Shown: piece after piece, positions 1-64,000 of the stretch
Layout of the letters: the number at the start of each line of letters is the position of its first letter
How positions within the stretch are numbered: the stretch's first letter is position 1
IMG/VR virus record: IMGVR_UViG_3300022699_000293
Location: 1 to 64,000 of that record
Reading direction: 5' to 3' (one strand)
Length of the DNA stretch: 64,000 nt
From: a virus
The notes under the pieces: model-generated
Told to the model about the DNA's origin: nothing
The model's input: only the letters and a program-made list of their open reading frames with translations
Database searches by the model: none
Position numbers and translations under genes: made by a program

Positions 1-489
1 TTAAGTTATCGGTGCTTTAATATCTGAGGGGGATCCAGGAAAAATAATAGCAAATCCTCCAGGACCTGCATTTAGCCAACTTGTAATGGCTGAAGCAACT
101 GCACTTTTAGCGGCATTTTGAGTATCTACGGGGGAACTAATCGCAGACATGTACGCGGATAAAGGGTTAAAAATTCCAGCGCCTATTGCGGAGCTAAAAA
201 AAGCACTTGCGGGACCCGCATTAAAAAAAGCTAAGATTGCATTACCTATTGTGTCTGCTACGGACGGACCGGAATCCAAAGAAAAAGCTGAGATAAGACC
301 TCCCTTCAGCGCGTTTTGCGCCGAAGGGAGGTAGAGAGAAGGTGTGGTAATAGTAATGCCGTTGGACATTGCATTTAACAAATATTCTGTAAAAGCGTCA
401 ACAAAACCTTGTGCAGCTTCTGCTGTAGAAGATTTAGGAGGCGTTTCAGCTGCAATCAAGCCTTTAACAAATGCCGAGGTATTGAGCAT
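1..489 (-). CDS. Ala/Gly/Ser-rich protein of unknown function, 162 aa
   Basis: I do not recognise this protein. It is small and rich in Ala, Ser and Gly, with several hydrophobic stretches and no cysteines, no clear signal peptide and no catalytic motif. Its start codon overlaps the stop of the upstream gene by one base (TAATG on the minus strand), so it is the last visible gene of an operon that runs from the resolvase through the ribonucleotide reductase. Its composition resembles small phage virion or membrane-associated proteins, but that is only an impression. The stop codon lies at the very edge of the window, so the gene is complete. Confidence 0.7.
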   Translation of the reverse strand: MLNTSAFVKGLIAAETPPKSSTAEAAQGFVDAFTEYLLNAMSNGITITTPSLYLPSAQNALKGGLISAFSLDSGPSVADTIGNAILAFFNAGPASAFFSSAIGAGIFNPLSAYMSAISSPVDTQNAAKSAVASAITSWLNAGPGGFAIIFPGSPSDIKAPIT

Positions 490-692
490 TATTCAATTAT
501 GTGGTTAAGTGGCGTAGCTTGAGTAATTTTCCAAGTGTCTTTTTTTCTGTCTTTCGCTAGAACGAGTTTAAATCCTTTAGGACCTCTTTGACATGTATCA
601 CAAATATAGCCGATTATTTCGCCTTTATGACGGATCTCTATTGCTTCCGGGCCTAGAGAATTTTGACATTCTTCGAAAATACATGAAGTCAT
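489..692 (-). CDS. Small putative zinc-binding protein, 67 aa
   Basis: The start at 692 is chosen because its ATG overlaps the TGA stop of the reductase gene in an ATGA arrangement; a longer reading frame would run into that gene. The protein has Cys at residues 4 and 9 and a CDTC pair near residue 31, which could hold one metal ion, followed by a basic C-terminal half. It is translationally coupled to the reductase gene upstream and to the 162-residue gene downstream. A redox or regulatory role beside the reductase is possible but unproven. It may simply be one of the many small zinc-ribbon proteins in this genome. Confidence 0.65.
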   Translation of the reverse strand: MTSCIFEECQNSLGPEAIEIRHKGEIIGYICDTCQRGPKGFKLVLAKDRKKDTWKITQATPLNHIIE

Positions 693-3322
693 GAGCACAC
701 TCCTGAATTGTATGAGCAATTAGGACATTCGTAACAACTCGCACCTATTTTACGCAGTTGAGAACCGCAATTAGGACACGGTTCTGAATCTAAATCAATG
801 TTGTCTAAAGGAAGCGTACCTTCAATTTTAGGTTGTGGCAATGATTTATTTTCTTCATTTTCGATAAATTTCCAACGAAGCCATTTAAATACGTAAGCTA
901 TTATAGATGTAGCAGAATGTATAACAGGATGTCGTGTAAAACCAGAAGGGTTGAATTTAGTACCTTCAAATCGTTCTATTAATTCTTCAAGAGGAATTCC
1001 ATATTGTAAGGCAAGGGAAACAAGAGTTGCGAAACTATCTAATAAACCGTTAACAGTAGATCCGTGTCCCGCCATTCTTAAAAACATTTCTCCTATTTTT
1101 CCGTCCGGATAAAAACCTACAGTTATATAACCTTTATGTTGTCCAATAGTAAAACGATGACCGAATTGTTCTCGTTCATCTGGCAGGCGTTTTCTTTCCA
1201 AAGTTTCTTTTGATTTTTCTTTTTGTTCTAATACTTCGCGTACGCGTAAGGGTTCGCTTAATTTACTACCTTCACGATAGATAGTAATACATTTTATTCC
1301 ACGCTCCCACGCTTTTAAGAAAGCTCGTTTTACGTCTTCTACAGTTGCGTTTTTAGGCATATTGAATGTTTTTGATATTGCGCCAGAAAGAAATGGTTGT
1401 ACTGCGGCACACATATTAATGTGCGCATCGACTGAAAGACGCCGGGTACCTATAGGGAGAGCACAATCGAATACAGGCAGATGTTCTTCTTTCAATAAAG
1501 AATTTTCGAAATGTCCTTGTTCTTGCACATGTGCCAAGAGTTTTTCTTGCTGTTCAGGAGTGTATCCTAGAGCATTTAAAGCTATCTCAATATTAGGATT
1601 GAGATATTCCATTATATCTCCCCCAACAAGTGTTTTTGTTTTTTTCAAACCGATGTCGGGCTCTATGCCGGTAGTAGCACAGTCCATCATAAACGCAATT
1701 GTGCCGGTAGGTGCTAGTAAAGTAACTTGAGCGTTACGAAGACCGTGTTCTTTTTTAAATGCTGTGTTGAATACATCTCGCCAAGCTGTAATAGCTTTAC
1801 CTCGTAAATTTAGAGGATTTTCACGTAGTTTTCTAGTAGATGTTTGGTGTCGTCTAAGTACTTCCTCCATAACGGTTTTGTTTTCATTAAATTTTTCAAA
1901 AGGTGTTAAGGTAGAAGCTATTTCTGAACTTGTCCCGTAAGCATACGCTGTCATACAACTTGTAATTGCTGAAGCTATATCTCGTCCTTCCTGACTATCA
2001 TAAGCTAACCCCCAAGACATGAGAAGTCCTCCAAGATTGGCGTAGCCTAATCCTAGAGTTCGATAAATATGACTATTTTCTGTAATTTTTTTGGTAGGGT
2101 AACCTGCAAGATCCACGATAATGTCTTGAGCGATGACGAAGAGACGCACAACGTGTTTGAAAAGTTTGATGTCAAATTGTTGTACGTCTTTTGAGAATTT
2201 ATAGAGATTCAAACTGGCTAAGTTACAAGCTGAGTTATTGAGCCAGACAAATTCACTACAAGGGTTGCTAGCAACAATATCCCCGTCGTTTGCACAAGTA
2301 TTGTAGGAATTAATCGTATCTTCAAATTGTAACCCAGGATCCCCACAACTGTGTGCGGCTTCAGCGATTTGGTGGAATAGTTGCTTGACAGAAAGTTGTT
2401 TAGCTTGTTTCTTGGTTGTTCGATTTACAGTATGCCATTCGGAATCTTTTTTGTAGCCGTGGAGGATGTCTCGAACTTCTTGCATGAAGGTATCGGAAAC
2501 ACGTACAGAATTATTTCCAGATTGATGTTTAACAACACGATATGCGTTTTCAGGGTTGGTGAAGTTTGCGGACATTCCCGCAAGTACGAGACGTTTGACG
2601 ATGTCTTCTTGTTTAGCTTTAGTGGTAATAAATTGCTCAATGTCCGGGTGGTCGATGTCAAGAATAACCATCCTTGCTGCTCGACGAGTACGGCCCCCAC
2701 TCAAGATTACGTTAGCAAAGGCGTCGTAACCTTCCATAAAAGAAACAGGACCTGACGCATGTCCTCCGCCGTTTATTTTTTCATTGGTGCCTCTTAAAGG
2801 AGATAAATTGACACCAGAACCAGAACCTTCCTTAAAAATTAATCCTTCAGTTTTAGCTAGGTCCAAAATTGATTGCATGTCGTCTTTAACAGAATTTATG
2901 AAGCATGCGGAACACTGCGGTTTTTCAATACCATCAACACCTAGATTAAACCATACAGGACTATTGAAGGATCCGTATTGGTTAAAGAGTGCCATAGACA
3001 ATTCGTCTTTAAACACTTTTCCGTTTTCTGTATCGAAGTAGCCGTAAGCTATACCTGCTTCCATAAGCGCGTCGGTAACGCGTTCTACCATTGCACGAAC
3101 ACTAGTTTCGTTTTTATTTGTGGTACGTGCTTGACGAAAATATTTACTTGCAACAATTTTGCAAGCATCCGAACTCCAACGACTGGGGAATTCTCCGTCT
3201 AAGCATTCGTAGAACACATCTCCTGTTTGTTGGTTTTTGATGACGATATCAGTTTTTACCCAATCTATTTGTTGGTGAGGTTCTGAATCGTCTAGAGATA
3301 GTTGTCGTTTGAACTCGAGCAT
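689..3322 (-). CDS. nrdJ: Adenosylcobalamin-dependent (class II) ribonucleotide reductase
   Basis: This enzyme converts ribonucleotides to deoxyribonucleotides using adenosylcobalamin to make the thiyl radical, supplying dNTPs in the cytoplasm for phage replication. The 877-residue protein has the reductase barrel with the NPCSE active-site motif near residue 355 followed by an SACNLASLNL segment, an N-terminal redox cysteine in a QCSAC context near residue 148, and a C-terminal TSCPD-like region. It ends in a cysteine-rich tail (CPNCG, CYECPNC, final CS) that would reduce the active site. No nrdB-like small subunit is next to it, as expected for class II. An AAGGAG ribosome binding site precedes the ATG. 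It lies downstream of the RuvC-like gene, 15 bases away, in one operon. The family call is firm. Confidence 0.95.
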   Translation of the reverse strand: MLEFKRQLSLDDSEPHQQIDWVKTDIVIKNQQTGDVFYECLDGEFPSRWSSDACKIVASKYFRQARTTNKNETSVRAMVERVTDALMEAGIAYGYFDTENGKVFKDELSMALFNQYGSFNSPVWFNLGVDGIEKPQCSACFINSVKDDMQSILDLAKTEGLIFKEGSGSGVNLSPLRGTNEKINGGGHASGPVSFMEGYDAFANVILSGGRTRRAARMVILDIDHPDIEQFITTKAKQEDIVKRLVLAGMSANFTNPENAYRVVKHQSGNNSVRVSDTFMQEVRDILHGYKKDSEWHTVNRTTKKQAKQLSVKQLFHQIAEAAHSCGDPGLQFEDTINSYNTCANDGDIVASNPCSEFVWLNNSACNLASLNLYKFSKDVQQFDIKLFKHVVRLFVIAQDIIVDLAGYPTKKITENSHIYRTLGLGYANLGGLLMSWGLAYDSQEGRDIASAITSCMTAYAYGTSSEIASTLTPFEKFNENKTVMEEVLRRHQTSTRKLRENPLNLRGKAITAWRDVFNTAFKKEHGLRNAQVTLLAPTGTIAFMMDCATTGIEPDIGLKKTKTLVGGDIMEYLNPNIEIALNALGYTPEQQEKLLAHVQEQGHFENSLLKEEHLPVFDCALPIGTRRLSVDAHINMCAAVQPFLSGAISKTFNMPKNATVEDVKRAFLKAWERGIKCITIYREGSKLSEPLRVREVLEQKEKSKETLERKRLPDEREQFGHRFTIGQHKGYITVGFYPDGKIGEMFLRMAGHGSTVNGLLDSFATLVSLALQYGIPLEELIERFEGTKFNPSGFTRHPVIHSATSIIAYVFKWLRWKFIENEENKSLPQPKIEGTLPLDNIDLDSEPCPNCGSQLRKIGASCYECPNCSYNSGVCS

Positions 3323-3337
3323 ACACTACTCCTTAGA

Positions 3338-3895
3338 TTAAATATTGTTTGTTTGGTATGTTGAAATGCGACGTTTAGGCTTAGGGTTGTTAATCTTGTG
3401 GATTACTTCCATACGAAAACGTTTTTGTCTAGGATTTTGGTCGAGAGCGTATGCTAGATGGGCTAACCATAACGCATCAGCTTCATCGTCGGTTAATTTT
3501 AAATTCCATTGTGTATGCGCGGCACGGATCATTTTATCTTTGTCCGCATTTCCGTTTCCTGTAGCGTAAAGTTTTAAAAGAGTAGGCGGAACAACAGTAA
3601 TGTTGGAACAAAAATCATGAGCACTTACTGATAAAACTCCTCGTAACTGTCCTTGAGCGTCTGCTCTATTAGTTGCGCCGTAAGCTGCGCCTTCAATACA
3701 TATGTGGTTGATAGGTCCGTAACTGTGAGTGGCTAGCTCACACTGTAATTTGAATTGGTTTTTGATATAAACAAGACGAGGAATGTCCTTGTATTTTCCT
3801 TTCAAAGTGGATGCTGTTGCTCGAGTATCTGTAAGTATTCCGACACCTGTTTTTCGGAGAGAGGGGTCTATTCCAATATAGCTTGACTGTGCCAT
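3338..3895 (-). CDS. RuvC-like Holliday junction resolvase
   Basis: This 185-residue protein has the RNase H-like fold signature of RuvC resolvases. The first acidic residue is D10 in a GIDPSLRKTG motif, the second is E68 in the IEGAAYG strand, and the last pair is D137 and D140 in the DDEADAL helix. It would cleave branched DNA intermediates before packaging or during recombination. It is first in a minus-strand operon with the reductase gene. The start is supported by the gap to the divergent gene at 3946, which holds palindromes and a possible promoter. Length and motif spacing match the family well. Confidence 0.88.
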   Translation of the reverse strand: MAQSSYIGIDPSLRKTGVGILTDTRATASTLKGKYKDIPRLVYIKNQFKLQCELATHSYGPINHICIEGAAYGATNRADAQGQLRGVLSVSAHDFCSNITVVPPTLLKLYATGNGNADKDKMIRAAHTQWNLKLTDDEADALWLAHLAYALDQNPRQKRFRMEVIHKINNPKPKRRISTYQTNNI

Positions 3896-3945
3896 TTAAC
3901 TATCCTACTATATCTAGTAGAAATCTTCTACGGAGTCAACAGTAA
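3896..3945. promoter_or_regulatory. Divergent intergenic region with palindromes and a minus-strand promoter candidate
   Basis: This 50-base gap separates divergent genes. It contains two overlapping inverted repeats: CTACTA/TAGTAG (3905-3910 and 3915-3920) and GTAGAA/TTCTAC (3917-3922 and 3926-3931). On the minus strand a TTGACT box is followed 17 bases later by TAGATA, which could form a sigma-70-like promoter for the resolvase/reductase operon. The palindromes overlap that spacer and could be an operator. This is a sequence reading only. Confidence 0.35.
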
Positions 3946-4593
3946 ATGGCAGAATTAACAATTGAGTATGTTCGTGATACTTTGGCGAATGGTTTTTATT
4001 TAGGGACCAGTGTTCTCGGATCTGTCGATATAGATACGAAGTGTTTAGTAATTCGTAAAGGTACGGCAGACACGGAAGAGTACATTGCTAGAGTAGCTAC
4101 GTTAACGGATTTAGCAGGAATTGAAGAAGCTCCGGCAGGCGGTTATGACTGGATACAAGAACCTGGATTTGCGTCGGTTACTCCGGCTGTCGGGGATATC
4201 GTAGTCATACATGCAGCGCCAGCTCTTTGGGATTATTTGGGTTATGCGCCAGTACCAAGAACAGTAACGGCTTGGGATATGGCATACAATGCTGTTTGTG
4301 TAACTCCTGCATTTCCTGCGTATGCTAAGAATCTATCTTTAACATTGTATGATTCAGGGTTTTTAACTAAGGGTATTTTTACGGATAGCGCAGCAGCATG
4401 CTTAGACATTTTTAATCCTTCTTGGTTGTCCCGAACATATTATCGAGCAGCGTCTTATGACGCGCATTTAGATACTTTGGAAGCTGCGATTAACAAGTAT
4501 GTTGTTTTACAATCTGAAGCACAGTCGTTAGTAGATGCTACAGAGACTTATTTGGATGAATACGAAGGTACAGATACGGAGACATATACATGA
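3946..4593 (+). CDS. Unknown protein, first of three tandem related genes (putative virion protein)
   Basis: Unrecognised 215-residue protein. Residues in the first third include a segment EEYIARVATLTDL that resembles segments in the next two genes, so the three appear to share an N-terminal domain by duplication. The C-terminal part is helical. A CGGAG ribosome binding site precedes the ATG. The gene overlaps the next one by ATGA, forming a compact three-gene plus-strand island between minus-strand operons. Similar isolated plus-strand islands in this window carry virion genes, so a structural role (for example a fibre or appendage) is inferred but unproven. Confidence 0.7.
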   Translation: MAELTIEYVRDTLANGFYLGTSVLGSVDIDTKCLVIRKGTADTEEYIARVATLTDLAGIEEAPAGGYDWIQEPGFASVTPAVGDIVVIHAAPALWDYLGYAPVPRTVTAWDMAYNAVCVTPAFPAYAKNLSLTLYDSGFLTKGIFTDSAAACLDIFNPSWLSRTYYRAASYDAHLDTLEAAINKYVVLQSEAQSLVDATETYLDEYEGTDTETYT

Positions 4594-4961
4594 GTATCCA
4601 TTTGGATTTGAAACAAACTAAAATTATTGAACCAGATTCGGTTTTTTGTGTTGAGAATGAAGTTACGTATGCTCACGGTATCGTACCTGAGATATTTATA
4701 CACAATACAGAAACAGAAGTATTCGAGCATGTAGCTACTGTATACGATTTGGAAAACTATCCGGATAGCAGAACAGAAGCCATCGATGAACAATCTCCTT
4801 ATTATAGGAAAGCCACCGCATTCAAAGAGTTTGAGACAGTTCAAACAGCAGAAAATTTTACAGAGTATACTTACAATCGAGTTCGAGCGTTGGTAAATAC
4901 GTACGAGCAAGCACTAGAATCTTTTGAAGGAATTATTCACCACAGCATAACGAGTTCCTAA
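4590..4961 (+). CDS. Unknown protein, second of three tandem related genes
   Basis: Unrecognised 123-residue protein translated by ATGA overlap with the gene before and TAATG overlap with the gene after. The segment EVFEHVATVYDL, about one third of the way in, matches the pattern seen in its two neighbours ([FY] x2 [RH] VA x3 DL). The rest is acidic and mostly helical. It is shorter than both relatives and may represent the shared domain alone. No catalytic motif is visible. It probably works with its neighbours as part of the virion, based on context only. Confidence 0.7.
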   Translation: MSIHLDLKQTKIIEPDSVFCVENEVTYAHGIVPEIFIHNTETEVFEHVATVYDLENYPDSRTEAIDEQSPYYRKATAFKEFETVQTAENFTEYTYNRVRALVNTYEQALESFEGIIHHSITSS

Positions 4962-6001
4962 TGCCTAATACAATTATATCTCAAACTAGAGAACAAGTTT
5001 CGGTGGACGGGAATCAAGTGTACCGAATTATTTCGGTAGTAACAGACAAGGGAGATTTACCACAAGCTGCCTTATTCGTATTAAAAATTAATGATAATGA
5101 CGATCCTACGGATGATACGTTTTTACGTGTAGCTTCTCCGTACGACTTGACTAATCTTTACACGGATCGAGATATTGCAATTTTAAATAGTTCGACAGCT
5201 TTTTTATCAGCTTACGCGTATAGTGATTTTGATGATTTAGAAATTGCTATACAAGCACAACAAGAAATTTCAGGGCGAATTAATACTTTAGTTGAGTTGT
5301 GGCAAACGTATATGGATGAATTTTATACTGCTACTGCGGCAACTTTAACGTTTCCTAGTGCTGATGAAGCGTACAGCCAACAGTTAAAAGACGCTTACGC
5401 GTCTGCTAAAGCTACACGTATTGCAGCAGAAGATGATTTAGAAACAAAGACGGAAGAATTAGTTACAGCAGAAAATGAGTATGCGGATATTGTTGATGAA
5501 ATAGCTACGATTAAAGAATTAGTTGAGTTGTGCGATACCTTAAGAAACACTACAGTACCGGGTTATTGGGAAGTTTTAAAATTAGAATTAAGTTCTTACG
5601 AGACTGGGAATGCAACGTTTGCGGAAAATATGAAATCCGCATATTTGAGTTGGTCGGGCACACCATGGGATCCGTCATCACCTCCTGCAATTAGTGATGA
5701 TTGGTACAATATGTACGATTACATATTAACGTGGACCACTACAGTTAAAAACGTTTGGGAAACGAACGGACAACCTCAACAAGCTAACACAGATACGACA
5801 CTTACATCTTTATGTAATGCTATCTCGGCGTTATACACAACCAAATTAAACACGTATTCTGCCGCATCGAGTACGTTGTCGGCTGCCCAAGAAGCTAAAG
5901 AAAAGGCGACTGCCGATCTGACAGTCGCCCAAGAAGCAGAAGATGAGGCGTTGGCTAATGTGTTAGCTGTATGTCCAGATTTCGATTTTTCTTCAGTTTA
6001 A
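4961..6001 (+). CDS. Unknown helical protein, third of three tandem related genes
   Basis: This 346-residue protein begins with the same domain type as the two preceding proteins (segment DTFLRVASPYDL near residue 60). It continues into long Ala/Glu-rich helices likely to form coiled coils around residues 130-195 and 290-335. Between them lies a Trp-rich stretch. The start overlaps the previous stop as TAATG. It ends four bases before the convergent cysteine-rich gene on the other strand. The coiled-coil architecture would suit a fibre or baseplate component, but I do not recognise a family. Confidence 0.7.
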   Translation: MPNTIISQTREQVSVDGNQVYRIISVVTDKGDLPQAALFVLKINDNDDPTDDTFLRVASPYDLTNLYTDRDIAILNSSTAFLSAYAYSDFDDLEIAIQAQQEISGRINTLVELWQTYMDEFYTATAATLTFPSADEAYSQQLKDAYASAKATRIAAEDDLETKTEELVTAENEYADIVDEIATIKELVELCDTLRNTTVPGYWEVLKLELSSYETGNATFAENMKSAYLSWSGTPWDPSSPPAISDDWYNMYDYILTWTTTVKNVWETNGQPQQANTDTTLTSLCNAISALYTTKLNTYSAASSTLSAAQEAKEKATADLTVAQEAEDEALANVLAVCPDFDFSSV

Positions 6002-6005
6002 TTTT

Positions 6006-7433
6006 TTAGTAGAGAAAATTGTAATTTTGGTGGGAGCTATTAGGGTGGTAGGGGGACACAGTTTTTTCACACAAATTCAAATGACGGTATACTTGAAAAA
6101 CATCTTGAAGGGAAGATACGTTAAAATTCCATGGGAGAAATGTCTTGGCGGACCCCCAATAATAAGAAACGAAAAGGGAGCTTTCTTTATTTAATCTTTC
6201 AATATAGCGAAATGGATAACTTGTTGATCTCCATCCTTGACGCCGTGTAGGACTAAAGGAATGTGTTAATAGTTCTAGTAGGGTAGCTTTTATATTAACT
6301 GGAAGTCTAGTAGGATTTACTTGACAATTTTTTTGACTTGGTACGTAAGTGTCTAACCATTTTTTAGCGATTTTAAAATTAGTAGTGTAGCGTTTAAGTG
6401 GATATGCTTCAGAATGTATTGGTAAAAGTGCAAAAGCTAGTGTGTGAGGTTTTTTAGTAGAGGCAGGATGATACTGTAAAGATGCGACATATTTTCGTCG
6501 ATTTATTCGTTTTTCTAATACCCCACTATGAGTTAACAAGTATTGTATCTGCGCGTCTGTAAAAGGAACGTTTGCTTGTTTTATTACTTTTCTATTTAAT
6601 TGATTAGGAGTGTAAGGGTAGTATCCTGTACAGGACACAAGATCTGACGCGCATGCATCACAAGCAGATGGTTCAAACATAGCACAACGTGGGCAAATTT
6701 CTTTTTGAAGTAAATCGCGATTTTTTCGTGTTTGTGTTGCGGTTTTACGTTGATTTTTATTTTCAGGAATTTGGTGGAAGTCACAAAGTGTTACGTGGCG
6801 AATTGCTGCAGAAGCAGTTGTGTCTGACGTCATGCTTCCTCCTACAGCTACAAAATTTCCAATTTTGGTTTGGTTAAGTTTTACGTTGTCTAAAAAATCA
6901 TCGTAATCCCCGACGAGAGTGTAAGCTTCTTCTTGTAATCCTACTTGGCGTACAGGTAAACAAAGTTTAGAGGGATCCCAAGGTCTATCAAAGGATAATG
7001 CAGGACACTCAGAACAACCGTGTGTGTATTTTTCAGGCAAAGCGCATTCCTTATAAAACTCTTCTCCTTTTTTGGTAATAATTTTTTCTGGAGTTACGAC
7101 GGTTATAGGATAGTTAGAGCTTTCTGCTAATTTTTGTAGCATAAATTTGTTAGACAAGTAAGGAGTAGCTATTAAAGCATGGCGTAATAAAGCGTCATTT
7201 TGACGTGTGTAAAAATGTAAGTTTGAGTTTACTGTGTATTTAATCGGGAGTATTATGAAATACGGGCTTAGTAGTTTAGCTGTTAACGGGTGTTTAGCGA
7301 TGTCTGAATGGTGTGTTGATTCTTCTAAATTTAGAGGAGGAGATTCGCTATCTCCACTAAAAAGTAAACAAAGTGGTCCTTCTGATCCAGACACAAAGAA
7401 ACGGTTGAGCGAAGCGGGCACAAAGTATAACAT
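6006..7433 (-). CDS. Cysteine-rich protein encoded downstream of the reverse transcriptase, 475 aa
   Basis: Unrecognised protein, last gene of the reverse transcriptase operon. I place the start at 7433 because a GGAGGT ribosome binding site sits seven bases upstream; a GTG at 7460 overlapping the reverse transcriptase stop is the alternative and would add nine residues. It holds a cysteine group at about residues 130, 140, 143 and 158, and a denser one with CPRC (247, 250), CDAC (258, 261) and Cys 268, which looks like a zinc-binding module. The C-terminal half is basic and aromatic. Its fixed position behind the reverse transcriptase suggests a shared function, perhaps nucleic-acid or RNP binding, but no family is recognised. 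Confidence 0.72.
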   Translation of the reverse strand: MLYFVPASLNRFFVSGSEGPLCLLFSGDSESPPLNLEESTHHSDIAKHPLTAKLLSPYFIILPIKYTVNSNLHFYTRQNDALLRHALIATPYLSNKFMLQKLAESSNYPITVVTPEKIITKKGEEFYKECALPEKYTHGCSECPALSFDRPWDPSKLCLPVRQVGLQEEAYTLVGDYDDFLDNVKLNQTKIGNFVAVGGSMTSDTTASAAIRHVTLCDFHQIPENKNQRKTATQTRKNRDLLQKEICPRCAMFEPSACDACASDLVSCTGYYPYTPNQLNRKVIKQANVPFTDAQIQYLLTHSGVLEKRINRRKYVASLQYHPASTKKPHTLAFALLPIHSEAYPLKRYTTNFKIAKKWLDTYVPSQKNCQVNPTRLPVNIKATLLELLTHSFSPTRRQGWRSTSYPFRYIERLNKESSLFVSYYWGSAKTFLPWNFNVSSLQDVFQVYRHLNLCEKTVSPYHPNSSHQNYNFLY

Positions 7434-7456
7434 GCAAAAATACCTCCAATGATTTC

Positions 7457-8593
7457 TCACGTAGAAGATTTGTAACGCTCTAAAGCAAATTGAAATTCTT
7501 CTAATAGAGGGGCTCCTCGACGAGCATCGATTTGGTTGAAGATATTCAATTTACCGCGTAAATGTTGTATAAACTTTTCTGTAGATGTGTAGTTGGCACG
7601 ATGTGCTTGTTGCGGAATATCGGTGATAGCACAGTTGTGCACCATTGCTCGAAGTTTTTTATAGTCTGTTTTTGCAATGCTGGGCTTTTTATCGATAACT
7701 ATTCCCAACATACGTGTTCTGTGTTGCGGACCTGTAATTCTAGTTTTTCTAGGATTTACCCAGTATCCTGACTGGTTTACAAGATTCGTAATATCCTGGA
7801 TAATTGTTTTACGTTCACTTTTCGGATATTCGATACCGCAGGACAAAGTCAGATCGTCCGCATAGCGTCCATATACCCATTTAAAAGTTTCTTTAGATAT
7901 GTATTTATTCTTCTCGGATAAGTATTGAAGTATGCGTCGATCTAATTTCTGGTTGGCAACCAAGTTACAAATAGCTCCTGAAGTGGGGGCTCCCTGAGGT
8001 ATTCCTTCATGTGAAATTTTACGTGTTCTAGAATTGTGAATAGGTACAGTCATAAGGTTAGCTAACAAACCGCTAACGTAAAAAGAGTATCCTAAAGATT
8101 GAAAATAGTGTCGTATCCAAGCCCGGCGCGTGTTAGGAAAGAAATTTTTGAGATCCATTTGAATAAAAGTTCCTCTACGAGGACAATCATGTGTGTGGGG
8201 TGAGGGCATTTTAGCTGGAGGAGCATTGTCACAGACAGGACAGGGAGGTAAATGACGCAAAGCTGCGTCCTTGATAGAGTGCCCAGGACGATACGCTGTA
8301 ACATGGTTACCCAATTGTTCTTGCAAAGGATTTAAGATACGAGTGTTTATGCGCTTTAAAAAAGATTTCATTAAAGGTGTAGGGTCATGAAGTGTACGAA
8401 ATTTTCCCGGCGTTTTTTTAGGGATTTTCGAAATACGATACTGTTGGTTTTTGGTGGTAAGTAAATACCATAAAGTTTTAGTTCGATATCCCAGAAAGAA
8501 AGCTAAAGTACAGTCATCAATAATAAAGGGTGCCGGGGATTTTAAAGAAGGTATGGAGATAATATCTAACGTAGTATTTTTAAATCCTACCAT
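7457..8593 (-). CDS. Retron-like reverse transcriptase with a Cys/His insertion
   Basis: RNA-directed DNA polymerase of 378 residues. Visible motifs: an IPKK-x3-GKFRTL block (57-68); motif A with D147 in QMDLKNFFPN; motif B IPQGAPTSG (198-206); motif C YADD (244-247) followed by LTLS; then NPRKTR (280-285) and an RMLGIVI strand. Catalytic aspartates are intact. The QGAPTS and RYADDLTLS forms are those of retron and retron-like enzymes. The retron NAxxH signature is degenerate here (AALRH) and VTG is replaced by MLG. Between the N-terminal block and motif A an insertion carries C118, C121, H133, H135 and C137, a likely metal site. A GAGGAGG ribosome binding site lies in the end of the preceding gene, so there is no room for an adjacent msr-msd RNA. 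Confidence 0.93.
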   Translation of the reverse strand: MVGFKNTTLDIISIPSLKSPAPFIIDDCTLAFFLGYRTKTLWYLLTTKNQQYRISKIPKKTPGKFRTLHDPTPLMKSFLKRINTRILNPLQEQLGNHVTAYRPGHSIKDAALRHLPPCPVCDNAPPAKMPSPHTHDCPRRGTFIQMDLKNFFPNTRRAWIRHYFQSLGYSFYVSGLLANLMTVPIHNSRTRKISHEGIPQGAPTSGAICNLVANQKLDRRILQYLSEKNKYISKETFKWVYGRYADDLTLSCGIEYPKSERKTIIQDITNLVNQSGYWVNPRKTRITGPQHRTRMLGIVIDKKPSIAKTDYKKLRAMVHNCAITDIPQQAHRANYTSTEKFIQHLRGKLNIFNQIDARRGAPLLEEFQFALERYKSST

Positions 8594-9208
8594 TTATACC
8601 TCCTCGTTTTTTGAAAGGGAATTTAATGAAATAGTTAATTGCATGCTATCTCTACATATTGATCTACCAGGAGAACAGCCGTTAGCATAGTAACGGGACA
8701 TATGTTTGCATACCGCACATACAGCAGGGATATTTTTTTTCGGCGTATGTAGCGTGATTGCTGGGAGGTTTGTGTTTAGGTTGTGCAGGTCAATAATAAT
8801 TCTAGACAAGGAATAGGCTAATTGGGGAAAAGAACGGTTGGTTGTTTTATCTTTATTAAAAACAATATAAGTAGGAATAACCAGTAACCACTCATGGGGT
8901 GTTAAAGTAATATTTTTTCCTAACCCCTGATGTTCATAGCTTATATATTCGTACTCCAACAAGGTACTACGGGGAATAGTAATGTTTCGACGGTATTCTA
9001 AATTGAGCCCTTGTAGTGCATGATATAAGGAAGTTGAAAGAGGTGTAATTAAACTATGAGGAAACAAGGAAAACGCCATTTCTTGTTGCGAGGTAGGAAC
9101 CAAATAAACACGGTCAAAGGGGAAGTAATCAAAAGAATGCAGCGGATTATCTGCTTTCTTTTTTCTTAACCGTGTTTGGTGTATTTTTACGCAGTAAATT
9201 TGAGTCAT
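8594..9208 (-). CDS. Unknown protein upstream of the reverse transcriptase, C-terminal zinc knuckle
   Basis: Unrecognised 204-residue protein encoded immediately before the reverse transcriptase; its stop codon touches the next start and its last codons supply the downstream ribosome binding site, so the two are tightly coupled. Residues 1-150 are mixed and hydrophobic with no known motif. The C-terminal tail has C164, C167, C178 and C185, a plausible zinc-binding knuckle. It begins ten bases after the metallopeptidase/vWA gene ends, with an AAGGA ribosome binding site. It could be a reverse transcriptase accessory or template-binding factor; this is inference from context. Confidence 0.72.
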   Translation of the reverse strand: MTQIYCVKIHQTRLRKKKADNPLHSFDYFPFDRVYLVPTSQQEMAFSLFPHSLITPLSTSLYHALQGLNLEYRRNITIPRSTLLEYEYISYEHQGLGKNITLTPHEWLLVIPTYIVFNKDKTTNRSFPQLAYSLSRIIIDLHNLNTNLPAITLHTPKKNIPAVCAVCKHMSRYYANGCSPGRSICRDSMQLTISLNSLSKNEEV

Positions 9209-9218
9209 ACACGTTTCC

Positions 9219-10754
9219 TTAGTCGTCGATTTTTAAAACGATATCTCCCATATGCGCATTTTCTTTTCCGCTATTTGTAAGAATCCAGATAAAGGGACAA
9301 GGAGGTGTAAGTTCAGGCATTGGACCGCCTTGAGATGAGTGTACTGGAGCATATCCATCGGTAAAGTTTACAAACAAATCTGTGCGTGGGAGGGTGCGTG
9401 TCAAACGTTCTGCACCATTAACCCAATCTTCATCTTTGTCTAACTGCAACATACGTCTGAAAGGAGGACAAAAGTTTGTCCCACCATACCCATGACGTGT
9501 ACAATAATTTGTAATTTCTTCGTCAGCTTCAATTAAGAATTCTTTTTGTAATCCTGCGTCATACAATAATATTCGCGTAGTAACAGATTCGTTGCTTTTC
9601 ATTATTCCTTGAATCTCACTCATAAATTTGATGAAATCTTCGTCAGAAACAGACCCGGAAGTATCGATAGCTACAGTAATGAAAAAGCTAAAGTCCTTTT
9701 GCATACCAGGAAAAGGTTCGATTCCTTGGGATTGTCCTGTAGTCAGTATTCCCATGTGGGGCCAAGCCGTCGATTCTGCAAGTTTAGATGAGATACTGGA
9801 TTTCAAGAAATTACGAAGAATTTCGTACCAGGGTAGTGTCGGTTCTGACAAAAGATCATCAATAATGCCTTGTACAGATCCTGGGAGCGTACCTCGACTT
9901 TTATGTGTCTGTTGTGCGGCTTTCTTTGTTATGCGCTTAGCTTCTCGTTTGGCTCTATCTATAATGCGCTCTGCTTCTGCTTCGGTCATATGATCTAACA
10001 GATCTTCCCAACGAATATGTTGTGGCATGATACTACCGCGCACATCTTTAAGCCATTGAGGTGCTTGATTTACGGGTTGTGAAGATTTTTGATTTGTGTC
10101 TGGAGAGCTAGATTCTTTACCTTGTGCATTACCGTCTGAATTGGAACCATCTCCTTCAGAAGGAATAGGAATTCCGCTATCCACGAAGATAGGTGTTCCG
10201 TTTGCGTCAGTTTCTTGTTGGTAAGGTGAGTAGCTATCTGTTTCACATTTGTCTAGAAGTAAAGACAAGTATTCGTCAAAGGATTTACCTTCAGGGAAAT
10301 TGTAAGGATCATTTTCAGGAAACAGTAAAGTTTTGTGATGTTTTCGAAAATTAGAAAGTTCCATAAAGCTTCTTAAGGAAATGTCATTGGCAGCAAAATC
10401 CTGTGCCATATTTACGATTGGCATTAATTGTGCCCACTGGTATTCATGTTTGCAGAATTGTTTGTACCGCATCCCTCGGATTAAATGTTGTAATACGATG
10501 TGTGTAGCTTCGTGGATGACGACCAAGATACGCAAAGGAGTATCAATCGAACTAAAGAATTGAGGATCCCAAAGAAATTGATACTTACCTTCTTGCGTTA
10601 AGGATACAGCAGCGGTACCTAAGTTGTTAACGGCACGACGACCACAACCATTGAGCACGCGACCCCAAAAGTTGTTGCCTCCGCGAGGAGAACAGGCCCA
10701 TTGAAGCACTTGTGAAAGTGCTTTTTCAGGGTCATCATTAGTGTTGCTTTGCAT
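9219..10754 (-). CDS. Metallopeptidase-like/vWA domain protein, partner of the MoxR ATPase
   Basis: This 511-residue protein combines an N-terminal zinc metallopeptidase-like domain (HEATH at 81-85, the HExxH pattern) with a C-terminal von Willebrand A-like domain bearing the metal-binding motif DTSGS near residue 364. A low-complexity Ser/Asn/Gln linker lies between them. Proteins of this build (DUF2201/vWA-like) are commonly paired with MoxR AAA ATPases, and such an ATPase lies at 12931-14166. Such pairs are thought to act as chaperones that remodel or insert metal into client proteins. The start at 10754 is chosen for its GGAGG site; an upstream start is less likely. It heads the operon containing the reverse transcriptase. 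Confidence 0.85.
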   Translation of the reverse strand: MQSNTNDDPEKALSQVLQWACSPRGGNNFWGRVLNGCGRRAVNNLGTAAVSLTQEGKYQFLWDPQFFSSIDTPLRILVVIHEATHIVLQHLIRGMRYKQFCKHEYQWAQLMPIVNMAQDFAANDISLRSFMELSNFRKHHKTLLFPENDPYNFPEGKSFDEYLSLLLDKCETDSYSPYQQETDANGTPIFVDSGIPIPSEGDGSNSDGNAQGKESSSPDTNQKSSQPVNQAPQWLKDVRGSIMPQHIRWEDLLDHMTEAEAERIIDRAKREAKRITKKAAQQTHKSRGTLPGSVQGIIDDLLSEPTLPWYEILRNFLKSSISSKLAESTAWPHMGILTTGQSQGIEPFPGMQKDFSFFITVAIDTSGSVSDEDFIKFMSEIQGIMKSNESVTTRILLYDAGLQKEFLIEADEEITNYCTRHGYGGTNFCPPFRRMLQLDKDEDWVNGAERLTRTLPRTDLFVNFTDGYAPVHSSQGGPMPELTPPCPFIWILTNSGKENAHMGDIVLKIDD

Positions 10755-10765
10755 TCTTTTTCCTC

Positions 10766-10774
10766 CTATAATGT
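10766..10774 (+). promoter_or_regulatory. Candidate promoter -10 box for the 10805 gene
   Basis: The sequence CTATAATGT, with TATAAT at 10767-10772, sits 32 bases before the plus-strand ATG. The identical nine bases occur upstream of the gene at 56987. A weak TTGCTT lies 17 bases upstream. The box shares the short divergent gap with the start of the minus-strand metallopeptidase/vWA gene. Confidence 0.4.
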
Positions 10775-10804
10775 GATTGAGAAACAAGAAAGAGGTGTAT
10801 TCTC

Positions 10805-11809
10805 ATGTCTACGTACTATGACCAAACATGCGATCCCGGATATTCTTACTTACGTGTGCTTGTTGAACGTTACCCCAAATTAGGGGAGTTTACGAAAACA
10901 GCGAATATTGATGAAAATGAATTTTCGCAATTACCTGATTCAGCGTTTGCTTGGTCTAGTGAACGTCGGTATCCCATACATACAAAAGAACATGCAGCTC
11001 TTTCATTAGGATATCAAAAATTAGCTAACGCAAAACTTCCTATGGAAGTGGAGCAGAAGTTAAAAACTGCTGCACAAGTTTATGGAATTTACGAAGAATT
11101 ATATGAAGAGAATGTTCCAAAAGTGGCAGAAAATTCGACATACATATTCCCAGAAAAAAAGAGGTTTATGATTAAAACAGCGGAAGATATTAAATTAGCT
11201 GAACGTCGTTTACGAGAAATTTATCGGCAATTATCTGTAGAAGACCGTGCAGAAGGATTTCAACGCTTACACAAATATGCAAAACAATTTGGAGTTACCT
11301 TACATCCTTCTACCGAAAAACTTGCTGGATTTACGCTTACAAGTACGCAACGTTTGCGTGATTGGCTAGATGCGCGACAAGAAGTAACTCGAGGACAAGT
11401 TTTTAGTAAGGCATTTGAAAAAATTTCTAGCACTTTAGAAGGCGTAGCTCCTGAATTTAAAGATTCAGACATACAAGTATCTTTAGTTAAGGCGATACAT
11501 ACTTTAGACAAAGAAGCAGGTTTAGAAAAACTTTATGGTGATAAGTTACCAGACCCTATCCAAACAGTTTTTAATACGGAGAAGCGTGCTGAAGATTCTG
11601 TAGAAATAGGTACAGGTTTTTTAGCGGATAAAGGAAAATTATCTGCTGTACCTTTATCGTTTTGGGAAGATGTGTTAGGTAAAGACGTAGTTGCTGAAAT
11701 TTCTCCGGATAATGAAACTGTGGATTTGGATATGTTAATGCAAATACTTCCAACGTTACCAGACGACTTAAAAGCTATCGTACAAAAACAATTAGCTGCT
11801 TATTTTTGA
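10805..11809 (+). CDS. Unknown protein, probable virion component, 334 aa
   Basis: Unrecognised, largely helical 334-residue protein. It has no cysteine cluster apart from a single early Cys, and no catalytic motif. It contains a TEKLAG segment about half-way and other EK-hydrophobic-A/S tetrapeptides of the kind repeated in the head and tail proteins further along. This links it to the structural set despite its position among minus-strand genes. The next gene starts by overlap with its stop (TGATG), so the two are co-expressed. A TATAAT box and an AAGAGG ribosome binding site precede it. A structural role is inferred. Confidence 0.7.
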   Translation: MSTYYDQTCDPGYSYLRVLVERYPKLGEFTKTANIDENEFSQLPDSAFAWSSERRYPIHTKEHAALSLGYQKLANAKLPMEVEQKLKTAAQVYGIYEELYEENVPKVAENSTYIFPEKKRFMIKTAEDIKLAERRLREIYRQLSVEDRAEGFQRLHKYAKQFGVTLHPSTEKLAGFTLTSTQRLRDWLDARQEVTRGQVFSKAFEKISSTLEGVAPEFKDSDIQVSLVKAIHTLDKEAGLEKLYGDKLPDPIQTVFNTEKRAEDSVEIGTGFLADKGKLSAVPLSFWEDVLGKDVVAEISPDNETVDLDMLMQILPTLPDDLKAIVQKQLAAYF

Positions 11810-12558
11810 TGTCCACGTATCTAACAAAATTAGCTGAGTACGTTTCTGCGATTCCTGATATTGTTGGCGATACCAGTCCAACAGCTGCAAAAGTATTTTT
11901 GCGCGACAGGTGTGATGATAATCGCTGCGCTGCTGTTTTGTATACAGCAACTCGTTGTGGTTATGGATTTGAAGTGCTTTCTTGGGAACCAGAAACGTTA
12001 TGGTTGGCTATGGAAAAAGATAACATTGATTTGAGCATAGTCTGTAGAGATAAGTTACAAGCGGCTTTAGCGTTAAACATTAATCCTCAGTATTATTGGG
12101 ATTCCATAGTTTTTGAGAATACTGTTCAAGCTTTTGAAGGAAATATAAGTGACTGGGAAACTATACAAGAATGTCACCCAGTAGAGATGGCGCGGACAGT
12201 GTACGAAGCTGAAATTATTAGAGGGATGGACCCTGAAGGAAAAGGGGACGCAGAATACGATGAGGACGTACAGCAGTATACTGCAGTTTGTTTAGATCGT
12301 GCCGGGTACGTAGTAGCTCCAAAACAACTACAATACGCAGATAAAAATTTAGAAAAGTTGCTACCCTCTACCGCACAATCCCTGAGAACTAAGATGAAAA
12401 AAAAGTGGGACAAGTTGAATAAGGAAAATCTCGAAACTGAAGTATTCGAAGAATCTCCCTTAGGTATCAACTTGTCCCGCTTAGCAGGCATTTATTTGGC
12501 CGTAGAGGACCATGCGAAATCTATAGGGCAAGATTTTTTGACGTTCAAGGAAGTTTGA
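11809..12558 (+). CDS. Unknown protein, probable virion component, 249 aa
   Basis: Unrecognised 249-residue protein. The ATG at 11809 overlaps the stop of the preceding gene, which fixes the start. The N-terminus TKLAEY resembles segments in several structural proteins of the main head cluster. The middle is acidic and rich in Trp and Tyr; the end is helical. The last 14 bases overlap the convergent gene at 12545, so no terminator fits between them. No family is recognised. Confidence 0.7.
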   Translation: MSTYLTKLAEYVSAIPDIVGDTSPTAAKVFLRDRCDDNRCAAVLYTATRCGYGFEVLSWEPETLWLAMEKDNIDLSIVCRDKLQAALALNINPQYYWDSIVFENTVQAFEGNISDWETIQECHPVEMARTVYEAEIIRGMDPEGKGDAEYDEDVQQYTAVCLDRAGYVVAPKQLQYADKNLEKLLPSTAQSLRTKMKKKWDKLNKENLETEVFEESPLGINLSRLAGIYLAVEDHAKSIGQDFLTFKEV

Positions 12559-12931
12559 ATTCAGGGGAAATTTCTAGCTGTCGACTTTGGTCAAAAATTC
12601 TTTCACGATCTGTAAGTACGTTAATATCTATCCACAAATCATATTCTTGCAACGTAAGAGATAGCTTTTCCCAATAAGGTTCTTTTGAATATTTGAGGGC
12701 AAGGGGGTGCAATGCTCTTTGTACGTAGATTCGATCATGTACGGGAAGAGCGTACAACAACGCTATGAAATCCATAGCTACATCATCTATAGGAGGCGTT
12801 TCCAGAAACATTTCTTTCAAAACCTTTAAAGTTTGGTACCGCCATTCGTCACTTTTACCATTACATTCTACTGGGGTACAATTCTGACATTCTTTGTGTA
12901 ATTGTACTGTGTGTTGTTGGAGATGTGTCAT
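12545..12931 (-). CDS. Unknown small protein coupled to the MoxR ATPase gene, 128 aa
   Basis: Unrecognised 128-residue protein. Its start overlaps the MoxR stop (TAATG), so it is translated with the ATPase and probably works with it or the metallopeptidase/vWA protein. The N-terminal part has an ECQNCTPVEC segment with three closely spaced cysteines, a possible metal site. The remainder is helical and acidic with several Trp and Tyr residues. Its 3' end runs 14 bases into the convergent plus-strand gene. No further function can be read from the sequence. Confidence 0.65.
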   Translation of the reverse strand: MTHLQQHTVQLHKECQNCTPVECNGKSDEWRYQTLKVLKEMFLETPPIDDVAMDFIALLYALPVHDRIYVQRALHPLALKYSKEPYWEKLSLTLQEYDLWIDINVLTDRERIFDQSRQLEISPEFKLP

Positions 12932-14166
12932 TATTTATCTCCTCGCAAATCTTGCTCTATCTTAATCTGGCTGTCGTCTAACTGTGTGTGAATTTTAGTC
13001 CACACTTCATGTTCTTGGACTTTGCTGGTCAGCTCAAACAAGTACGGTATTGCTTGATTCTCTTCAGCATACTTTTTCAATTGTGACAAAACAGTAACCT
13101 GTAATTCGTTAGGTAGGTCTGCTAAGTATAAAACCAAGTTACGAGCAGCTTGGGTAACCTCAGGTTGCAAACTGAAAAGATACGTAAGAACGTTTAAGTT
13201 TAGTTCTGTGATTTTTTCGTGTTCTGATTTTTCTAATAGCAAACGTACAGGACGTTGTCCTTTTTCTTCATAATTAAGCAGTACGTCTTCAGCTTTTACA
13301 GCTGTACGATTATCTTTTAAATGCTCTACCAGTTGTTGTGCAGAAGCCATTCCTATCGACGCAGCATAACGACAAAGTGCGAAATCATCGTTAATTGGTT
13401 TTCCAGCTTTTTCTAAGAGGTAGACATCAAGAGATATGGTTTGGACTGTTGCGGGGCACATATATTGTTTGTTTTGTTGTTGTGCTTTTTTATCATACAG
13501 CATCTTAGGGTATTGTGTAACAAAGTTAAGAACTTCTGGGTGGCATGGTCGAGGTTCTCCCAATGCTAATACGTCACTTTCATGAAAACGAGAGCTAGAT
13601 GCGTGGTTCAACCAATCTTTAAAAGATTCTACAGCGTAGAACCATTTCAAACGTCTACGCAATGCCGCGTTATTTTCAATTTGTGTAACCATGTATTGTG
13701 CGGTGGCTGGATTCATGAGAGCAACTACAATTGCCTCGTCTGGAAGGACATAATTGAACATTCGCCTGTCTTCGACTAACGAGAAGAACATAGCAATGCT
13801 GTGTTGAAGACCTTGGTTGATTTCTTCAAACAGCATTATAGCTTTTTCTCCTTGTTTTGGAAAAACAGACGGAACCAGCAAATCAAAATATCCTTCAGGA
13901 GCATCTCTGGTACTAGGGATTCCAGTACCGACTAAGCCGTAATGGGCGGTACGGATATCGTAAATCGAGGCGTTTTCATCTTTTGCAATCTGGGCAACGA
14001 TTTGCGATTTGCCGATACCTGCTTCACCAACAACGCAAATAGCTCCGCGATGTTGCTTCTGTTCCCAGCTTAATTTGATTTGCTCCTGAATTTCACTAAT
14101 TCTCAAACTGGGAATGTCGTACTTTGCTGCGTAAGGTAGGTGTTTGCTGTCTTGTTTTTTTCCCAT
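12931..14166 (-). CDS. MoxR-family AAA ATPase
   Basis: AAA+ ATPase of 411 residues. The Walker A motif GEAGIGKS is at 47-54, the Walker B LFEEIN near 115, a sensor-1 asparagine in ALMNPAT near 150, and an arginine-rich ALRRRLKWF segment follows as the finger region. The C-terminal half is helical and less conserved. The closest family is MoxR, whose members act with vWA proteins; such a partner is at 9219-10754, separated only by a plus-strand island. Its start lies 20 bases from the divergent terminase start, so its promoter must overlap that gene or lie within the gap. An AAAGGT site precedes the ATG. Confidence 0.85.
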   Translation of the reverse strand: MGKKQDSKHLPYAAKYDIPSLRISEIQEQIKLSWEQKQHRGAICVVGEAGIGKSQIVAQIAKDENASIYDIRTAHYGLVGTGIPSTRDAPEGYFDLLVPSVFPKQGEKAIMLFEEINQGLQHSIAMFFSLVEDRRMFNYVLPDEAIVVALMNPATAQYMVTQIENNAALRRRLKWFYAVESFKDWLNHASSSRFHESDVLALGEPRPCHPEVLNFVTQYPKMLYDKKAQQQNKQYMCPATVQTISLDVYLLEKAGKPINDDFALCRYAASIGMASAQQLVEHLKDNRTAVKAEDVLLNYEEKGQRPVRLLLEKSEHEKITELNLNVLTYLFSLQPEVTQAARNLVLYLADLPNELQVTVLSQLKKYAEENQAIPYLFELTSKVQEHEVWTKIHTQLDDSQIKIEQDLRGDK

Positions 14167-14186
14167 TTGCGTGTTACCTTTCGTTT

Positions 14187-15791
14187 ATGACACAGATAGG
14201 TAAAACCCCACTCAGTATAGTTACAGAGTCTTGGATTGTGTTGGATGGTCAACCTTTTCGTTTAGATGATTGGCCTATGCATCGAGCATTCTATGATGGG
14301 CGGTACCAACGTACGTTATTTAAAACAAGTCGCCAAGTAGCCAAGTCTACAACGTTAGCTAATTTTTCTATCATCGAATGTAGTCTTATACCACACTTCT
14401 CAACCATGTTTGTCAGTCCTTCTAAAGAGCAAACTACGCGTTTTTCTAATACACGAGTGGGTAAAACTATGAGGTATTCTCCAATTATCCACGATAATTA
14501 TTTACGTACGGATTTAGCTGATAGGGTATTTCATAAGCAATTCACTAACGGTAGTGAAATGTTATTTACTTATGCTTGCGATGATGCAGAACGTTTACGT
14601 GGACCCTCAGTCGATAGAGCTATGTACGACGAGGTGCAAGATATTTTATATGATCCTGTAATCACAGTAGGGAATGAAACAATGGCTAATTCTGATTATG
14701 CTTATGAAACATACGCAGGAACGCCAAAAACGATGGAAAATACTATTCAATATTTGTGGGAAAACTCAACACAAACAGAATGGGTGATGCGCTGTGAAAA
14801 ATGTAATAAATTAGTTTTTATAGATAATGAAAAAGCTGTAGGCAAATATGGACCTATTTGTACAAATTGTGGAGGGTATTTAAATCCTTACTTAGGACAG
14901 TGGGTTGATATGGCTCCAAATAAACCAATACAAGGATTTCATATCAGCCAATTAATGATGCCCGTCAACGTACCGCATGCGGTTAGATCAGCAGGTAAAT
15001 CCACAGACATAATAGAACAATCTGAAAAGCGTTGGGAGAGGATCGTCCAGAAATACGAAGATCCCAATAACACACTTTCTGTATTTCGTAATGAAGTTCT
15101 CGGAGTTTCTGATGAGATCGGTACTAGGTTAATTTCACAAGAAGAGTTAGAAGCTCTTTGTACCGGACGACCAACCGTAACATATCCTGAGCCTAAGGAT
15201 TTACAAGGATTCTCACAAATTGTAGCGGGTGCGGATTGGTCTGGTGGCGGTACTACGGGAGTTTCGAGAACAGTGTTATGGATTTGGGGTTGGAGACCGA
15301 CAGACCAAAAGCTAGTTTGTCTGTTCTATAAAGTTTACCCAAGTACAAACCCTGTTTCAGTTGTTACTGAAATTGGAGAAATATGTAAACAATACCGGGT
15401 ATCTTTATTTTGTGGTGATGCGGGCGAAGGTGCGTTACCGAATGATACTATGCGACAACATTTGGGCCATCATCGAGTAATTCAAGTACAGTATGGTACT
15501 CAAGCTAAAGCTTTAAAATTCAATCAAGTAGATCGCTATACTGCAGATAGGACCACATTGATAGATAATTACATGATGTTATTGAAACAGAAAAAAGTAG
15601 AATTTGGGCCGTTGTCTGAGATGCGTCTCGCTATTAGTGATATTTTAAATGAATACGAAGACATCACACAAAACGATAGAAAAGTATGGCGGCATTCTCC
15701 GCAGAAACCCGATGATTGTTTGCATGCAGGATTGTTTGGGTGGATTGCTTGGAAGGTAGTAAACAAAGATTTAAAATTTTGGCAGGAATAA
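14187..15791 (+). CDS. Terminase large subunit
   Basis: Packaging motor and nuclease that translocates phage DNA into the prohead through the portal. The 534-residue protein has an ATPase domain with a deviant Walker A, KTSRQVAKST (46-55), and Walker B MYDEVQD (about 145). A zinc-ribbon pair CEKC/CTNC (about 202-230) follows, as in GpA-like terminases. The RNase H-like nuclease has GADWSGGG (about 348), GDAGEG (about 410) and a final DDCLHA (about 509). The start at 14187 gives the MTQIGK N-terminus; a longer frame would overlap the divergent MoxR gene. No small terminase is recognised beside it. It stands alone as a plus-strand gene and is followed by a structured intergenic region. Confidence 0.92.
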   Translation: MTQIGKTPLSIVTESWIVLDGQPFRLDDWPMHRAFYDGRYQRTLFKTSRQVAKSTTLANFSIIECSLIPHFSTMFVSPSKEQTTRFSNTRVGKTMRYSPIIHDNYLRTDLADRVFHKQFTNGSEMLFTYACDDAERLRGPSVDRAMYDEVQDILYDPVITVGNETMANSDYAYETYAGTPKTMENTIQYLWENSTQTEWVMRCEKCNKLVFIDNEKAVGKYGPICTNCGGYLNPYLGQWVDMAPNKPIQGFHISQLMMPVNVPHAVRSAGKSTDIIEQSEKRWERIVQKYEDPNNTLSVFRNEVLGVSDEIGTRLISQEELEALCTGRPTVTYPEPKDLQGFSQIVAGADWSGGGTTGVSRTVLWIWGWRPTDQKLVCLFYKVYPSTNPVSVVTEIGEICKQYRVSLFCGDAGEGALPNDTMRQHLGHHRVIQVQYGTQAKALKFNQVDRYTADRTTLIDNYMMLLKQKKVEFGPLSEMRLAISDILNEYEDITQNDRKVWRHSPQKPDDCLHAGLFGWIAWKVVNKDLKFWQE

Positions 15792-15796
15792 GAAAC

Positions 15797-15950
15797 ACAT
15801 ACACTGCTTGATTTGGTACGTTAGTTGAAGGGGAGAACAACTAATGGACCAAAACTAATCTTTAATTTTTAAAGCTATAAAGTACGTAACGTACTTTTTA
15901 AAAAATGCTATCTGGGGGGAAATAAAATAACATGGTAATCCAGTGTATGT
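15797..15950. ncRNA. Structured intergenic region, possible non-coding RNA
   Basis: The 165-base gap between convergent terminase and polymerase genes contains no supported gene. It is bounded by a perfect 10-base inverted repeat (ACATACACTG at 15797-15806 and its complement at 15941-15950). Inside are a stem-loop at 15815-15850 whose ten-base loop is AAGGGGAGAA, and an AT-rich palindrome at 15879-15897. A closing helix that encloses hairpins could be a folded RNA of about 154 bases on either strand, or a pair of terminators. Only base pairing supports it. Confidence 0.35.
15879..15903. terminator. AT-rich palindrome, possible bidirectional terminator
   Basis: AAAGTACGT is followed after one base by its complement ACGTACTTT, then by a run of T and A residues. 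It lies between the convergent terminase and DNA polymerase genes, where a bidirectional terminator is expected. The stem is GC-poor, so termination strength is uncertain. Confidence 0.4.
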
Positions 15951-15956
15951 TTTTTT

Positions 15957-18950
15957 TTAACTTACGCTATTAAGTAATTCATCCTGAATTTCTTGGTTAA
16001 GAAAATCATCTTTTTCATCTGTTATTATACCGTATTGCTGTTTTCCTTGAAGATACTTATCCACATCATCAAGTTGCCCGTATGAAGGCCCCACTTCTAC
16101 ATCCCAGAGAAGAGGGACAGGTAACCACGAATGGCGTTCCTGAACTTGTTTTACGCCGTAATCATAGATAAAATCTGGAAGTTGTGATGCGTATTTTTTT
16201 GGAATTTCGGCAACAAGAGAGTCGTGTACAGTTATTAGTAAGTGGCCACCAAAGTCATGACGAATAGGTTCGTCGACAGCGGTAAGTACCTCCAAAATAA
16301 TATCAGATGAAGTACTTTGAATAAGCATATTAATTGCTTGACGTTCAGCTTTTCTGCGCATTTTAAACGTCATATTGCCTGTATCAAGTCGGCGTCGACG
16401 TCCGAAAAAGGTTTCAACAACTCCCAGGTATCTAACTTTTTCTTTTGTTTGATCGATGTACTTGCTTATAGTAGGAAATCTTTCAAACAACGAATCAACT
16501 ATAAGCTTGCCCTGAGATTCTGGGATACCTACAATAGATGCTATTTTTCTGGGAGATGCTCCGTATAAAATTCCAAAAACTACTCGCTTAATATTGCTGC
16601 GCAGTTTACCAAGACGTTTTCCATAAGCGACATCAGGTCCAGGTTCCTTGTCTGTTCCTGTAAAGTAACTTCGTTTTTGAAAATCTTCGTAACTCCAACT
16701 ATGTTGGTCATCGATTCCTACAGTACGTAACAATGCTTGTTTTTCTTCTTTAGAAGAAAGATGTTTTGTTAAGGTGTCGGGATTTAAAATGTTAGCTGAA
16801 AAATAACTATGAGGATCTAAACCATCATTGAGAGCTTCTATGAGATTTTTATCCCGACTGTATGCAGCATACAAACGTACTTCAGCAGCTTTAGCATCAG
16901 CATTAACGATAATTTCTGTATCAGGATTAGTAGGAATAAAAGCTCGCTTTAAATTATGCTCCCCTATTGTCATGGGAATATTTTGCATATTTTCATCAAC
17001 AGAACTAAGGCGACCTGTAGCAGTTCCGTGAATATTGAAAGTAGTATGCATTTTCCCATCTTCTTCACTTAGGACTAAAATATTTTCTATAAATGTATCT
17101 CTGGCTTTTGACAACGCACGATATTCTAATAAAGCGTTAGCAAAAGCACACTCGTAATGGTTTTTTAATGTTCGTAAAAATTTAGCATTTGTAGAGATAA
17201 ACCCTGTAGGAGTGTGTGGGATATCTTCTTCAGGTATCGTACCTTTGTAGCAAACAGTCTCCCCGGTTACCGGATGTTTATACCCCGTAGAGAATAATAA
17301 ACGTCGTAATTGAGACACGCTTTTGGGATTGAAATTCTCACTCAAAGCACCCTTGGGAATCATGTGCAACAAGTTAATTTTATGGTGTCGTAGAGACTTA
17401 TCCATGTCTTGAGCAAGACTTGTAACGTAAGGTCTATCTACGCGCATACCCCATGCTTCCATTTGTGCGAGGGTGCGCGAAACCGGAAGAACATGGTGTT
17501 TCATCAAATCGTTTAAGGGGAATGCAGAATTAGGATTTCCTGGACGTGCCAATTTTTTAAAATAGGCGCTTCCTCCTAACATACTACGTTGCTTATTGAT
17601 TTTTTCTTGTTCTGTAATTATTCTTTTCTTTTGAATAAACGTTAAATTTCTAGTTGCGTCTGCATCGATAGCTCCGTACACATTCAATTTTTTAAGAGGA
17701 ACCATTGCAAATCCGCAATCCGTTACTAATTTTTTCTTAGTTCCTTTGAGATCCGCCGACTTAACATCTAATTTTTTTAACAGTTCTTTTTTATGTTTGG
17801 TTACGTAAGTTTGGGTTTCTTCTTCGTAACCTGCGTATTTAGGAATAAACATTTGTACTAATGTTTTTAAACCGTAGTGTCCTTTTTTAGCTTCGGCTAA
17901 TAAGTGTTCTCCTAGCATCGTATCCCACACTACGTTACGTACATCCCAACCTTTACTCCACAAAATTCTAAGATCGTATTTGGCGTTATGAAATGTTTTA
18001 GGCTTGTTACACGTAAGTAATTGTTGGATATACGGAGCTATTTCTGATAGTTCAAAAGGACTATCTTCATGTTCTATAGGGATGGATGCTGCAAGCCCGG
18101 GACCCCAAGAAACTACAAGAGATAAAATTTTAGTTTTTGATCTGTGAGGGAAAAGAGTATTGGTCTCAGTATCTAAAGCAATTAAGTGTTTTGCGGGATT
18201 TAACCCATCTCTGTGTTTGTACTCTATTATTTCTTCAACTAATTCTTTTACTTGCTTGGTAGTTTTAGGAAACCTATAGTCCTTAGCAATTACGTCCGGA
18301 GGTAGTGTTATTTGTAATGCTTTCCCTTGCTTAGCTTCTGTAACCAATTCTAAAAATTGAAGTGCATGTCTGTGCATAATACTGTAATGGTCGGGAGAAG
18401 CAAGTAACTGCCGTTTAGAGATAGTAGGCATAATAACAAAACGTCGGTTATATAAAGTTAATTCTATAGGTTGTCCAATTAACTTTTTATATCCTTTTAC
18501 TTTATAACCTAAAGATTGGAGTACTGCAGGACCTATCGCAAAAACCATGATCGGTCGAGGTGGAGGAAAAGCAGTTTTCATAATTTCTGGATGTAAAAAA
18601 TCAGCACAAGCCTTCACCATTTTGATGTTAGGCTTGTCTTCAGCACAACGTATTGCGTAGGTGTAACAAGAATTCAACTTAGAATATTTTTTTTCTTTTT
18701 GTAATTTAGTGAATAAATTACGTATTAACCTTTCGATATCAGCATTCCAAGGAGTATGTTGTTCTACATTTTCAGAAATTCCGGAAAAAGTTGGAGATTC
18801 GGATATGCAATAAAAGTCTACAGGTTGTGTAGAATCAATGAAAAGACTGTGAAAGTAATGTTTTTGTCGATAGTTAGGACATTTAGAACAATTGGGTCCT
18901 TGCCATGCGTTATCTAATCTACATAAGTTACATTCAGAAACAGCTATCAT
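15957..18950 (-). CDS. Family A DNA polymerase with 3'-5' exonuclease and N-terminal UDG-like domain
   Basis: Replicative polymerase of 997 residues in three parts. The N-terminal domain (about 1-220) resembles uracil-DNA glycosylase-like domains seen on some phage polymerases: C7, C10, C21 and C24, an ISESPTF loop, and an AIGPAVLQSLG segment. The usual final HP motif is replaced, so activity is doubtful. A DnaQ-like exonuclease starts with DTE near 258 and has a FHNAKYDL segment. The polymerase has motif A DAKAAEVR (about 685), motif B with K, FG and YG (about 785) and motif C VHDS (about 909), where the usual Glu is Ser. The start at 18950, one base after the primase-helicase stop, is chosen over 18980; GGGAG precedes it. 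Confidence 0.92.
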   Translation of the reverse strand: MIAVSECNLCRLDNAWQGPNCSKCPNYRQKHYFHSLFIDSTQPVDFYCISESPTFSGISENVEQHTPWNADIERLIRNLFTKLQKEKKYSKLNSCYTYAIRCAEDKPNIKMVKACADFLHPEIMKTAFPPPRPIMVFAIGPAVLQSLGYKVKGYKKLIGQPIELTLYNRRFVIMPTISKRQLLASPDHYSIMHRHALQFLELVTEAKQGKALQITLPPDVIAKDYRFPKTTKQVKELVEEIIEYKHRDGLNPAKHLIALDTETNTLFPHRSKTKILSLVVSWGPGLAASIPIEHEDSPFELSEIAPYIQQLLTCNKPKTFHNAKYDLRILWSKGWDVRNVVWDTMLGEHLLAEAKKGHYGLKTLVQMFIPKYAGYEEETQTYVTKHKKELLKKLDVKSADLKGTKKKLVTDCGFAMVPLKKLNVYGAIDADATRNLTFIQKKRIITEQEKINKQRSMLGGSAYFKKLARPGNPNSAFPLNDLMKHHVLPVSRTLAQMEAWGMRVDRPYVTSLAQDMDKSLRHHKINLLHMIPKGALSENFNPKSVSQLRRLLFSTGYKHPVTGETVCYKGTIPEEDIPHTPTGFISTNAKFLRTLKNHYECAFANALLEYRALSKARDTFIENILVLSEEDGKMHTTFNIHGTATGRLSSVDENMQNIPMTIGEHNLKRAFIPTNPDTEIIVNADAKAAEVRLYAAYSRDKNLIEALNDGLDPHSYFSANILNPDTLTKHLSSKEEKQALLRTVGIDDQHSWSYEDFQKRSYFTGTDKEPGPDVAYGKRLGKLRSNIKRVVFGILYGASPRKIASIVGIPESQGKLIVDSLFERFPTISKYIDQTKEKVRYLGVVETFFGRRRRLDTGNMTFKMRRKAERQAINMLIQSTSSDIILEVLTAVDEPIRHDFGGHLLITVHDSLVAEIPKKYASQLPDFIYDYGVKQVQERHSWLPVPLLWDVEVGPSYGQLDDVDKYLQGKQQYGIITDEKDDFLNQEIQDELLNSVS

Positions 18951-18951
18951 G

Positions 18952-21900
18952 TTACTCCCATTCTTCATATTGCTTATCAAGCTCTTCTACATTGTAAATT
19001 TCTGTGTCTTCTTTATTGTTTGTTACGTGTGGAACTGTTGAAGGTTTTTGTGCATCTTCGTTCAGCCAGGAACCTGGACGGAATACAATCACATCTTCGA
19101 CAGTCAAACTACCTCCCATATACGGACGAGCACGTTCTAAGATACCTAATTTGCGTATAGCGTCAGGTTTTAAAGCTAAATAGTGACGTTCTAAAACGTC
19201 CCTAACACGTATTTTGGACGCTCGTGCCATTTGGTGGTCTCGTGGAATCAATGCAGGTATAGCTTGACTTAAAAACATTAAAAGATGTTTAGTGACAGAA
19301 TCAAAGTATAAACCACAGGTTTGCGTGTTGATTTCTTCCCTCGTATTTGCATTTCCTAAAATTGCTCCAGCTGACGTTTTTCTCTTTTGGTCAAACAGAT
19401 ACAAGTCACCAAAACTGAGCATATCTTTAAATAAGGATTCAGACTCATTAATGGAAGCTGCTCTATGGATTGTTGTTGCGTTACGTGCCACAAACTTGCG
19501 TAAGAATGCTTGCCAATCATGTCCTAGATATTTAAGAAAAGCCAACACCCCAAATAAGGATGAAGCATATCTCCACTCAATTTTGAATGGAAGCATTGAG
19601 TTTAATTTAGGGAATTGTTGTTTTATTTCGGTGTAATGTTTTAAAATCTCAGGTACTCGAGGATACAAAGCTATTGTAACTTGTCGTGCAAGTTGTTGTA
19701 CGCCTTCTATACCTAAGTTTTTAAGGATAATGTTCTCGGGGCTGTCTCGAGCTTCTGTCTTGTTCATCTCTATGATAAGCATTCGGTTAAGGTCTTGGGG
19801 TCGTTCCGCTCCAGCAATACCTGCCAACATAACAGACATTCCTAAGTAAGCTGCGCGGTATCCTTGACCATCTTTACGTCCTACAACGCGTCGAGATTGT
19901 CCTGTGACAATACCTCGAAGTACTTCTAAAATTTGGATACAATGGTCTCGTTTTTGTCCATCTAACTCGAATTCATCCAAGGCAAGCATCCGTGTATCGC
20001 GGTCAGTAGAATACACAATGCCTGGTTTTGTGTAGTCGTCGATTCCTTGAGAACTGAGGTTTAGGCGAATAGTAGGAACTTGGATACCCCCAAAAATTGA
20101 TAATAGATTCGACTTACCTGAAGATGTTTCGCCGGTGATAAACATGAACATTTGGCGATCAAAAGTATTCATGATGGGCATCAACAATAATTGTGCAGCC
20201 AAAAATCGAGGCATTACTTCATGTGCTGTAAACCGAAAAGCTGTATCAAAAAGTTGTTCTAGTTGCTGGAATAAATTACTTACGTCTAGGTCGGAAGCAG
20301 AATACAAGATTTCTGGAGATAGTCTTCCAGGAAACCAAGGACGTGTATCTTCGTTAGGAGACGTAAAACCTACATCAAACAGTATTCCTTTGTGAGCAGG
20401 GCCTTCCAAGCGTCTATAATTGGGGGTTCCCGAGTCAGAACGATCAAAATAGATCACATCTTTACCGCAAACTACGTACTCATCAGCTTTCCCGTCTTTT
20501 TTGGGAATGTAGTGGTAACCCTGCCGTAAACGTCGAGTTTCTGAGATATCAGGAATACCTTTAGCTAAATCAAGGCAAGCTTCTTTTAGATAATATCTAA
20601 TATTGAGATCCGTGCGTCTCCGACTTTGACCTTCCAATGTTTCTGGATCCTCCAGGAATGAAGGAAAACCTACTTCTTCTCGAATAAATTGAAGAAGATT
20701 TCCTGTCGTAGGAGCCAATTCTTGTGCGATAGCTTGTTCACTATCAAGACGAATTTGACGGTATTCCCGCTCTTTTTTCGCGTACATAAGAAGGGCACGA
20801 TTAGAAGTTTCTCTATTGGTGGCTAAAATCGAAAAGTGATCTTTTAGAGCGTCTGTACATCGTAAAATAAATCCCGACTCGGTATCTTCGCTAGAAGCAA
20901 TTTCTCTTTTCAAAATAGGAACAGAAATTTCATTATAAGTTCGGGACAATTCTATAGAATACTTCTCAATATCGTGACGATGTTTTAAGCAACCTCCAAT
21001 ATCTGCTGCAATTTCTACCATGTTTCTGTAGTCTTGATTGGATGCTTTGCTAATTGCTTCTGTAGCTAATGTCACAGCCCATTGCCAAGAAGGTATGAAA
21101 TTTGATTCAACATTTTTCCAAAGACTATCTTCTATTTTTTGTAAACCATGCTGAAGAATAGCTTCGTCAATATCTCCCGAAGAACCTAATTTATCCCACC
21201 CTACAAATATCCGCGTTTGCAATTCGCGAATTTTGTGTAACCAAAAACGAACTACAACATCCCCTCCTGCTTTACCTTTGTAAGGAGAGTCTCCTATAAG
21301 ATATGCGCCGCTAAATCCTGTAGCTTTGAAAATAGGCTCTACATGCGCGGATCCTCCCTTACCCCCCACAGAAAATAAGGGAAATTTAGGCCCACCAGCT
21401 CTTAGCGATTGTGCCATGTAAGTCATGACATCCATCTCGCCTTCTGTAAGGTACGCCCAACTACTTTTTTGGGAATCAAGTAATGATTGATAATGTTGCC
21501 AACCTAGCCCAAAAATACCTAGCAAATCTTCAAAATCATCAGAAGGAAATATGTAATCTTTTTGTGCCTTACTGTGAGGAGCGCGAATTTTGAGTCTTCC
21601 AATTTCGTCAGGAGTCACATGTAGCGGCCAGATTATACCGCCCAATGTAAAAGGTGTATTAAATGAATCTGCCAAATAATCTATAGCTGGATTAGCTACG
21701 TTTTCTGGAGGTGTGATGTTTCGAACCGTGGCTTTTTCCCATGCTTTGTAAGCGCGGTTATAATCGTTTTCAATTAAATTGCCGAGATCTGCTAAAGGAG
21801 GTACAATCCCTACAGGTAAAGCGTAAAGAGTATCCACGGGTAATTGTCGTTCATTGAGCATCCAGTTTAATGCATCTTTGGCAAAAGGATATTTGTCAGG

Positions 21901-22362
21901 CGTAGTTATAGCCTTGCACATAACTTGGTTACAAACACGTGCTATAGCTTGCTTAACGTTTTGGTTAGTTTTCTGGGCTTGTAATTCTTCAGTAATTTTT
22001 TTAGGTAAAAAACTTAAATTATAACGTTCATTTAAAAATTGAATGGCATCGGCTTCAGTACTGTCCATTAAGACAGACAATAAGTATATCGGATTAGACG
22101 TATAAAACTCACAACCAAAACACTTAGCATACCCTTTAGACGTGAATACAAAGAAGGAAGGGACCGTATCCGCATGAGAAGGCAAAGGACACAAAGCTTT
22201 AAGCGTAGTATCCCCTGCGAATTCCACCTTTGATTCGCGTTTATAGTTGTTAAAAAAGTCGTACCAATCCCGGGGGGAAATGGTTTCCCAAATTTTCCAA
22301 ATCTGTTCTCTAGTTATACCCCGCTTTTTATCCTTCTTCTTTCGAGTTTTGGTTGCAGGCAT
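18952..22362 (-). CDS. Primase-helicase
   Basis: Large 1136-residue replication protein. A CHC2-type zinc finger is formed by C58, H63, C81 and C84. A TOPRIM domain follows, with its glutamate in LTEGEMD (about 304) and an acidic cluster downstream. The C-terminal ATPase has Walker A GETSSGKS (about 742) and Walker B MLALDEF (about 792). It would unwind the fork and lay primers for the neighbouring polymerase. It is longer than T7-type primase-helicases, with an extended middle region of about 400 residues that I cannot assign. The start overlaps the nuclease gene before it by 35 bases and has an AGGAG site. A second, different primase domain is encoded at 38918, which is unusual. Confidence 0.9.
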   Translation of the reverse strand: MPATKTRKKKDKKRGITREQIWKIWETISPRDWYDFFNNYKRESKVEFAGDTTLKALCPLPSHADTVPSFFVFTSKGYAKCFGCEFYTSNPIYLLSVLMDSTEADAIQFLNERYNLSFLPKKITEELQAQKTNQNVKQAIARVCNQVMCKAITTPDKYPFAKDALNWMLNERQLPVDTLYALPVGIVPPLADLGNLIENDYNRAYKAWEKATVRNITPPENVANPAIDYLADSFNTPFTLGGIIWPLHVTPDEIGRLKIRAPHSKAQKDYIFPSDDFEDLLGIFGLGWQHYQSLLDSQKSSWAYLTEGEMDVMTYMAQSLRAGGPKFPLFSVGGKGGSAHVEPIFKATGFSGAYLIGDSPYKGKAGGDVVVRFWLHKIRELQTRIFVGWDKLGSSGDIDEAILQHGLQKIEDSLWKNVESNFIPSWQWAVTLATEAISKASNQDYRNMVEIAADIGGCLKHRHDIEKYSIELSRTYNEISVPILKREIASSEDTESGFILRCTDALKDHFSILATNRETSNRALLMYAKKEREYRQIRLDSEQAIAQELAPTTGNLLQFIREEVGFPSFLEDPETLEGQSRRRTDLNIRYYLKEACLDLAKGIPDISETRRLRQGYHYIPKKDGKADEYVVCGKDVIYFDRSDSGTPNYRRLEGPAHKGILFDVGFTSPNEDTRPWFPGRLSPEILYSASDLDVSNLFQQLEQLFDTAFRFTAHEVMPRFLAAQLLLMPIMNTFDRQMFMFITGETSSGKSNLLSIFGGIQVPTIRLNLSSQGIDDYTKPGIVYSTDRDTRMLALDEFELDGQKRDHCIQILEVLRGIVTGQSRRVVGRKDGQGYRAAYLGMSVMLAGIAGAERPQDLNRMLIIEMNKTEARDSPENIILKNLGIEGVQQLARQVTIALYPRVPEILKHYTEIKQQFPKLNSMLPFKIEWRYASSLFGVLAFLKYLGHDWQAFLRKFVARNATTIHRAASINESESLFKDMLSFGDLYLFDQKRKTSAGAILGNANTREEINTQTCGLYFDSVTKHLLMFLSQAIPALIPRDHQMARASKIRVRDVLERHYLALKPDAIRKLGILERARPYMGGSLTVEDVIVFRPGSWLNEDAQKPSTVPHVTNNKEDTEIYNVEELDKQYEEWE

Positions 22363-23155
22363 TGTCTATTTTGCTCCTGGCATTGTACTCGGGACAAGTT
22401 TCCTTAAAGTCGCACCAATTGCATAAAGGTCCTTGTCGCGTTTCTTTTAAATTTTCAAGATTGGTAGCCTTTAAATTTAACCAGTCAATAAGACGTTCTA
22501 TATAAGGTTGTATCTTAGTTATGTCCCGTCCTTGCTTAGAAAATTCTACCTTAGCCCATTTAGCCCAATGTATTCCAACACGCCCATATTCTAAATTCTG
22601 CAACTTAGCTTTCATAAGAAGCAGGTAACAATCAAATTGTGTTTCATGGTAGCGTAAATGTCTTTGTTTTCCTGTTTTATGATCTAGCAAAATCACATGG
22701 TTTGTATTGTTAGGAAACATCGCTAAGTCAACAATACCCCTAAAAAATGCTTTACTATTATCGAAAAATTGAACAGGGTTTCCTTCAAGATCTGTTGCTA
22801 ATTTTTTCTCTATCCAAGTAGAATGTATGTTATGCTTTTGTTTATACCTTCTAAGTTTTTGGATAAACGCTAAAACGTTAGATTCCATGGCATCTATACG
22901 GTCAATTGCAGAAGCTGGAAGTTTCTCATATTTTTCTAAGGCAGCTTCTCTAGATAGTTTCCAAGATCGGTCACTTATCATAAATTCTAAAATTTGGTGA
23001 ACAGCCTGACCGACTAAAGCATCTTCATTAGGTTTACGTTTACGCTTTTCTATGTATGTAAGATAGAATTTGTAAGGACATTGTTGAGCCATTTCTGCCT
23101 TTGAATAAGACCAAGGAGCATATTTTAAAACTAACTTTGACGGCGAAATAGTCAT
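22328..23155 (-). CDS. PD-(D/E)XK nuclease, RecB/Cas4-like
   Basis: A 275-residue nuclease of the RecB-like group. It starts with a YSKAEMAQQCPYKFY segment, has GQAVHQILEF, and carries the catalytic core in LLDHKTGK (about 155) followed by a Q-x3-CYLLL helix. The C-terminus has CNWCDFKETC, which with the early Cys near 26 fits the four-cysteine iron-sulfur site of Cas4/AddB-like enzymes. It would process DNA ends in replication or recombination. It sits just upstream of the primase-helicase and overlaps its start. A second protein of the same class is at 28626, so the genome has two. Confidence 0.85.
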   Translation of the reverse strand: MTISPSKLVLKYAPWSYSKAEMAQQCPYKFYLTYIEKRKRKPNEDALVGQAVHQILEFMISDRSWKLSREAALEKYEKLPASAIDRIDAMESNVLAFIQKLRRYKQKHNIHSTWIEKKLATDLEGNPVQFFDNSKAFFRGIVDLAMFPNNTNHVILLDHKTGKQRHLRYHETQFDCYLLLMKAKLQNLEYGRVGIHWAKWAKVEFSKQGRDITKIQPYIERLIDWLNLKATNLENLKETRQGPLCNWCDFKETCPEYNARSKIDNACNQNSKEEG

Positions 23156-23194
23156 TGTTTTGTCCTTAGTAATTACGCTGTTTACCTTAAAGTG

Positions 23195-23232
23195 AAAAAA
23201 ATGAGAGAGAGCTATAAGCTAACTCTCTCTCA
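23195..23232 (-). terminator. Rho-independent terminator on the minus strand
   Basis: A perfect 10-base stem (TGAGAGAGAG at 23202-23211 with its complement at 23223-23232) and an 11-base loop is followed on the minus strand by a run of T residues (A-run at 23195-23200 on the plus strand). It lies between the candidate ssDNA-binding protein gene and the nuclease/primase/polymerase operon. It may set a higher level for the first gene by partial read-through. Confidence 0.8.
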
Positions 23233-23252
23233 CGTATACTTACAATTGCGCT

Positions 23253-24344
23253 CTAAATGTTATCATCTTCCGAGTCAAATTCATCGTAAACATCTTGGGC
23301 TTTTTCTGAATTTGTAGAAGAAGAATCTTCGTCCAGAGTATCTATGTCCACTTCAGCAGCACTATTGTAGATACTTGCTAAACCTGGCAGAATGAAATCG
23401 TGTTCTACAGTTGAGCAAAGAGCTGCACAAAACTCGTTCAATTCTGGGGACATTGTTTCATCTTCATGTGCGTCAATACGCATAACGTGCCATTTAATAC
23501 TAGCCCCGCCTCCACCTTGACGTTCGGCAGAAGTAATACGGAAAAATCTCCTCCAAGGAACCAAGTCTTTCGCGACTAATTTTGATAACTGTCGTCCAGC
23601 TGCCTCGGATGTACGAGAAAAACGAACTAAAACTAAGTCATCCAAATCCGGAGGAAGCATGAAAACAACGACATCATCATTGCAACGAGTTTTTTCTCCT
23701 TTATTCCAAGGACGTTCCGGACATGTTGCGCAGGTGCCGTATTTCGAACCTACCTGACGATCCATTGAGGAGCAAAGAGGAGCACCTCTAGCCTCGTCAG
23801 CACCAGGCCACATAGTTCTTCCTTGCCAAAGAGCAACTACGGCTCCTACAAATGCAGAACCAACATTACGTTTGGTTGTAAAGTAGAAATCACCAACACG
23901 GCAATTATCGGGACGATTTGGATCTGACCCGGTACCTTGGTAAAGTCTTAGTTCTGTAAACTGGGGTCGATTGTCTGCTAGATACAGACCTGGCCGTTCT
24001 GTGTCCATCTTTTTAATCAGATTTACAACTTTTTCATAATGCTCTTCCGACAAACCTTCTACTATGGTTGCAAAATTAGTTGTGGTAGGGCGTTCTATAC
24101 GTTCGAGACGACTACCATACCGTTCCAGAAAAGCCGGATGTTTTGAATTTTTAGCGATATCCGCCAAAATTGGGGATTTGATTTTAGCCAAGTCTAGAGA
24201 CGCATCAGTTACGTTTGCTAGTGTTGTTTCATTTTTTGATGATTCTTTTTCTAAAGAGTTTTCTTCTTCTTTTTCTTCTGGTTGGTTTTCTAAATTTTCT
24301 GTAGTTTGTTTAGAAGTTTGTTTGTTTTTCTTTTTCGATGCCAT
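23253..24344 (-). CDS. Putative ssDNA-binding protein with acidic tail
   Basis: A 363-residue protein at the head of the replication block, with a strong GGAGG site and a terminator right behind it, suggesting high expression. The N-terminus is a long charged Lys/Glu/Gln stretch. The core (about 75-310) has a CATCP pair and nearby cysteines that may bind zinc, many beta-forming segments and aromatic residues. The C-terminus is very acidic and ends EDDNI, resembling the tails of ssDNA-binding proteins that recruit partners. I do not recognise the family by sequence; the assignment is inferred from tail, position and expression signals. Confidence 0.6.
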   Translation of the reverse strand: MASKKKNKQTSKQTTENLENQPEEKEEENSLEKESSKNETTLANVTDASLDLAKIKSPILADIAKNSKHPAFLERYGSRLERIERPTTTNFATIVEGLSEEHYEKVVNLIKKMDTERPGLYLADNRPQFTELRLYQGTGSDPNRPDNCRVGDFYFTTKRNVGSAFVGAVVALWQGRTMWPGADEARGAPLCSSMDRQVGSKYGTCATCPERPWNKGEKTRCNDDVVVFMLPPDLDDLVLVRFSRTSEAAGRQLSKLVAKDLVPWRRFFRITSAERQGGGGASIKWHVMRIDAHEDETMSPELNEFCAALCSTVEHDFILPGLASIYNSAAEVDIDTLDEDSSSTNSEKAQDVYDEFDSEDDNI

Positions 24345-24460
24345 GTGCGGTCCTCCTTGGTATTGACATAGTTCTCAATGTACTCAATATGTGTGGACAA
24401 GTCAAACTAATTCTGATAAATTTTTTCACAGGTAATGACACAAAATAAGGATTTTATTCA
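24345..24460. promoter_or_regulatory. Divergent promoter region between ssDNA-binding candidate and sigma factor
   Basis: On the minus strand TTGACT is separated by 17 bases from TACATT, a reasonable host-type sigma-70 promoter for the replication operon. On the plus strand a TTGACA lies at about 24363, with only a weak -10 after 17 bases. The two -35 boxes face each other across the same segment, so the genes could be co-regulated. No terminator or structured RNA is seen here. Confidence 0.45.
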
Positions 24461-25489
24461 ATGGAAAATGAAGATACTTTTACAGATAGAGTTTTACAAA
24501 ATTACTACAAAGATTTAAGCAGGAATTCAATTTTATCTTCTGAGGAAGAACGGAATTTACTTCAACGCTACAACTTTTGTAGCAAATGTAAAACTCGGAT
24601 TCCAAATCGTGTACAGCGTAAATATTGTATCGAGTGTGGTACGCCCATACTTAATGTAGTAGAACACCACACAACCATCTGCAAGGTATGTCGTGCTAAA
24701 TTTGATACCTTCTATACTCCTTCTTATTGTATTCAATGTGGCCAACCTCGAGATCTAGCTGCTCGCGACGAATTAATTAAAGGTAATTTACGTTTTGTAG
24801 TCAAGATGGCTAAATCTATTACAAAAGATCCTTACCGTATTAAACAATTAACTTCTGCTGGAAATCTTGGTTTAATGACAGCTATAGATAAATTCGATGT
24901 TGAACAACCTACACGATTTCTAACATACGCGGCCCATTGGATACGTAAAGAAATGTTTGAAGAAATTCAAAATAGTGATTTAGTTCACATACCTTCGCAC
25001 AAACAAAAAACACAGCGTAAAATTGCCAAACATGGAATTTACGAGTGTGTACATTGTGGCCTTCAGATTGAAGAGAAACATCCTACTAAAAAATTACCTC
25101 CCTGTGTTGAGGAAAAACATGAATTTATCGAAACCAAAGAGACAGAAAATTTAAATACTGTAGTACCTTTAGAACCTAAGTTAACTTCTGTATTACCTGT
25201 CGAAGATCAAACTGAAGAAACTATAGTAGACGTGTCTGCAGCAAATTTGTTAAGAAAAGTATTAAGCAAAGTTAAAGCTAGAGCACGAGATAAATTTATA
25301 TTATTACAATATTATAACGTTCCAGAAGAGTCCCGACGCACTTCTTCTAAAAGTCTACATCAGCTTGCAATTTTAGCAGATATCACGCCTGAGCGTGTAC
25401 GCCAGATTAAACAACGTCTTTTAAAAGAAGTGCGTGGGGAATTATGTCGGATGGCTATCACAGATATGGATGATATTTACGGTATATAA
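24461..25489 (+). CDS. Sigma-70-type sigma factor with inserted zinc ribbons
   Basis: Transcription initiation factor of 342 residues. Region 1.2-like sequence is at about 8-37. Two zinc-ribbon-like clusters follow (C40, C43, C56, C59 and C74, C77, C90, C93) in the place of the usual linker. Region 2 (101-170) includes GNLRFVVKMAK and a FLTYAAHWIRKE segment that would melt the promoter. A third cluster (C196, C199, C215) lies in region 3. Region 4 has the helix-turn-helix ITPERVRQIKQRLLKEVR near the end. It is a lone plus-strand gene between minus-strand operons. It may direct the phage RNA polymerase at 34556-42305 or redirect the host enzyme. Confidence 0.88.
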   Translation: MENEDTFTDRVLQNYYKDLSRNSILSSEEERNLLQRYNFCSKCKTRIPNRVQRKYCIECGTPILNVVEHHTTICKVCRAKFDTFYTPSYCIQCGQPRDLAARDELIKGNLRFVVKMAKSITKDPYRIKQLTSAGNLGLMTAIDKFDVEQPTRFLTYAAHWIRKEMFEEIQNSDLVHIPSHKQKTQRKIAKHGIYECVHCGLQIEEKHPTKKLPPCVEEKHEFIETKETENLNTVVPLEPKLTSVLPVEDQTEETIVDVSAANLLRKVLSKVKARARDKFILLQYYNVPEESRRTSSKSLHQLAILADITPERVRQIKQRLLKEVRGELCRMAITDMDDIYGI

Positions 25490-25491
25490 GA

Positions 25492-26589
25492 CTACTCACG
25501 GAGCCCCGCGCAACGTTCGATTCCTCTTAATTCACCTTTAAGAGCAATCTTAGTTTTGTCTGATGTCGCGCGGGATAAACGTTCCGCTACCCCTGCTAAG
25601 TATCCTTTTAGCTCTGTCTTGGATGCTGGTTTAATTTTAGCATCATCATACGCAACAGGAACACTTTTCTCAGGACGTCCACGTTTCTTAGTACCCTTAG
25701 AAGGTGTGTCTGTTTTACTGGATTTGGAAGATGTTTTCTTCGTTGTATCCTTTCTGTCAGAGCTGTCTTTTTCTTTGGCTTTTCTTTTAGCTTCTTTTTC
25801 TCGTTGTTTTTCTTCGTAACGATCAAGATATGTTATAGTTTTATCGTCCGCAGTTTGTGCATCTAATCCTTTATCGATCATTTGGTCAAATAGCTTATAA
25901 AAGAAGGCAGAATGTTCTTCAGCGTTTACTTTGCAAAGAACACGAGCTTGGGACATTGTAATTTGAGCTTTTTCAATAGCTTTTTGAACAGTGGTGTCTA
26001 AGTGTAGTAAAGCTAAATGTTGGGATACGTGTCCTTGCGACTTACCGTAAATTTGTGCGATGTCCCGATTGGAAATTCCATTTTCGCGGACTTCTTCGTA
26101 CATTCGAGCCATTTCCATAGGGTTGTGAGCTTCCCTAACAATATTAGCTACACCGCTGCGCACGTAAGATTGTGTGTCGTCTCCTTCTGCAAGGGTGATG
26201 TGAGCTTGTTTAACTCCCAACTCTTGAAGTGCCATGTAACGACGACGCCCGTCAATTAAAATGTATTTATCTTTTGCGGTTGGATGCTTTCTTACAACCA
26301 GAGCTACAATTTGTCCAACAGCTTTAATGGAAGTTACCAGAGAAGCTAAATTTCCAGGAGATTTGCGATTCCATTTTTCAGGCAATACGATTTGAGACAG
26401 GTTAACAACGTAGTTAGATTCTTTCTCATTCAAAGGATCGGGGAATTGCAAATCTGCTTTTTTCTTAGGTGCCTCTTTTTTGTTAGAAGTTTGTTTCTTT
26501 TTAGTCTTAGGCGCTGCTGTCTTCTTAGTGTTTTTCTTTTTTGTCGTTTTCTCAGTTTTGGTTTTTTGTTCTGATTTACTCTTACTCAT
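25492..26589 (-). CDS. ParB-like DNA-binding protein with AT-hook
   Basis: The core of this 365-residue protein has ParB/Spo0J features: a LIDGRRRYMALQELG segment, a NIVREAHNPMEMA segment and a helix-turn-helix (SNRDIAQIYGKSQGHVSQHLALL region). The N-terminus is extremely Lys-rich and the C-terminus holds a KKRGRPEK AT-hook, so it should bind DNA strongly. No ParA gene is in the window, so a partition role is uncertain; transcription regulation or nucleoid-like organisation is equally possible. The start at 26589 has a GGAGG site eight bases upstream inside a 12-base palindrome; an ATG at 26646 would add 19 residues and cannot be excluded. Confidence 0.8.
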   Translation of the reverse strand: MSKSKSEQKTKTEKTTKKKNTKKTAAPKTKKKQTSNKKEAPKKKADLQFPDPLNEKESNYVVNLSQIVLPEKWNRKSPGNLASLVTSIKAVGQIVALVVRKHPTAKDKYILIDGRRRYMALQELGVKQAHITLAEGDDTQSYVRSGVANIVREAHNPMEMARMYEEVRENGISNRDIAQIYGKSQGHVSQHLALLHLDTTVQKAIEKAQITMSQARVLCKVNAEEHSAFFYKLFDQMIDKGLDAQTADDKTITYLDRYEEKQREKEAKRKAKEKDSSDRKDTTKKTSSKSSKTDTPSKGTKKRGRPEKSVPVAYDDAKIKPASKTELKGYLAGVAERLSRATSDKTKIALKGELRGIERCAGLRE

Positions 26590-26590
26590 T

Positions 26591-26602
26591 GGAGGTACCT
26601 CC
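26591..26602. promoter_or_regulatory. 12-base palindrome covering the ParB-like ribosome binding site
   Basis: The perfect palindrome GGAGGTACCTCC lies directly before the preferred ATG of the ParB-like gene and includes its ribosome binding site. It could be an operator for autoregulation, or could fold in RNA and hide the site. It would be coding if translation starts at 26646. Confidence 0.35.
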
Positions 26603-26676
26603 TCTTGATTGACTGGTGCTTGATTGCTATTTTTCGTTGCTTTCATTTTTGTTTTAGATCCTTTTTTTGAAAAGAA

Positions 26677-26907
26677 TTAATCGAAGTATTCTAATTCTTC
26701 TAGCAATGCTTGTTTCTGTATATTGTTAAGATTTAATTCTTCAGGAGCGTGGCCTTCTAAGATTTCTCCGAGAACATGGAAAAGTTCAGTTGATTGTAAG
26801 ATTAAACTATCCTCGTGGTTATAAACAATAAAATAAAGAGCTCGTATAATCCGCAATTTTTCTTCGGGAGACGTTTTGTCTAAGACTCGAAAGGTTGACT
26901 TCCGCAT
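26677..26907 (-). CDS. Small unknown protein, 76 aa
   Basis: Unrecognised small helical, acidic protein. I place the start at the ATG at 26907 because a longer frame would extend far into the zinc-ribbon gene; the two still overlap by 28 bases. It has no cysteines and contains helices rich in Leu and Glu. It lies in the operon between the zinc-ribbon gene and the ParB-like gene and may be a small regulator or adaptor. No family is recognised. Confidence 0.55.
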   Translation of the reverse strand: MRKSTFRVLDKTSPEEKLRIIRALYFIVYNHEDSLILQSTELFHVLGEILEGHAPEELNLNNIQKQALLEELEYFD

Positions 26908-27050
26908 TGAGGACAAATTAGAACGCCTCCGGTTTTGTTTAGATTTTTTAATTTTTTTCCGCACGTGGGGCACTTCAATTCATCCGTTTTTTGCGCAGTT
27001 TTAGTTTTTTTTGTTTGACTCGAAACTTCATCTACTCCGTATTTTTCCAT
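26880..27050 (-). CDS. Small zinc-ribbon protein, 56 aa
   Basis: This short gene starts at an ATG that overlaps the stop of the upstream gene by one base (TAATG), the usual coupling in this genome. The first 25 residues are Lys/Thr-rich. The rest is a compact zinc ribbon with CPTC (27-30) and CPQC (46-49). It overlaps the following gene in another frame by 28 bases. Such ribbons often bind nucleic acid or RNA polymerase. It is too short for common length cut-offs but has all the marks of a real gene. Confidence 0.7.
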   Translation of the reverse strand: MEKYGVDEVSSQTKKTKTAQKTDELKCPTCGKKLKNLNKTGGVLICPQCGSQPFES

Positions 27051-27403
27051 TAGTCTTCAGATTCTTGCTTTGTAGTTTTTTTACGAGATACCCGGTGAAT
27101 ATCGTCTATTAAAGTATGCACGCGATTAAGGCAACCACTACGATTTCGTTTCTTAGTTTCGTCAGGCCCACAGAGAGTTGCCAAAGCTTTCACTTCCAAA
27201 TAACCGTTACCTTGAGCGTCTTCCTTTCGTGTTAAGGTAATTGCTTCGGGTAAAGGATCCTCAAAACTTTCTACAAGTTCTTTTATTTCTTCCACAATTC
27301 TTTTGACTGCATCCTCTTCTTCAATTTTTTGACGCATAAGTGCCGCGTCAGCAGGGATGGTTACGGTTTTTCCACAACGACTACAAACTTCATTCAATTC
27401 CAT
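27050..27403 (-). CDS. Small putative zinc-binding protein, 117 aa
   Basis: Start at 27403 is chosen because an AAGGAG site is eight bases upstream; a GTG at 27412 overlapping the endolysin stop is the alternative. The N-terminus has CSRC, and two further cysteines lie at about 78 and 91, possibly completing a metal site. The middle is acidic and helical and the end is very basic. The gene is translationally linked to the zinc ribbon after it. It might be a nucleic-acid-binding or regulatory protein, but no family is recognised. Confidence 0.65.
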   Translation of the reverse strand: MELNEVCSRCGKTVTIPADAALMRQKIEEEDAVKRIVEEIKELVESFEDPLPEAITLTRKEDAQGNGYLEVKALATLCGPDETKKRNRSGCLNRVHTLIDDIHRVSRKKTTKQESED

Positions 27404-27408
27404 GGCGA

Positions 27409-28629
27409 TCACTCCTTTTCAAAAGTTGCTAAAGCCTCACATGTGTTGGGTCCGGGTATTCCATCAATTTTCAAAGTGTGTGCATCATCTGGTTGCTTCA
27501 TGTTATACATTGTTTGAAATTTAGCAACAATTTTTTTAGTTTCTGGTCCGAAACTATCATCCACGTTGACCGAGTATCCGTGCTGATTTAAGTAACGCTG
27601 TACTTCGGAGATACCAAGTATTTTTTGTTGTTCTTCGTTACTATCTTTATCATGTGTAGGAGCATCAGAGCTATGCCCGTATTCGGGACTATCCGCCAGA
27701 TACTGGGTTTCTAGATTCAACGTTTCTGCCTCAATATCAGTTAATACACCATCTTCCAAAGCTAAGTCATATTTGGAAAGTAATGAATATTGTTCTGGAG
27801 GAATAACATCGAACGCCGCATCGTTAACATCTTTGAAAGGCCATAAAGGTCCCATATCTAACTTATATTTGCTCCATTCTTGATGTTGGCTAAAACGTTC
27901 TCTTGGTAATTTACCAGGTAAAGCAGCTAAAATAATGCGTTTGAGTAAAATATTGAGACGTATTTGACTCGCTGTAAAGGGTTGTAAAACATCAGCATTT
28001 CTAAACTTATGCGGTAATCTCACAGGGGGCAAAGAGTCAACTAATTTAGAAGGCAAGGGTGCTGTATACTTGCGGGGCCAGTAACACCATTTTCCTCCGT
28101 GTTGCTTTAGCTTCCCTGCATTGACCATTTCGATACTAATAGAATCCTTGTTTCTAGCAGGTAAATGCCAAGCCCCATGAGACAATGGGATGATATAAAA
28201 AGGATATCCTTGATATCCTAAAACAAAATGTGTAGAAGCCCCATGGTAGCGAAGTCGTCCTTTACGTTTAGATTTTTTAGAACTGAACCAACTTAAGGTA
28301 GACCATTTAGATATACCTGCGGTGTAATGGTCAATCCACCACAAATATGCGTCATTCTCTAATCTATTTTTTGAAAATTGCTGTGTAGGGTAGTACTTTG
28401 CTAAAGCTGCTGAATACTCTTTAATACGTCGATGACTGTCGATGAATAGCGCATCTAATCCTTGTATTGCTTCAAAAGAATTTAATCGTTGGTCAGCAGC
28501 TTTAGAAAAAATTTCGCGAACTGTTTGACGTGCTTGTTCTGCTTGTGAATCGACTAATTTCCAAAAATCTTTTTTTGTGTATTGCGTAGTAAAATCGGTT
28601 ATTGAAATGTCCGTTTTGTTATGTATCAT
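27409..28629 (-). CDS. Endolysin: N-acetylmuramoyl-L-alanine amidase with peptidoglycan-binding domain
   Basis: Lytic enzyme of 406 residues that cuts the amide bond between MurNAc and the stem peptide to release progeny. A helical N-terminal region precedes an amidase-2-like domain with a metal-binding His in DHYTAG (about 100), a THFVLG strand, a second His in SHGAWH (about 160) and the following NKDSISIEMVNAG strand. A separate C-terminal peptidoglycan-binding domain (about 335-406) has the SEVQRYLNQHGY and GPETKKIVAKFQ helices. The ATG at 28629 overlaps the nuclease stop (ATGA). No signal peptide is seen, so a holin would be needed; none is adjacent. Its place among DNA-processing genes is unusual. 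Confidence 0.88.
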   Translation of the reverse strand: MIHNKTDISITDFTTQYTKKDFWKLVDSQAEQARQTVREIFSKAADQRLNSFEAIQGLDALFIDSHRRIKEYSAALAKYYPTQQFSKNRLENDAYLWWIDHYTAGISKWSTLSWFSSKKSKRKGRLRYHGASTHFVLGYQGYPFYIIPLSHGAWHLPARNKDSISIEMVNAGKLKQHGGKWCYWPRKYTAPLPSKLVDSLPPVRLPHKFRNADVLQPFTASQIRLNILLKRIILAALPGKLPRERFSQHQEWSKYKLDMGPLWPFKDVNDAAFDVIPPEQYSLLSKYDLALEDGVLTDIEAETLNLETQYLADSPEYGHSSDAPTHDKDSNEEQQKILGISEVQRYLNQHGYSVNVDDSFGPETKKIVAKFQTMYNMKQPDDAHTLKIDGIPGPNTCEALATFEKE

Positions 28630-29483
28630 TTTGGCCCTCGACACCTTTCATAGTACCCACAAAATTTAGAATCGCAACACCAATCTGTCGGATGGCAACG
28701 AGGAAATATTCCCCGTTTGATTAAATCTGCAGTTTCTTCGAAATCTTCAATTAAAAGTTTTGCATCTTGAGGAGTTCGCGTAGACCGTTCTTGGGTATAT
28801 TTTGGCCCCGTTTTTTGGTTAAGTAGAAAGTCAACACGTACGCGGGGTAGTCCTTTTACATGAGCATACAAAGTTAACTGCGTGTCTTTACGCAATTTCT
28901 TGGGTGCCCATTTACGTCCTGTAAACTTTAAATCAGAAACTATTTCTGTTACTAGCGGTCCTTCGCCAGGAACTAAAATGTCTTTATCTCGTTCTAACAA
29001 TATTTCATCAACTAGGTCTATAAAACCGATAACAGGAACATTTCCTATATTGACTGCAAAAGCTTCTTCTACTGTCTTAGGACGGATTAAAGGAACAGCT
29101 TGGGTATAGTAAACTTTGTAATGCGCAAGAATAGCATCTTTAATTACTCCAGGCGCGACATCTTCCCAATCTACAATTTGATCTTTTCTAAGTTCAAATT
29201 CGTCAGATACTATACTTTCTCCCTGCTCTAGAGGTAAGGGTTTTCCGTAATCTAAAGTATGTTGGTGTGTCTTTTCTGCACCTACATGCAATACAGAACC
29301 TTGAGTCATTGCTATGCCTGGAGGTTGTCTGATGTTTAAAATATATCTATACATGTATTGGCGCGGACACCTTTTATACATATTATATTGCGAGTGTGAG
29401 AAATATCCTTGACCCGGAAGTTTTAAATCTTTAAAATTTTCAGGAACTTTAATTTTTTTCCCATGAACATCGATTTCTGTCAT
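28626..29483 (-). CDS. PD-(D/E)XK nuclease, Cas4/AddB-like iron-sulfur type
   Basis: A second RecB-like nuclease, 285 residues. It has C39 in YKRCPRQYMY, GSVLHVGAEKTH, the catalytic Asp in GFIDLVDE (about 154), SDLKFTGR (about 184) and a TQLTLYAH helix. C-terminal cysteines (CC, FCGYYERC) complete the four-cysteine cluster expected for an Fe-S site. It would trim or resect DNA ends, perhaps with the SNF2-type helicase two genes upstream. It is coupled by ATGA on both sides. Sequence similarity to the copy at 22328 is limited to the motifs, so they are not a recent duplication. Confidence 0.87.
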   Translation of the reverse strand: MTEIDVHGKKIKVPENFKDLKLPGQGYFSHSQYNMYKRCPRQYMYRYILNIRQPPGIAMTQGSVLHVGAEKTHQHTLDYGKPLPLEQGESIVSDEFELRKDQIVDWEDVAPGVIKDAILAHYKVYYTQAVPLIRPKTVEEAFAVNIGNVPVIGFIDLVDEILLERDKDILVPGEGPLVTEIVSDLKFTGRKWAPKKLRKDTQLTLYAHVKGLPRVRVDFLLNQKTGPKYTQERSTRTPQDAKLLIEDFEETADLIKRGIFPRCHPTDWCCDSKFCGYYERCRGPK

Positions 29484-29884
29484 AATTGTTCCTTCCCGTT
29501 TCGTGTAGGGGGTGGAGAAGCAGTAAATCGATTAGACGTTTGTGATGCTTTTTGTGACGGAATGGGGGAAGCATCTTGCATGAGTTCTTCATTTTGGCGT
29601 TGTAATTCTTCCATAGTTAGCGGAGAATCATCAGTACTTGGGAGAGATTCTGATTCGTCCTCAGCTTGCATAGTTTTCTTTGTTGCTTTTTCAGAATTTA
29701 AAATTTCTGTTTCCTTAGTTCCGACAAATTCATGTTTTCTTAAATATTGGGCTGCGTCCTCAATAATTGCTGAAATTTTATTATTGTCTATAACGCGTAT
29801 TCTCACTTTTTGTGCACCCTCAAAAATTCCTAACGTGTCTGCGATTAGTATGCGAATATCCTCTTCGGATAAGATGATATCCAT
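29480..29884 (-). CDS. Unknown protein between helicase and nuclease genes, 134 aa
   Basis: Unrecognised 134-residue protein. Residues 1-60 look folded and mixed alpha/beta; the rest is low-complexity, rich in Ser, Glu, Pro and Thr and probably disordered. It overlaps the helicase stop by TAATG and the nuclease start by ATGA, so all three are translated together. It could be an adaptor between the two enzymes. No family is recognised. Confidence 0.65.
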   Translation of the reverse strand: MDIILSEEDIRILIADTLGIFEGAQKVRIRVIDNNKISAIIEDAAQYLRKHEFVGTKETEILNSEKATKKTMQAEDESESLPSTDDSPLTMEELQRQNEELMQDASPIPSQKASQTSNRFTASPPPTRNGKEQL

Positions 29885-31950
29885 TACGCATCCTCCTTTG
29901 TATCTTCTTGCAGTTCAATGATTCCCGCACGTGTAGGTTGTTTTATTACATTTTTTTGTAAAATGCAATCATCACTCCAAGGTTCTATACCTTCTTTTAA
30001 ACATTTAGAATATCGTGAACAAATTAAACAATTGATATGTTGCGTTAGAGTGGATGCTATATCTTTTTTGGATCGCAAAGCACTTAATTGTTGTATTTCA
30101 ACAGTGTGCCTCCCGCATAAGATATACACTACGGTTTTTTCTTCCTGACCAATTCTATAATTACGATTTTGTGATTGTAACCAATTTTCTAATGACCAGT
30201 TACGTGAGTAGTAAATAGTATACTTAGCTGCTGTAAGAGTAATTGAAATACCTACAGATACTTGACCCAAAAATATGCGGCAACTTGGATCTGTTTGAAA
30301 CGTTGATTCCATTAGATACATTTGACTTGTATTTGTACCGTCAGCACGAACATACTTTAATTTTTTAGCTTGTAGTATTTTTTCTATATCGTCTAATTCA
30401 GCTATAAAATTAGCCCAAATAATAACTTTATTGTTAGGGGCGTTAAGGAGATTGTCTAAAAATTCATTCAGGAATTCTAATTTAGGGTTAGGGGAATAGC
30501 GAACAATTTCTCTAGATTGTTGGGTTAGTTGTGTTTTATTGTACACACATTTAGATGATCCTGGTTGGGTACCTCGAGCTATGCATTGACGTAGATACGG
30601 ACAATCATCACAAATGTCTGTAAGCTTATGAGTATCATAGTAAAAACCGCTACAAATCTGGAGAAGTTTAGACAAACAAATTGCATTATTTTGGATTTCT
30701 AAAGGATCGTGCAAATAACGAGTAATTGACATATCTGTTATAGCTTCGTTATAATCTTTACGCTGTTTTTGTGTCAAATCAAAATATAGAGGAACAAAAG
30801 TACGCTCAGGTAAGTCAACACAATCAGCCAATTTTTTTTGGTCAGAAACCCAAGACACTAATCGGTTTAATTCATCTAGCTTCTTATACCCGACAACTAT
30901 GGGTTTATTTTGATGTGCGTAAGCTATATGCTTACGACAAAATTTATCATATTGTGTAGGAAGTATATACGGAGCTAAAAACTTTAATTGAGGGTAAAGA
31001 TCACGAGGATCTCCTAAACTTAGAGTACCGCTAAGTAAGTATCGACGAGAAAATTTAGCGGCAAGCCGCATACAAACCTTAGTTCGTTGACTTTCAATTG
31101 TTTTTATACGGTGGGACTCATCGGCTACTATAATAGAAAATTCAGTTAACTGTGAAATCCATTGATATGAATCTCTTGTTAAATCTTTTACTTCTTCTTT
31201 AATGTCTTTAACTTCACGTCCTTTAATCCAATCATCCATTAATTGCGTTTGTTTCTTAGGATCATTAACCATACGCAGTGCACGAGTTAGGGAAATAGGT
31301 TCTTCACGTTGCTTCTTTTCTAGTACCAATTTTCGAGCTTGTCCAAAAACTGTAGGTATACCGTAACGACGTGCAGTATCATAAGATACTATTAGAAAAT
31401 CTTTTTGAGCACAATTATTGAGTATTTTCAATTTACGTTTGCGTGTTCCTGTCATGCCTACAGCTGAAAGAGTGCTATCAGTATGCTTTTCAACTTCTTT
31501 TAACCAGGTACCGATAGCTACAGGAGGACAAAGAACAAGAACTTTTTTACGGAGTAAATAAGCTAAATCGATTACAGGTTTAGTTTTTCCCGTACCCATT
31601 TCCCACTGCAAGATATACCTATAATTACACAGAAGTCTACCTAACCCTTCAGACTGATGCTGATAACTTTTGTAAGAACCTGGCAATGTTACGTTTCGAG
31701 CATAGTCAAACCATTCTTCTTCCGTGTGTTGGTTATCTAAATAATTTTGAGCTTCTGGGGAAAAGTCCAAATGTTTGTAGACTTCTTCCAAATCGTGTAG
31801 TACTCTATCTAAAAATGGAGGAAATGCTGGGTAGCGCCAAAATTCTTTAGATTTATCCAAGGATGCTCCAAAAATTTTACTACCCAATGTTTTAGGATTT
31901 TTTGTTATGAATACAGGAAGTTTGTTGATATATTCTAATTCAATTTTCAT
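29884..31950 (-). CDS. SNF2-type superfamily 2 helicase
   Basis: ATP-dependent DNA translocase of 688 residues. It has motif I MGTGKT (about 117), motif II DESH (about 270) in VADESHRIK, motif III SGTLS, and motif VI in QNRNYRIGQ (about 595), all in SNF2/RapA style. Two cysteine groups, one about residues 455-480 (CDDCPYLRQC) and one near the C-terminus (CLICSRYSKC), may bind metal. The start at 31950 is chosen because upstream frame would overlap the divergent portal gene. It leads an operon with the nuclease and endolysin. It could aid recombination, replication fork repair or RNA polymerase removal. Confidence 0.9.
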   Translation of the reverse strand: MKIELEYINKLPVFITKNPKTLGSKIFGASLDKSKEFWRYPAFPPFLDRVLHDLEEVYKHLDFSPEAQNYLDNQHTEEEWFDYARNVTLPGSYKSYQHQSEGLGRLLCNYRYILQWEMGTGKTKPVIDLAYLLRKKVLVLCPPVAIGTWLKEVEKHTDSTLSAVGMTGTRKRKLKILNNCAQKDFLIVSYDTARRYGIPTVFGQARKLVLEKKQREEPISLTRALRMVNDPKKQTQLMDDWIKGREVKDIKEEVKDLTRDSYQWISQLTEFSIIVADESHRIKTIESQRTKVCMRLAAKFSRRYLLSGTLSLGDPRDLYPQLKFLAPYILPTQYDKFCRKHIAYAHQNKPIVVGYKKLDELNRLVSWVSDQKKLADCVDLPERTFVPLYFDLTQKQRKDYNEAITDMSITRYLHDPLEIQNNAICLSKLLQICSGFYYDTHKLTDICDDCPYLRQCIARGTQPGSSKCVYNKTQLTQQSREIVRYSPNPKLEFLNEFLDNLLNAPNNKVIIWANFIAELDDIEKILQAKKLKYVRADGTNTSQMYLMESTFQTDPSCRIFLGQVSVGISITLTAAKYTIYYSRNWSLENWLQSQNRNYRIGQEEKTVVYILCGRHTVEIQQLSALRSKKDIASTLTQHINCLICSRYSKCLKEGIEPWSDDCILQKNVIKQPTRAGIIELQEDTKEDA

Positions 31951-32003
31951 GAAATTTACCTTACACTTTGTTGAAGGTTGGATGGTTACAGGAGAGTAAG
32001 TAC

Positions 32004-33743
32004 ATGGCAAACGAATTTAATACTAGCGATCCCTACTTGTTTACAGGTCGTCGCAATGTAGCGCCACATAGTAATCCTTATCACAGCTATACACAAGTTT
32101 TTAGTCCAAGACGTTTAAAAGACTTGTTTAAATGGTGTGAGTTTTTATTTGCTAATTCTGCCCATATCTATGCTGCTTTGCGGAAATTTGGGGAATACCC
32201 TATTACTGAAATTTTATACGAAACAAATAATGAAACACTTAAAACCAAACATAAAAATATTTTAGAAAAAATTATACACATTCGTGAATTGCTTATTGAA
32301 ATGACCTTAGATAAATACGTGTATGGGAATGCTTTTCTTTCCATGTACCAACCATTTATCCGCTTTTTAAAATGTACTAAATGTCAAACATTGACGAACA
32401 TTCAAAATGTTAAATATGAGTATAATTACCAAGCAATGAAGTTCACGTATGAGTGTCCTGCGTGTCATAAAAAAGTCGTTGCTACAGAAAAACATATTAT
32501 AGATCGAAAAGTTTCGGTTAGTCGCAAAATTAATTTTATTCGATGGGATCCTAAAAAAATAGATATCGACCATAACCCCCTAACAGGAGCTTCAGTTTAT
32601 TATTACAATATTCCAGAATCTGTAAAAGAAAGCGTAAAAAAAGGACATAAGTTTTTAATAGACAGTATGCCTTTAGGCTTTTTGAAAGCAATAAAAGAAA
32701 AACAACAATTCAGATTTGCTCCTGGATATATTTTTCATATGAAGATAGGAGGTCCCGCAGGTATTAATCCGCAATGGGGACTGCCTCCGTTACTTTCGAC
32801 ATTACAATTGTTCCATTATACCGCTATTTTAAGAAAAGCTAACGAAGCTATTTCTCTGGATTATTTAACTCCTCTTCGTATTGTCCACCCAGCACCGCAA
32901 AGTGGTAACGCAGATCCTGTCACTACAATTAGTTTACAAGAGTGGCAACAAAACTTAAAAGGAAATATAAAGGATTGGAGACAAGATCCTTTACATATGA
33001 TGTTTGCACCTGTTCCTGTAGGAATGACGCAAGTAGGGGGACAAGGACGAGCATTATTAACTTTAGGAGAAGTGCAAGAAGCGGAAAAAAATATTGTAGC
33101 CGCTTTAGGAATTCCTCTAGAATTTCTTTACGGAGGCTTAACGCGAAGTGGTATGGAAGCTACTTTAAGATTAATAGAGAATCAATTAGAGACACACATT
33201 AGTGATTTGAATGACTGCATACAATGGATATCTGATAATTGTGCTAAGTTTTTGGGTTATGATAAAGTTTCTATGGAATTAGCCCCGTTCCGGATGATCG
33301 ACGACCAAACACAAAAGAATATTTCGTTACAATTATACCAAGCAGGACACCAACTAGGTCGGAAAATAATTTCGGAAAAAACCATAGCAGAACAGAACAA
33401 CTTGGATTTAGACAAAGAAGAAGATCGCATCAAACAAGAAGAGCTGGATGCTGTGCGGCGTGATGCAGAATTGCAAATCGAGATAAGTAAGCTACAAAAC
33501 AACATGGCAAATCGAATTAGGCAAGAAACCCAACAAAGCGAAATGGCTATGGGTGGTGGTGGTGCTCCTACAGGTTATAACCAACAACAAGTAATTGCAC
33601 AAGCTGATCAACTTGTAGCACAATGGGCACAAATGGAAGAAGGGAGACGTAAAAGTATGATGGATTCTTTAATGAAAGAAGACTTCGTGTTGTACTCTGT
33701 AGCTATGCAACGTTGGGAAGACTTTGAACAACAACAACAATAA
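32004..33743 (+). CDS. Portal protein
   Basis: Forms the dodecameric ring through which DNA enters the head. This 579-residue protein has the portal core with a GPAGINPQWGLPPL segment, a LTLGEVQEAEKNIVAALGIPLEFL stretch and GLTRSGMEATL, followed by a long helical, Gln-rich C-terminus. An unusual zinc-ribbon-like insertion with CTKC (about 123) and CPAC (about 151) sits in the N-terminal half. The start at 32004 follows a GGAGAG site; the upstream frame overlaps the divergent helicase. It opens the long plus-strand late block but is separated from terminase by about 16 kb. Confidence 0.85.
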   Translation: MANEFNTSDPYLFTGRRNVAPHSNPYHSYTQVFSPRRLKDLFKWCEFLFANSAHIYAALRKFGEYPITEILYETNNETLKTKHKNILEKIIHIRELLIEMTLDKYVYGNAFLSMYQPFIRFLKCTKCQTLTNIQNVKYEYNYQAMKFTYECPACHKKVVATEKHIIDRKVSVSRKINFIRWDPKKIDIDHNPLTGASVYYYNIPESVKESVKKGHKFLIDSMPLGFLKAIKEKQQFRFAPGYIFHMKIGGPAGINPQWGLPPLLSTLQLFHYTAILRKANEAISLDYLTPLRIVHPAPQSGNADPVTTISLQEWQQNLKGNIKDWRQDPLHMMFAPVPVGMTQVGGQGRALLTLGEVQEAEKNIVAALGIPLEFLYGGLTRSGMEATLRLIENQLETHISDLNDCIQWISDNCAKFLGYDKVSMELAPFRMIDDQTQKNISLQLYQAGHQLGRKIISEKTIAEQNNLDLDKEEDRIKQEELDAVRRDAELQIEISKLQNNMANRIRQETQQSEMAMGGGGAPTGYNQQQVIAQADQLVAQWAQMEEGRRKSMMDSLMKEDFVLYSVAMQRWEDFEQQQQ

Positions 33744-33763
33744 TAAAGTTAAAAGGCAAGTAC

Positions 33764-34333
33764 ATGGTTAAGGACACACGACAAGATTCAACTTTTGCAA
33801 CTTTGGTTCAATCAGCAAGAGACAAACCTCCTCGCATGTCTCAAGAAACAGAGATTCCTTCTTTATTTTCGCCACCATCCGACGATTCTTCAAAAGATTC
33901 GTTTGTAGCTAAAGAATTAACAAACAATAAACCTGGACGACAAATACGTCTTGTAAGTTTTACGCGTACTTTTGTATTGTGGCGTCCTTGGGAAAAATGT
34001 TCTCGATGTTTGGAAATGTTAAAACAGGGAGAAATAGAATTACCTTCAATAGGGGATATGACTTGCCCCCATGTACAGCTTGCGGAGTATAAAGAAATTA
34101 AAGATGCTGTTCTCAGAGGTGACGGTATTAAAGAATTTGAAGAATACTTTCAATTACATGACGGTACTCGATGTGTTCAATTTTCTTGGTTGGAAGCTGA
34201 TCCAGAATTTTTAGAAAAAATGAAAAAAGAAGCTCAAAAAAACAAGGATAGCGTGTACCCACCAAACCCTGAAAAAGTTTTTAACCAAAAAGAGGAGGAG
34301 ACTCCGAATAATGATTCTGAAGTCTCCTCCTGA
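33764..34333 (+). CDS. Unknown protein with cysteine motif, 189 aa
   Basis: Unrecognised 189-residue protein just behind the portal gene. The first 60 residues and the last 40 are charged or Pro/Ser-rich and probably disordered. The central part has WEKCSRC and a later MTCPH, which together could bind zinc, then an acidic helical segment. The end of its coding region overlaps the first hairpin of the structured RNA at 34294. A structural or packaging role beside the portal is inferred from position. Confidence 0.65.
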   Translation: MVKDTRQDSTFATLVQSARDKPPRMSQETEIPSLFSPPSDDSSKDSFVAKELTNNKPGRQIRLVSFTRTFVLWRPWEKCSRCLEMLKQGEIELPSIGDMTCPHVQLAEYKEIKDAVLRGDGIKEFEEYFQLHDGTRCVQFSWLEADPEFLEKMKKEAQKNKDSVYPPNPEKVFNQKEEETPNNDSEVSS

Positions 34334-34483
34334 CGGTTCTGGGGTGAGTTTGTCGACGGTTCTTAGGGATTTTTCAGACTACTTAAATAGTCTGAAGAAT
34401 TCCCACAGGAGTTCGACAATCACCCCAGGCTTTTCGCCAGCATTCCCATTTTTATCCTCCTTGTAAAAAGCCGTCTACCGTCA
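34294..34483 (+). ncRNA. Predicted structured non-coding RNA with three-way junction
   Basis: The 222 bases between the 33764 gene and the RNA polymerase gene hold no gene but strong base pairing. Hairpin A pairs GGAGGAGACT (34294-34303) with 34321-34330. P1 pairs TGACGGT (34331-34337) with 34477-34483. P2 pairs 34339-34347 with 34420-34428 (9 bp) and 34350-34356 with 34413-34419 (7 bp), then after an internal loop 34366-34381 with 34388-34404 (16 bp, one bulge, six-base loop). P3 pairs GGCTTTT (34428-34434) with 34466-34472; its first base competes with P2. P1, P2 and P3 meet in a three-way junction. No T-run follows P2, so a simple terminator is unlikely. It could be a leader element of the polymerase gene or an independent RNA. 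Confidence 0.6.
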
Positions 34484-34555
34484 TCTTCTTTTACCAAAAT
34501 GTCTTTTCGAATCTGAAAGAATGTTCTATACTTGAACCGTTCAGAAGGAGAGCAA

Positions 34556-37500
34556 ATGCCTAAGCTAACACCTTTGATGATAGGTCCAGATCAACGTAGA
34601 ACTCTTATTCACGAAAAAGTGAAAGAGGGTTTGAATGAATCATTTCCTATACAGTCTCGGAATAAGACATTGGAAGTGAAAGATCTTCGCATAATAAATA
34701 AAGACTATACGCCGACAGAACAGAAACGCGCAATTCTTTCTGGAGATTCTCTCTTTGAATCTGTTAAAGGAACTGTAAGTATAAAAGATAAGAAGGGTAA
34801 AATTTTAGATGAAGCCAAAAACTTTACTTTAGTCCGAATTCCTTATTTTACTCCTCGACATACTTTTATCATTGGGGGTAACGAACATTCTGTTTCTAAT
34901 ATGGTACGTCGTAAACCGGGAGTTTATTCTCGTAAAAGAGCTAATGGTATTTTAGAGGCAGGGTTTAACACCATCGGAGGATCTAATTTTCGAGTAAGCA
35001 TGGATCCTTCTAAAGGACAGCCACAATTAGAATACGGGTCGACTAAAATTCCATTATATCCTATTTTACGTAAATCTGGAATTTCTCACGACAATATAGC
35101 TAAAGCGTGGGGGTCTAAATTAGCAGATATTAATGAAAAAGAACTATCTTCTAAAACAGACAGATATATTGATAAGTTATATAACAAAGAAATTCCTCCT
35201 TATTTTAGAGACGAAACAAAAACTTCTCAGGAAAAAATGGAGGATATTTTAACACGTTATAAAGATGCTAAAATGGATCCTGAAGTTAATCAAAAAACTT
35301 TAGGACGTCCTCACACGCATGTTACTCCTGACAGTTTGCTGGACGCGTCTACTCGTGTATTGAAAATATTTAACAAAGAAGAAGACGTGGACGATCAAGA
35401 TAATTTGGGCTTTAAAACATTAATGTCTGTTGATGATTTTTTTAAAGAGCGTATAAAATTACACGCTAGAAACGTTGCTAATAAAACAGCGATAAAAATG
35501 GAAAGAACCCCGCAACTTAAGAAAGCATTACCTCCAGGCCCATTTACAAAAGATCTGTTACAATTTATTTCTACTTCCTCTTTGTCTTCAATTCCAGATC
35601 AAACTAACCCTGTGGATTTGATTGACTCAGCTATGAGAGTAACGTCTTTAGGTGAAGGTGGAATCTCAACTGAACGTGCTATTCCTATCGAAGCTCGACA
35701 AACCCATGTAACTCAAATGGGTGCTTTAGATCCTATTAGAACACCAGAATCTAGTCGTGCCGGTATTGATGTAAGAGCTGCAGTAACAGCTCAACGAGAT
35801 GAAAATGGAGATATCTACGTTCCTGTTTACGACGTAAAAAGTCAACGAGAAAAATACATTAAAGCAGGTCACCTCCAGGACTCTGTTGTAGCTTTTGCGA
35901 ACCAACCCTTGAAAGGGTCTGTTGAGGCTGTCGCACGAGGTGTTGTTCGTCGTGTACCTGCACGAGAAGTAGACTACCAAATACCGCACCAATCTCGTTT
36001 ATACAGTGCTACAACAAACTTAATTCCTTTTTTGGAATCGGCACAAGGCAATCGAGCTGTAATGGGTTCGAAAATGCAAGTGCAAGCGTTATCCTTGGTT
36101 AATCGTGACGCTCCTTATGTTCAAGTTGCGACGCCTTCACAAAAATCTTTCGAACGAATGATAGGTAAGATTGTTAATCCCCATTCTCCAGTATCAGGCA
36201 CTGTTAAAAAAATAGATAATGATTACATTTACGTGTTGCCCGACCAAGAAAAACAAGCCGCAATTAACAAAGCTATTAAAATTCCTTATGACAATAATTT
36301 TCCGTTAGCTACCAAAACATATTTAAATCATGATTTGTTTGTCAAACCTGGAGATAAAGTTAAGAAGGGTCAAACTTTAGGTACTTCTAATTTTACTAAA
36401 AATGGGGTTTTGGCACTAGGTAAGAACATGAGTGTTGCTTACATGCCGTATTACGGAAAAAATTCTAATGATGCGGTAGTGATTAGCGACAAAGCAGCAA
36501 AAAACTTAACGTCTGAACGTATGTATAAAATCGTAGTACCTCAAGAACCCAACTTAACTTTAAACCAAAACAAACATAAAACGTATTACGGGCATAGATA
36601 TAAAAAGGATCAATATAGAAGGTTAGACAAAGATGGAGTAATCGAAGCAGGTACTAAATTAACTCCACACGACCCATTGGTGGTAGGTGTTCGAAAAACT
36701 GAATTATCTCCGGATGACTTAATACTAGGACGATTGCATCGTTCTCTTGCAAACCCTTACAAAGAATTTAAACACGAGTGGGATCACGATTATGAAGGAG
36801 AAGTTGTAGATGTAGTCAAAACACCTAAACGTGTAACCATGACAGTTAAAACACGAGAACCTGCACGAATAGGAGACAAGTTAAGTGGGCGTTTTGGGAA
36901 TAAGGGGGTTGTTTCTGAAATCATTCCTCAAGATGAAATGGTTAAGGATGAGGCTGGAAAGCCTATTGATATTATTATGACTTCCGCTGGTGTTGTGTCA
37001 CGAATTAATCCTAGCCAAATTATAGAAACAGCGGTAGGGAAAGTTGCTGAAAAAACAGGAAAACCAATTATTGTAGATAACTTTACTAGAAAAGATAATG
37101 TTAAATGGGCAAGAAAATTATTAAAAGAACATGATTTAAAAGATAAGGAAACTGTTTACGATCCAAAATCAGGAAAAAAAATTCCTAACATTATGGTAGG
37201 TCGTCAATATCTTTATAAGTTATCTAAATCTACTGATACAAATTATAGTGCTCGAAGTATGGGTACTTATGACATGAATATGCAACCAACTCGGGGAGGA
37301 ATTCAAGGAGCTAAGGCTTTAGGCAAAATGGAATTCGATGCTTTGCTAGGTCATAATGCACGCAATATTTTAAGAGAAGCTGCTACAGTTAAAAGTCAAA
37401 AGAATGATGAATTTTGGCGTGCTATTCAACTAGGTCAAATGCCTCCTACACCAAAATCTATTTTTGCTTACGATAAATTTCTCAACATGTTGAAAGGTGC

Positions 37501-38917
37501 AGGTGTTCGCGTAGACCGCGAAGGTAGTAAAATGTCTTTAGCCCCCCTTACGGACAAAGATGTTACTGAAATGTCTTCCGGTGAAATCAAAGATGCTAAG
37601 ATAGTACGCGCCAAGGATTTACGTCCGGAAACCGGAGGTTTGTTTGATCCGGGAATAACTGGAGGTTTACGAGGAACTCGCTGGTCTCATATTTCTTTGG
37701 CTGAACCTATAATTAACCCTGTATTTAAAGAACCTGTTAGGCGGTTACTAGATATGTCTAACGCACAATTGACAGATACGCTAAAAACTAAAGGAGGAAA
37801 TCATATTAAAAAAGAATTGGGTAAGATTGATTTGGATGCTAAAGAAAAAGAGCTTAAACGACAATTAAAGAAAAAGAATCCAAGTCAAGTAGATAATTCT
37901 TTAAAACAAATAAAATACATACGCGCATTAAAAAAATTAAATTTAAAACCTGATGAAGCGTATACAATGACGAAAGTACCCGTTGTTCCGCCGGTGATTC
38001 GTCCTGTAGTACCCGGTAAAGGTGGGACACAACTTGTTTACGGTGATGCCAATCCTTTATACCAAGATTTGATTTATATTAATAATCAAATGAAAGAAAT
38101 AAAGGATCCTAAAAATCCTACACCTCCGGGTGAAGAAGAAAAACTTAGACCTTCATTGCAACAAGCTGTAGGCGCAGTTTATGGGACTGATGAGCCCGCC
38201 ACAGCAAAATCTCGAGGACGAAAGCATAAAGGTTTTTTAACTTATATCTCGGGAGAGGGAGGACCAAAGCATGGATTTTTTCAATCAAAGTTGATGTCTC
38301 GAGCTCAAGATATGGCTGGGAGAGGAACAATTGTTCCTGACAGTACTTTGGGAGTAGATGAGATTGGCGTACCTGAAGAAATGCTATGGACGATGTACCG
38401 AGATTTTATCATCAGGGGCTTAGTTCAAAAAGGTTTTCCGGCTATCCAAGCTCGTCAAATGGTGGAAGACAAACATCCAGCTGCAAAAGATACGCTAAAC
38501 CGAATTATTAAGGAACGTCCTGTATTAATGAACCGCGCACCTACGTTACACAGGTACAACATTGTAGGAGCTAAACCTGTACCTGTACCAGGACGTACAT
38601 TACGAGTTAATCCTTTTATAGAAGCGCATATGAATGCAGATTATGACGGAGATGCAATGACCCTACATGTTCCCATCTCGCCTGCTGCTGTTAAAGAAGC
38701 GGAGGATATTACGCTTTCTAAACTTTTATACGGGGATAAAACCAAAAATGACTTATTAGTTTTCCCACAGCACGAAGCGATAATGGGGATACACCAAGCT
38801 AGTGGCGCGGACGATAAGAATACAATACCTAAAAAATTTAAAAATCAGGGTGAAGCAATAGCAGCTTACAAACGTGGAGAAATTGGACTAGGAACTCGGG
38901 TAACTATTGGAAATTAA
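34556..38917 (+). CDS. RNA polymerase: beta fused to the N-terminal half of beta-prime
   Basis: Multi-subunit-type RNA polymerase chain of 1453 residues. Beta features: TFIIGGNEHSVSNMVRRKPG (about 103), GDKLSGRFGNKG (about 772), NPSQIIETAVG, and MGTYDMNMQPTRGGIQGAK (about 901). Beta-prime begins near 980 with SSGEIKDAKI, then KVPVVPPVIRPVV, VLMNRAPTLHR and the catalytic NADYDGDAM (about 1359), and stops soon after a VFPQHEAIMGIHQAS segment. The N-terminal zinc site of beta-prime is missing. Thus active-site aspartates are here and the bridge helix is in the gene at 40509. The ATG at 34556 has AAGGAG upstream. No alpha or omega homologue is seen. The fused and split form differs from the phiKZ pattern of split subunits. 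Confidence 0.94.
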   Translation: MPKLTPLMIGPDQRRTLIHEKVKEGLNESFPIQSRNKTLEVKDLRIINKDYTPTEQKRAILSGDSLFESVKGTVSIKDKKGKILDEAKNFTLVRIPYFTPRHTFIIGGNEHSVSNMVRRKPGVYSRKRANGILEAGFNTIGGSNFRVSMDPSKGQPQLEYGSTKIPLYPILRKSGISHDNIAKAWGSKLADINEKELSSKTDRYIDKLYNKEIPPYFRDETKTSQEKMEDILTRYKDAKMDPEVNQKTLGRPHTHVTPDSLLDASTRVLKIFNKEEDVDDQDNLGFKTLMSVDDFFKERIKLHARNVANKTAIKMERTPQLKKALPPGPFTKDLLQFISTSSLSSIPDQTNPVDLIDSAMRVTSLGEGGISTERAIPIEARQTHVTQMGALDPIRTPESSRAGIDVRAAVTAQRDENGDIYVPVYDVKSQREKYIKAGHLQDSVVAFANQPLKGSVEAVARGVVRRVPAREVDYQIPHQSRLYSATTNLIPFLESAQGNRAVMGSKMQVQALSLVNRDAPYVQVATPSQKSFERMIGKIVNPHSPVSGTVKKIDNDYIYVLPDQEKQAAINKAIKIPYDNNFPLATKTYLNHDLFVKPGDKVKKGQTLGTSNFTKNGVLALGKNMSVAYMPYYGKNSNDAVVISDKAAKNLTSERMYKIVVPQEPNLTLNQNKHKTYYGHRYKKDQYRRLDKDGVIEAGTKLTPHDPLVVGVRKTELSPDDLILGRLHRSLANPYKEFKHEWDHDYEGEVVDVVKTPKRVTMTVKTREPARIGDKLSGRFGNKGVVSEIIPQDEMVKDEAGKPIDIIMTSAGVVSRINPSQIIETAVGKVAEKTGKPIIVDNFTRKDNVKWARKLLKEHDLKDKETVYDPKSGKKIPNIMVGRQYLYKLSKSTDTNYSARSMGTYDMNMQPTRGGIQGAKALGKMEFDALLGHNARNILREAATVKSQKNDEFWRAIQLGQMPPTPKSIFAYDKFLNMLKGAGVRVDREGSKMSLAPLTDKDVTEMSSGEIKDAKIVRAKDLRPETGGLFDPGITGGLRGTRWSHISLAEPIINPVFKEPVRRLLDMSNAQLTDTLKTKGGNHIKKELGKIDLDAKEKELKRQLKKKNPSQVDNSLKQIKYIRALKKLNLKPDEAYTMTKVPVVPPVIRPVVPGKGGTQLVYGDANPLYQDLIYINNQMKEIKDPKNPTPPGEEEKLRPSLQQAVGAVYGTDEPATAKSRGRKHKGFLTYISGEGGPKHGFFQSKLMSRAQDMAGRGTIVPDSTLGVDEIGVPEEMLWTMYRDFIIRGLVQKGFPAIQARQMVEDKHPAAKDTLNRIIKERPVLMNRAPTLHRYNIVGAKPVPVPGRTLRVNPFIEAHMNADYDGDAMTLHVPISPAAVKEAEDITLSKLLYGDKTKNDLLVFPQHEAIMGIHQASGADDKNTIPKKFKNQGEAIAAYKRGEIGLGTRVTIGN

Positions 38918-40507
38918 ATGACTCATTCTTCACCAGCGCAGCGTACTGCAGCCTGGGCTAATCGGAAATACCCAGATGTAGAAAACTTGAATACTGTTTT
39001 AGTAGATAGTCCAAGTACTAGCCTACGAATGACAAAAAAAGATGTATTAGATTATTATACAACACCAGAGGTGCAACGTAACTTGTTGCCCCAATTACGT
39101 CAAAAAGATTTAATTGCCTTAGTTGCTAGAGATCCTAACAATCCAATAATCAGAAGGTATCGTAGAAGAAAGGAACCTGTCCGCATATCTGATAAAAAAG
39201 ACTTAGATTGGTATGCCAAGCGCAGATATGTTGAATTTCACCCAACGTTAAAATCCAAATCTAAAGAGTTGTGGGTAGACTTGGATGCGGGTAAGAATGT
39301 AGGTATCGACGAAATAAAACCTGCAGTTAAAGATGTACAAAAAGCTGTTTCTAAAATCCCCAACATTAAAAAAACGGACATAACATTTTCTGGTGGTCGA
39401 GGTTTTCATGTTCGAGGAGAGTTAAATAAAGAACAAAGAACAAGTTCCTTAGAAAAAGTTATCAAACGCGTTATGGCTCGTTTGGCACGACGAAATAAAC
39501 GTTACACTACACGCCCTCCCAAAACCAATGAAATTCGTCTTGACACTTCTACGTTTCACGAACGAGGTTCAATACGCGCTCCTTTTTCACTTAATCAAAA
39601 AACAGGATTAGTTTCAGTTCCTGTAAAAAATAATCATTTAAAATCTTTTGATCCTATTGCTCATGCTAACCCTTGGGCAGTGATTGCTGAATTACGACGT
39701 AAAAAGAAAACTTCGCGTGAATTTGCTCCAGGCATTCCCGAAAATAGAGCTATTAAATCTTTACCTAGCTTTAAACAACCTAAATCGTGGATTATGTCTG
39801 TTCAAGAGCATGACGCAAAAAAAGCAGGAAAACATTACGATTTACGTTTAGTGGATCCTTGGAGTGACTACGCTCACTCTTGGGCAATCCCTAAAAGTAA
39901 ACTACCTCGAGCAGGAGAAAAACCTGTTCTAGCAATCCAAACTCCTACACATACATCGAACTATGCATTAACCTTTGGAGCTAAAAAACCTGAGCATATT
40001 GCCAAGGGCTACGGAGCAGGCACAGTACAAATAAAACATAAGGAACCTGTACAATTAACTTCTTCTCCAGATTTTATTAAATTCAAAAGACAAAAAGGTC
40101 GTGGCCAAGAAGAAAATTTTGTGCTATTCCGAACTAAAGGAGATTCTTGGTTATTACGTAATGTGACAAAATCGGGAACAGTAAAGGAAGCTGTAATGAG
40201 TTCTTTATATTGGAATGGATTTGAAGAAACGCTACAAAAATTAGGTATGTCTAATGAAGTGCGTGCGGCTATAAAACAACGTGGTCAATCGGAAAATATG
40301 CAACAATCTTTAGAAACAGAAGATCAAGGATTACCTTCTGCGGCTTTAGCTAAACAACTACAGAAATTACCTGTACCTGAAATTGTACACAAAAATAAAG
40401 GACAAGATAGCGTTGAAAATAGACTAAATAGATCTGTATCTTGGGGACCTAAACAAGAAATTTCACATGAAGTTGCTACGGGACCTTCCCCGATAATGGG
40501 AATTTAA
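38918..40507 (+). CDS. Archaeo-eukaryotic primase-like (PrimS/LigD polymerase) and LigD-type 3'-phosphoesterase fusion
   Basis: A 529-residue protein placed exactly between the two halves of RNA polymerase; its ATG follows the previous TAA directly. The primase/polymerase (AEP) domain has the DLDAG metal motif (about 120-124), SGGRGFHVRG (about 158) and GSIRAPFSLNQKTGL (about 217). From about 290 a LigD-like 3'-phosphoesterase domain shows VQEHDAKK, HYDLRL, HSWAIPK, a PTHT histidine and YGAGTVQIK. LigD-type repair enzymes carry both activities with a ligase; here no ligase domain is visible. It could prime, fill gaps, or clean 3' ends. Domain calls rest on motif order; activity is not shown. 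Confidence 0.82.
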   Translation: MTHSSPAQRTAAWANRKYPDVENLNTVLVDSPSTSLRMTKKDVLDYYTTPEVQRNLLPQLRQKDLIALVARDPNNPIIRRYRRRKEPVRISDKKDLDWYAKRRYVEFHPTLKSKSKELWVDLDAGKNVGIDEIKPAVKDVQKAVSKIPNIKKTDITFSGGRGFHVRGELNKEQRTSSLEKVIKRVMARLARRNKRYTTRPPKTNEIRLDTSTFHERGSIRAPFSLNQKTGLVSVPVKNNHLKSFDPIAHANPWAVIAELRRKKKTSREFAPGIPENRAIKSLPSFKQPKSWIMSVQEHDAKKAGKHYDLRLVDPWSDYAHSWAIPKSKLPRAGEKPVLAIQTPTHTSNYALTFGAKKPEHIAKGYGAGTVQIKHKEPVQLTSSPDFIKFKRQKGRGQEENFVLFRTKGDSWLLRNVTKSGTVKEAVMSSLYWNGFEETLQKLGMSNEVRAAIKQRGQSENMQQSLETEDQGLPSAALAKQLQKLPVPEIVHKNKGQDSVENRLNRSVSWGPKQEISHEVATGPSPIMGI

Positions 40508-40508
40508 T

Positions 40509-42305
40509 ATGACTACACAAACTTTTGGGCGATACTTACTTAACCAACATATTCCTAAAGATTATCAATTGTCGGGAGAATCTGGGAAAAAAGAATTACG
40601 TACCAAAATGAACGCATTGGCAAAAAAAGATCCGGTGGCTTATGTGAAAACAATTACAGATCTTAAGCGTGAAGGTGATTTCTTAGCTACAATGTCGGGA
40701 CTTTCTGTGGGCTTGGATGATATTTCACCGGCACCGACACGCGATGAAGTATTGAAACCTTTGGTATCTGCTTTTAATCGCGCACAAACAGATAAACAAA
40801 GACGGCGTATTGCCGAACAAGCACAGGAAAAATTACTCAGTACTGTATCCAAACATCCAGGATCCATGACACAACAAGTAAAAAGTGGGGCTCGAGGAAA
40901 ACCTGTACAGTATATGAAAATTGTCGCATCTCCTGCTGCAGCTAGAGATTCTTACGGATATACAGAACCTTGGTTGATTACTCGGTCATATGCCGAAGGT
41001 TTACGCCCTTCTGATTATTGGGTTGCGGGTAACGAAGCTATCTTAGACACTATCAAAAGCACTGTTTCAGTGTCTGAACCAGGGGAATTGACTAAAGTCC
41101 TTATGAGTAATATGGCAGATACGCTTGTAATTGAAATTGATTGCGGCACACATAATGGTATTTCCTTAAATGTTAGTGACTCTAATATTTTAGACAGGTA
41201 CTTGGCTCGAGATACCGGACGCTTTAAGCGTAATACTTTAATTACATCACAAGTACAAACGGCTTTAAAAAAAGCAGGAAAACAAAAAATCCTGGTACGT
41301 TCTCCTATGACTTGTGAGTCTGATGATGGAGTTTGTCAGAAATGCCAAGGGTTGGATGAGAAAGGTAATCCTCAAGAATTGGGTGTGAACGTTGGTGTGC
41401 GTGCAGCTTCTGCGTTAGGGGAACCTTTAAGTCAATTTGCCTTGGATGCTAAGCACGGAGTACGTACGGCTAAAGGAGATCGTGCTAGATTGCAAGGAGT
41501 TTCTGGCTTTCGTCAAATAATAGAATCGCCACAACAATTTTTAAACAAAGCAACTCTTGCGGAACACGGCGGGAATGTAGATAAGATTGAAACTGCTCCT
41601 CAGGGAGGTCATTTCGTATACGTGAATGCTAAAAAACATTTTGTACCTCCTAATTTACAAGTAACAGCAAAAAAGGGGGATTCCATAGAACCAGGAGATT
41701 CTCTTAGTGAAGGCATTCCCAAACCTGATGAAATAGTTCGTTACAAAGGACTCGGTGCAGGACGGCAGTATCTTGTAAATACTTTGCGTGATTTGTATGC
41801 TAATCAAGGACGAGACTTAGATCAGAGACATTTTGAATTATTAGCAAAGAACGAATTGAACCATGTGCGCGTTTTAGAAGATCCAGGTAACAATTTTTTA
41901 AAAGGAGACGTGGTATCTTATAATGCTCTTCGATCTACATTAGCTAAACAATCAAAAGAAATACCTATTAACGAGTCGTTAGGGCAAGTATTAGGAAAAC
42001 CTTACTTTCATTTTTCTGTAGGTCAGCGTATTACTCCAGCAGTTCTTCACTATTTAAAGAAAGAAGGTTTGAAATCTGTACTCATTGCTTCAAAAGCACC
42101 TAATGTAGAATTTATTATGAAACCTGCAACACGCGCACCCTTGTTAAACCCTGATTGGATGGCTCGATTAGGTCACAGGTACTTAAAAACAACTCTAAAG
42201 GAAGCTGCTCATTTTGGGGATATTTCTAATTTACAAGGTACCCACCCTGTTCCTGCTTACGCTGCTGGCGTAAACTTTGGTCAGGGAAAACAAGGACGCT
42301 ATTAG
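40509..42305 (+). CDS. RNA polymerase beta-prime, C-terminal half
   Basis: This 598-residue chain continues the beta-prime subunit where the protein at 34556 ends. It starts with FGRYLLNQHIPK, matching the TTVGRALL segment of cellular beta-prime. It has SGARGKPVQYMKI and the bridge-helix region (about 135-175), the second zinc site in TCESDDGVCQKC (about 265-276), then LGVNVGVRAASALGEPLSQFALDAKH. The end corresponds to the clamp and jaw region. It must pair with the fused beta/beta-prime chain to make a working enzyme. The start ATG lies two bases after the primase/phosphoesterase stop, so all three are one operon. Confidence 0.92.
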   Translation: MTTQTFGRYLLNQHIPKDYQLSGESGKKELRTKMNALAKKDPVAYVKTITDLKREGDFLATMSGLSVGLDDISPAPTRDEVLKPLVSAFNRAQTDKQRRRIAEQAQEKLLSTVSKHPGSMTQQVKSGARGKPVQYMKIVASPAAARDSYGYTEPWLITRSYAEGLRPSDYWVAGNEAILDTIKSTVSVSEPGELTKVLMSNMADTLVIEIDCGTHNGISLNVSDSNILDRYLARDTGRFKRNTLITSQVQTALKKAGKQKILVRSPMTCESDDGVCQKCQGLDEKGNPQELGVNVGVRAASALGEPLSQFALDAKHGVRTAKGDRARLQGVSGFRQIIESPQQFLNKATLAEHGGNVDKIETAPQGGHFVYVNAKKHFVPPNLQVTAKKGDSIEPGDSLSEGIPKPDEIVRYKGLGAGRQYLVNTLRDLYANQGRDLDQRHFELLAKNELNHVRVLEDPGNNFLKGDVVSYNALRSTLAKQSKEIPINESLGQVLGKPYFHFSVGQRITPAVLHYLKKEGLKSVLIASKAPNVEFIMKPATRAPLLNPDWMARLGHRYLKTTLKEAAHFGDISNLQGTHPVPAYAAGVNFGQGKQGRY

Positions 42306-42312
42306 GAATAAA

Positions 42313-42816
42313 ATGGATTACGATTTTTATAAGTTAGGATGGGATGCAGCACTTGTAGACTTAGGCTTATGTAAAGAAGCTGCGTGGCCTAAAAGTTTAG
42401 CACGTGTGGGGAAATTTTTAAAAAGTAAGGTTCCTTCTAAAGCAGGTGTAAAAAAATTTTTTATAGGCAGTCCTAGACGTTTTATGCATGAATTTCGCAG
42501 TAAAAAATTATTGCAACCTGGAAGTACTTTGCGTGAGGGTTACAGAGCACGCAGTCCTCTGGAAAAAGCGCTGCTTTACGGTTTTCCATTGTACGAGGGA
42601 GGCCGTATTTTAACAGGAGACCCTGGACAAAGAGCTGAAAATATAGGAGGATTGCTGGGAGGTATGACTCTTGGTTTGGGTGCGTGGGGGCCTTCAGGTA
42701 TGTTAGGCTCCATAGCTGCAGGTAGCTTGGGAGACTATTTAGGAAGAGGACTTGCCCGAACAGCTAAACATTCTTTGGGAGTAACCCCCGACGTAACGAA
42801 TATATACAAAAAATAA
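42313..42816 (+). CDS. Unknown protein with Gly-rich hydrophobic segment, 167 aa
   Basis: Unrecognised. The start at 42313 gives an N-terminal helix MDYDFYKLGWDAALVDLGL; a longer frame would overlap the polymerase gene. Residues about 25-80 are very basic. The C-terminal part has Gly/Ala-rich hydrophobic segments (GGLLGGMTLGLGAWG region) that could insert into a membrane or pack in the virion. The N-terminal helix is like those of the proteins at 42883 and 63184. It opens the main block of virion genes and is probably a head or ejected protein. Confidence 0.65.
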   Translation: MDYDFYKLGWDAALVDLGLCKEAAWPKSLARVGKFLKSKVPSKAGVKKFFIGSPRRFMHEFRSKKLLQPGSTLREGYRARSPLEKALLYGFPLYEGGRILTGDPGQRAENIGGLLGGMTLGLGAWGPSGMLGSIAAGSLGDYLGRGLARTAKHSLGVTPDVTNIYKK

Positions 42817-42882
42817 AATTAAATCTTGGTAATTTTCACCGAATGCCATATACTTGGCGTGAACACTTTGGAGGTAAATAAA

Positions 42883-43326
42883 ATGGATACAGCAACAGCT
42901 AACGCATTAATCAAAGCCGCTTATGCCGAAGGCGTGAAACAAGCATTAACTGAGCGTGGATTAGACGAAAAAACAGCGTCTATTCGAAGTGAAGTGTTTA
43001 CAGAAGAAAAATTTGCCGGTATTGCAGATGTCGGACAAGCTATTCGAAGCGGTCTTGGTCGCGCTGGGCAAGCTGTAGGCGGGGCTGCTAGCCGTGCTGG
43101 GCAAGCTGTAGGCGGGGCTGCTAGCCGTGCTGGGCAAGCTGTAGGCGGGGCTGCTAGGTCTGCAAAAGAAACCGCAAGCATCCCTATTGAAAATTTGAAG
43201 CTTCTACGTGAAACCAATCCGGAAGCCTTTAATGCTCTTATGGGTGGTGGTATCATCGGTGGTGGTGCAGGTTTAGGTGCTGGAATTGGTGGGACGTTGG
43301 GTACTCAAGCTCTTTTAGAAGATTGA
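42883..43326 (+). CDS. Small repeat-containing protein, 147 aa
   Basis: Unrecognised. The ATG at 42883 has GGAGG upstream and gives the N-terminus MDTATANALIKAAYAEG; an earlier frame start is less likely. Residues about 60-92 consist of three copies of an 11-residue repeat (RAGQAVGGAAS), and the end is a Gly-rich hydrophobic segment. It contains EKTAS and EEKFAG segments of the type repeated across virion proteins. The repeats may expand or contract by slippage. A small membrane-active or head protein is likely. Confidence 0.65.
   Translation: MDTATANALIKAAYAEGVKQALTERGLDEKTASIRSEVFTEEKFAGIADVGQAIRSGLGRAGQAVGGAASRAGQAVGGAASRAGQAVGGAARSAKETASIPIENLKLLRETNPEAFNALMGGGIIGGGAGLGAGIGGTLGTQALLED
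43060..43158 (+). repeat. Three tandem 33-base repeats within a gene
   Basis: Units at 43060-43092, 43093-43125 and 43126-43158 are almost identical, differing at one or two bases. Each encodes the same eleven residues in frame, so copy-number changes would not shift the reading frame. The near identity suggests recent duplication or ongoing homogenisation. Confidence 0.9.
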
Positions 43327-43358
43327 GTTTTTAAAAAAAGCAACCGGGAGAAAACACC

Positions 43359-44381
43359 ATGGGATTGTTCAAACGTGCACATGTAAGGGGCATCAATCAT
43401 GAATTGGTACGACAAGGAATGATTGGATGGCCTTCTGAAAAAATTGCTGAAGAAGCAACTGATGTCATAGCCGACGAACTTGCAGAAGAAGAAATACCTG
43501 AAGTTAGCGGTGACGAAGGTTTGTCTGCTGAAGAAGCAGCAGCTATCATTGATCAATTGGTCGAAGTAGCAGAAGCTATTGCAGAAAAAACCGGACAAGT
43601 ACATGATGATAACTTGTCTAAGATGGCTGCTTCAGTGAATTATGAAACAGCAGCATCAGCGCATGCTACGTCTTTGTTGCAAAAAGCAGCAGCCGAGGCA
43701 GGTACTGATGTTACAGGGGATGGAAGATTTCAGGAAACTATGATGGATGGGGGCATGGGGCATATTGATGCTCGAAAAGATCCTTCATCGGAAAAAGTTG
43801 GTCCTCAAGGTACTAGTACTTTAGATACTTCTCCTGGAGAGGTTGGAGCACAAACACCCCAACCCGAAACTATCGGTCCGGCAGAAGAAGTTAGTTCAGA
43901 AGTTTCTAAACTTTCGTCACGTATTGAAAAGTTAAATGACCTTCTGAACAAGCAGTCCAGTACCGACCCAGGGTCAGGAAATACAGGTACTCCTGCGCGA
44001 AAAGAACCTAAGGATAACCAAGAAATGTCGGGTGTAGCTCCGGCTCAAGGAAAAACTACACAACCTAAGGGTCCTCTAATGGGTTCGCAACAACCACAAC
44101 CACGCGCAGAAAGCCCTGCTACTCCTGGTGAAGTAGCTAAACTGTCTTCTTTGCTTCAAAATGCCCTTAATAAGTTGTCTGGTGAAGTGCCTCCTGAGTT
44201 GAAAGAAAACGCAGAAGATATGAAACAACAAGAGGCTAAGGAAGAAAAGGCAAAGCAAGAGGGTAAAAAACCTCCTAAAGAAGAAAAAGACGATAAAGCT
44301 GATTCTGAAAAAAGCGAAGAAGAGAAAAAAGCTCAGTTCGCGCACGCGTTACAAATTTTACAGAACTATGCAGGAAGCTGA
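43359..44381 (+). CDS. Acidic, low-complexity protein, candidate internal head or assembly protein
   Basis: Unrecognised 340-residue protein. The N-terminal 110 residues are acidic and helical. The middle (about 120-260) is Pro/Gly/Ser/Thr-rich and probably disordered with two short helices that contain SKLSSRIEKLNDLL and AKLSSLLQNALNKL, which look like a repeated element. The C-terminus is a highly charged Lys/Glu region. This resembles scaffolding or core proteins, but its distance from the capsid gene leaves that unsettled. A GGGAG site precedes the ATG. Confidence 0.6.
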   Translation: MGLFKRAHVRGINHELVRQGMIGWPSEKIAEEATDVIADELAEEEIPEVSGDEGLSAEEAAAIIDQLVEVAEAIAEKTGQVHDDNLSKMAASVNYETAASAHATSLLQKAAAEAGTDVTGDGRFQETMMDGGMGHIDARKDPSSEKVGPQGTSTLDTSPGEVGAQTPQPETIGPAEEVSSEVSKLSSRIEKLNDLLNKQSSTDPGSGNTGTPARKEPKDNQEMSGVAPAQGKTTQPKGPLMGSQQPQPRAESPATPGEVAKLSSLLQNALNKLSGEVPPELKENAEDMKQQEAKEEKAKQEGKKPPKEEKDDKADSEKSEEEKKAQFAHALQILQNYAGS

Positions 44382-44411
44382 AAATCTTCCTTTCCTATCT
44401 TCGAATTCAAC

Positions 44412-44423
44412 GGTATAATTTAA
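44412..44423 (+). promoter_or_regulatory. Candidate promoter -10 box for the 44461 gene
   Basis: GGTATAATTTAA with TATAAT at 44414-44419 lies 41 bases upstream of the ATG. There is no recognisable -35 element at 17 bases. The same twelve bases occur at 47070-47081, overlapping the end of the next coding region and too close to a start codon to be its promoter. Confidence 0.4.
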
Positions 44424-44460
44424 ATCAAGAATATAAACCCTTTGGAAGGGAGAGATACCT

Positions 44461-47076
44461 ATGCCTATGATTACGCCCCAAGCACAACAGGGTATTCCAG
44501 CTGCGCCTGCAGCAGAACAAGCTGAGCAGATGCTTAAAGAGCGTTTTTCACAAACAGCTTATAGTGTACTGTTCTCTAAATTTCCTGATCTGGCGCAAAA
44601 TGTTGTGACTTTCAAAATTTTGGAAACTGACGGAGAAAAAGGTAATGGGGTAGGGGCATTCATAATTTTACAGGATCAACTTCCCTTTTATATTCCTGTT
44701 GTTTTGGTGGATGGGCAACTGAAACCGTTAGAAATGTTTTATTATAAGCCTTTAAATATTTTCTTGCCTTTAAACAAAAAATGGATTGACGAAATTGGAA
44801 AGATGACTCTTGAAGAAATGGGAGAATCTGAGAACGCACCGGATGTTGTACCGAAAGATATGAGTGTGCGTAATTTAGTTTTACCTCCAATGACGACAGG
44901 GAGGTTTGGGTACGCGAGTGTTTCTGAAGAAAATTTAGAACACGGTGTAAATTCAATGATCAAAGCAGCGGAAGATCATTCCTTGGATACCCATCCCCAA
45001 TTTTTAAATATTCTTCAAGAAGGAAATCGTTTATTACTAGATGGCGTAAAAATAGCTTTTGAGCAACATCCTCAATTGTTGCAAAAATTAGCTTCTGTTT
45101 ACGGTGTAAAAGAATTAATACAAGCATTTAATAAAGGATACGCCAAAGCAGAACAAACAGAAAAGATTGCAGAAAAACACGAACCTGAAAACCCTGCTTT
45201 AAAAGTACTTACGATAGACGCGTCTCCAGAAGAGTTACAAGAATCTTTTGGGGATTCAGCGAAGATTGCTTTTCAAAATATTTTAAAACATGGTTACGAT
45301 GCTGCTGATAACCGAGATAAAAATGATCTGAACCGTGTCGTAAAAGTAGAAGGAGAACGTTTTCTACAGGAACCAGGACCTGAAGGAGGCTGGTACCGTC
45401 TTTATTTTGTGGATACGAATCCTGAAATTTACTACGTAATTCCCTGGCCTGTAGAATGTACAGGAGAAACAGGATTTGTAGAAAATTCAAAACAAAGACC
45501 TATAAAATATCTTGCGATACGTAAAGATACACAAATAGCCTTTGTCGTATCTCAATTGATGGGCGAGCCTGTACACTTAATGGATAAAACAATTACGAAA
45601 TCTCCTCTGTACAAAATTTTGACAGAAACTTCAAAAAACTCTACTAAACCTAAACCAGATGTTTACGGATGTTTTATAGTACCTTGTGACAAAGGTGCTC
45701 AGGCTACGGCTCCTACATGGATAGAACAAGCTATTTCCGACAATGGAAAACAACGTTACATTTCAGCATATGGAGATGTTACATATATCCTTGATGACGA
45801 TCCTACACGAAAATATATACAAAGAGTACCACCGGCAACGGAAGACAGGTATACAGATTTAATATTTCTTCCAGCAAATGCTAAATGGATTCCTTTAGGA
45901 TCTTTTTCTAGAGATACAAAAGCTCCTGAACTAAAGTATGAACGTAAGCGAAAAGTTGAAAGTAAGCAACGAAGACATTCTATCATTCGGGATCCTCGTT
46001 TAGTAACTCGCTGGTTAGATGCTAAATTACAAAAAGAAGGTGCTCAAGTTATTAATGTTCGAAGTGATGGTTCTAGTTTCTGGAGAATAGAAGATGATTC
46101 CCTATCATATCCTTTTAAAAATGCTTTGGAGAAAGTAGCTTTACAATACCATATAAGTGTACCCGAAGCCGAAGAAGTCTTAAAAGAAGCTCAACAGTAT
46201 GGGCGTGCTCCCGTGCGTTTAGTTAAAGGTGGTAATGTATTGGAAAATTTTTTTGAAAACATTGGCAAAGAAGCACAAGCACCAATGCCTATAGCTACCC
46301 AACAAATGCAACAAATACCTGCTGGAACTATGCCACCGGGTGGGATGTTACCTCCTGCAGGAGGTCAACAGCAGCAACCAGCTGTAGACCCAACAGATTT
46401 AGCTATTACAGAAGCTATACAAAATCTACAACAACAAAACCAATTGCAAACGCAAGAAATGCAAGCACAGGCTGAACAATTACAGCAAGCTACACAGCAA
46501 CAAGCACAACAAACACAGCAGTTAGTTGGTGTTTTACAAGGGATACAACAAAGGTCAGCAGAGATCGGACAAGCTACAGGCGGAATGATTCCTCCAGAAG
46601 CTATGGAAGCTCCTGCAGCTGCTGCTGAAATGTTAGCACCTACTCCACCTCCAGAGAGCGTACCTCCGCCAATGCCGATAATGGATGAAGACACTGAATC
46701 GGTTACACCCGAAATGGTGGCGCAACAAATTAATCCATTTTTAGTTGATCAAGCTGAAGAGTTACAAGATAACCAAATATTCGATACAGCTGCCATCTCC
46801 ATGTTGGCAACGTCGCCAATTTTACAAAACATTGTTTCTATTTATGTTCCTAATATGGAAAAATGTTTAGATAATTTAGGAAGAGTTTTACTAACTCTAT
46901 GGCTAACTGAGGAAGAAACTAAAAAAGCTATAGGTGATGAGGCATTTATTTCTTTAGAAGATAAATTACGAGCTGTATTCAAATCTTTAGGAGACATAAT
47001 TATTAACTTGAGTCAAAACGCAATTAGTACTAGCCCTGAAATGCAAGCACAGCAAGGGCCTGCTACTGGGGTATAA
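44461..47076 (+). CDS. Large unknown virion-associated protein, 871 aa
   Basis: Unrecognised large protein. It has a folded N-terminal domain (about 25-160), a long mixed central region (about 230-560), then a Gln/Pro-rich low-complexity segment (about 600-740) with coiled-coil character, and a helical C-terminal domain. It includes TEKIAEK and QKLASVYG segments of the recurrent virion type. A strong GGAAGGGAG site precedes the start, suggesting high expression. The likely role is a head or tail structural protein. No family was recognised. Confidence 0.65.
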   Translation: MPMITPQAQQGIPAAPAAEQAEQMLKERFSQTAYSVLFSKFPDLAQNVVTFKILETDGEKGNGVGAFIILQDQLPFYIPVVLVDGQLKPLEMFYYKPLNIFLPLNKKWIDEIGKMTLEEMGESENAPDVVPKDMSVRNLVLPPMTTGRFGYASVSEENLEHGVNSMIKAAEDHSLDTHPQFLNILQEGNRLLLDGVKIAFEQHPQLLQKLASVYGVKELIQAFNKGYAKAEQTEKIAEKHEPENPALKVLTIDASPEELQESFGDSAKIAFQNILKHGYDAADNRDKNDLNRVVKVEGERFLQEPGPEGGWYRLYFVDTNPEIYYVIPWPVECTGETGFVENSKQRPIKYLAIRKDTQIAFVVSQLMGEPVHLMDKTITKSPLYKILTETSKNSTKPKPDVYGCFIVPCDKGAQATAPTWIEQAISDNGKQRYISAYGDVTYILDDDPTRKYIQRVPPATEDRYTDLIFLPANAKWIPLGSFSRDTKAPELKYERKRKVESKQRRHSIIRDPRLVTRWLDAKLQKEGAQVINVRSDGSSFWRIEDDSLSYPFKNALEKVALQYHISVPEAEEVLKEAQQYGRAPVRLVKGGNVLENFFENIGKEAQAPMPIATQQMQQIPAGTMPPGGMLPPAGGQQQQPAVDPTDLAITEAIQNLQQQNQLQTQEMQAQAEQLQQATQQQAQQTQQLVGVLQGIQQRSAEIGQATGGMIPPEAMEAPAAAAEMLAPTPPPESVPPPMPIMDEDTESVTPEMVAQQINPFLVDQAEELQDNQIFDTAAISMLATSPILQNIVSIYVPNMEKCLDNLGRVLLTLWLTEEETKKAIGDEAFISLEDKLRAVFKSLGDIIINLSQNAISTSPEMQAQQGPATGV

Positions 47077-47080
47077 TTTA

Positions 47081-47794
47081 ATGCATGTACTACACACTCC
47101 AGATCCATGTTGGCGTTGGAACATGCTGCGCAAGTGTGTGGAAGAGGGTGCACCTCCTAACGAACCTTATTTAAAAGAGTTTTATACTATAATTGTCCAA
47201 CAACAGGGAGATACAGAGAAACAATATGCCTTAGATTTAGTTCGTAAAAGACTACACCGAGAAATTTTGCAAGCTTTTTTTCTTTGCAACTCTAAATTAG
47301 AATTAATTTCAGATACTTTAAAAATAGAAATAGATGTATTAAATCATGTAAAATTACTGGTTGCGGATACCTCAGAATTTAGGAATCGTTTAGAACATTT
47401 TAGCTATGTTCAAGAGTTACTAGAAAACCCTAACGCATTAACGGATTCGGGTAAAAAGTATCTGTTTATGGCAATGACACACGGTCCCGAGTTTATGGCA
47501 AATCACTTCAACATTGGTGATGAAAAATTTGTAGTTACGCCTAAAAAGTTAATAGAGAAATTTATACAAACAGCGTATCATTTAGGTGCGAATGCACAAG
47601 GAAATTCTGTGACAGCTGATGTAACAAAACAAGCACGTTTGTGGATGTTGGACGGTGTGAAGTATTTGGAAGCGTATAAAGATGCCGAAGGTGGAGGTGA
47701 TGTAGACGATGATCCGCTAATGGCTATAGAAGAACGTAAACGTACGATTTCTGTCACAGATTTAGATGCTAGTCCTGAAGATATCATTCATTGA
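47081..47794 (+). CDS. Unknown protein, 237 aa
   Basis: Unrecognised 237-residue mostly helical protein with an acidic C-terminus. The ATG follows four bases after the preceding stop without a clear ribosome binding site. The N-terminus has two cysteines (PDPCWRW and RKCVEE). The arrangement of helices and an acidic tail could suit a small terminase-like or neck protein, but nothing in the sequence proves this. It is followed by a GGGGAG site for the next gene. Confidence 0.6.
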   Translation: MHVLHTPDPCWRWNMLRKCVEEGAPPNEPYLKEFYTIIVQQQGDTEKQYALDLVRKRLHREILQAFFLCNSKLELISDTLKIEIDVLNHVKLLVADTSEFRNRLEHFSYVQELLENPNALTDSGKKYLFMAMTHGPEFMANHFNIGDEKFVVTPKKLIEKFIQTAYHLGANAQGNSVTADVTKQARLWMLDGVKYLEAYKDAEGGGDVDDDPLMAIEERKRTISVTDLDASPEDIIH

Positions 47795-47815
47795 TCGGGG
47801 AGATAGAGGACAACA

Positions 47816-48643
47816 ATGTTAACGAAAAATGATTTTGAAAAAGCTGCTGAAACAATAGCTAAACAATACATGCAAACTGAAGGAAATAAGACAATAAATC
47901 AGTTAGCAAAAAAAATAGCATCTGATAACAATCTGAATCCTGATCAAATTAGAACTATGGTTCGACTAGCTAACGTGTCTGTGTTTGGCAAGCTATTTCA
48001 AACCAAGACGGGAGAAGATAAGAACATCCAATTTGAAACTGGTGATCCAGAAGTGGTGATTGACGCTCTTTATGATGATACGAAAACTTTGAAACTTGCT
48101 AGCAACGCTGACACGTATGATCAGACTTTAGATTTTTACGGAGATATGTATACTGTAGAGCAAGCTGAAAAAACGGCAGCTGCTGAAGAAGATCCTGATG
48201 AAACAAAGCCTATCAAGTTAGGATATTCTAAAAAAGAATTGGTGATGCAATTAAAACGAGCATCTGACCGCTTTGATATACGTAGCAAACAAGCAGAACA
48301 ACGATGGAAAACATGTATGGAAACTGCTACATCAATGTTTAATAAAACTGCAGGAATGGAAAAAACTTCTCATTTTTCTAAATTTGAAAAAGATGTCTTA
48401 GCAGCAAATACCGAATTAATACCAGAAGTCCAAGCATTGCGGGTAATGTCCATGCGTGGTAAAGTTGCATCACCTACAAAGGAAACTCTTGAAAAAATCG
48501 CTAATACGCATGTAGCTAATTTACAAGGGGATACTAAGGAAATTTTTGAACACTTAAAACAGGCTGCTGCGGCTCGTTTGGACTACCAAGAATGTCGGGA
48601 ATGCTTAACAAAAATAGATGATAGTATTTTGAAATTGTCATGA
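47816..48643 (+). CDS. Unknown helical virion protein, 275 aa
   Basis: Unrecognised 275-residue protein, almost entirely helical. It holds several EK-hydrophobic-A type segments (FEKAAETIA, AEKTAAAEE, LEKIANTHVA), the most of any protein here except the scaffold candidate. The stop overlaps the start of the next gene by ATGA. The pattern suggests an assembly or internal head protein that may be processed by the maturation protease. This is inference. Confidence 0.6.
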   Translation: MLTKNDFEKAAETIAKQYMQTEGNKTINQLAKKIASDNNLNPDQIRTMVRLANVSVFGKLFQTKTGEDKNIQFETGDPEVVIDALYDDTKTLKLASNADTYDQTLDFYGDMYTVEQAEKTAAAEEDPDETKPIKLGYSKKELVMQLKRASDRFDIRSKQAEQRWKTCMETATSMFNKTAGMEKTSHFSKFEKDVLAANTELIPEVQALRVMSMRGKVASPTKETLEKIANTHVANLQGDTKEIFEHLKQAAAARLDYQECRECLTKIDDSILKLS

Positions 48644-49413
48644 ATTTTGAAACTGTAGAAAAATTAGCAACTCCTGGAACAGGAAAAACGGCTAAATCTT
48701 TGCTAAGCCGAATAAAAAATTTGTACCGAACACACCCAAAAAAAATGATGGCAGGGACTGTTGCAGGAGTAGGCGGAGCAGGAATGTTAGCAGCACTGCC
48801 TAAAGCACGACGAGAAGGACAAAGATTGGAGGCTGAAATGGCTGAGGCGTATACAGGAGCTCCGGGAGGTAAATATGTTTTTGCGGCACTAGAAAAGTTC
48901 GCAGAACGCAAACAATATTTAAGTGAAAAAATAGCGATGGTAAAGAAAGCTTATAACTTTGCACAACCTGCTTCTAATTATCCCGGGAGACGGGAACGTC
49001 CATCTTTTGCTGAAAACGTTGAAGGAGGCGTTGCAAAAGCGTTAGGTGGGGGGATAGCTCAAGCAGGTATTTCTGCGTTGGGTAAGCTTATTAGCGGTAC
49101 TGCAAAATCTCTTAAAGAGCGCATGGTTCTAGACAAGAAAAGAGAAGCTATTGTAGACCACATTATGGAGCATGACCCCATCGTTTCTGTTCAGGAAGAA
49201 CTTAACCCGGGATCTACTATTCAAGCATATTCGACCATGGTCAAGTTTGCTCCTCGCTTAAGTACGGACCCAAACGTAGTAACATCATTTTTACGTGAAG
49301 CTTCTCAATCTGAAGGTGGGATTAATCCCTTGACGGTTCAACAATTAGCTAAGACTGAATCAGCCATTAACCAGATTTACGGCCCCTCCGGAGGCGGCGG
49401 TAAAGGTCGATAA
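48640..49413 (+). CDS. Unknown virion protein with hydrophobic segment, 257 aa
   Basis: Unrecognised 257-residue protein. Residues about 28-45 form a Gly/Ala-rich hydrophobic segment (MAGTVAGVGGAGMLAAL), possibly membrane-spanning, between basic flanks. Further on are LEKFAERK and SEKIAMVKKAY. The remainder is mixed with a Gly-rich end. It begins by ATGA overlap with the preceding gene. Its hydrophobic helix resembles those of the proteins at 42313, 58308 and 63184, which may form a family of small membrane-active or ejected proteins. Confidence 0.6.
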   Translation: MNFETVEKLATPGTGKTAKSLLSRIKNLYRTHPKKMMAGTVAGVGGAGMLAALPKARREGQRLEAEMAEAYTGAPGGKYVFAALEKFAERKQYLSEKIAMVKKAYNFAQPASNYPGRRERPSFAENVEGGVAKALGGGIAQAGISALGKLISGTAKSLKERMVLDKKREAIVDHIMEHDPIVSVQEELNPGSTIQAYSTMVKFAPRLSTDPNVVTSFLREASQSEGGINPLTVQQLAKTESAINQIYGPSGGGGKGR

Positions 49414-49428
49414 AGAAGGAGATACGTC

Positions 49429-49647
49429 ATGGACGAATTTAAATTATTAGACACGTTATTGCCTGCTAATTTAAAATTAGCGATGCTGACGGGGAATGCT
49501 GACAAGATTGCAACAGCATGTACAGGTTTAGACAAATTTGAATTTAGAGATGTGGCACAGTATGTCGGTACTAAACTTGCCGAACATGGACGGCATTATC
49601 AAAAAATAAGTCGTGGATTGTTAGCACTTGAAAAGTTAAAAGGTTAA
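49429..49647 (+). CDS. Small unknown protein, 72 aa
   Basis: Unrecognised 72-residue helical protein with a strong AAGGAGA ribosome binding site. It has one cysteine and no low-complexity region. It lies tightly between two other small virion-region genes and is probably structural or an assembly factor. Confidence 0.6.
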   Translation: MDEFKLLDTLLPANLKLAMLTGNADKIATACTGLDKFEFRDVAQYVGTKLAEHGRHYQKISRGLLALEKLKG

Positions 49648-49652
49648 TCACC

Positions 49653-50027
49653 ATGCAACGTAAATTTGCAAAAGACGTATCTTGTGCTGTACATGAATTA
49701 GGGCAGTTAGAAACTATTGCAGTTAAAACAGCATCAGAAAATGCCAGCGCAGAAGCACAACGAACTATCTCAATGGCAGCTAGCGGTATTTACGACGTAA
49801 TACAACAAAAAGCTGCGGAAGAATGTGCTGGTGATTTTTGTCAATGTGTCGACAAAGTAGCAACAACTTTACAAAAGCCCAAAATGTCTGTAGACGCTAA
49901 AACTAAATTAGCGGCAGCTGTTGCTGTAGATACTGTATTAACGGAACAACCGCAAACAGAGAAAATTGCTCGTGCTCGGGCTTACGGTCGAGAATTTATA
50001 GCAGAGTTTCTGAGAGAAATTATTTAA
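49653..50027 (+). CDS. Small unknown helical protein, 124 aa
   Basis: Unrecognised 124-residue helical, Ala-rich protein. It includes a CAGDFCQCVDK stretch with three close cysteines and ends with TEKIARARAYG, one more of the recurrent EK-hydrophobic-A segments. The ribosome binding site is weak; translation may depend on the preceding gene, whose stop is five bases upstream. It sits immediately before the protease candidate. Confidence 0.6.
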   Translation: MQRKFAKDVSCAVHELGQLETIAVKTASENASAEAQRTISMAASGIYDVIQQKAAEECAGDFCQCVDKVATTLQKPKMSVDAKTKLAAAVAVDTVLTEQPQTEKIARARAYGREFIAEFLREII

Positions 50028-50028
50028 A

Positions 50029-52110
50029 ATGCTTTCAAAAATATTACATTTAGATTCGCATTTCCCTACAGGCGAGTTAACAGTACAGCCTGTATTTTTG
50101 TGGGCTAATGGAAAAGCATGTCTTGAAAATATAAGCAAGTATGCAAGTGTGGGTCACGATTACTTCAAAACAATTGAACCTATTCCCGGACACTCCGTTG
50201 TTTATGTTCTTGCTGTTAGTGGTTGGGAAACTTACGGAGAAAATAAAAATGGGGACGGTTTTCCTGAATTCCCATATAAAGAAGATTCTTCTCCACCATG
50301 GATTGCTCCTGATGAAGTTCTTCCGTTACATTATAAATCTTTTGAAAAACACGGAAATAACTTTCGACATCATCAAAATAAAGATCCTAAAAAAGCTGTA
50401 GGGAAAGTTATAAAATCTTTTTGGAATCCTACAATGCACCGAGTTGAACTTCTAATTGATTTAGAAGATGAAAAAGCTCCAGATTTAGCGGAAAGAATTG
50501 CTTCCGGTGAATTCCCTCCTGTTAGTATGGGAACTCGAGTTAGGTACGATGTTTGTAACATTTGCGGTAATCGCGCACCTACTCGTGCTCAATATTGTGA
50601 CCATCTTAAATTTCAAATGAAGCAGACACTACCAGACGGTAGAACTATTTGTGCTTTAAACCCTAATCCTAAATTTTTTGATATTAGTTGGGTTTTTAAA
50701 CCAGCAGACCCGACAGCGTATATGCTAAAAAAAGTAGCTGATAACGAACCTTATGAGTTGTCAGGTGCAGCTGCAGGAGAGTACTTAGACAAGATGGCGG
50801 AACGAAAATTAGCCGCTAAAAAATTAGCTGTAATTGACAAACTTATTCAAGGTTATCCTCTAGACGCTAAATGCGAAGGATTTAATCCCTCCGATATACA
50901 TAACATTCAAGCTATAAGAGATCTTGTTCTATCCGTAGTAGACGACATTCCTGAATTCTCAGACGATACTTTGAAAGAATTGTCGATCCACCCTCTTAAC
51001 AAAATTTTTTCTACTTTGTTTTCAGGAGGAATTTCTCTTTCTACTCCGGAGTTAGTAAAAATAATCGTCTATAAAAATTATCCTAATACGGAAATAGGGG
51101 ATGATATTTTAGACAAGTGCGTTATTATGCAACAACCTTTAAGGGAATTTATTGAAGATTGTCCCCAAATTATGGATCAGTTTGAAAAAGATGGGTACTT
51201 TGACTTAGGTATCGATAAAGTAGATACCAAAATAGCTTCAATTGTTGATCCTTATTTTGAAAAACGTTCTGGTATTCCTCAATATTTAAAACGACAATTT
51301 GTACCTTCAAAATATCGAGATGTGCCTGAGCCTAAAACAACACCTCTTACCGTTAGTGATCCAGTTACAGGAACTCGATACCAAACTACACGAGGTGCTG
51401 CTCTAACGGCACATGACGAAATAGCTAAAAAGAATTTAATGAAAGTTTTGGGGGGTGCTGCTTTGTTGGGCGGTGCTTATAAGTTACTTGGAACAGGTTT
51501 AGAGCATATAGGGAAACGAAAATTAAAACCACTATTAGGGTTATCTTTAGCAGGTTTAGGTGTTAGTCAGTGGCCTGATATGGGTCCGCATTACAGGACA
51601 GACCAAGGCGTTCCTGTGCCGACATTGACTGAAATGGTACCTAAGCAGGCAGCTATAACATCTTCTTTAGCATTGCCTGCTTTAGGTACTTTAGCAGCTA
51701 TGACTGCTTTGGGCTTAGACTATAAATCTCGATTACGGCGAGGAGAACCTATAGGGCATCCTGCATTACCTTTATCTCGACGACTATTGGATAGGGTTGA
51801 ACGTTTTACTTATGAGCACCCTGTAGTTACTGCTATTGGTGGAACAGCTGCCTTGAAAGGTCTTGGAAAAATTCCTCTTGTGCAGAAAGGTATGGGTTAT
51901 GCCGGACGTGCAGGAGAATATGCAAAAAGAAAAGCTCAAGATGCTGCTTCAAATGTGCGCGATGCTTTTCGTACTATGGCTCGGGAACGTGTAAAAGTAT
52001 CTGAACTTCTCGAACCAGATTTACCAACACCTACAGGTACAGTAGAATTGCCCCCTATAGATTTGGATAAAATAGCTACAAAAATTGGTTATCTAATTTG
52101 GGAAGGCTAA
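50029..52110 (+). CDS. Putative prohead maturation protease with C-terminal hydrophobic extension
   Basis: A 693-residue protein. Residues about 25-240 resemble phage prohead proteases of the herpesvirus-like serine protease fold: a His-rich FEKHGNNFRHHQN segment (about 105-117), AVGKVIKSFWN, and PVSMGTRV with the candidate nucleophile Ser near 165. The His-to-Ser spacing (about 55) is in the range for that fold. A CNIC ... YCDH cluster (about 175-191) may bind zinc. The C-terminal 250 residues have three hydrophobic segments, unusual for a protease, so it may be fused to another module. It directly precedes the scaffold candidate and capsid genes. The N-terminal assignment is moderately supported; the rest is unknown. 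Confidence 0.6.
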   Translation: MLSKILHLDSHFPTGELTVQPVFLWANGKACLENISKYASVGHDYFKTIEPIPGHSVVYVLAVSGWETYGENKNGDGFPEFPYKEDSSPPWIAPDEVLPLHYKSFEKHGNNFRHHQNKDPKKAVGKVIKSFWNPTMHRVELLIDLEDEKAPDLAERIASGEFPPVSMGTRVRYDVCNICGNRAPTRAQYCDHLKFQMKQTLPDGRTICALNPNPKFFDISWVFKPADPTAYMLKKVADNEPYELSGAAAGEYLDKMAERKLAAKKLAVIDKLIQGYPLDAKCEGFNPSDIHNIQAIRDLVLSVVDDIPEFSDDTLKELSIHPLNKIFSTLFSGGISLSTPELVKIIVYKNYPNTEIGDDILDKCVIMQQPLREFIEDCPQIMDQFEKDGYFDLGIDKVDTKIASIVDPYFEKRSGIPQYLKRQFVPSKYRDVPEPKTTPLTVSDPVTGTRYQTTRGAALTAHDEIAKKNLMKVLGGAALLGGAYKLLGTGLEHIGKRKLKPLLGLSLAGLGVSQWPDMGPHYRTDQGVPVPTLTEMVPKQAAITSSLALPALGTLAAMTALGLDYKSRLRRGEPIGHPALPLSRRLLDRVERFTYEHPVVTAIGGTAALKGLGKIPLVQKGMGYAGRAGEYAKRKAQDAASNVRDAFRTMARERVKVSELLEPDLPTPTGTVELPPIDLDKIATKIGYLIWEG

Positions 52111-52174
52111 ACCTTGTAAAAATAAAAAACTTACCCTATCATTAGGGCATCGTAACCTGAAGCGAGGTACTAAA

Positions 52175-52936
52175 ATGGAACTGGAAGCAATCATCAATGA
52201 ACTGAAAAAAGATCCGGAGACTGAGAAAGTCGCCAATGACAACAGTTCAACAACCCCTGCTCAATCCCAGGACAAAAGTGCGGAAGAATTGAGTGATGCG
52301 TTAAAGGATGCCCTCAAAACGGGGGAACCAAATAAGCAAGCTTCTGCAGAAGAAGAAAATCCTGTGGAAGCTTTGATGAAAATGGCGAGTGAAATGTCTA
52401 GCATGGACAAAGAAGCAGAAGAAGCCACTGTACGAAATTTAGGTATTGCTTTTGCAGATAGTGCACACCGCCGATGGAACGAGTTAAATGAAAAAGTAGG
52501 TAACGTTTTAGATCCTCTGGCTGAAGCAGTGAAAATTGCAGCTATGCAGGGTTACGAGGATACTAATACCGCTTTAGGAAAACAAGCAACACTTCAGCAA
52601 GGTTACGAAGATACTGATCTTGCATTAACAAAACAAGCAGCACTCCAACAAGGTTATAGTGATGCTAACGCTACTTTAGATGGCTACCAAAAAACAGCGG
52701 CGGGACAGACTGACGTGTCTGACGAACAAGTATTAGAGCAACTCGTAAAGCATGCAGAAGCTGGTGACGCTGAAGCTCAGCAATACTTACAAAAAATTGC
52801 AGAAGAATATGAAGCTGGTAGTCAAGCTGCATTGCAAATGGCTCACAAGGTAGCATCTGAAGAATTTTTAAAGGGTGCGGCAGAAGTTCAGGTTTTGCTT
52901 AACGCTCTGCGAGAACAACAACAGCAACAACAATAA
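52175..52936 (+). CDS. Putative scaffolding protein with tandem repeats
   Basis: A 253-residue acidic, helical protein between the protease candidate and the capsid genes, the usual location of scaffolding. It has TEKVAND near the start, a long helical body and a poly-Gln end. Residues about 125-170 contain a 17-residue repeat (QGYEDTNTALGKQATLQ) in two full copies and one partial. The composition and position suggest an assembly scaffold cleaved by the protease. Sequence identity to known scaffolds is not recognised. Confidence 0.55.
   Translation: MELEAIINELKKDPETEKVANDNSSTTPAQSQDKSAEELSDALKDALKTGEPNKQASAEEENPVEALMKMASEMSSMDKEAEEATVRNLGIAFADSAHRRWNELNEKVGNVLDPLAEAVKIAAMQGYEDTNTALGKQATLQQGYEDTDLALTKQAALQQGYSDANATLDGYQKTAAGQTDVSDEQVLEQLVKHAEAGDAEAQQYLQKIAEEYEAGSQAALQMAHKVASEEFLKGAAEVQVLLNALREQQQQQQ
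52547..52684 (+). repeat. Tandem 51-base repeats within the scaffold candidate
   Basis: Two full 51-base units (52547-52597 and 52598-52648) and a partial third encode a 17-residue motif beginning QGYEDT or QGYSDA. The copies have drifted more than those in the 42883 gene, so this duplication is older. Confidence 0.75.
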
Positions 52937-52937
52937 A

Positions 52938-53024
52938 ATGTACGATTCAAGTACCATAAAATTCTATACTGAATTGTACAAACAGGCATATGAGATTGCT
53001 GCTAAAAGGTTTAATACACTATGA
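52938..53024 (+). CDS. Very small protein, 28 aa
   Basis: A short frame between two genes. Its ATG follows the previous stop by one base and its TGA overlaps the next ATG as ATGA, the coupling used throughout this genome. The product is a helical peptide (KFYTELYKQAYEIAAKRF). It may be a real micro-protein or a leader that couples translation of the next gene. No ribosome binding site other than coding sequence precedes it. Confidence 0.45.
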   Translation: MYDSSTIKFYTELYKQAYEIAAKRFNTL

Positions 53025-53272
53025 AACGTGTACCTAATGTGCGAGAAGTTATGGACGCTGTTCAGACTGCTGTCCAAACATCTTCTCAAGAAAAATTGGC
53101 TGCTGACATAGATGCACCTTCTAATTTCGTTGTGGAAACATCACAACAATTAGAAAAATTGGCTAGAAAAATTAGACGTGGAAATTTTGCGCCAGTGACC
53201 TATAATGATGTTATGGAATTCGGCTCGTTTGTTAAAAAGGCAGTGAATCGTGAAAGCCACGGAACAACTTAA
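53021..53272 (+). CDS. Small unknown protein, 83 aa
   Basis: Unrecognised 83-residue protein with QEKLAADI and LEKLARKI segments. It is mostly helical. It begins by ATGA overlap with the 28-residue frame. It lies in a cluster of small genes before the capsid gene and is probably an assembly or minor head protein. Confidence 0.6.
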   Translation: MKRVPNVREVMDAVQTAVQTSSQEKLAADIDAPSNFVVETSQQLEKLARKIRRGNFAPVTYNDVMEFGSFVKKAVNRESHGTT

Positions 53273-53405
53273 AAAATTTGCTCAAGAACTTCGCGAAGTG
53301 GCGCAAGAAGTAGAGCAAGAAAAAATGCGCAAATGTGCGCAAATTCTTGTGGCGGCTCAAGGACTGTCAACTTTACAAACACGAATTACGGGAGATGTGG
53401 ATTAA
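53250..53405 (+). CDS. Small helical protein with GTG start, 51 aa
   Basis: This frame fills the gap between two genes. The GTG at 53250 has an AAGG site about nine bases upstream and overlaps the previous gene by 23 bases; its TAA overlaps the next ATG by one base. The product is a charged helix likely to form a coiled coil (FAQELREVAQEVEQEK). Coupling on the 3' side and absence of any other use for the gap support it. Confidence 0.5.
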   Translation: MKATEQLKKFAQELREVAQEVEQEKMRKCAQILVAAQGLSTLQTRITGDVD

Positions 53406-53755
53406 TGCAAGTCGATTCTACCATGCTGTCTAAAATTGCTTCAGTCATTGAAAAGACTGCAGAGTATATTGAACGGCGCGAAGCACAAACGGTCACAGAA
53501 CAACAAGAAAAGCGTGCAGAAGAGGCTAAACGCATCGCAGATAAGTTGTCTTCTCTTACGGGTGAAGACTTAGATAACAGTATTACTGAAAAATTAGCAG
53601 AAATAGATCCTAGGATTGTCAACGTTCTTGATAGGATTACGGGAGACGATGTTGAAATCGACTCTATGGGTGGCCCTGGTACTGCCAGGGAAAAAGTAGC
53701 ATCGAGCATAAGATCCGCTAATGATGAGTTTGTTGAGTGGGTCACGGGACCGTAA
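53405..53755 (+). CDS. Small unknown virion protein, 116 aa
   Basis: Unrecognised 116-residue protein. The ATG at 53405 is set by overlap with the preceding stop; an earlier frame start lies inside the previous gene. It is helical and acidic, with IEKTAEYI and TEKLAEID segments. It is directly upstream of the decoration candidate. It may be an assembly helper or minor head protein. Confidence 0.6.
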   Translation: MQVDSTMLSKIASVIEKTAEYIERREAQTVTEQQEKRAEEAKRIADKLSSLTGEDLDNSITEKLAEIDPRIVNVLDRITGDDVEIDSMGGPGTAREKVASSIRSANDEFVEWVTGP

Positions 53756-53770
53756 ACGGAGGAAACTGAA

Positions 53771-54268
53771 ATGAGTCTACTGAACAACAATTTCGATATC
53801 ATCACAAAGGACCCGCATCCTAATGCCTTGGCGAGTCTTATGGTTATTTTGGATGTTTCTGGTGCTCCTGGCCCAGCACCGTCCGGAACACCTACTCCAG
53901 GTACGATTGAACCTGGGCATATCGTCATGATGGACGCAACAGGCGAAGCTGTTTTGGGTGACCGTGCTGCCTGGACTACAGCTACCCCCATTATGTATAT
54001 GGCTGCGGTAGATGGTGATATGGATATGGACGGTGCATTTTTACACCGTATTACATGTCTCCAAGGTGGTTTTGAGATGACCACAGAACAATACGTTGCT
54101 GCTGCGTACACTCCAGGTCAACCTTTGACTGTAGGTACAGGCGCAAACGTAGGTCTGTTAGAAGGGTTGACGTTAGCAGGACAACCTTTATATGGTTTTG
54201 TAGGACCGAGAGGCGTAGGGTCTGACGGTACGTTAGATGTAATTGTACCTCAGAGTAATGGCCGCTAA
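53771..54268 (+). CDS. Putative head decoration protein
   Basis: A 165-residue beta-rich, Gly/Pro/Thr-rich protein immediately before the major capsid gene, with a strong GGAGG site. It has an SGAPGPAPSGTPTPG linker followed by segments such as PGHIVMMDATGEAV and LAGQPLYGFVGPRG that suggest a compact beta fold. Position and composition match decoration or head-stabilising proteins in other tailed phages. No family motif confirms this. Confidence 0.5.
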   Translation: MSLLNNNFDIITKDPHPNALASLMVILDVSGAPGPAPSGTPTPGTIEPGHIVMMDATGEAVLGDRAAWTTATPIMYMAAVDGDMDMDGAFLHRITCLQGGFEMTTEQYVAAAYTPGQPLTVGTGANVGLLEGLTLAGQPLYGFVGPRGVGSDGTLDVIVPQSNGR

Positions 54269-54282
54269 TAAGGAGGGCAGCC

Positions 54283-55194
54283 ATGGATTATAACGTTGAA
54301 ACACCTGAAGCAAGCGCACAGCTTATTAATTCTAGTTTCGTACGGAAGCTCGAAGAAGGTCGTGTGAAGGAAGCCGCAGACCAGAGTACAGCTTTTATTC
54401 GCGAAAAGCTACGTCAAGAAGCTGCCGTCCGAGAATTAATGGCTCCGGAAGGTATTTCTGAAGAAGAAATCGACCGGGACGAAGACACGGACCAACCAAA
54501 GAAAATTATCGACAAAGAACCGGACTCGTACGCTACATTCGTACAGTTCCAAGGTTCTGGTCCGCGCACATGGTTTAAAGGACCCCGTTACGCTATTTAT
54601 TTTGGTAAGGTAGAATCTCAGCGCTTTACCAAGAATAAATGGGAATTAATGTCCTATACCAGCGACATTAGGAAGATTCTGTCTGACAATTCTGTAAAGG
54701 ACATGGCAGACGAGGAAGATTCCAAGTGGAATAATCTCGTAACCGACATCATTAACGGGAACCCGCTAGAACAACGTACGGCAGGACCATTTCAAAGTAC
54801 CACGTTTAAGCGTGCTATGCAGAAAATGATCGGTCGTCGGCGTCCTATCGGTAAGATGCTAATGACGAAATATCGTTATTTCGATGCTTTAGATCTTCCC
54901 GCTTTGAGCGTTGGTGATGATATTGCTACGCGTCATTTTGACGAGGGTATCGAAGCTTCTGAAAAGTTATGGGGTCTTCCAGTAGTAACTACTATCAAGG
55001 GAGACATCTACGACGAAAGTAAAGCGTGGATCTTTTCACCGCAAAAGCCTAATAACTATTTAGGGAACTTTTACCTTCTGCAAGATGCTACATTGTTTAT
55101 CAAGCAAGAAGCAGATGTCATCATGTTCTGGAGTTACGAAGCTCCGGGTATTGGAATAGGTAATCGTTTATCGATGCAAGAAATTCAGTTCTAA
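54283..55194 (+). CDS. Major capsid protein
   Basis: A 303-residue protein with an excellent GGAGG ribosome binding site and codon usage richer in C-ending codons than its neighbours, as expected for the most abundant virion protein. The N-terminal 80 residues are charged and may be a delta-like region removed on maturation. The rest has mixed alpha/beta segments and ends in a beta-rich part (ADVIMFWSYEAPG). It follows the protease, scaffold and decoration candidates in the standard order. Fold family is inferred from context; cleavage is possible but not shown. Confidence 0.7.
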   Translation: MDYNVETPEASAQLINSSFVRKLEEGRVKEAADQSTAFIREKLRQEAAVRELMAPEGISEEEIDRDEDTDQPKKIIDKEPDSYATFVQFQGSGPRTWFKGPRYAIYFGKVESQRFTKNKWELMSYTSDIRKILSDNSVKDMADEEDSKWNNLVTDIINGNPLEQRTAGPFQSTTFKRAMQKMIGRRRPIGKMLMTKYRYFDALDLPALSVGDDIATRHFDEGIEASEKLWGLPVVTTIKGDIYDESKAWIFSPQKPNNYLGNFYLLQDATLFIKQEADVIMFWSYEAPGIGIGNRLSMQEIQF

Positions 55195-55233
55195 TAGTGT
55201 CTTGTCACAAAAGTCTACTAAGGGAGTTTAACT

Positions 55234-55725
55234 GTGAAGTACGTTAAATTGGAGAATTTAACTGATAACCGTCTTTCTTTTTCTGGTTTACGTGACGGTG
55301 AAGGTCGACCCTTACGTATCGAACCTCGTCAAGTTGCGCTAGTTCACCCTCGAGTTCCTGACCACCCTAAAGTAAAAGGATTGCTAGGTACTCTTGTCAA
55401 AGTTGTTAAATCTGGAAATGAAGCAAAAGTTAAAAATAAAGAAACTGCTCCTATTAAAGAAAAGCCAGAACTCAATGATAAAGAAAAGTTACCTGTAAAA
55501 GAAAAAACGGTTAAAGAAGAAGACGAAAAAGAATTGACGGAATATGTTCCAAAAGAACTATATCTAGAAGCTCCTGGAATTACTGAAAAAAACGTTGATT
55601 CTGTTTTTGGTAAATTTTCTAATCTAAAAGAATTAGCGTCAGCCAAAGAAAAAGATTTAGTTGGTTGCGGTGTGCAAAAATCTTTTGCTGGGCGTGTGAT
55701 TGATTGGGCAAAAGAACAAGCCTAA
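55234..55725 (+). CDS. Unknown protein with C-terminal helix-hairpin-helix-like segment, 163 aa
   Basis: The start codon is GTG, preceded by AAGGGAG. The N-terminal 65 residues form a small beta-type domain. A Lys/Glu-rich linker (about 65-105) leads to a C-terminal region with APGITEKNVDSVFGKFSNLKEL and GVQKSFAGRVIDWAKE, which resembles a helix-hairpin-helix pair that binds DNA. It lies between the capsid and connector genes. It could help attach or complete the head. No precise family is recognised. Confidence 0.6.
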   Translation: MKYVKLENLTDNRLSFSGLRDGEGRPLRIEPRQVALVHPRVPDHPKVKGLLGTLVKVVKSGNEAKVKNKETAPIKEKPELNDKEKLPVKEKTVKEEDEKELTEYVPKELYLEAPGITEKNVDSVFGKFSNLKELASAKEKDLVGCGVQKSFAGRVIDWAKEQA

Positions 55726-55792
55726 GCATATAATTATTTCGTTAAATTCTTTTGTACTTTAATCTCCCTTATAGTTGCCGTATCCTTATAAT

Positions 55793-56068
55793 ATGGCAAC
55801 GAAAGTAGACCATAATTACCCAACGGTTGACGCTCTAACTGTTACAGATTCTGAAACATTAGAACCTGTACAGTACGCAATCATTAGAATTTATCATGCT
55901 GACAGCTATCCTACTACCTCAGATTCTTATACTTGGGTAGGAGGTACGATTACAAATGAAAGGGGGCGATGGGCAGATCCTATTTTTTTGGATGATGGTC
56001 TTGAGTGGGTAGTCGAAATTACTCGAGAATTAACATACGACACGCAAACAGTGAACATTACAACATGA
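55793..56068 (+). CDS. Small protein with VDHNYP motif, first of a tandem pair
   Basis: A 91-residue protein. The start is put at the ATG at 55793, next to a TATAAT-like sequence; no ribosome binding site is clear, so the message may be leaderless or the start may differ. Residues about 5-10 read VDHNYP, and the domain is beta-rich, followed by a similar protein at 56065 with the same motif. The two look like duplicated Ig-like or beta-sandwich virion proteins, perhaps head or tail surface decorations. Confidence 0.55.
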   Translation: MATKVDHNYPTVDALTVTDSETLEPVQYAIIRIYHADSYPTTSDSYTWVGGTITNERGRWADPIFLDDGLEWVVEITRELTYDTQTVNITT

Positions 56069-56334
56069 GTGTTACAGTAGACCATAATTACCCACATCGA
56101 AATGATCTAAAAATTGTAGATCATGCAGGTGCTCCTTTAGAAAATGTAGAAATTAGGATTTTTGCTTTAGAGAAATTTTTGGCTTGTGACACAAATGTAC
56201 CTGTCGCACAAACAACTACTAACCATAAAGGTGAATGGACGGACAGTATCGAATTACCAGACGGTCGCTCATGGGTTGTACATTTTCAAAAATTAGGTGT
56301 AGTTGGTCCTGCACATCGTGAAATTATTACTTGA
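56065..56334 (+). CDS. Small protein with VDHNYP motif, second of a tandem pair
   Basis: An 89-residue protein that starts by ATGA overlap with its paralogue. The shared features are an N-terminal VDHNYP, a mid-region IRI strand (VEIRIFALEKF here, AIIRIYHAD in the first), a TxxxGxW element and a final W-V segment. This indicates gene duplication. The pair are probably surface proteins. No known family is recognised. Confidence 0.6.
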   Translation: MSVTVDHNYPHRNDLKIVDHAGAPLENVEIRIFALEKFLACDTNVPVAQTTTNHKGEWTDSIELPDGRSWVVHFQKLGVVGPAHREIIT

Positions 56335-56343
56335 GGTGCTGTT

Positions 56344-56943
56344 ATGTCTTCTTCGAGTTCCACACCCCCTTCTACTTACAGGCTTGGTAACAATGGAAGT
56401 GCTTATAAATGGATTGAACGAGAATTGCAACGTCTTGATAAAGGTAAAACAGATAAATCCCATTGCACACCTACAACAAGCGCTATAAATGGAAAATTGA
56501 AAGATCTAGGACGAGAAATTCATGATCTAAAACAAGAACTAGACAAGGACATAACAGGAATACAGGATGTAGCTTCCGAAGCTCGTAAAAAAGCTATCAA
56601 TCTTGTTTGTCCTAATGAAGCAAGGGTGAATGCTATGGAAAAAACCGTAAGTCTTTGGAGCTCATGGTTAATTAGAGGATTGGCAACTATTATTATCTTG
56701 TTACTGACTGCTGGTGGAGGTTGGGTTTATTCTTATGTACGCTTAGAAGAAACCGCTAAAACTGCCAGTAAAGCTGTAGACTCTTTCAAGGGTACTGTTG
56801 AGCATGTGCGCATGGAACAGAAAAAACAGCAAGAAACTCTTGAACGCATAGAACGTACGAATGATATTGCTTCTAACAATTTAAAAGATGTTTTGAAGCA
56901 AGCTCTTGCAGAAGCTCTAGAAAAAGCAGATGAAGATTCTTAG
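56344..56943 (+). CDS. Membrane protein with coiled coils, 199 aa
   Basis: One clear transmembrane helix spans about 108-131 (WLIRGLATIIILLLTAGGGWV). Coiled-coil helices flank it (about 50-85 and 135-190). The N-terminus is Ser/Pro-rich. A short membrane protein with coiled coils could be a holin, spanin-like protein or a phage structural membrane protein. No other holin is visible near the endolysin, so holin is a reasonable guess, but the late structural position argues for caution. Confidence 0.6.
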   Translation: MSSSSSTPPSTYRLGNNGSAYKWIERELQRLDKGKTDKSHCTPTTSAINGKLKDLGREIHDLKQELDKDITGIQDVASEARKKAINLVCPNEARVNAMEKTVSLWSSWLIRGLATIIILLLTAGGGWVYSYVRLEETAKTASKAVDSFKGTVEHVRMEQKKQQETLERIERTNDIASNNLKDVLKQALAEALEKADEDS

Positions 56944-56950
56944 AAATAGG

Positions 56951-56959
56951 CTATAATGT
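56951..56959 (+). promoter_or_regulatory. Candidate promoter -10 box for the 56987 gene
   Basis: CTATAATGT, with TATAAT at 56952-56957, lies 29 bases before the ATG at 56987. The same nine bases are found at 10766. No -35 element at 17 bases is apparent. A GAGGAGG ribosome binding site follows. Confidence 0.4.
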
Positions 56960-56986
56960 AATTAGAAATAATTAGAGGAGGCTCGA

Positions 56987-57790
56987 ATGCCCAAAGTCAT
57001 ACCCACACGTACGCTAGATTCTAATACACTTGTAGGCCACGCTCTTATAGGAGTGCGCCAACGTGTTGACGGTACTAAACAAATTACGGGGGTATCTCCA
57101 ACTATAACCGGACCCCCTGCAATACGTCCTTGGGACGGAGTTATGTTTAATAAAGATTTGTACACTTATGCAGACATACAATCCGAATGTTTAGTCGGGG
57201 ATTCTGCAAACATTAATGCTCAAGTTATTCTAAAGGCTCTAGACGAAACTGTAGACGCACAAAAAATGACAGTAACTGTCGCGGAATCCACGGCCGCTTC
57301 AGTTACAGTAGTCGGGCGTGTGATTAGAATCAATTTTGTTCCTGGAGTCACTACTTATGCTAACATTAACGCTATGCTTGGAGCGCATCCTGATTTACCT
57401 CTTAGTTTAGCTTTTATTTTGCCAGGGACAGGAGCTCCTAATGTGTTTGCGCAAGATAAGCTATATTTCAAACAACCAGCATTAACGCAAGCAGTCCAGG
57501 ATGACGGGGGGATTTTCAGGTTCGCGGAAACAGAACGTTGCTATACCTTACAAGCAATTAGCTTAGTGTGCGGAGCAGGGTCTACTGTAGATGCGTATAT
57601 CCAAGATGCGGGTGGTGGGCATCCCAGAAAAATTTTAGCGGGTGTCAGCGGAGTAGCCGACGACCACCAAATAGACTTACCTCTTTTATCTAATGAAGAA
57701 GTACTAATCGAAGAAACTGTATCAGGAGGTCCCGCACCAGGAACCGATAAATATATAACACTTTACCTCGTAAATACTAATTCAAGTTAA
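56987..57790 (+). CDS. Unknown virion protein, beta-rich, 267 aa
   Basis: Unrecognised 267-residue protein with a strong GAGGAGG site. It is beta-rich with short loops and two cysteine residues. The composition suits a head surface or tail fibre protein. It lies just upstream of the neck-like gene. No conserved motif allows a firmer call. Confidence 0.6.
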   Translation: MPKVIPTRTLDSNTLVGHALIGVRQRVDGTKQITGVSPTITGPPAIRPWDGVMFNKDLYTYADIQSECLVGDSANINAQVILKALDETVDAQKMTVTVAESTAASVTVVGRVIRINFVPGVTTYANINAMLGAHPDLPLSLAFILPGTGAPNVFAQDKLYFKQPALTQAVQDDGGIFRFAETERCYTLQAISLVCGAGSTVDAYIQDAGGGHPRKILAGVSGVADDHQIDLPLLSNEEVLIEETVSGGPAPGTDKYITLYLVNTNSS

Positions 57791-57792
57791 AA

Positions 57793-58296
57793 ATGGCTAC
57801 TTCATTAAATCCGAATGCTGCTCCTCTAACAATGGACGTGATCCGTATGTTCTTACGGGATCAACCAGAAAAAAATCCTTTGTTGGAAGATGTTGAATGG
57901 GAACCAGAAGAGATCAATAACGCAATAGATTTAGCTGTATCTAAATACAATGCTATGACCCCTATTACCCGCACTTATCCGGAACAAATGAATGCTTGGT
58001 TGTTGTTGAGTGGTGTGTGCTGTATTTTATTTCGCTCAGAGGGAGCGCGACAATTAAGAAACCAAGTTCAGGCGCAAGATGGCGGTATCGCTCCTGTTGG
58101 TCTGGATGAAAAAGAATCTCTGTATATGCGTTGGGCTGACTGGTTCTGTCAAGAATTCGAACATTTGGCTCGAGGTATAAAAACTCAAGCTAATATGGAA
58201 GGTGGATGGGGAGGTTTGACAAGTGGGGGTGGTGGTGCATATGGTAAAGTGTCTTCAGGGTATCGTTGGACAGGGCGATGGTATCGTAGGAGTTAA
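57793..58296 (+). CDS. Putative head-tail connector protein, 167 aa
   Basis: A 167-residue protein. The first half has helices (MDVIRMFLRDQ, EINNAIDLAVSKYNAM) typical of neck or connector adaptor proteins. The C-terminal part is Gly/Tyr/Trp-rich (GGWGGLTSGGGGAYGK) and low complexity. It starts two bases after the previous stop. Position between capsid and sheath genes supports a connector or adaptor role; sequence evidence is limited. Confidence 0.5.
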   Translation: MATSLNPNAAPLTMDVIRMFLRDQPEKNPLLEDVEWEPEEINNAIDLAVSKYNAMTPITRTYPEQMNAWLLLSGVCCILFRSEGARQLRNQVQAQDGGIAPVGLDEKESLYMRWADWFCQEFEHLARGIKTQANMEGGWGGLTSGGGGAYGKVSSGYRWTGRWYRRS

Positions 58297-58307
58297 GGAG
58301 AATTTTT

Positions 58308-58619
58308 ATGAATCCGAAATTACGTGAAAAAATAGCACAATTTTTAGAACAACAAGGTGTATTTATTAAAGAGGCGATATCCTCTAGAGCTGTTGGGTCT
58401 GCGGGAGAAAGTCTAGGCGGACTTTTAGCAAAACATAGAGGAAAGATAGGATTAATTGGTGGTTTAGCAGGGGGTGGAGGTACCGCAGCAGGTGTAGCAG
58501 CATTAGGTAAAGAAGAATTGCAGAATCAACAAGAAGCCGCAGAACTGAACCAATTGTTGGAAGCCTATCCTGAATTGCTATACACAACACCTACAACACC
58601 TTATACGCCACCTCAGTAA
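58308..58619 (+). CDS. Small Gly/Ala-rich hydrophobic protein, 103 aa
   Basis: Unrecognised. The N-terminus is REKIAQFLEQQG. Residues about 45-65 form a Gly/Ala-rich hydrophobic segment (IGLIGGLAGGGGTAAGVAAL), possibly membrane-inserting. The end is Thr/Pro-rich. An AAGGAG site precedes the ATG. It fits a recurring small hydrophobic protein type in this region. Confidence 0.6.
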   Translation: MNPKLREKIAQFLEQQGVFIKEAISSRAVGSAGESLGGLLAKHRGKIGLIGGLAGGGGTAAGVAALGKEELQNQQEAAELNQLLEAYPELLYTTPTTPYTPPQ

Positions 58620-58632
58620 GGATTAATCTTTT

Positions 58633-59496
58633 ATGGGAACTCCTTATTCCCAGACTTACGGGAAGCAACGTACTCCCGCATTGCCTAAAAACTTTAGTGT
58701 AGAAATTACACGCACTGTAGCGGCTTATCCTAAACAAGTATTTGTTCAGTGGACATTAAGAAAACCTCCTTCAGGTACAGGATTCACGTTTGATATTTAC
58801 CGCTCAGGATCCTCAGAAGGTCCTTGGGAAGAGTTAGCTACAGATTTAGTAGATACTTTTTTTTATGTTGATGCTAAGTTTGGAAAAAAACACGATGCAA
58901 ATCTTTTTTCTATCCAGCGTGTTATCTACTATCGCATAGTCTGTCATTATACAGACGTAACTGTAGAAGATATTAGACAACTAGAGCCTGGTTTAGACCG
59001 GAGGAGAAAAGGTATACGCCGTAAATTAATTCGAGACGCGTCTAAAGCTCTTAAATTAGTGACGGGAACCGAAGTAGCTATTTTAAAAAAACGTCGTTGG
59101 GGCGAACGTTGTACCCATTGTGTTTCTAAGGGAACTTCTCAAAATGTTCGTGCCCATTGTGCTTATTGTTGGGGTACAGGATTTCTCCATGGTTATTGGG
59201 ATCCTGTATACGGTTACGCGCAACGTCGTAGAGTTCCTGTACAGACACAAATAGCTCCAGAAGGAAACGTAGAAACGCACAGAATAGAGATCCTAATGCT
59301 GAATGTGCCTAAAGTAGAACCTGGAGATTTGTTGATTTTTCTCAGAGACGACACCAGATATTTGGTAGAAATGTCCAACCCCACACAGTTACACTCTGTA
59401 GACGTACACCAAGAAGTACAAGTTTCTGAATTATCTAGATCTTCGAGAGAATATGGGCCTCCCGTTGATCCTTGGCATGACCCTGTATGGTTTTGA
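58633..59496 (+). CDS. Unknown tail/neck protein with zinc-binding motif, 287 aa
   Basis: A 287-residue protein. The N-terminal part (about 20-115) is beta-rich and FN3-like (FVQWTLRKPPSGTG, FDIYRSGSSEGPW). The central CTHCVSKGTSQNVRAHCAYC (about 157-176) has two CxxC pairs in a DnaJ-like spacing, giving a likely zinc module. The end is beta-rich. It is followed by another unknown gene and then the sheath. It may be a tail completion or neck component. Confidence 0.62.
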   Translation: MGTPYSQTYGKQRTPALPKNFSVEITRTVAAYPKQVFVQWTLRKPPSGTGFTFDIYRSGSSEGPWEELATDLVDTFFYVDAKFGKKHDANLFSIQRVIYYRIVCHYTDVTVEDIRQLEPGLDRRRKGIRRKLIRDASKALKLVTGTEVAILKKRRWGERCTHCVSKGTSQNVRAHCAYCWGTGFLHGYWDPVYGYAQRRRVPVQTQIAPEGNVETHRIEILMLNVPKVEPGDLLIFLRDDTRYLVEMSNPTQLHSVDVHQEVQVSELSRSSREYGPPVDPWHDPVWF

Positions 59497-59498
59497 AC

Positions 59499-60230
59499 AT
59501 GGGTGGTATAGTTATAACTCAGCCAGAAAATTCTCCTCGTTTACGAGGAGAGCATCAAGACATTGTACCGGGTACTCCCCTGGCTGTTATTGGTGTGTGG
59601 TTAGCAGCTCTGCGTTATAGGTTTAACGACAATCGTGGAGAACCTCTTCCGTGGGTTTGGGATCCTGATTTACGTCCTGAGGATGATGAAAATGCTCAAC
59701 CTAGAAATGAAGAAAATGGAGAACCTCGAAAATTACTGATTGAAGCAGCTTTTCATACAGAAAAAGAAGTTAGAAATTACCGGCCAGCTATTTATGTAGA
59801 TCGAGGTACTATTACGCCTATGAAGCACCACGTAGATAACTTCGTAGGCAAGTACATTCCTACAAATTATAAAGCTTTTCATGCTATGGCGGACATGCCC
59901 ATTTCGTTTTTGGTGGATTCCGAATCAGCTGGAGAATGTAGCTTAATTGCAGATACTGCTTGGTTTTTTGTTTTAGCCACGCGAGATATTTTCAGAAAAG
60001 ACTTTGGTTTTCATGAAATTTCCAATCCCGTAATGGGGCCTACACAACCCCAACCAGCACAAGATAAAACTGTATGGCAAACTTCCATTGACTTTAATGT
60101 ACAATTTGATTTGCGTTGGACTACAAAACCCGTTGCTCCATTCTTGCAAGACATCAGTTTAAAAATTAAAAAATCGTCGGATGCACAGTTACTTTACCAC
60201 GAGATAGCACTACGCGAATCTCAAGAATGA
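59499..60230 (+). CDS. Unknown tail protein, 243 aa
   Basis: Unrecognised. The ATG at 59499 follows the preceding stop by two bases; an earlier frame start lies inside the previous gene. It has a mixed fold with a Pro/Glu-rich insert near residue 65-85. Its position immediately before the sheath gene suits a tail completion or terminator protein. No family motif is recognised. Confidence 0.58.
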   Translation: MGGIVITQPENSPRLRGEHQDIVPGTPLAVIGVWLAALRYRFNDNRGEPLPWVWDPDLRPEDDENAQPRNEENGEPRKLLIEAAFHTEKEVRNYRPAIYVDRGTITPMKHHVDNFVGKYIPTNYKAFHAMADMPISFLVDSESAGECSLIADTAWFFVLATRDIFRKDFGFHEISNPVMGPTQPQPAQDKTVWQTSIDFNVQFDLRWTTKPVAPFLQDISLKIKKSSDAQLLYHEIALRESQE

Positions 60231-60233
60231 CCG

Positions 60234-60239
60234 TATAAT
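60234..60239 (+). promoter_or_regulatory. Candidate promoter -10 box for the tail sheath gene
   Basis: TATAAT at 60234-60239 lies 41 bases upstream of the sheath ATG at 60281, the same spacing as the box before 44461. No -35 element is visible at 17 bases. Confidence 0.4.
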
Positions 60240-60280
60240 TGTGCGCGTAGACAAGAAGTTTCAGACGTGGAGGATATCCC

Positions 60281-63184
60281 ATGGCTATGCAACGACCTAA
60301 CGTACTTGTTTTCCAAGAATACGAATCTATTACTGTAGCTCCGGACATCCCTGATTTGGATGTCCTCGTTGTGGGTTACGCGTATCAAATTTTAGATTAC
60401 TTAGATGATAAATCTGATTGTCAAGCAGAATCAGACTATGGAACAGAAAAAGGGGATATCCCTGTAGCCGGTGGTGACAACTATACCTCACCTTCTCAAG
60501 TTGTTTTATCCGACCCTCCCAATGTAAAGGCTGGAGGGGTATTAGTAGAGGATAGTGTTTCTATTTATTTTGATAGCGTAGAAGCTGTTATTGCAGAGCA
60601 TGATGGTGCGGCCAACTCTTACGGACGATATCTCACAGGAGATAATCTTTTTTGGGCTAACAGTACAGATGGTTCGTCTCCCCTTCCAGGCGCAACAGGA
60701 CAACATCTAGGTCAAGCGGGTATCGCACCTGGTGACTTATTGTTTGTACAACAAAACGCCGGTGGTTCCGCAGATATTCAGAAAACAGTGAGAGAGTTAT
60801 GTTACACATTTTACGATGGTAGTGTCTCTGCTCTTCAATTTGTGACTAACGGTGTTTCTCCTGGAGACACTATGACCGTTTGGAATGACGGGGCTGGAAC
60901 GTCTAGAGACGGGGAATACACAGTAAAACGTGTGTTAAGTGAAACTGTTTTAGAAGTTGAAGAAACTATCCCAGGTGCGGGGAATCTAGCAGCGGCACCA
61001 AACTGTTATATCCGTATTCAAGCTCCTTCAGGCACAATTCGAGTAGAGAACACAACTCCTGCAGACGGAGCTCTGTACGATTGGTGTAACGCGCGTACAA
61101 ATTCAGATTTTGGGTCTGATTATGTAGGTCCTCCTCCGGGAGCATCGTCAGAAAAATGGCGTTTTGAAAGAGAGTTAACGGATGTAGAGTTAGGTGATTC
61201 AGATTATTCAATTAGTGATAATACCATCACTCTTAATGGAAGTATCACAATCGATGTGAGTCCTTCATTGTTAGGTTGTGCCGTTACGTACTCAAAAATT
61301 TATGTCGAGTATCAAGCGTTAAGAACAGACTTGCAAGACGTTACAACGTTATCATCGACATCTGAAATGGCCTCTACATTGGGTAAGTTAGATGCTCGTA
61401 ACCCACTGTATGTCGGGGCTCATGTAGCTATGGCCAATACAACTACGCCTATTAAAATTTACGGTCTAGGAAATTTTGCTAGTGAGTTATTGGCTTATCA
61501 GGACTTTATTGACCGTATTAGTTCAGAACGAAACGTGTACGCTATTGTTCCACTCACGTATAGTTCTTCCGTATACGGTGCTTTGAAAGCCATGACGGAA
61601 AACTTAGCAGACCCTAATTACGTTTTAGATAACGGTGTACGTCAAAAATTCCGGATGATTTTGGGTGCGATTGAGTTAGAAACCAAAAAAGTTGTTGATG
61701 ACGTTACTGGTGGCGCATCTACCCTTCAAAAAACAGGGACTAAACCTATTCCTGCAACCAATGATGACTATCTGACAGCTAAACTATCAGGTACTATCTT
61801 GCCTGCTCTAGGGGACGCGGGTGCTAAGCTGGTACCTGGAGATATTTTTGAAGTTAAGTTGTGGGACGGTGCCGCAAACCATACGTATCAATTTACAGTC
61901 GCACATTACAACGGATTGAATGTAGGTGTAGAAAACTTAGAAATCGATTTACGTGCATCGGAACCTGTAGGACAACAAGCATTACCTGTATGGGGTGGTG
62001 CTCCAGGAACATGGAATGATTGGTCTGCTCCGTATGATTTGGACAATACGGGAATTCCTGGAGGTAGCGAACAGCATATCGATATTTTGGATGGTTCGAC
62101 AGGGCTGACAAAAATAGGCGGGCCAATTGCCCCGGGAGCTGCGGCTGGTGAAATTATTGTTGAAGCAGACGAGTTAGATGACTACTACTTGATCTTAAAA
62201 TCTCCAGGTGCGACTTTCATTTCTGACGGTGTTACTCCGGGAGATTTGCTACAAATGGCCGTTAACTGTGAATCTGATCCTGGAGATTGGGACGATGAAG
62301 CAGTGTTGCAAGAATGGACTATTAATACAGTACTCAGTGAAGAACGTGTAGAAATTGTAAATGAAGGTTCGAATACTTCTACCGTGGCTAACGAATTACC
62401 CCATAATTTCAAACGTTCTCTAGTGAGCGGTGTATTGGAAGAGGTGACTAACGGAGATATTTACTTCCGTATCATGCGAGATATGGATAAGACAGAACAA
62501 GTCGACAATATGGTATCGGTCGCATCTAGTTTCTCGAGTCAAAGATTAGTTCTCGCATATCCGGATTCTGTGGATGTTTCAAACCTAGTTGATGGAAGCA
62601 AAGACCGTTACGGTGCAAATACTGCTGCAGAAGCAGATCCTCAACCAGGTTACTATTTATCTTGTGCTATCGGGGGACAAACTGCTGGACAACCTTCACA
62701 GCAAGGTTTTACTAATTTAGGAATTAACGGAATTTCGAAAATCTACAATTCTCGAAATTATTTTACAGAAAAGCAACTTACTGATTTGTCCAATGGTGGT
62801 GTGTACGTGTTTGTGCAAGATACGCCAGCAGCATTGCCGTACACTATTCACGAAGTGACTACTGATACGACAGCTATAGAGACTGGCGAATACATGAACA
62901 TCAAGAATTTTGATTTCATTTCTTGGACATTTTTAGATACGTTACTGCCATTCTTAGGTATTTGGAACGTTACTCCAGAAACTATCGAGTATATCCGTCA
63001 AGCCTTACGTACCGTTCAAGAAAACTTAAAAGCTCGATACGTAACTAAAATTGGTCCACCTTTAATAGATGCTGTAATCGATACAGTTGAAGAATCAGAG
63101 TTAAGTAGTGATCGTATAGAAGCATATGTCAGCGTGGATTTACCTGCAGTATTGAATACAATAGGTCTACATTTAGTAGCGTAA
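60281..63184 (+). CDS. Contractile tail sheath protein
   Basis: A 967-residue protein identified as sheath from its N-terminal RPNVLVFQEYESITVAPDIPD segment, a large beta-rich middle, and a C-terminal part with TVQENLKARYVTKIGPPLID and a final strand that fits the sheath handshake region. It is longer than many sheaths (500-700 residues), probably because of inserted outer domains in residues about 100-330 and 470-770. This makes the phage a myovirus. A GGAGG site precedes the start. The next gene overlaps by TAATG. Confidence 0.85.
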   Translation: MAMQRPNVLVFQEYESITVAPDIPDLDVLVVGYAYQILDYLDDKSDCQAESDYGTEKGDIPVAGGDNYTSPSQVVLSDPPNVKAGGVLVEDSVSIYFDSVEAVIAEHDGAANSYGRYLTGDNLFWANSTDGSSPLPGATGQHLGQAGIAPGDLLFVQQNAGGSADIQKTVRELCYTFYDGSVSALQFVTNGVSPGDTMTVWNDGAGTSRDGEYTVKRVLSETVLEVEETIPGAGNLAAAPNCYIRIQAPSGTIRVENTTPADGALYDWCNARTNSDFGSDYVGPPPGASSEKWRFERELTDVELGDSDYSISDNTITLNGSITIDVSPSLLGCAVTYSKIYVEYQALRTDLQDVTTLSSTSEMASTLGKLDARNPLYVGAHVAMANTTTPIKIYGLGNFASELLAYQDFIDRISSERNVYAIVPLTYSSSVYGALKAMTENLADPNYVLDNGVRQKFRMILGAIELETKKVVDDVTGGASTLQKTGTKPIPATNDDYLTAKLSGTILPALGDAGAKLVPGDIFEVKLWDGAANHTYQFTVAHYNGLNVGVENLEIDLRASEPVGQQALPVWGGAPGTWNDWSAPYDLDNTGIPGGSEQHIDILDGSTGLTKIGGPIAPGAAAGEIIVEADELDDYYLILKSPGATFISDGVTPGDLLQMAVNCESDPGDWDDEAVLQEWTINTVLSEERVEIVNEGSNTSTVANELPHNFKRSLVSGVLEEVTNGDIYFRIMRDMDKTEQVDNMVSVASSFSSQRLVLAYPDSVDVSNLVDGSKDRYGANTAAEADPQPGYYLSCAIGGQTAGQPSQQGFTNLGINGISKIYNSRNYFTEKQLTDLSNGGVYVFVQDTPAALPYTIHEVTTDTTAIETGEYMNIKNFDFISWTFLDTLLPFLGIWNVTPETIEYIRQALRTVQENLKARYVTKIGPPLIDAVIDTVEESELSSDRIEAYVSVDLPAVLNTIGLHLVA

Positions 63185-63903
63185 TGGCAATGTTGGATAC
63201 CAAAGATTTGATTAAAATAGCACAGCTTTTAGGAACAACTAGGGCTTTGTTAGATGCCGGTTATTCTGAAAAAAATGTAAAGTTAGCTTTCATGCAAACT
63301 GACATTTTTTCTGAATACGTAGCTGAGACTTTTACAAAAGAAGCTTCTGGAATAAGTTCAGAAGATTTGATGGTTAAAGAAGCTTTATGGGGTGCAGTAG
63401 CCAACATAGGATCTAAAATTTTACCCTGGTTAACCCGCACTGGGAGTAAACTTGTAGGTAGTGCAAAAACTATAGGTAGCGCTACCGGAAAAGCACAAAG
63501 ACGTTTGATGCAAGGCGGTAAAATACCTCGATTAGCTGGAAAAGTAGTTGGGGGAGCCGGGCACATTGCAGGAAAAACTACTAAAGGGTTGGGTAAAAAA
63601 ACATTTCAAGCTACCCAAGCTTTACGCCAAGCTGGTCGAGGTATGCAAACAGCTCCTTTTAAAACTTTAGGAAAAGGTATGCTTAATTTCGGAAAAGGTG
63701 CTGTTATTGGTGGAGGGAAAGGTATTGGAGGCACTCTAGGCAAAGGTACGCTTTACGGGGGATTGGCCTATACAGGAGCTTCTATGTTGGGGGGTAGTAG
63801 TGGGGGTAGACAAATCCCACAAAATATGAGAAACTTACCACAGATAAGTCCAACGACTGCGCAACAATATGGAAGTGCAGGTCGTAGCTTTTACGGAGGA
63901 TAA
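63184..63903 (+). CDS. Unknown protein with Gly-rich hydrophobic segments, 239 aa
   Basis: Unrecognised. The N-terminal helix (LIKIAQLLGTTRALLDAGYSEKNVKLAF) resembles those of the proteins at 42313 and 42883. The middle is strongly basic and Gly-rich, with two hydrophobic segments around 160-205. It is translationally coupled to the sheath gene. It may be a DNA-associated or membrane-active virion protein. No family is recognised. Confidence 0.6.
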   Translation: MAMLDTKDLIKIAQLLGTTRALLDAGYSEKNVKLAFMQTDIFSEYVAETFTKEASGISSEDLMVKEALWGAVANIGSKILPWLTRTGSKLVGSAKTIGSATGKAQRRLMQGGKIPRLAGKVVGGAGHIAGKTTKGLGKKTFQATQALRQAGRGMQTAPFKTLGKGMLNFGKGAVIGGGKGIGGTLGKGTLYGGLAYTGASMLGGSSGGRQIPQNMRNLPQISPTTAQQYGSAGRSFYGG

Positions 63904-63904
63904 G

Positions 63905-64000
63905 ATGCCAGGGCAAGTACCATTAGGGATAACTAAAGGAATCGGTAACTGGTTTTCACAACAACATTCAGTAGAACGTGTCATGGATAATGCTGCATAT
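63905..64000 (+). CDS. Start of an unknown gene, truncated by the window end
   Basis: Only the first 32 codons are present, beginning MPGQVPLGITKGIGNWFSQQ. The ATG follows the previous stop by one base. The next gene after a sheath is often the tail tube, but the visible fragment does not allow this to be confirmed. Confidence 0.5.
   Translation, partial: MPGQVPLGITKGIGNWFSQQHSVERVMDNAAY

Follow-up and report, generated by a model that had tools for sequence, protein, structure and literature searches.

What does a reverse transcriptase (RT) do in a phage genome where it sits in a tight operon, next to no recognisable template RNA? The window analysed here is a stretch of 64,000 nt, positions 1 to 64,000 of the 87,130-bp virus record IMGVR_UViG_3300022699_000293. 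Running from 10754 down to 6006, its minus strand carries four nearly gapless genes in the order VWA, P2, RT, P3 (Table 1), with spacers of 10, 0 and 23 bp between successive genes, and the tight coupling and gene limits originally predicted are all correct. The first gene product matches Pfam DUF2201_N and DUF2201 (E 1e-12) and the third matches Pfam RVT_1 (E 6e-22), with the canonical motifs A, B and C intact, as had been read from the window; this is the single RT gene of the whole 87,130-bp record.

Table 1. Coordinates in the window of the operon, its sequence motifs and its constant upstream neighbour.
Feature	Coordinates	Strand	Basis
Metallopeptidase/VWA protein of 511 aa, opening the unit	9219..10754	-	Pfam DUF2201_N + DUF2201, synteny
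P2, partner protein of 204 aa without a known family	8594..9208	-	orthologues in 38 lineages
P2 Cys4 cluster C164-x2-C167-x10-C178-x6-C185 (CxxC...CxPGxxxC)	8654..8719	-	18/18 aligned P2
RNA hairpin within the 5' coding part of P2	9107..9177	-	synonymous-codon shuffles, z -5.4
RT (378 aa) with intact motifs A, B and C	7457..8593	-	RVT_1, alignments, trees
Cys/His insert C118-C121-H135-C137 of the RT, after region X and before motif A	8183..8242	-	alignment
RT region X (retron NAxxH position), AALRH	8252..8266	-	alignment
RT catalytic motif C, YADD	7853..7864	-	alignment
RT region Y (retron VTG position), MLG	7703..7711	-	alignment
P3, partner protein of 475 aa without a known family	6006..7433	-	orthologues in relatives
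P3 first Cys4 cluster C130-C140-C143-C158	6960..7046	-	17/17 aligned P3
P3 second Cys4 cluster C247-C250-C256-C268	6630..6695	-	C247, C250, C268 invariant, C256 in at least 90%
MoxR-like AAA ATPase, constant upstream neighbour with the VWA gene	12931..14166	-	synteny; Walker-type by sequence

Is this arrangement peculiar to one phage? The VWA–P2–RT–P3 unit recurs, with gene order and neighbourhood unchanged, across 38 distinct phage lineages (defined as RT clusters at 90% identity, window included), with RT identity falling to 25%, and this conservation excludes a product of chance. The VWA gene is a constant neighbour, syntenic in all relatives; a search with this gene alone returned three of them, each with P2, RT and P3 downstream, and more relatives were recruited with RT and terminase alignments. 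In a terminase-anchored survey, where contigs were chosen by their terminase (52-80% identity) and which thus avoids selection by the RT itself, the operon was present in 22/22 contigs spanning the site, by hand count from the table. A scan with the 18-member RT alignment returned 49 viral loci, 47 of which show the order AAA, VWA, P2, RT with shared neighbours. P3 was detected by profile in nearly all of these viral loci: it went undetected in L269, where the contig ends early, in L278, where it probably does so too, and in L276 and L277, the most divergent members. For distant members, a rule was used to assign start codons. RT alignments succeeded as queries in IMG/VR, the P3 alignment was too variable to serve as one, and IMG/VR scans with the single sequences P0001 and P0003 gave no match. 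Amongst 20 more distant phage records (34 to 204 kb, terminase about 30-39%) an RT of this kind was found in none, a search that we consider valid because the same query recovered known members.

The predicted linkage of the 204-aa and 475-aa genes with the RT is therefore kept in other phages, and P2, RT and P3 are inherited together as a vertical core module; as viral records are fragmentary, this core status holds for the site and not for whole genomes. The clade has large genomes, with records of up to 198 kb. No known RT family was found to carry the same accessory genes: at 80 cellular RT loci neither P2 nor P3 was present, bar one (L097), whose contig is identical with that of phage L012. 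This 78,677-bp contig (QMZE01000001.1) lies within a GTDB Archaeoglobales MAG, a placement that may reflect wrong binning, because the contig has bacterial-type genes (RNA polymerase, and tmRNA in its kin).

From which stock did such an RT arise? In our trees, which were built without Abi, UG or CRISPR RTs, all phage RTs form one clade (support 100 with 18 members, 96 with 38) that joins the retron RTs in a superclade (99-100), apart from DGR and group II RTs. Against these three families the proposed retron-like placement stands in so far as the phage RTs are retron-related; a position inside or as sister to the retrons is not distinguished, since constraining the cellular retrons together cost only 1.2 log units (AU test, p 0.463). 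Model scores agree in being highest, moderately and about equally, for retron models (RT_III-A 183 and RT_XIII 182 bits; outgroup 170), whereas the closest cellular RTs reach 400 to 540 bits with the model of their own type. A group II intron was considered and set aside: its RTs occupy a different clade of the tree, and there is no Rfam intron match in the window.

The residues by which retron RTs are recognised tell a similar story of kinship and departure. We compared the 38 phage RTs with 81 retron-like RTs in one alignment, the latter being the nearest retron relatives and not all retrons. The Asn of region X (NAxxH) is found in 0/38 phage RTs versus 76/81 retron-like RTs, and the His of the same region in 37/38 versus 81/81; in region Y (VTG), Thr occurs in 0/38 versus 78/81, all 38 phage RTs having Leu (xLG), and the Gly is retained in all phage and retron-like RTs aligned. 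The degeneracy of both signatures, first read from the window, is thus common to all the phage RTs. Region Y is needed to bind the cognate msr, and with region X deleted the msr is still bound and msDNA synthesis stopped (PMC6868368). In published retrons at large VTG occurs in 47% and NAxxH in 59%, and region X has Asn in 62% and His in 100% (PMC4244168), so that both signatures are more frequent in our 81-RT sample than in retrons at large. The catalytic aspartates are conserved (D147 and D246 in 38/38, D247 in 37/38), as is motif B; that these residues persist amongst RTs only 25-50% identical speaks for catalysis. One member, L260, has YRDD as motif C in an otherwise intact operon. The Cys/His insert noticed before motif A is real in the window RT and is not universal, as it occurs in 26/38 phage RTs (and in 0/81 retron-like RTs).

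What the two partner proteins do is harder to say. Neither P2 nor P3 has a match in Pfam, PHROGs, NCBIfam or PADLOC, their profiles found nothing amongst PDB sequences, and their AlphaFold models (mean pLDDT 76 and 77) matched no PDB fold, nor did that of P3 match a fold in BFVD; the two are unrelated to each other, and no relatives are detectable outside the phage clade. The Cys/His clusters that had been noted in RT, P2 and P3 proved real, being invariant in alignments of 17-18 phages with C256 nearly so. In these alignments identity to the window is 16-38% for P2 and 17-28% for P3 versus 39-53% for the RT, and the fast divergence of P2 and P3 beside a slow RT would fit contact with a changing partner. 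As their models match no fold, nucleic-acid binding by P2 and P3 is a guess from the Cys clusters.

Where, then, could a template be encoded? Cellular relatives of the RT have at least 100 nt of non-coding sequence upstream of the RT in 65/70 cases (median 458), whereas in 37/38 phages the P2 and RT genes overlap or directly adjoin; the sole upstream gap of at least 100 nt, of 256 nt in L261, is occupied by an extra ORF. This agrees with the original prediction that the operon leaves no intergenic space for an msr-msd, and neither an msr-msd nor a template repeat was found close by: an Rfam scan gave no match at the operon or in the window, and self-BLAST of the 87,130-bp record gave no pair of template and variable repeats (TR/VR), as had been expected. 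The description of an unusual retron-like RT, with degenerate signatures, no adjacent msr-msd and no DGR repeats, is accordingly upheld. Comparison of conserved noncoding gaps over 87 kb with four relatives revealed none that is msr-msd-like. The best conserved gap (34334-34531) was tried as a candidate for an RNA acting in trans and rejected, as it holds a short antisense gene and a terminator upstream of an RNA polymerase gene. An msr-msd embedded in the coding sequence was likewise rejected from Rfam, synonymous conservation and folding z-scores (synonymous-codon shuffles of all operon genes in 18 phages), the search yielding a subclade hairpin that is not clade-wide; synonymous sites of RT, P2 and P3 lie at background, with an observed/expected third-position likeness of 1.06-1.09 by codon usage. 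Since sequence alone cannot identify a template or a cDNA, the suggested use of a trans-encoded RNA or a host transcript stays conditional.

We tentatively favour, with somewhat less than even confidence, an RT–P2–P3 module that is core to a broad clade of tailed phages, derives from retron-like stock and uses a non-classical template, most likely as a ribonucleoprotein. The RT has lost the region X Asn and the VTG Thr, the latter in region Y, by which retron RTs are directed to their msr. An ancestral retron-type RT would have lost its msr-msd as well. Perhaps P2 and P3, with their Cys clusters (and the zinc-finger-like insert of the RT in most members), took over the recognition of RNA or DNA, and the RT would make cDNA from something other than an adjacent msr-msd, for example a transcript of the phage or an RNA from another locus. 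Being a vertical core and not an accessory island, the module probably works for the phage's own cycle, in genome replication, gene expression or the blocking of host defences, and is not a recently acquired anti-phage retron; we infer that RT, P2 and P3 form a complex in which P2 and P3 bind nucleic acid, and that its cDNA benefits the phage. We give a smaller, though still appreciable, chance to a broader formulation: a distinct phage RT class that split from retron stock, with an obligate RT–P2–P3 combination lacking an msr-msd, which would synthesise cDNA on transcripts of phage or host, or with no template at all, in an essential step of the phage life cycle.

Could this nonetheless be an ordinary phage-borne retron, with its msr-msd elsewhere in the phage and P2 and/or P3 as a toxic effector in superinfection exclusion? 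The likeness is considerable: the RT shares the fold and motifs of retron RTs, falls in their superclade and scores best to their models (nearest RT types XIII and III-A in PADLOC), it keeps the region X His and the region Y Gly, and it belongs to a small operon with partner genes. Retrons are, moreover, known in viruses, three cold-seep viruses having been described with them (PMC10504277). However, the VTG Thr and the NAxxH Asn are both lost in 38/38 phage RTs, the canonical msr-msd site next to the RT is without space in any member, and most phage RTs have the Cys/His insert. P2 and P3 match no known effector family, and the module is core and vertical, unlike defence genes with their patchy, sporadic distribution; against the RT_XIII model the window RT reaches 182 bits, where related type XIII retrons come to about 500. 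We therefore regard an ordinary retron as unlikely.

More doubtful is DNA synthesis that is untemplated or protein-primed, as AbiK-type RTs perform it, with nucleotides added to a protein (P2, P3 or the RT) or to DNA or RNA ends. That no route led to a template gene would suit this idea, as would two obligate partner proteins, and defence-type RTs of the UG/DRT/Abi groups can indeed act with partners. The RT is, however, not of these types: Drt2 (27.1 bits, cut-off 390), AbiA (19.8, cut-off 250) and Drt3a (14.8, cut-off 200) all stay at or below 27 bits, against about 180 for the retron models.

Perhaps the template lies within the operon's own mRNA, for instance in the hairpin at the 5' end of P2? 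In the window, L002 and L004, the first 34 codons of P2 contain, at the same site, a hairpin more stable than any of 300 synonymous-codon shuffles (z of -5.4, -4.3 and -5.2, respectively), and three of its pairs have changed on both sides with pairing kept. A second strong hairpin stands at the start of P3 in L002 (z -6.2) and L004 (z -5.4; about 13480-13560), with stems of about 20 pairs and differing sequences; a further one occurs at P3 in L022. On the other hand, the P2 hairpin is weaker in L026, L012, L034 and L043 and is undetected in roughly half of the 18 phages, its RNAalifold covariation term is about zero, and synonymous sites are unconstrained clade-wide. Similar hairpins also occur elsewhere in the genome, 11/1619 windows reaching z <= -4 in this phage and 16/1785 in a relative. 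We consider an mRNA template improbable, and treat the P2 hairpin as a local RNA element.

A non-catalytic RT, acting in RNA binding or as a scaffold, would suit L278, in which motif C reads YSDN and the region X His is also missing while the operon is otherwise intact; it is very improbable for the clade, given the near-invariant aspartates and motif B described above. A diversity-generating retroelement with a divergent RT can be all but dismissed: phage DGRs (e.g. BPP-1 brt) also link a phage RT to other phage genes, and here there are two accessory genes and a P3 that differs in one block between near-identical phages, but the tree separates the RT from DGR RTs (99-100), the 87-kb record has no TR/VR pair, and the variation is not adenine-specific. 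The near-identical phages concerned (L014, L015 and L016) show dense blocks of differences in RT (8243-8907) and P3 (9936-10311), with further blocks outside the operon; as these are mostly synonymous, third-position transitions, they look like recombination with a relative.

The place of the preferred module amongst phage RTs also bears on its significance. Phage retrons and DGRs are accessory parts. Here, by contrast, an entire clade of phages, with large genomes and a multisubunit RNA polymerase of its own, appears to have the RT as a hallmark gene, and in the open-licence literature we found no report of an RT in such a role. Group II introns, which have been reported in phages (PMC12350094), likewise place an RT within a phage genome; the module differs from them in its RT clade, its lack of an Rfam intron match, its partner genes and its constant position. 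If cDNA is made, a group of DNA phages would use reverse transcription in its normal cycle, something not seen before. That the msr-recognition signature and the RNA gene are both lost amounts to a sharp natural experiment on the need of retron RTs for their RNA, and RTs without a fixed template are of interest as tools.

Several other features of these phages deserve mention. The multisubunit RNA polymerase genes lie in the region of 34532-38917 (+), 38918-40507 (+) and 40509-42305 (+) of the window: a 1461-aa protein joins beta domains to the start of beta-prime, a separate 598-aa protein supplies a beta-prime part, and between the RNA polymerase genes lies a LigD-type primase-polymerase plus 3'-phosphoesterase-like gene. 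Upstream, the minus strand of 34281-34531 holds a tiny Shine-Dalgarno-led frame, some 14-18 codons long, for a hydrophobic peptide, and a hairpin resembling an intrinsic terminator, adjoining a shared TTCTTaTACCA-like element; frame and hairpin recur in relatives despite different sequences. In one relative (G048), the RNA polymerase orthologue L237 contains one in-frame TGA and one TAG within its matched part. Beyond the window, the record encodes a tmRNA and at least 13 tRNAs (L200:9685-10071 and 10395-19074; record 73685-83074), and a 115-bp imperfect palindrome with arms 77% alike lies at L200:19819-19933 (record 83819-83933).

Follow-up and report, generated by a model that had tools for sequence, protein, structure and literature searches.

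A phage RNA polymerase with its beta-prime subunit split around a gene for a LigD-type primase/polymerase and 3'-phosphoesterase

One important question raised by this locus is how an RNA polymerase (RNAP) came to be encoded with its beta-prime subunit in two pieces, and whether the gene between them is an invader or a functional partner. Split phage RNAPs are under dispute, being regarded either as pre-cellular relics made of many parts (Iyer et al. 2021, PMC7824862) or as whole enzymes that were broken up. The locus was analysed in a window of 64,000 nucleotides, the whole stretch of DNA under study (IMG/VR record IMGVR_UViG_3300022699_000293); all features given below lie on the plus strand.

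The first gene (34556..38917) encodes a chain of 1453 aa in which beta and the N-terminal part of beta-prime (a clamp remnant and the double-psi barrel) form one ORF. Pfam domains Rpb2_3, Rpb2_6, Rpb1_1 and Rpb1_2 were identified in it, and it matches gp206 of Salmonella phage Arash over the full length with 36% identity. The ATG at 34556 fits the N-terminus of gp206, an in-frame upstream TTG at 34532 being a less likely start. The catalytic motif NADYDGDAM (38633..38659), at which relatives including L005 and L060 carry inteins, occupies residues 1360-1368, 85 residues from the C-terminus. ORF coordinates, Pfam domains and motif position thus agree with the first-pass annotation, which had read this gene as beta plus beta-prime up to just past the motif. 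It had also placed the resumption of beta-prime, at the equivalent of TTVGRALL, in the third gene (40509..42305, 598 aa), and this was borne out by the N-terminus MTTQTFGRYLL, a TTVGR-type segment, and by the Pfam domain Rpb1_5. This second chain contains the TTxGR segment, the bridge helix, the Zn2 cysteines and the trigger-loop region; when aligned with Arash gp216 and Vibrio phage D181, the Zn2-site residues C212, C269, C276 and C279 and residues K315/H316 of the trigger-loop region were all invariant. Cellular-type beta and beta-prime with NADxDGD are therefore recognisable, and beta-prime is cut between the double-psi barrel and TTxGR. This confirms that the two beta-prime halves stand around another gene. 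The split site is a recurrent one, as phiKZ-type and cyanobacterial RNAPs also have their beta-prime cut behind the double-psi barrel (PMC7598289).

The middle gene (38918..40507) encodes a protein of 529 aa, identified from Pfam, fold and 32 orthologous loci as a LigD-type AEP primase/polymerase joined to a 3'-phosphoesterase (PE) and hereafter named AEP-PE. Its AEP domain (residues 38-277, 39029..39748) carries the invariant residues D121, D123 and D209 and an SGG-x-G motif, whereas the PE domain (residues 291-421, 39788..40180) has invariant H298, H306, D308, R310, H345 and Y349. The C-terminal tail (residues 422-529, 40181..40504) is mostly low-confidence or disordered, with few invariant residues (K441, D469, W509 and G528). 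Pfam matches to LigD_Prim-Pol (3e-15) and LigD_N (6e-8) agree with the predicted fold, which gave TM 0.71-0.73 (by target length) with the polymerase domain of Mycobacterium tuberculosis LigD and TM 0.82, at 35% identity, with the archaeal PE 3P4H; hence the domain assignment made at first sight is upheld. The AEP fold is nearest to the LigD polymerase and not to replicative PrimPols. An ATP-dependent ligase domain is absent from the protein. Ku was found in none of 50 records, including that of the window, and no ATP DNA ligase, NAD ligase or RNA ligase was found in the records of the AEP-PE clade; the completeness of these IMG/VR contigs is unproven, and the missing genes may lie in unrecovered sequence.

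Relatives of AEP-PE in viral contigs were recovered by an alignment-based search, a single-sequence search having returned none; annotated phages and plasmids gave no match to the middle protein, and the sole result of a scan of genome contigs was a distant AEP from a Parcubacteria MAG. In all 32 AEP-PE loci beta-prime-N lies directly upstream, and beta-prime-C lies downstream in all 28 that reach far enough. This placement is far beyond chance. The catalytic residues of both domains are invariant in 17-19 orthologues, and the AEP motif-II histidine (H164) is replaced by tyrosine in several of them. Values of dN/dS were 0.04-0.08 in the three pairs with computable dS (1.9-2.8, nearly saturated), and to judge from these ratios the gene is under strong purifying selection. 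Clade member L014 retains only the C-terminal end of AEP-PE, indicating that the gene is dispensable there.

The clean stop/start junctions and the lack of intron or intein remnants that had been reported from the letters were both found again. TAA is directly followed by ATG between the first and second genes, and the second and third meet as TAA-T-ATG; across AEP-PE loci, tight junctions (within -11 to +3 nt) were present at 13 of 17 5' ends and at 16 of 17 3' ends. Because AEP-PE begins and ends right at the stop and start codons of the flanking RNAP halves, its translational coupling to both, and joint production with them, is probable. Promoter and terminator scans returned sites no more numerous than in shuffled sequence, so the limits of the operon were judged from this coupling alone. 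Neither inteins nor introns were found in the window copies, whereas inteins are present in the same genes of close relatives. An intein site as the cause of the split was considered and dropped, as the inteins are inserted at NADYDGD, some 85 residues short of the junction.

The same beta/beta-prime-N fusion and split point, together with the order portal-RNAP-capsid, were found in Arash, in Vibrio phage D181 and in dozens of IMG/VR contigs; the chain plan is also that of Vibrio phages D148 and D69 and of the majority of about 60 further IMG/VR loci. The layout had been set apart from that of phiKZ-type phages; this difference stands, but the split is not peculiar to the window phage. The gene order is thus widespread as far as the split RNAP is concerned, although AEP-PE is restricted to one clade and a few deeper branches. 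In the literature we found, the plan is not described as such.

Window phage and Arash-type lineage share the order portal-RNAP-protease-MCP, with homologous proteins. The portal protein (31968..33743, 30% identity to Arash gp204) lies upstream of the RNAP as in Arash; its ORF opens with TTG at 31968 and homology begins near 32004. The head maturation protease-like protein (50029..52110) matches phrog_18299 (3e-11) and Arash gp222 (35%), and the major capsid protein (54283..55194), which gave no Pfam match, resembles Arash gp226 (37.5%) and Vibrio phage D proteins. In the Arash virion both RNAP chains are among the most abundant proteins, with 3516 spectra for gp206 and 1210 for gp216 (PMC10585845), that is, about 2.3 and 2.0 per residue of annotated length, compatible with a near 1:1 ratio. 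Hence the window enzyme is probably also a virion RNAP, by analogy with Arash at 31-36% identity. A protein with sigma-70 region 2 (Sigma70_r2, 1e-11) and a double zinc ribbon (24461..25489) is a probable phage sigma factor. The window terminase matches GpA_ATPase (2e-14) more strongly than PF03237 (4e-4), and no diversity-generating repeat pair was found for the RT gene near 8 kb.

In an RNAP tree of 70 rows, made by a quick method and with several long branches, exactly one change from unsplit to split was obtained, its direction depending on the bacterial outgroups; the split clade had an SH-aLRT support of 99. Contaminating bacterial rpoB-rpoC is the apparent source of the matches labelled 'Listeria', 'Staphylococcus SA 1306' and fecal 'phage', and two such records were kept solely as outgroups. 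All unsplit relatives in the lineage have one beta-beta-prime chain of about 2,000-2,570 residues in an uninterrupted ORF. Together with the single change in the tree, this indicates that the split RNAP is derived from a single-chain ancestor. In some members of the lineage beta is separate again.

LigD-type modules recur in several forms, mostly within or close to the RNAP locus, and do so in phages with unsplit beta-prime as well. A PE-ligase lies in the gap or downstream of a single-chain RNAP (L060, L062, L147), an AEP-kinase-PE within the gap of L125, and a PE-ligase-AEP elsewhere in the genome of the single-chain phage L123; AEP and PE as separate proteins are a further form. Both AEP and PE are present in L143 and L144, the two single-chain phages that form the sister group of the split clade. 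Since most split relatives outside its clade lack AEP-PE, the gene in its present form did not create the split; an older LigD-type insertion is a possible cause.

The best reading, which we consider probable, is that of an operon for a split virion RNAP that also includes a LigD-derived end-healing enzyme free of Ku and ligase. The three genes would form one operon in a tailed-phage lineage with its own cellular-type RNAP, in which a single beta-beta-prime ancestor was broken once after the double-psi barrel and the two chains reassemble. Encoded amid portal and capsid genes, the RNAP would be packaged and injected, as suggested by Arash, and transcribe early genes. Judging from family and conserved residues, the AEP domain would extend 3' ends and fill gaps, preferably with ribonucleotides, and the PE domain would strip 3'-phosphates and trim 3' ribonucleotides, leaving a ligatable 3'-OH for a host ligase to seal. 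AEP-PE would most likely mend broken or gapped phage DNA, either late in infection or directly after the DNA is injected, and would not be an RNAP subunit.

The tight coupling, the fixed position in 32 of 32 loci and the repeated occurrence of PE proteins near unsplit RNAPs could also point to a true RNAP partner, one that attaches to the divided beta-prime and either processes the 3' ends of transcripts or passes primers between transcription and replication. This is unlikely: AEP-PE has the domains of a LigD repair enzyme, sister forms have a ligase or a kinase instead, and in the split relatives Arash, D181 and L028-L042 other genes occupy the gap and AEP-PE was not detected. Moreover, the rate of change is higher in AEP (mean distance 0.54) than in the RNAP (0.36-0.39), and AEP follows the divergence of the RNAP no more closely than that of the portal; such co-divergence therefore does not speak for contact. 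We give somewhat less credence to a LigD-type gene that entered an unsplit beta-prime and caused the split, AEP-PE and PE-ligase being its descendants. The AEP and PE of L143/L144 fit such an event, as do PE genes located in the gap in both branches that part at the deepest fork of the split clade, whereas the PE tree is weakly resolved, many gaps hold unrelated genes, and on the Arash side PE is on the opposite strand among many genes and missing from most members. It is a doubtful, speculative extension that module and virion RNAP are one functional unit, in which the module split beta-prime and its descendants, still coupled, are co-packaged and co-injected and clear template breaks before the first transcription.

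Priming of replication is a frequent task of AEP proteins in mobile elements (PMC5862659) and the catalytic aspartates are conserved, yet a replication primase merely located in the RNAP operon is improbable, as the window has a DnaG-type CHC2 zinc-ribbon protein of 1136 aa adjoining a family-A DNA polymerase and the AEP fold is of the LigD kind. To our knowledge, the PE domain has no role in replication priming. Finally, the RNAP genes of this lineage have been repeatedly invaded by inteins, and by a homing endonuclease in D181, as would suit a recent selfish gene or an assembly accident within a contiguous beta-prime. Either is scarcely credible and contradicted by the comparative data: an identical junction is seen across many samples, in contigs independent of one another, purifying selection on the gene is strong, its protein has no endonuclease, and the split also occurs in phages without the gene. 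Of the alternatives first proposed for the middle gene, a recent invader can therefore be set aside.

With a single chain outside, one split to two chains and beta separated again in some members, the lineage shows the order of events, and the choice between relic and break-up becomes directly testable with enzymes still alignable to bacterial RNAP. The two-protein RNAP is typical of a large, little-studied virus lineage in which the LigD-type gene recurs in changing forms. LigD combinations in or beside an RNAP locus are undescribed in the literature we found, and through them phages may possess a way of healing DNA ends without Ku that is tied to transcription by the virion enzyme.

AEP-PE resembles LigD in its AEP and PE folds with conserved catalytic residues, and Pol and PE are separate in Methanocella NHEJ. 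The order in LigD is Pol-PE-Lig in Mycobacterium and PE-Lig-Pol in Pseudomonas, so the window protein matches the mycobacterial one; it differs from LigD in having no ligase domain, no Ku detected, an extra C-terminal tail and a place in a phage RNAP operon. Cyanobacterial and plastid beta-prime likewise consists of two polypeptides (PMC10802570), rpoC1 and rpoC2, divided after the double-psi barrel (PMC7598289). Theirs is a cellular enzyme, however, with beta separate and a large Si3 insertion. We know of no AEP-PE gene between rpoC1 and rpoC2. The virion and non-virion RNAPs of phiKZ/AR9-type jumbo phages have four or five chains, with beta itself split, are far more divergent and lack a beta/beta-prime-N fusion. 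The multimeric RNAP-encoding Caudovirales (mReC), partly mined from IMG/VR (Weinheimer & Aylward 2020, PMC7481178), are tailed phages with recognisable beta and beta-prime in a deep clade apart from cellular RNAPs, with a PF07068-type MCP and a PF03237-type large terminase as further criteria; the accessible portion of that paper describes no split, single-chain fusions or LigD modules. In Arash the gap is occupied by nine other genes, several of which run in the opposite direction, D181 has an additional homing-endonuclease split within beta, and no AEP or PE domain was found in either genome. Arash (gp206/gp216) and D181/D148/D69 are like the window phage in having the portal upstream of the RNAP and a related MCP and protease downstream.

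Three adjoining genes, all on the + strand, make up the RNA polymerase (RNAP) locus of the window, which lies in a record of 87,130 bases. Gene 1 (34556-38917) encodes a beta/beta-prime fusion that ends 85 residues past NADYDGDAM, gene 2 (38918-40507) combines a LigD-type primase/polymerase (AEP) domain with a LigD-type 3'-phosphoesterase (PE) domain, and gene 3 (40509-42305) encodes beta-prime from the TTxGR segment onward. Stop and start codons abut at both junctions, and no inteins were found in the window copies. The first-pass annotation, which had described a beta-prime interrupted between these two motifs by an AEP-PE gene with stop/start junctions and no intein remnants, is correct as worded.

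The three-gene arrangement is real and well conserved. A search with an alignment of 17 orthologues placed AEP-PE beside RNAP genes at 32 IMG/VR loci, with beta-prime-N upstream in 32/32 and beta-prime-C downstream in all 28 with enough sequence. The orthologues are 32-60% identical to the window protein, and in the aligned set no substitutions occur at AEP residues D121, D123 and D209 or at PE residues H298, H306, D308, R310, H345 and Y349. The AEP motif-II histidine (SGGxGFH, residue 164 of the window protein) is replaced in many orthologues (L005, L006, L011, L012) by tyrosine, which is unusual for AEPs. The fold, predicted with a mean pLDDT of 80 and with values of about 90 or higher across most of the two domains, matched the Mycobacterium tuberculosis LigD polymerase (TM 0.71-0.73), the archaeal PE 3P4H (TM 0.82) and the Methanocella NHEJ polymerase. 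The dN/dS values were 0.04-0.08, from the only three pairs in which synonymous change was not fully saturated, and stop/start codons overlapped or abutted at most junctions (13 of 17 upstream, 16 of 17 downstream). Together, these findings indicate an old gene that is kept by selection and is probably coupled to the adjoining RNAP genes. In locus L014 it is reduced to its C-terminal end, with new genes alongside; therefore, AEP-PE can be lost.

Related modules were found at other phage loci. A sister clade carries PE-ligase fusions in the gap between the beta-prime halves (L027, L043, L061), with PE also demonstrated in L034 and L036, and the gap of L125 (3358-6453, +) holds one 1031-residue ORF with AEP, P-loop kinase-like and PE domains, possibly an all-in-one end-healing enzyme. 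PE-ligase proteins are also encoded downstream of single-chain RNAPs in L060, L062 and L147, all with PE, the ligase being matched by Pfam in L060 and L147 and by record search in L062. L123 (4732-8163, +) encodes a LigD-like PE-ligase-AEP protein with a LAGLIDADG intein inserted at the PE domain, and AEP and PE are separate genes in L124; the phages of both loci have single-chain RNAPs and branch as sisters of the split clade, with support 93. These LigD domain combinations point to nucleic-acid end repair, and suggest that the lineage carried LigD-type genes before beta-prime was split, or at about that time. Ku was not found in the 50 records searched, nor ATP DNA ligase, NAD ligase or RNA ligase in the AEP-PE-clade records (both sets being contigs, possibly incomplete).

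LigD AEP domains add ribonucleotides or dNTPs at 3' ends and gaps, and LigD PE domains remove 3'-phosphates and 3'-ribonucleotides. By analogy with this biochemistry, the AEP of the window protein would extend 3' ends or gaps with either substrate, and its PE would strip 3'-phosphates and 3'-ribonucleotides, leaving the ends for a host ligase. The region at 15.9-22.4 kb encodes a DnaG-type protein along with a family-A polymerase, which makes a replication-primase role for AEP-PE less likely. A direct partnership with RNAP is possible, but AEP diverges more quickly than RNAP, and its divergence follows that of RNAP no more closely than it follows that of the portal. The family-A polymerase gene (15957-18980, -) shows a weak uracil-DNA-glycosylase-like match at its N-terminus. 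Elsewhere in the window, a retron-like reverse transcriptase (7457-8593, -; best PADLOC matches RT_III-A and RT_XIII) is flanked by two genes without assigned function (6006-7460, 8594-9208), and no diversity-generating repeat pair was found for it. A DUF2201 metallopeptidase/VWA-like gene (9219-10787, -) and a nearby AAA_5 ATPase gene (12931-14166, -) resemble a MoxR-VWA pair, in a phage.

The split layout, which the first-pass annotation contrasted with the four chains of phiKZ-type phages, is shared by relatives. The same end point of a fused beta/beta-prime-N chain and a separate beta-prime-C were found in Salmonella phage Arash (gp206/gp216) and in Vibrio phages D181, D148 and D69, the beta of D181 carrying one further break. 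Among 76 loci from an alignment-based scan of IMG/VR, most of those showing both halves had two beta-prime genes with 0.4-9 kb of variable content between them. On these comparisons the split RNAP is the trait of a lineage, not of the window; this lineage already has isolates and is probably also represented by the published mReC (multimeric RNAP-encoding Caudovirales) group. The LigD-type gene in the gap, with its shuffled relatives, appears undescribed in the literature searched.

The portal, head maturation protease-like and major capsid proteins are homologous and in the same order in the window and Arash. In Arash virions gp206 is the top protein by spectra (3516) and gp216 is within the five most detected (1210 spectra), although the authors warn of possible carry-over of abundant infected-cell proteins (PMC10585845). 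From these counts and the annotated lengths, ~2.3 and ~2.0 spectra per residue were obtained, consistent with a packaged enzyme whose two chains are about equally abundant. The synteny and the Arash data suggest that RNAP, and perhaps the AEP-PE enzyme, would be part of a virion-forming gene block. The window also encodes a protein in which sigma-70 region 2 is fused to a double zinc ribbon (24461-25489, +), probably a sigma factor for the phage RNAP.

Beta and beta-prime form one uninterrupted ORF in L057, L060, L062, L065, L066, L070/L071, L074 and L076, to which further searches added L143, L144 and L147-L153 (L153 cut at its start). These ORFs span about 2,000-2,570 residues, some with inteins, and no description of such phage RNAPs was found in the literature searched. 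On a 70-row beta-prime tree with bacterial outgroups, built by a quick method and with long branches among the single-chain rows, exactly one change separated unsplit from split, and the split clade had an SH-aLRT of 99 (also 99 with 73 rows). With no split in bacterial beta-prime or in the other outgroups, the tree indicates that the split form is the derived one and arose from a single-chain ancestor. A few members (L056, L059, L064 and others) again have beta as a gene of its own. The RNAP genes are a mobile-element hot spot: close relatives carry, within the reading frames of these genes, insertions containing LAGLIDADG or intein-splicing domains (notably at the NADYDGD site in L005 and L060, and in beta in L030), and in D181 (L002:8958-9906) beta is broken into two genes with a homing endonuclease gene between them. 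The beta-prime split does not coincide with intein sites.

This series from single-chain to split enzymes appears undescribed in the literature searched. The phiKZ-type and cyanobacterial beta-prime are, as in this lineage, divided after the double-psi barrel (PMC7598289), so breakage seems to be tolerated there. This lineage does not fit the proposal, made for phiKZ-type enzymes, that the separate pieces of phage RNAPs are a primitive state and did not arise by splitting (PMC7824862).
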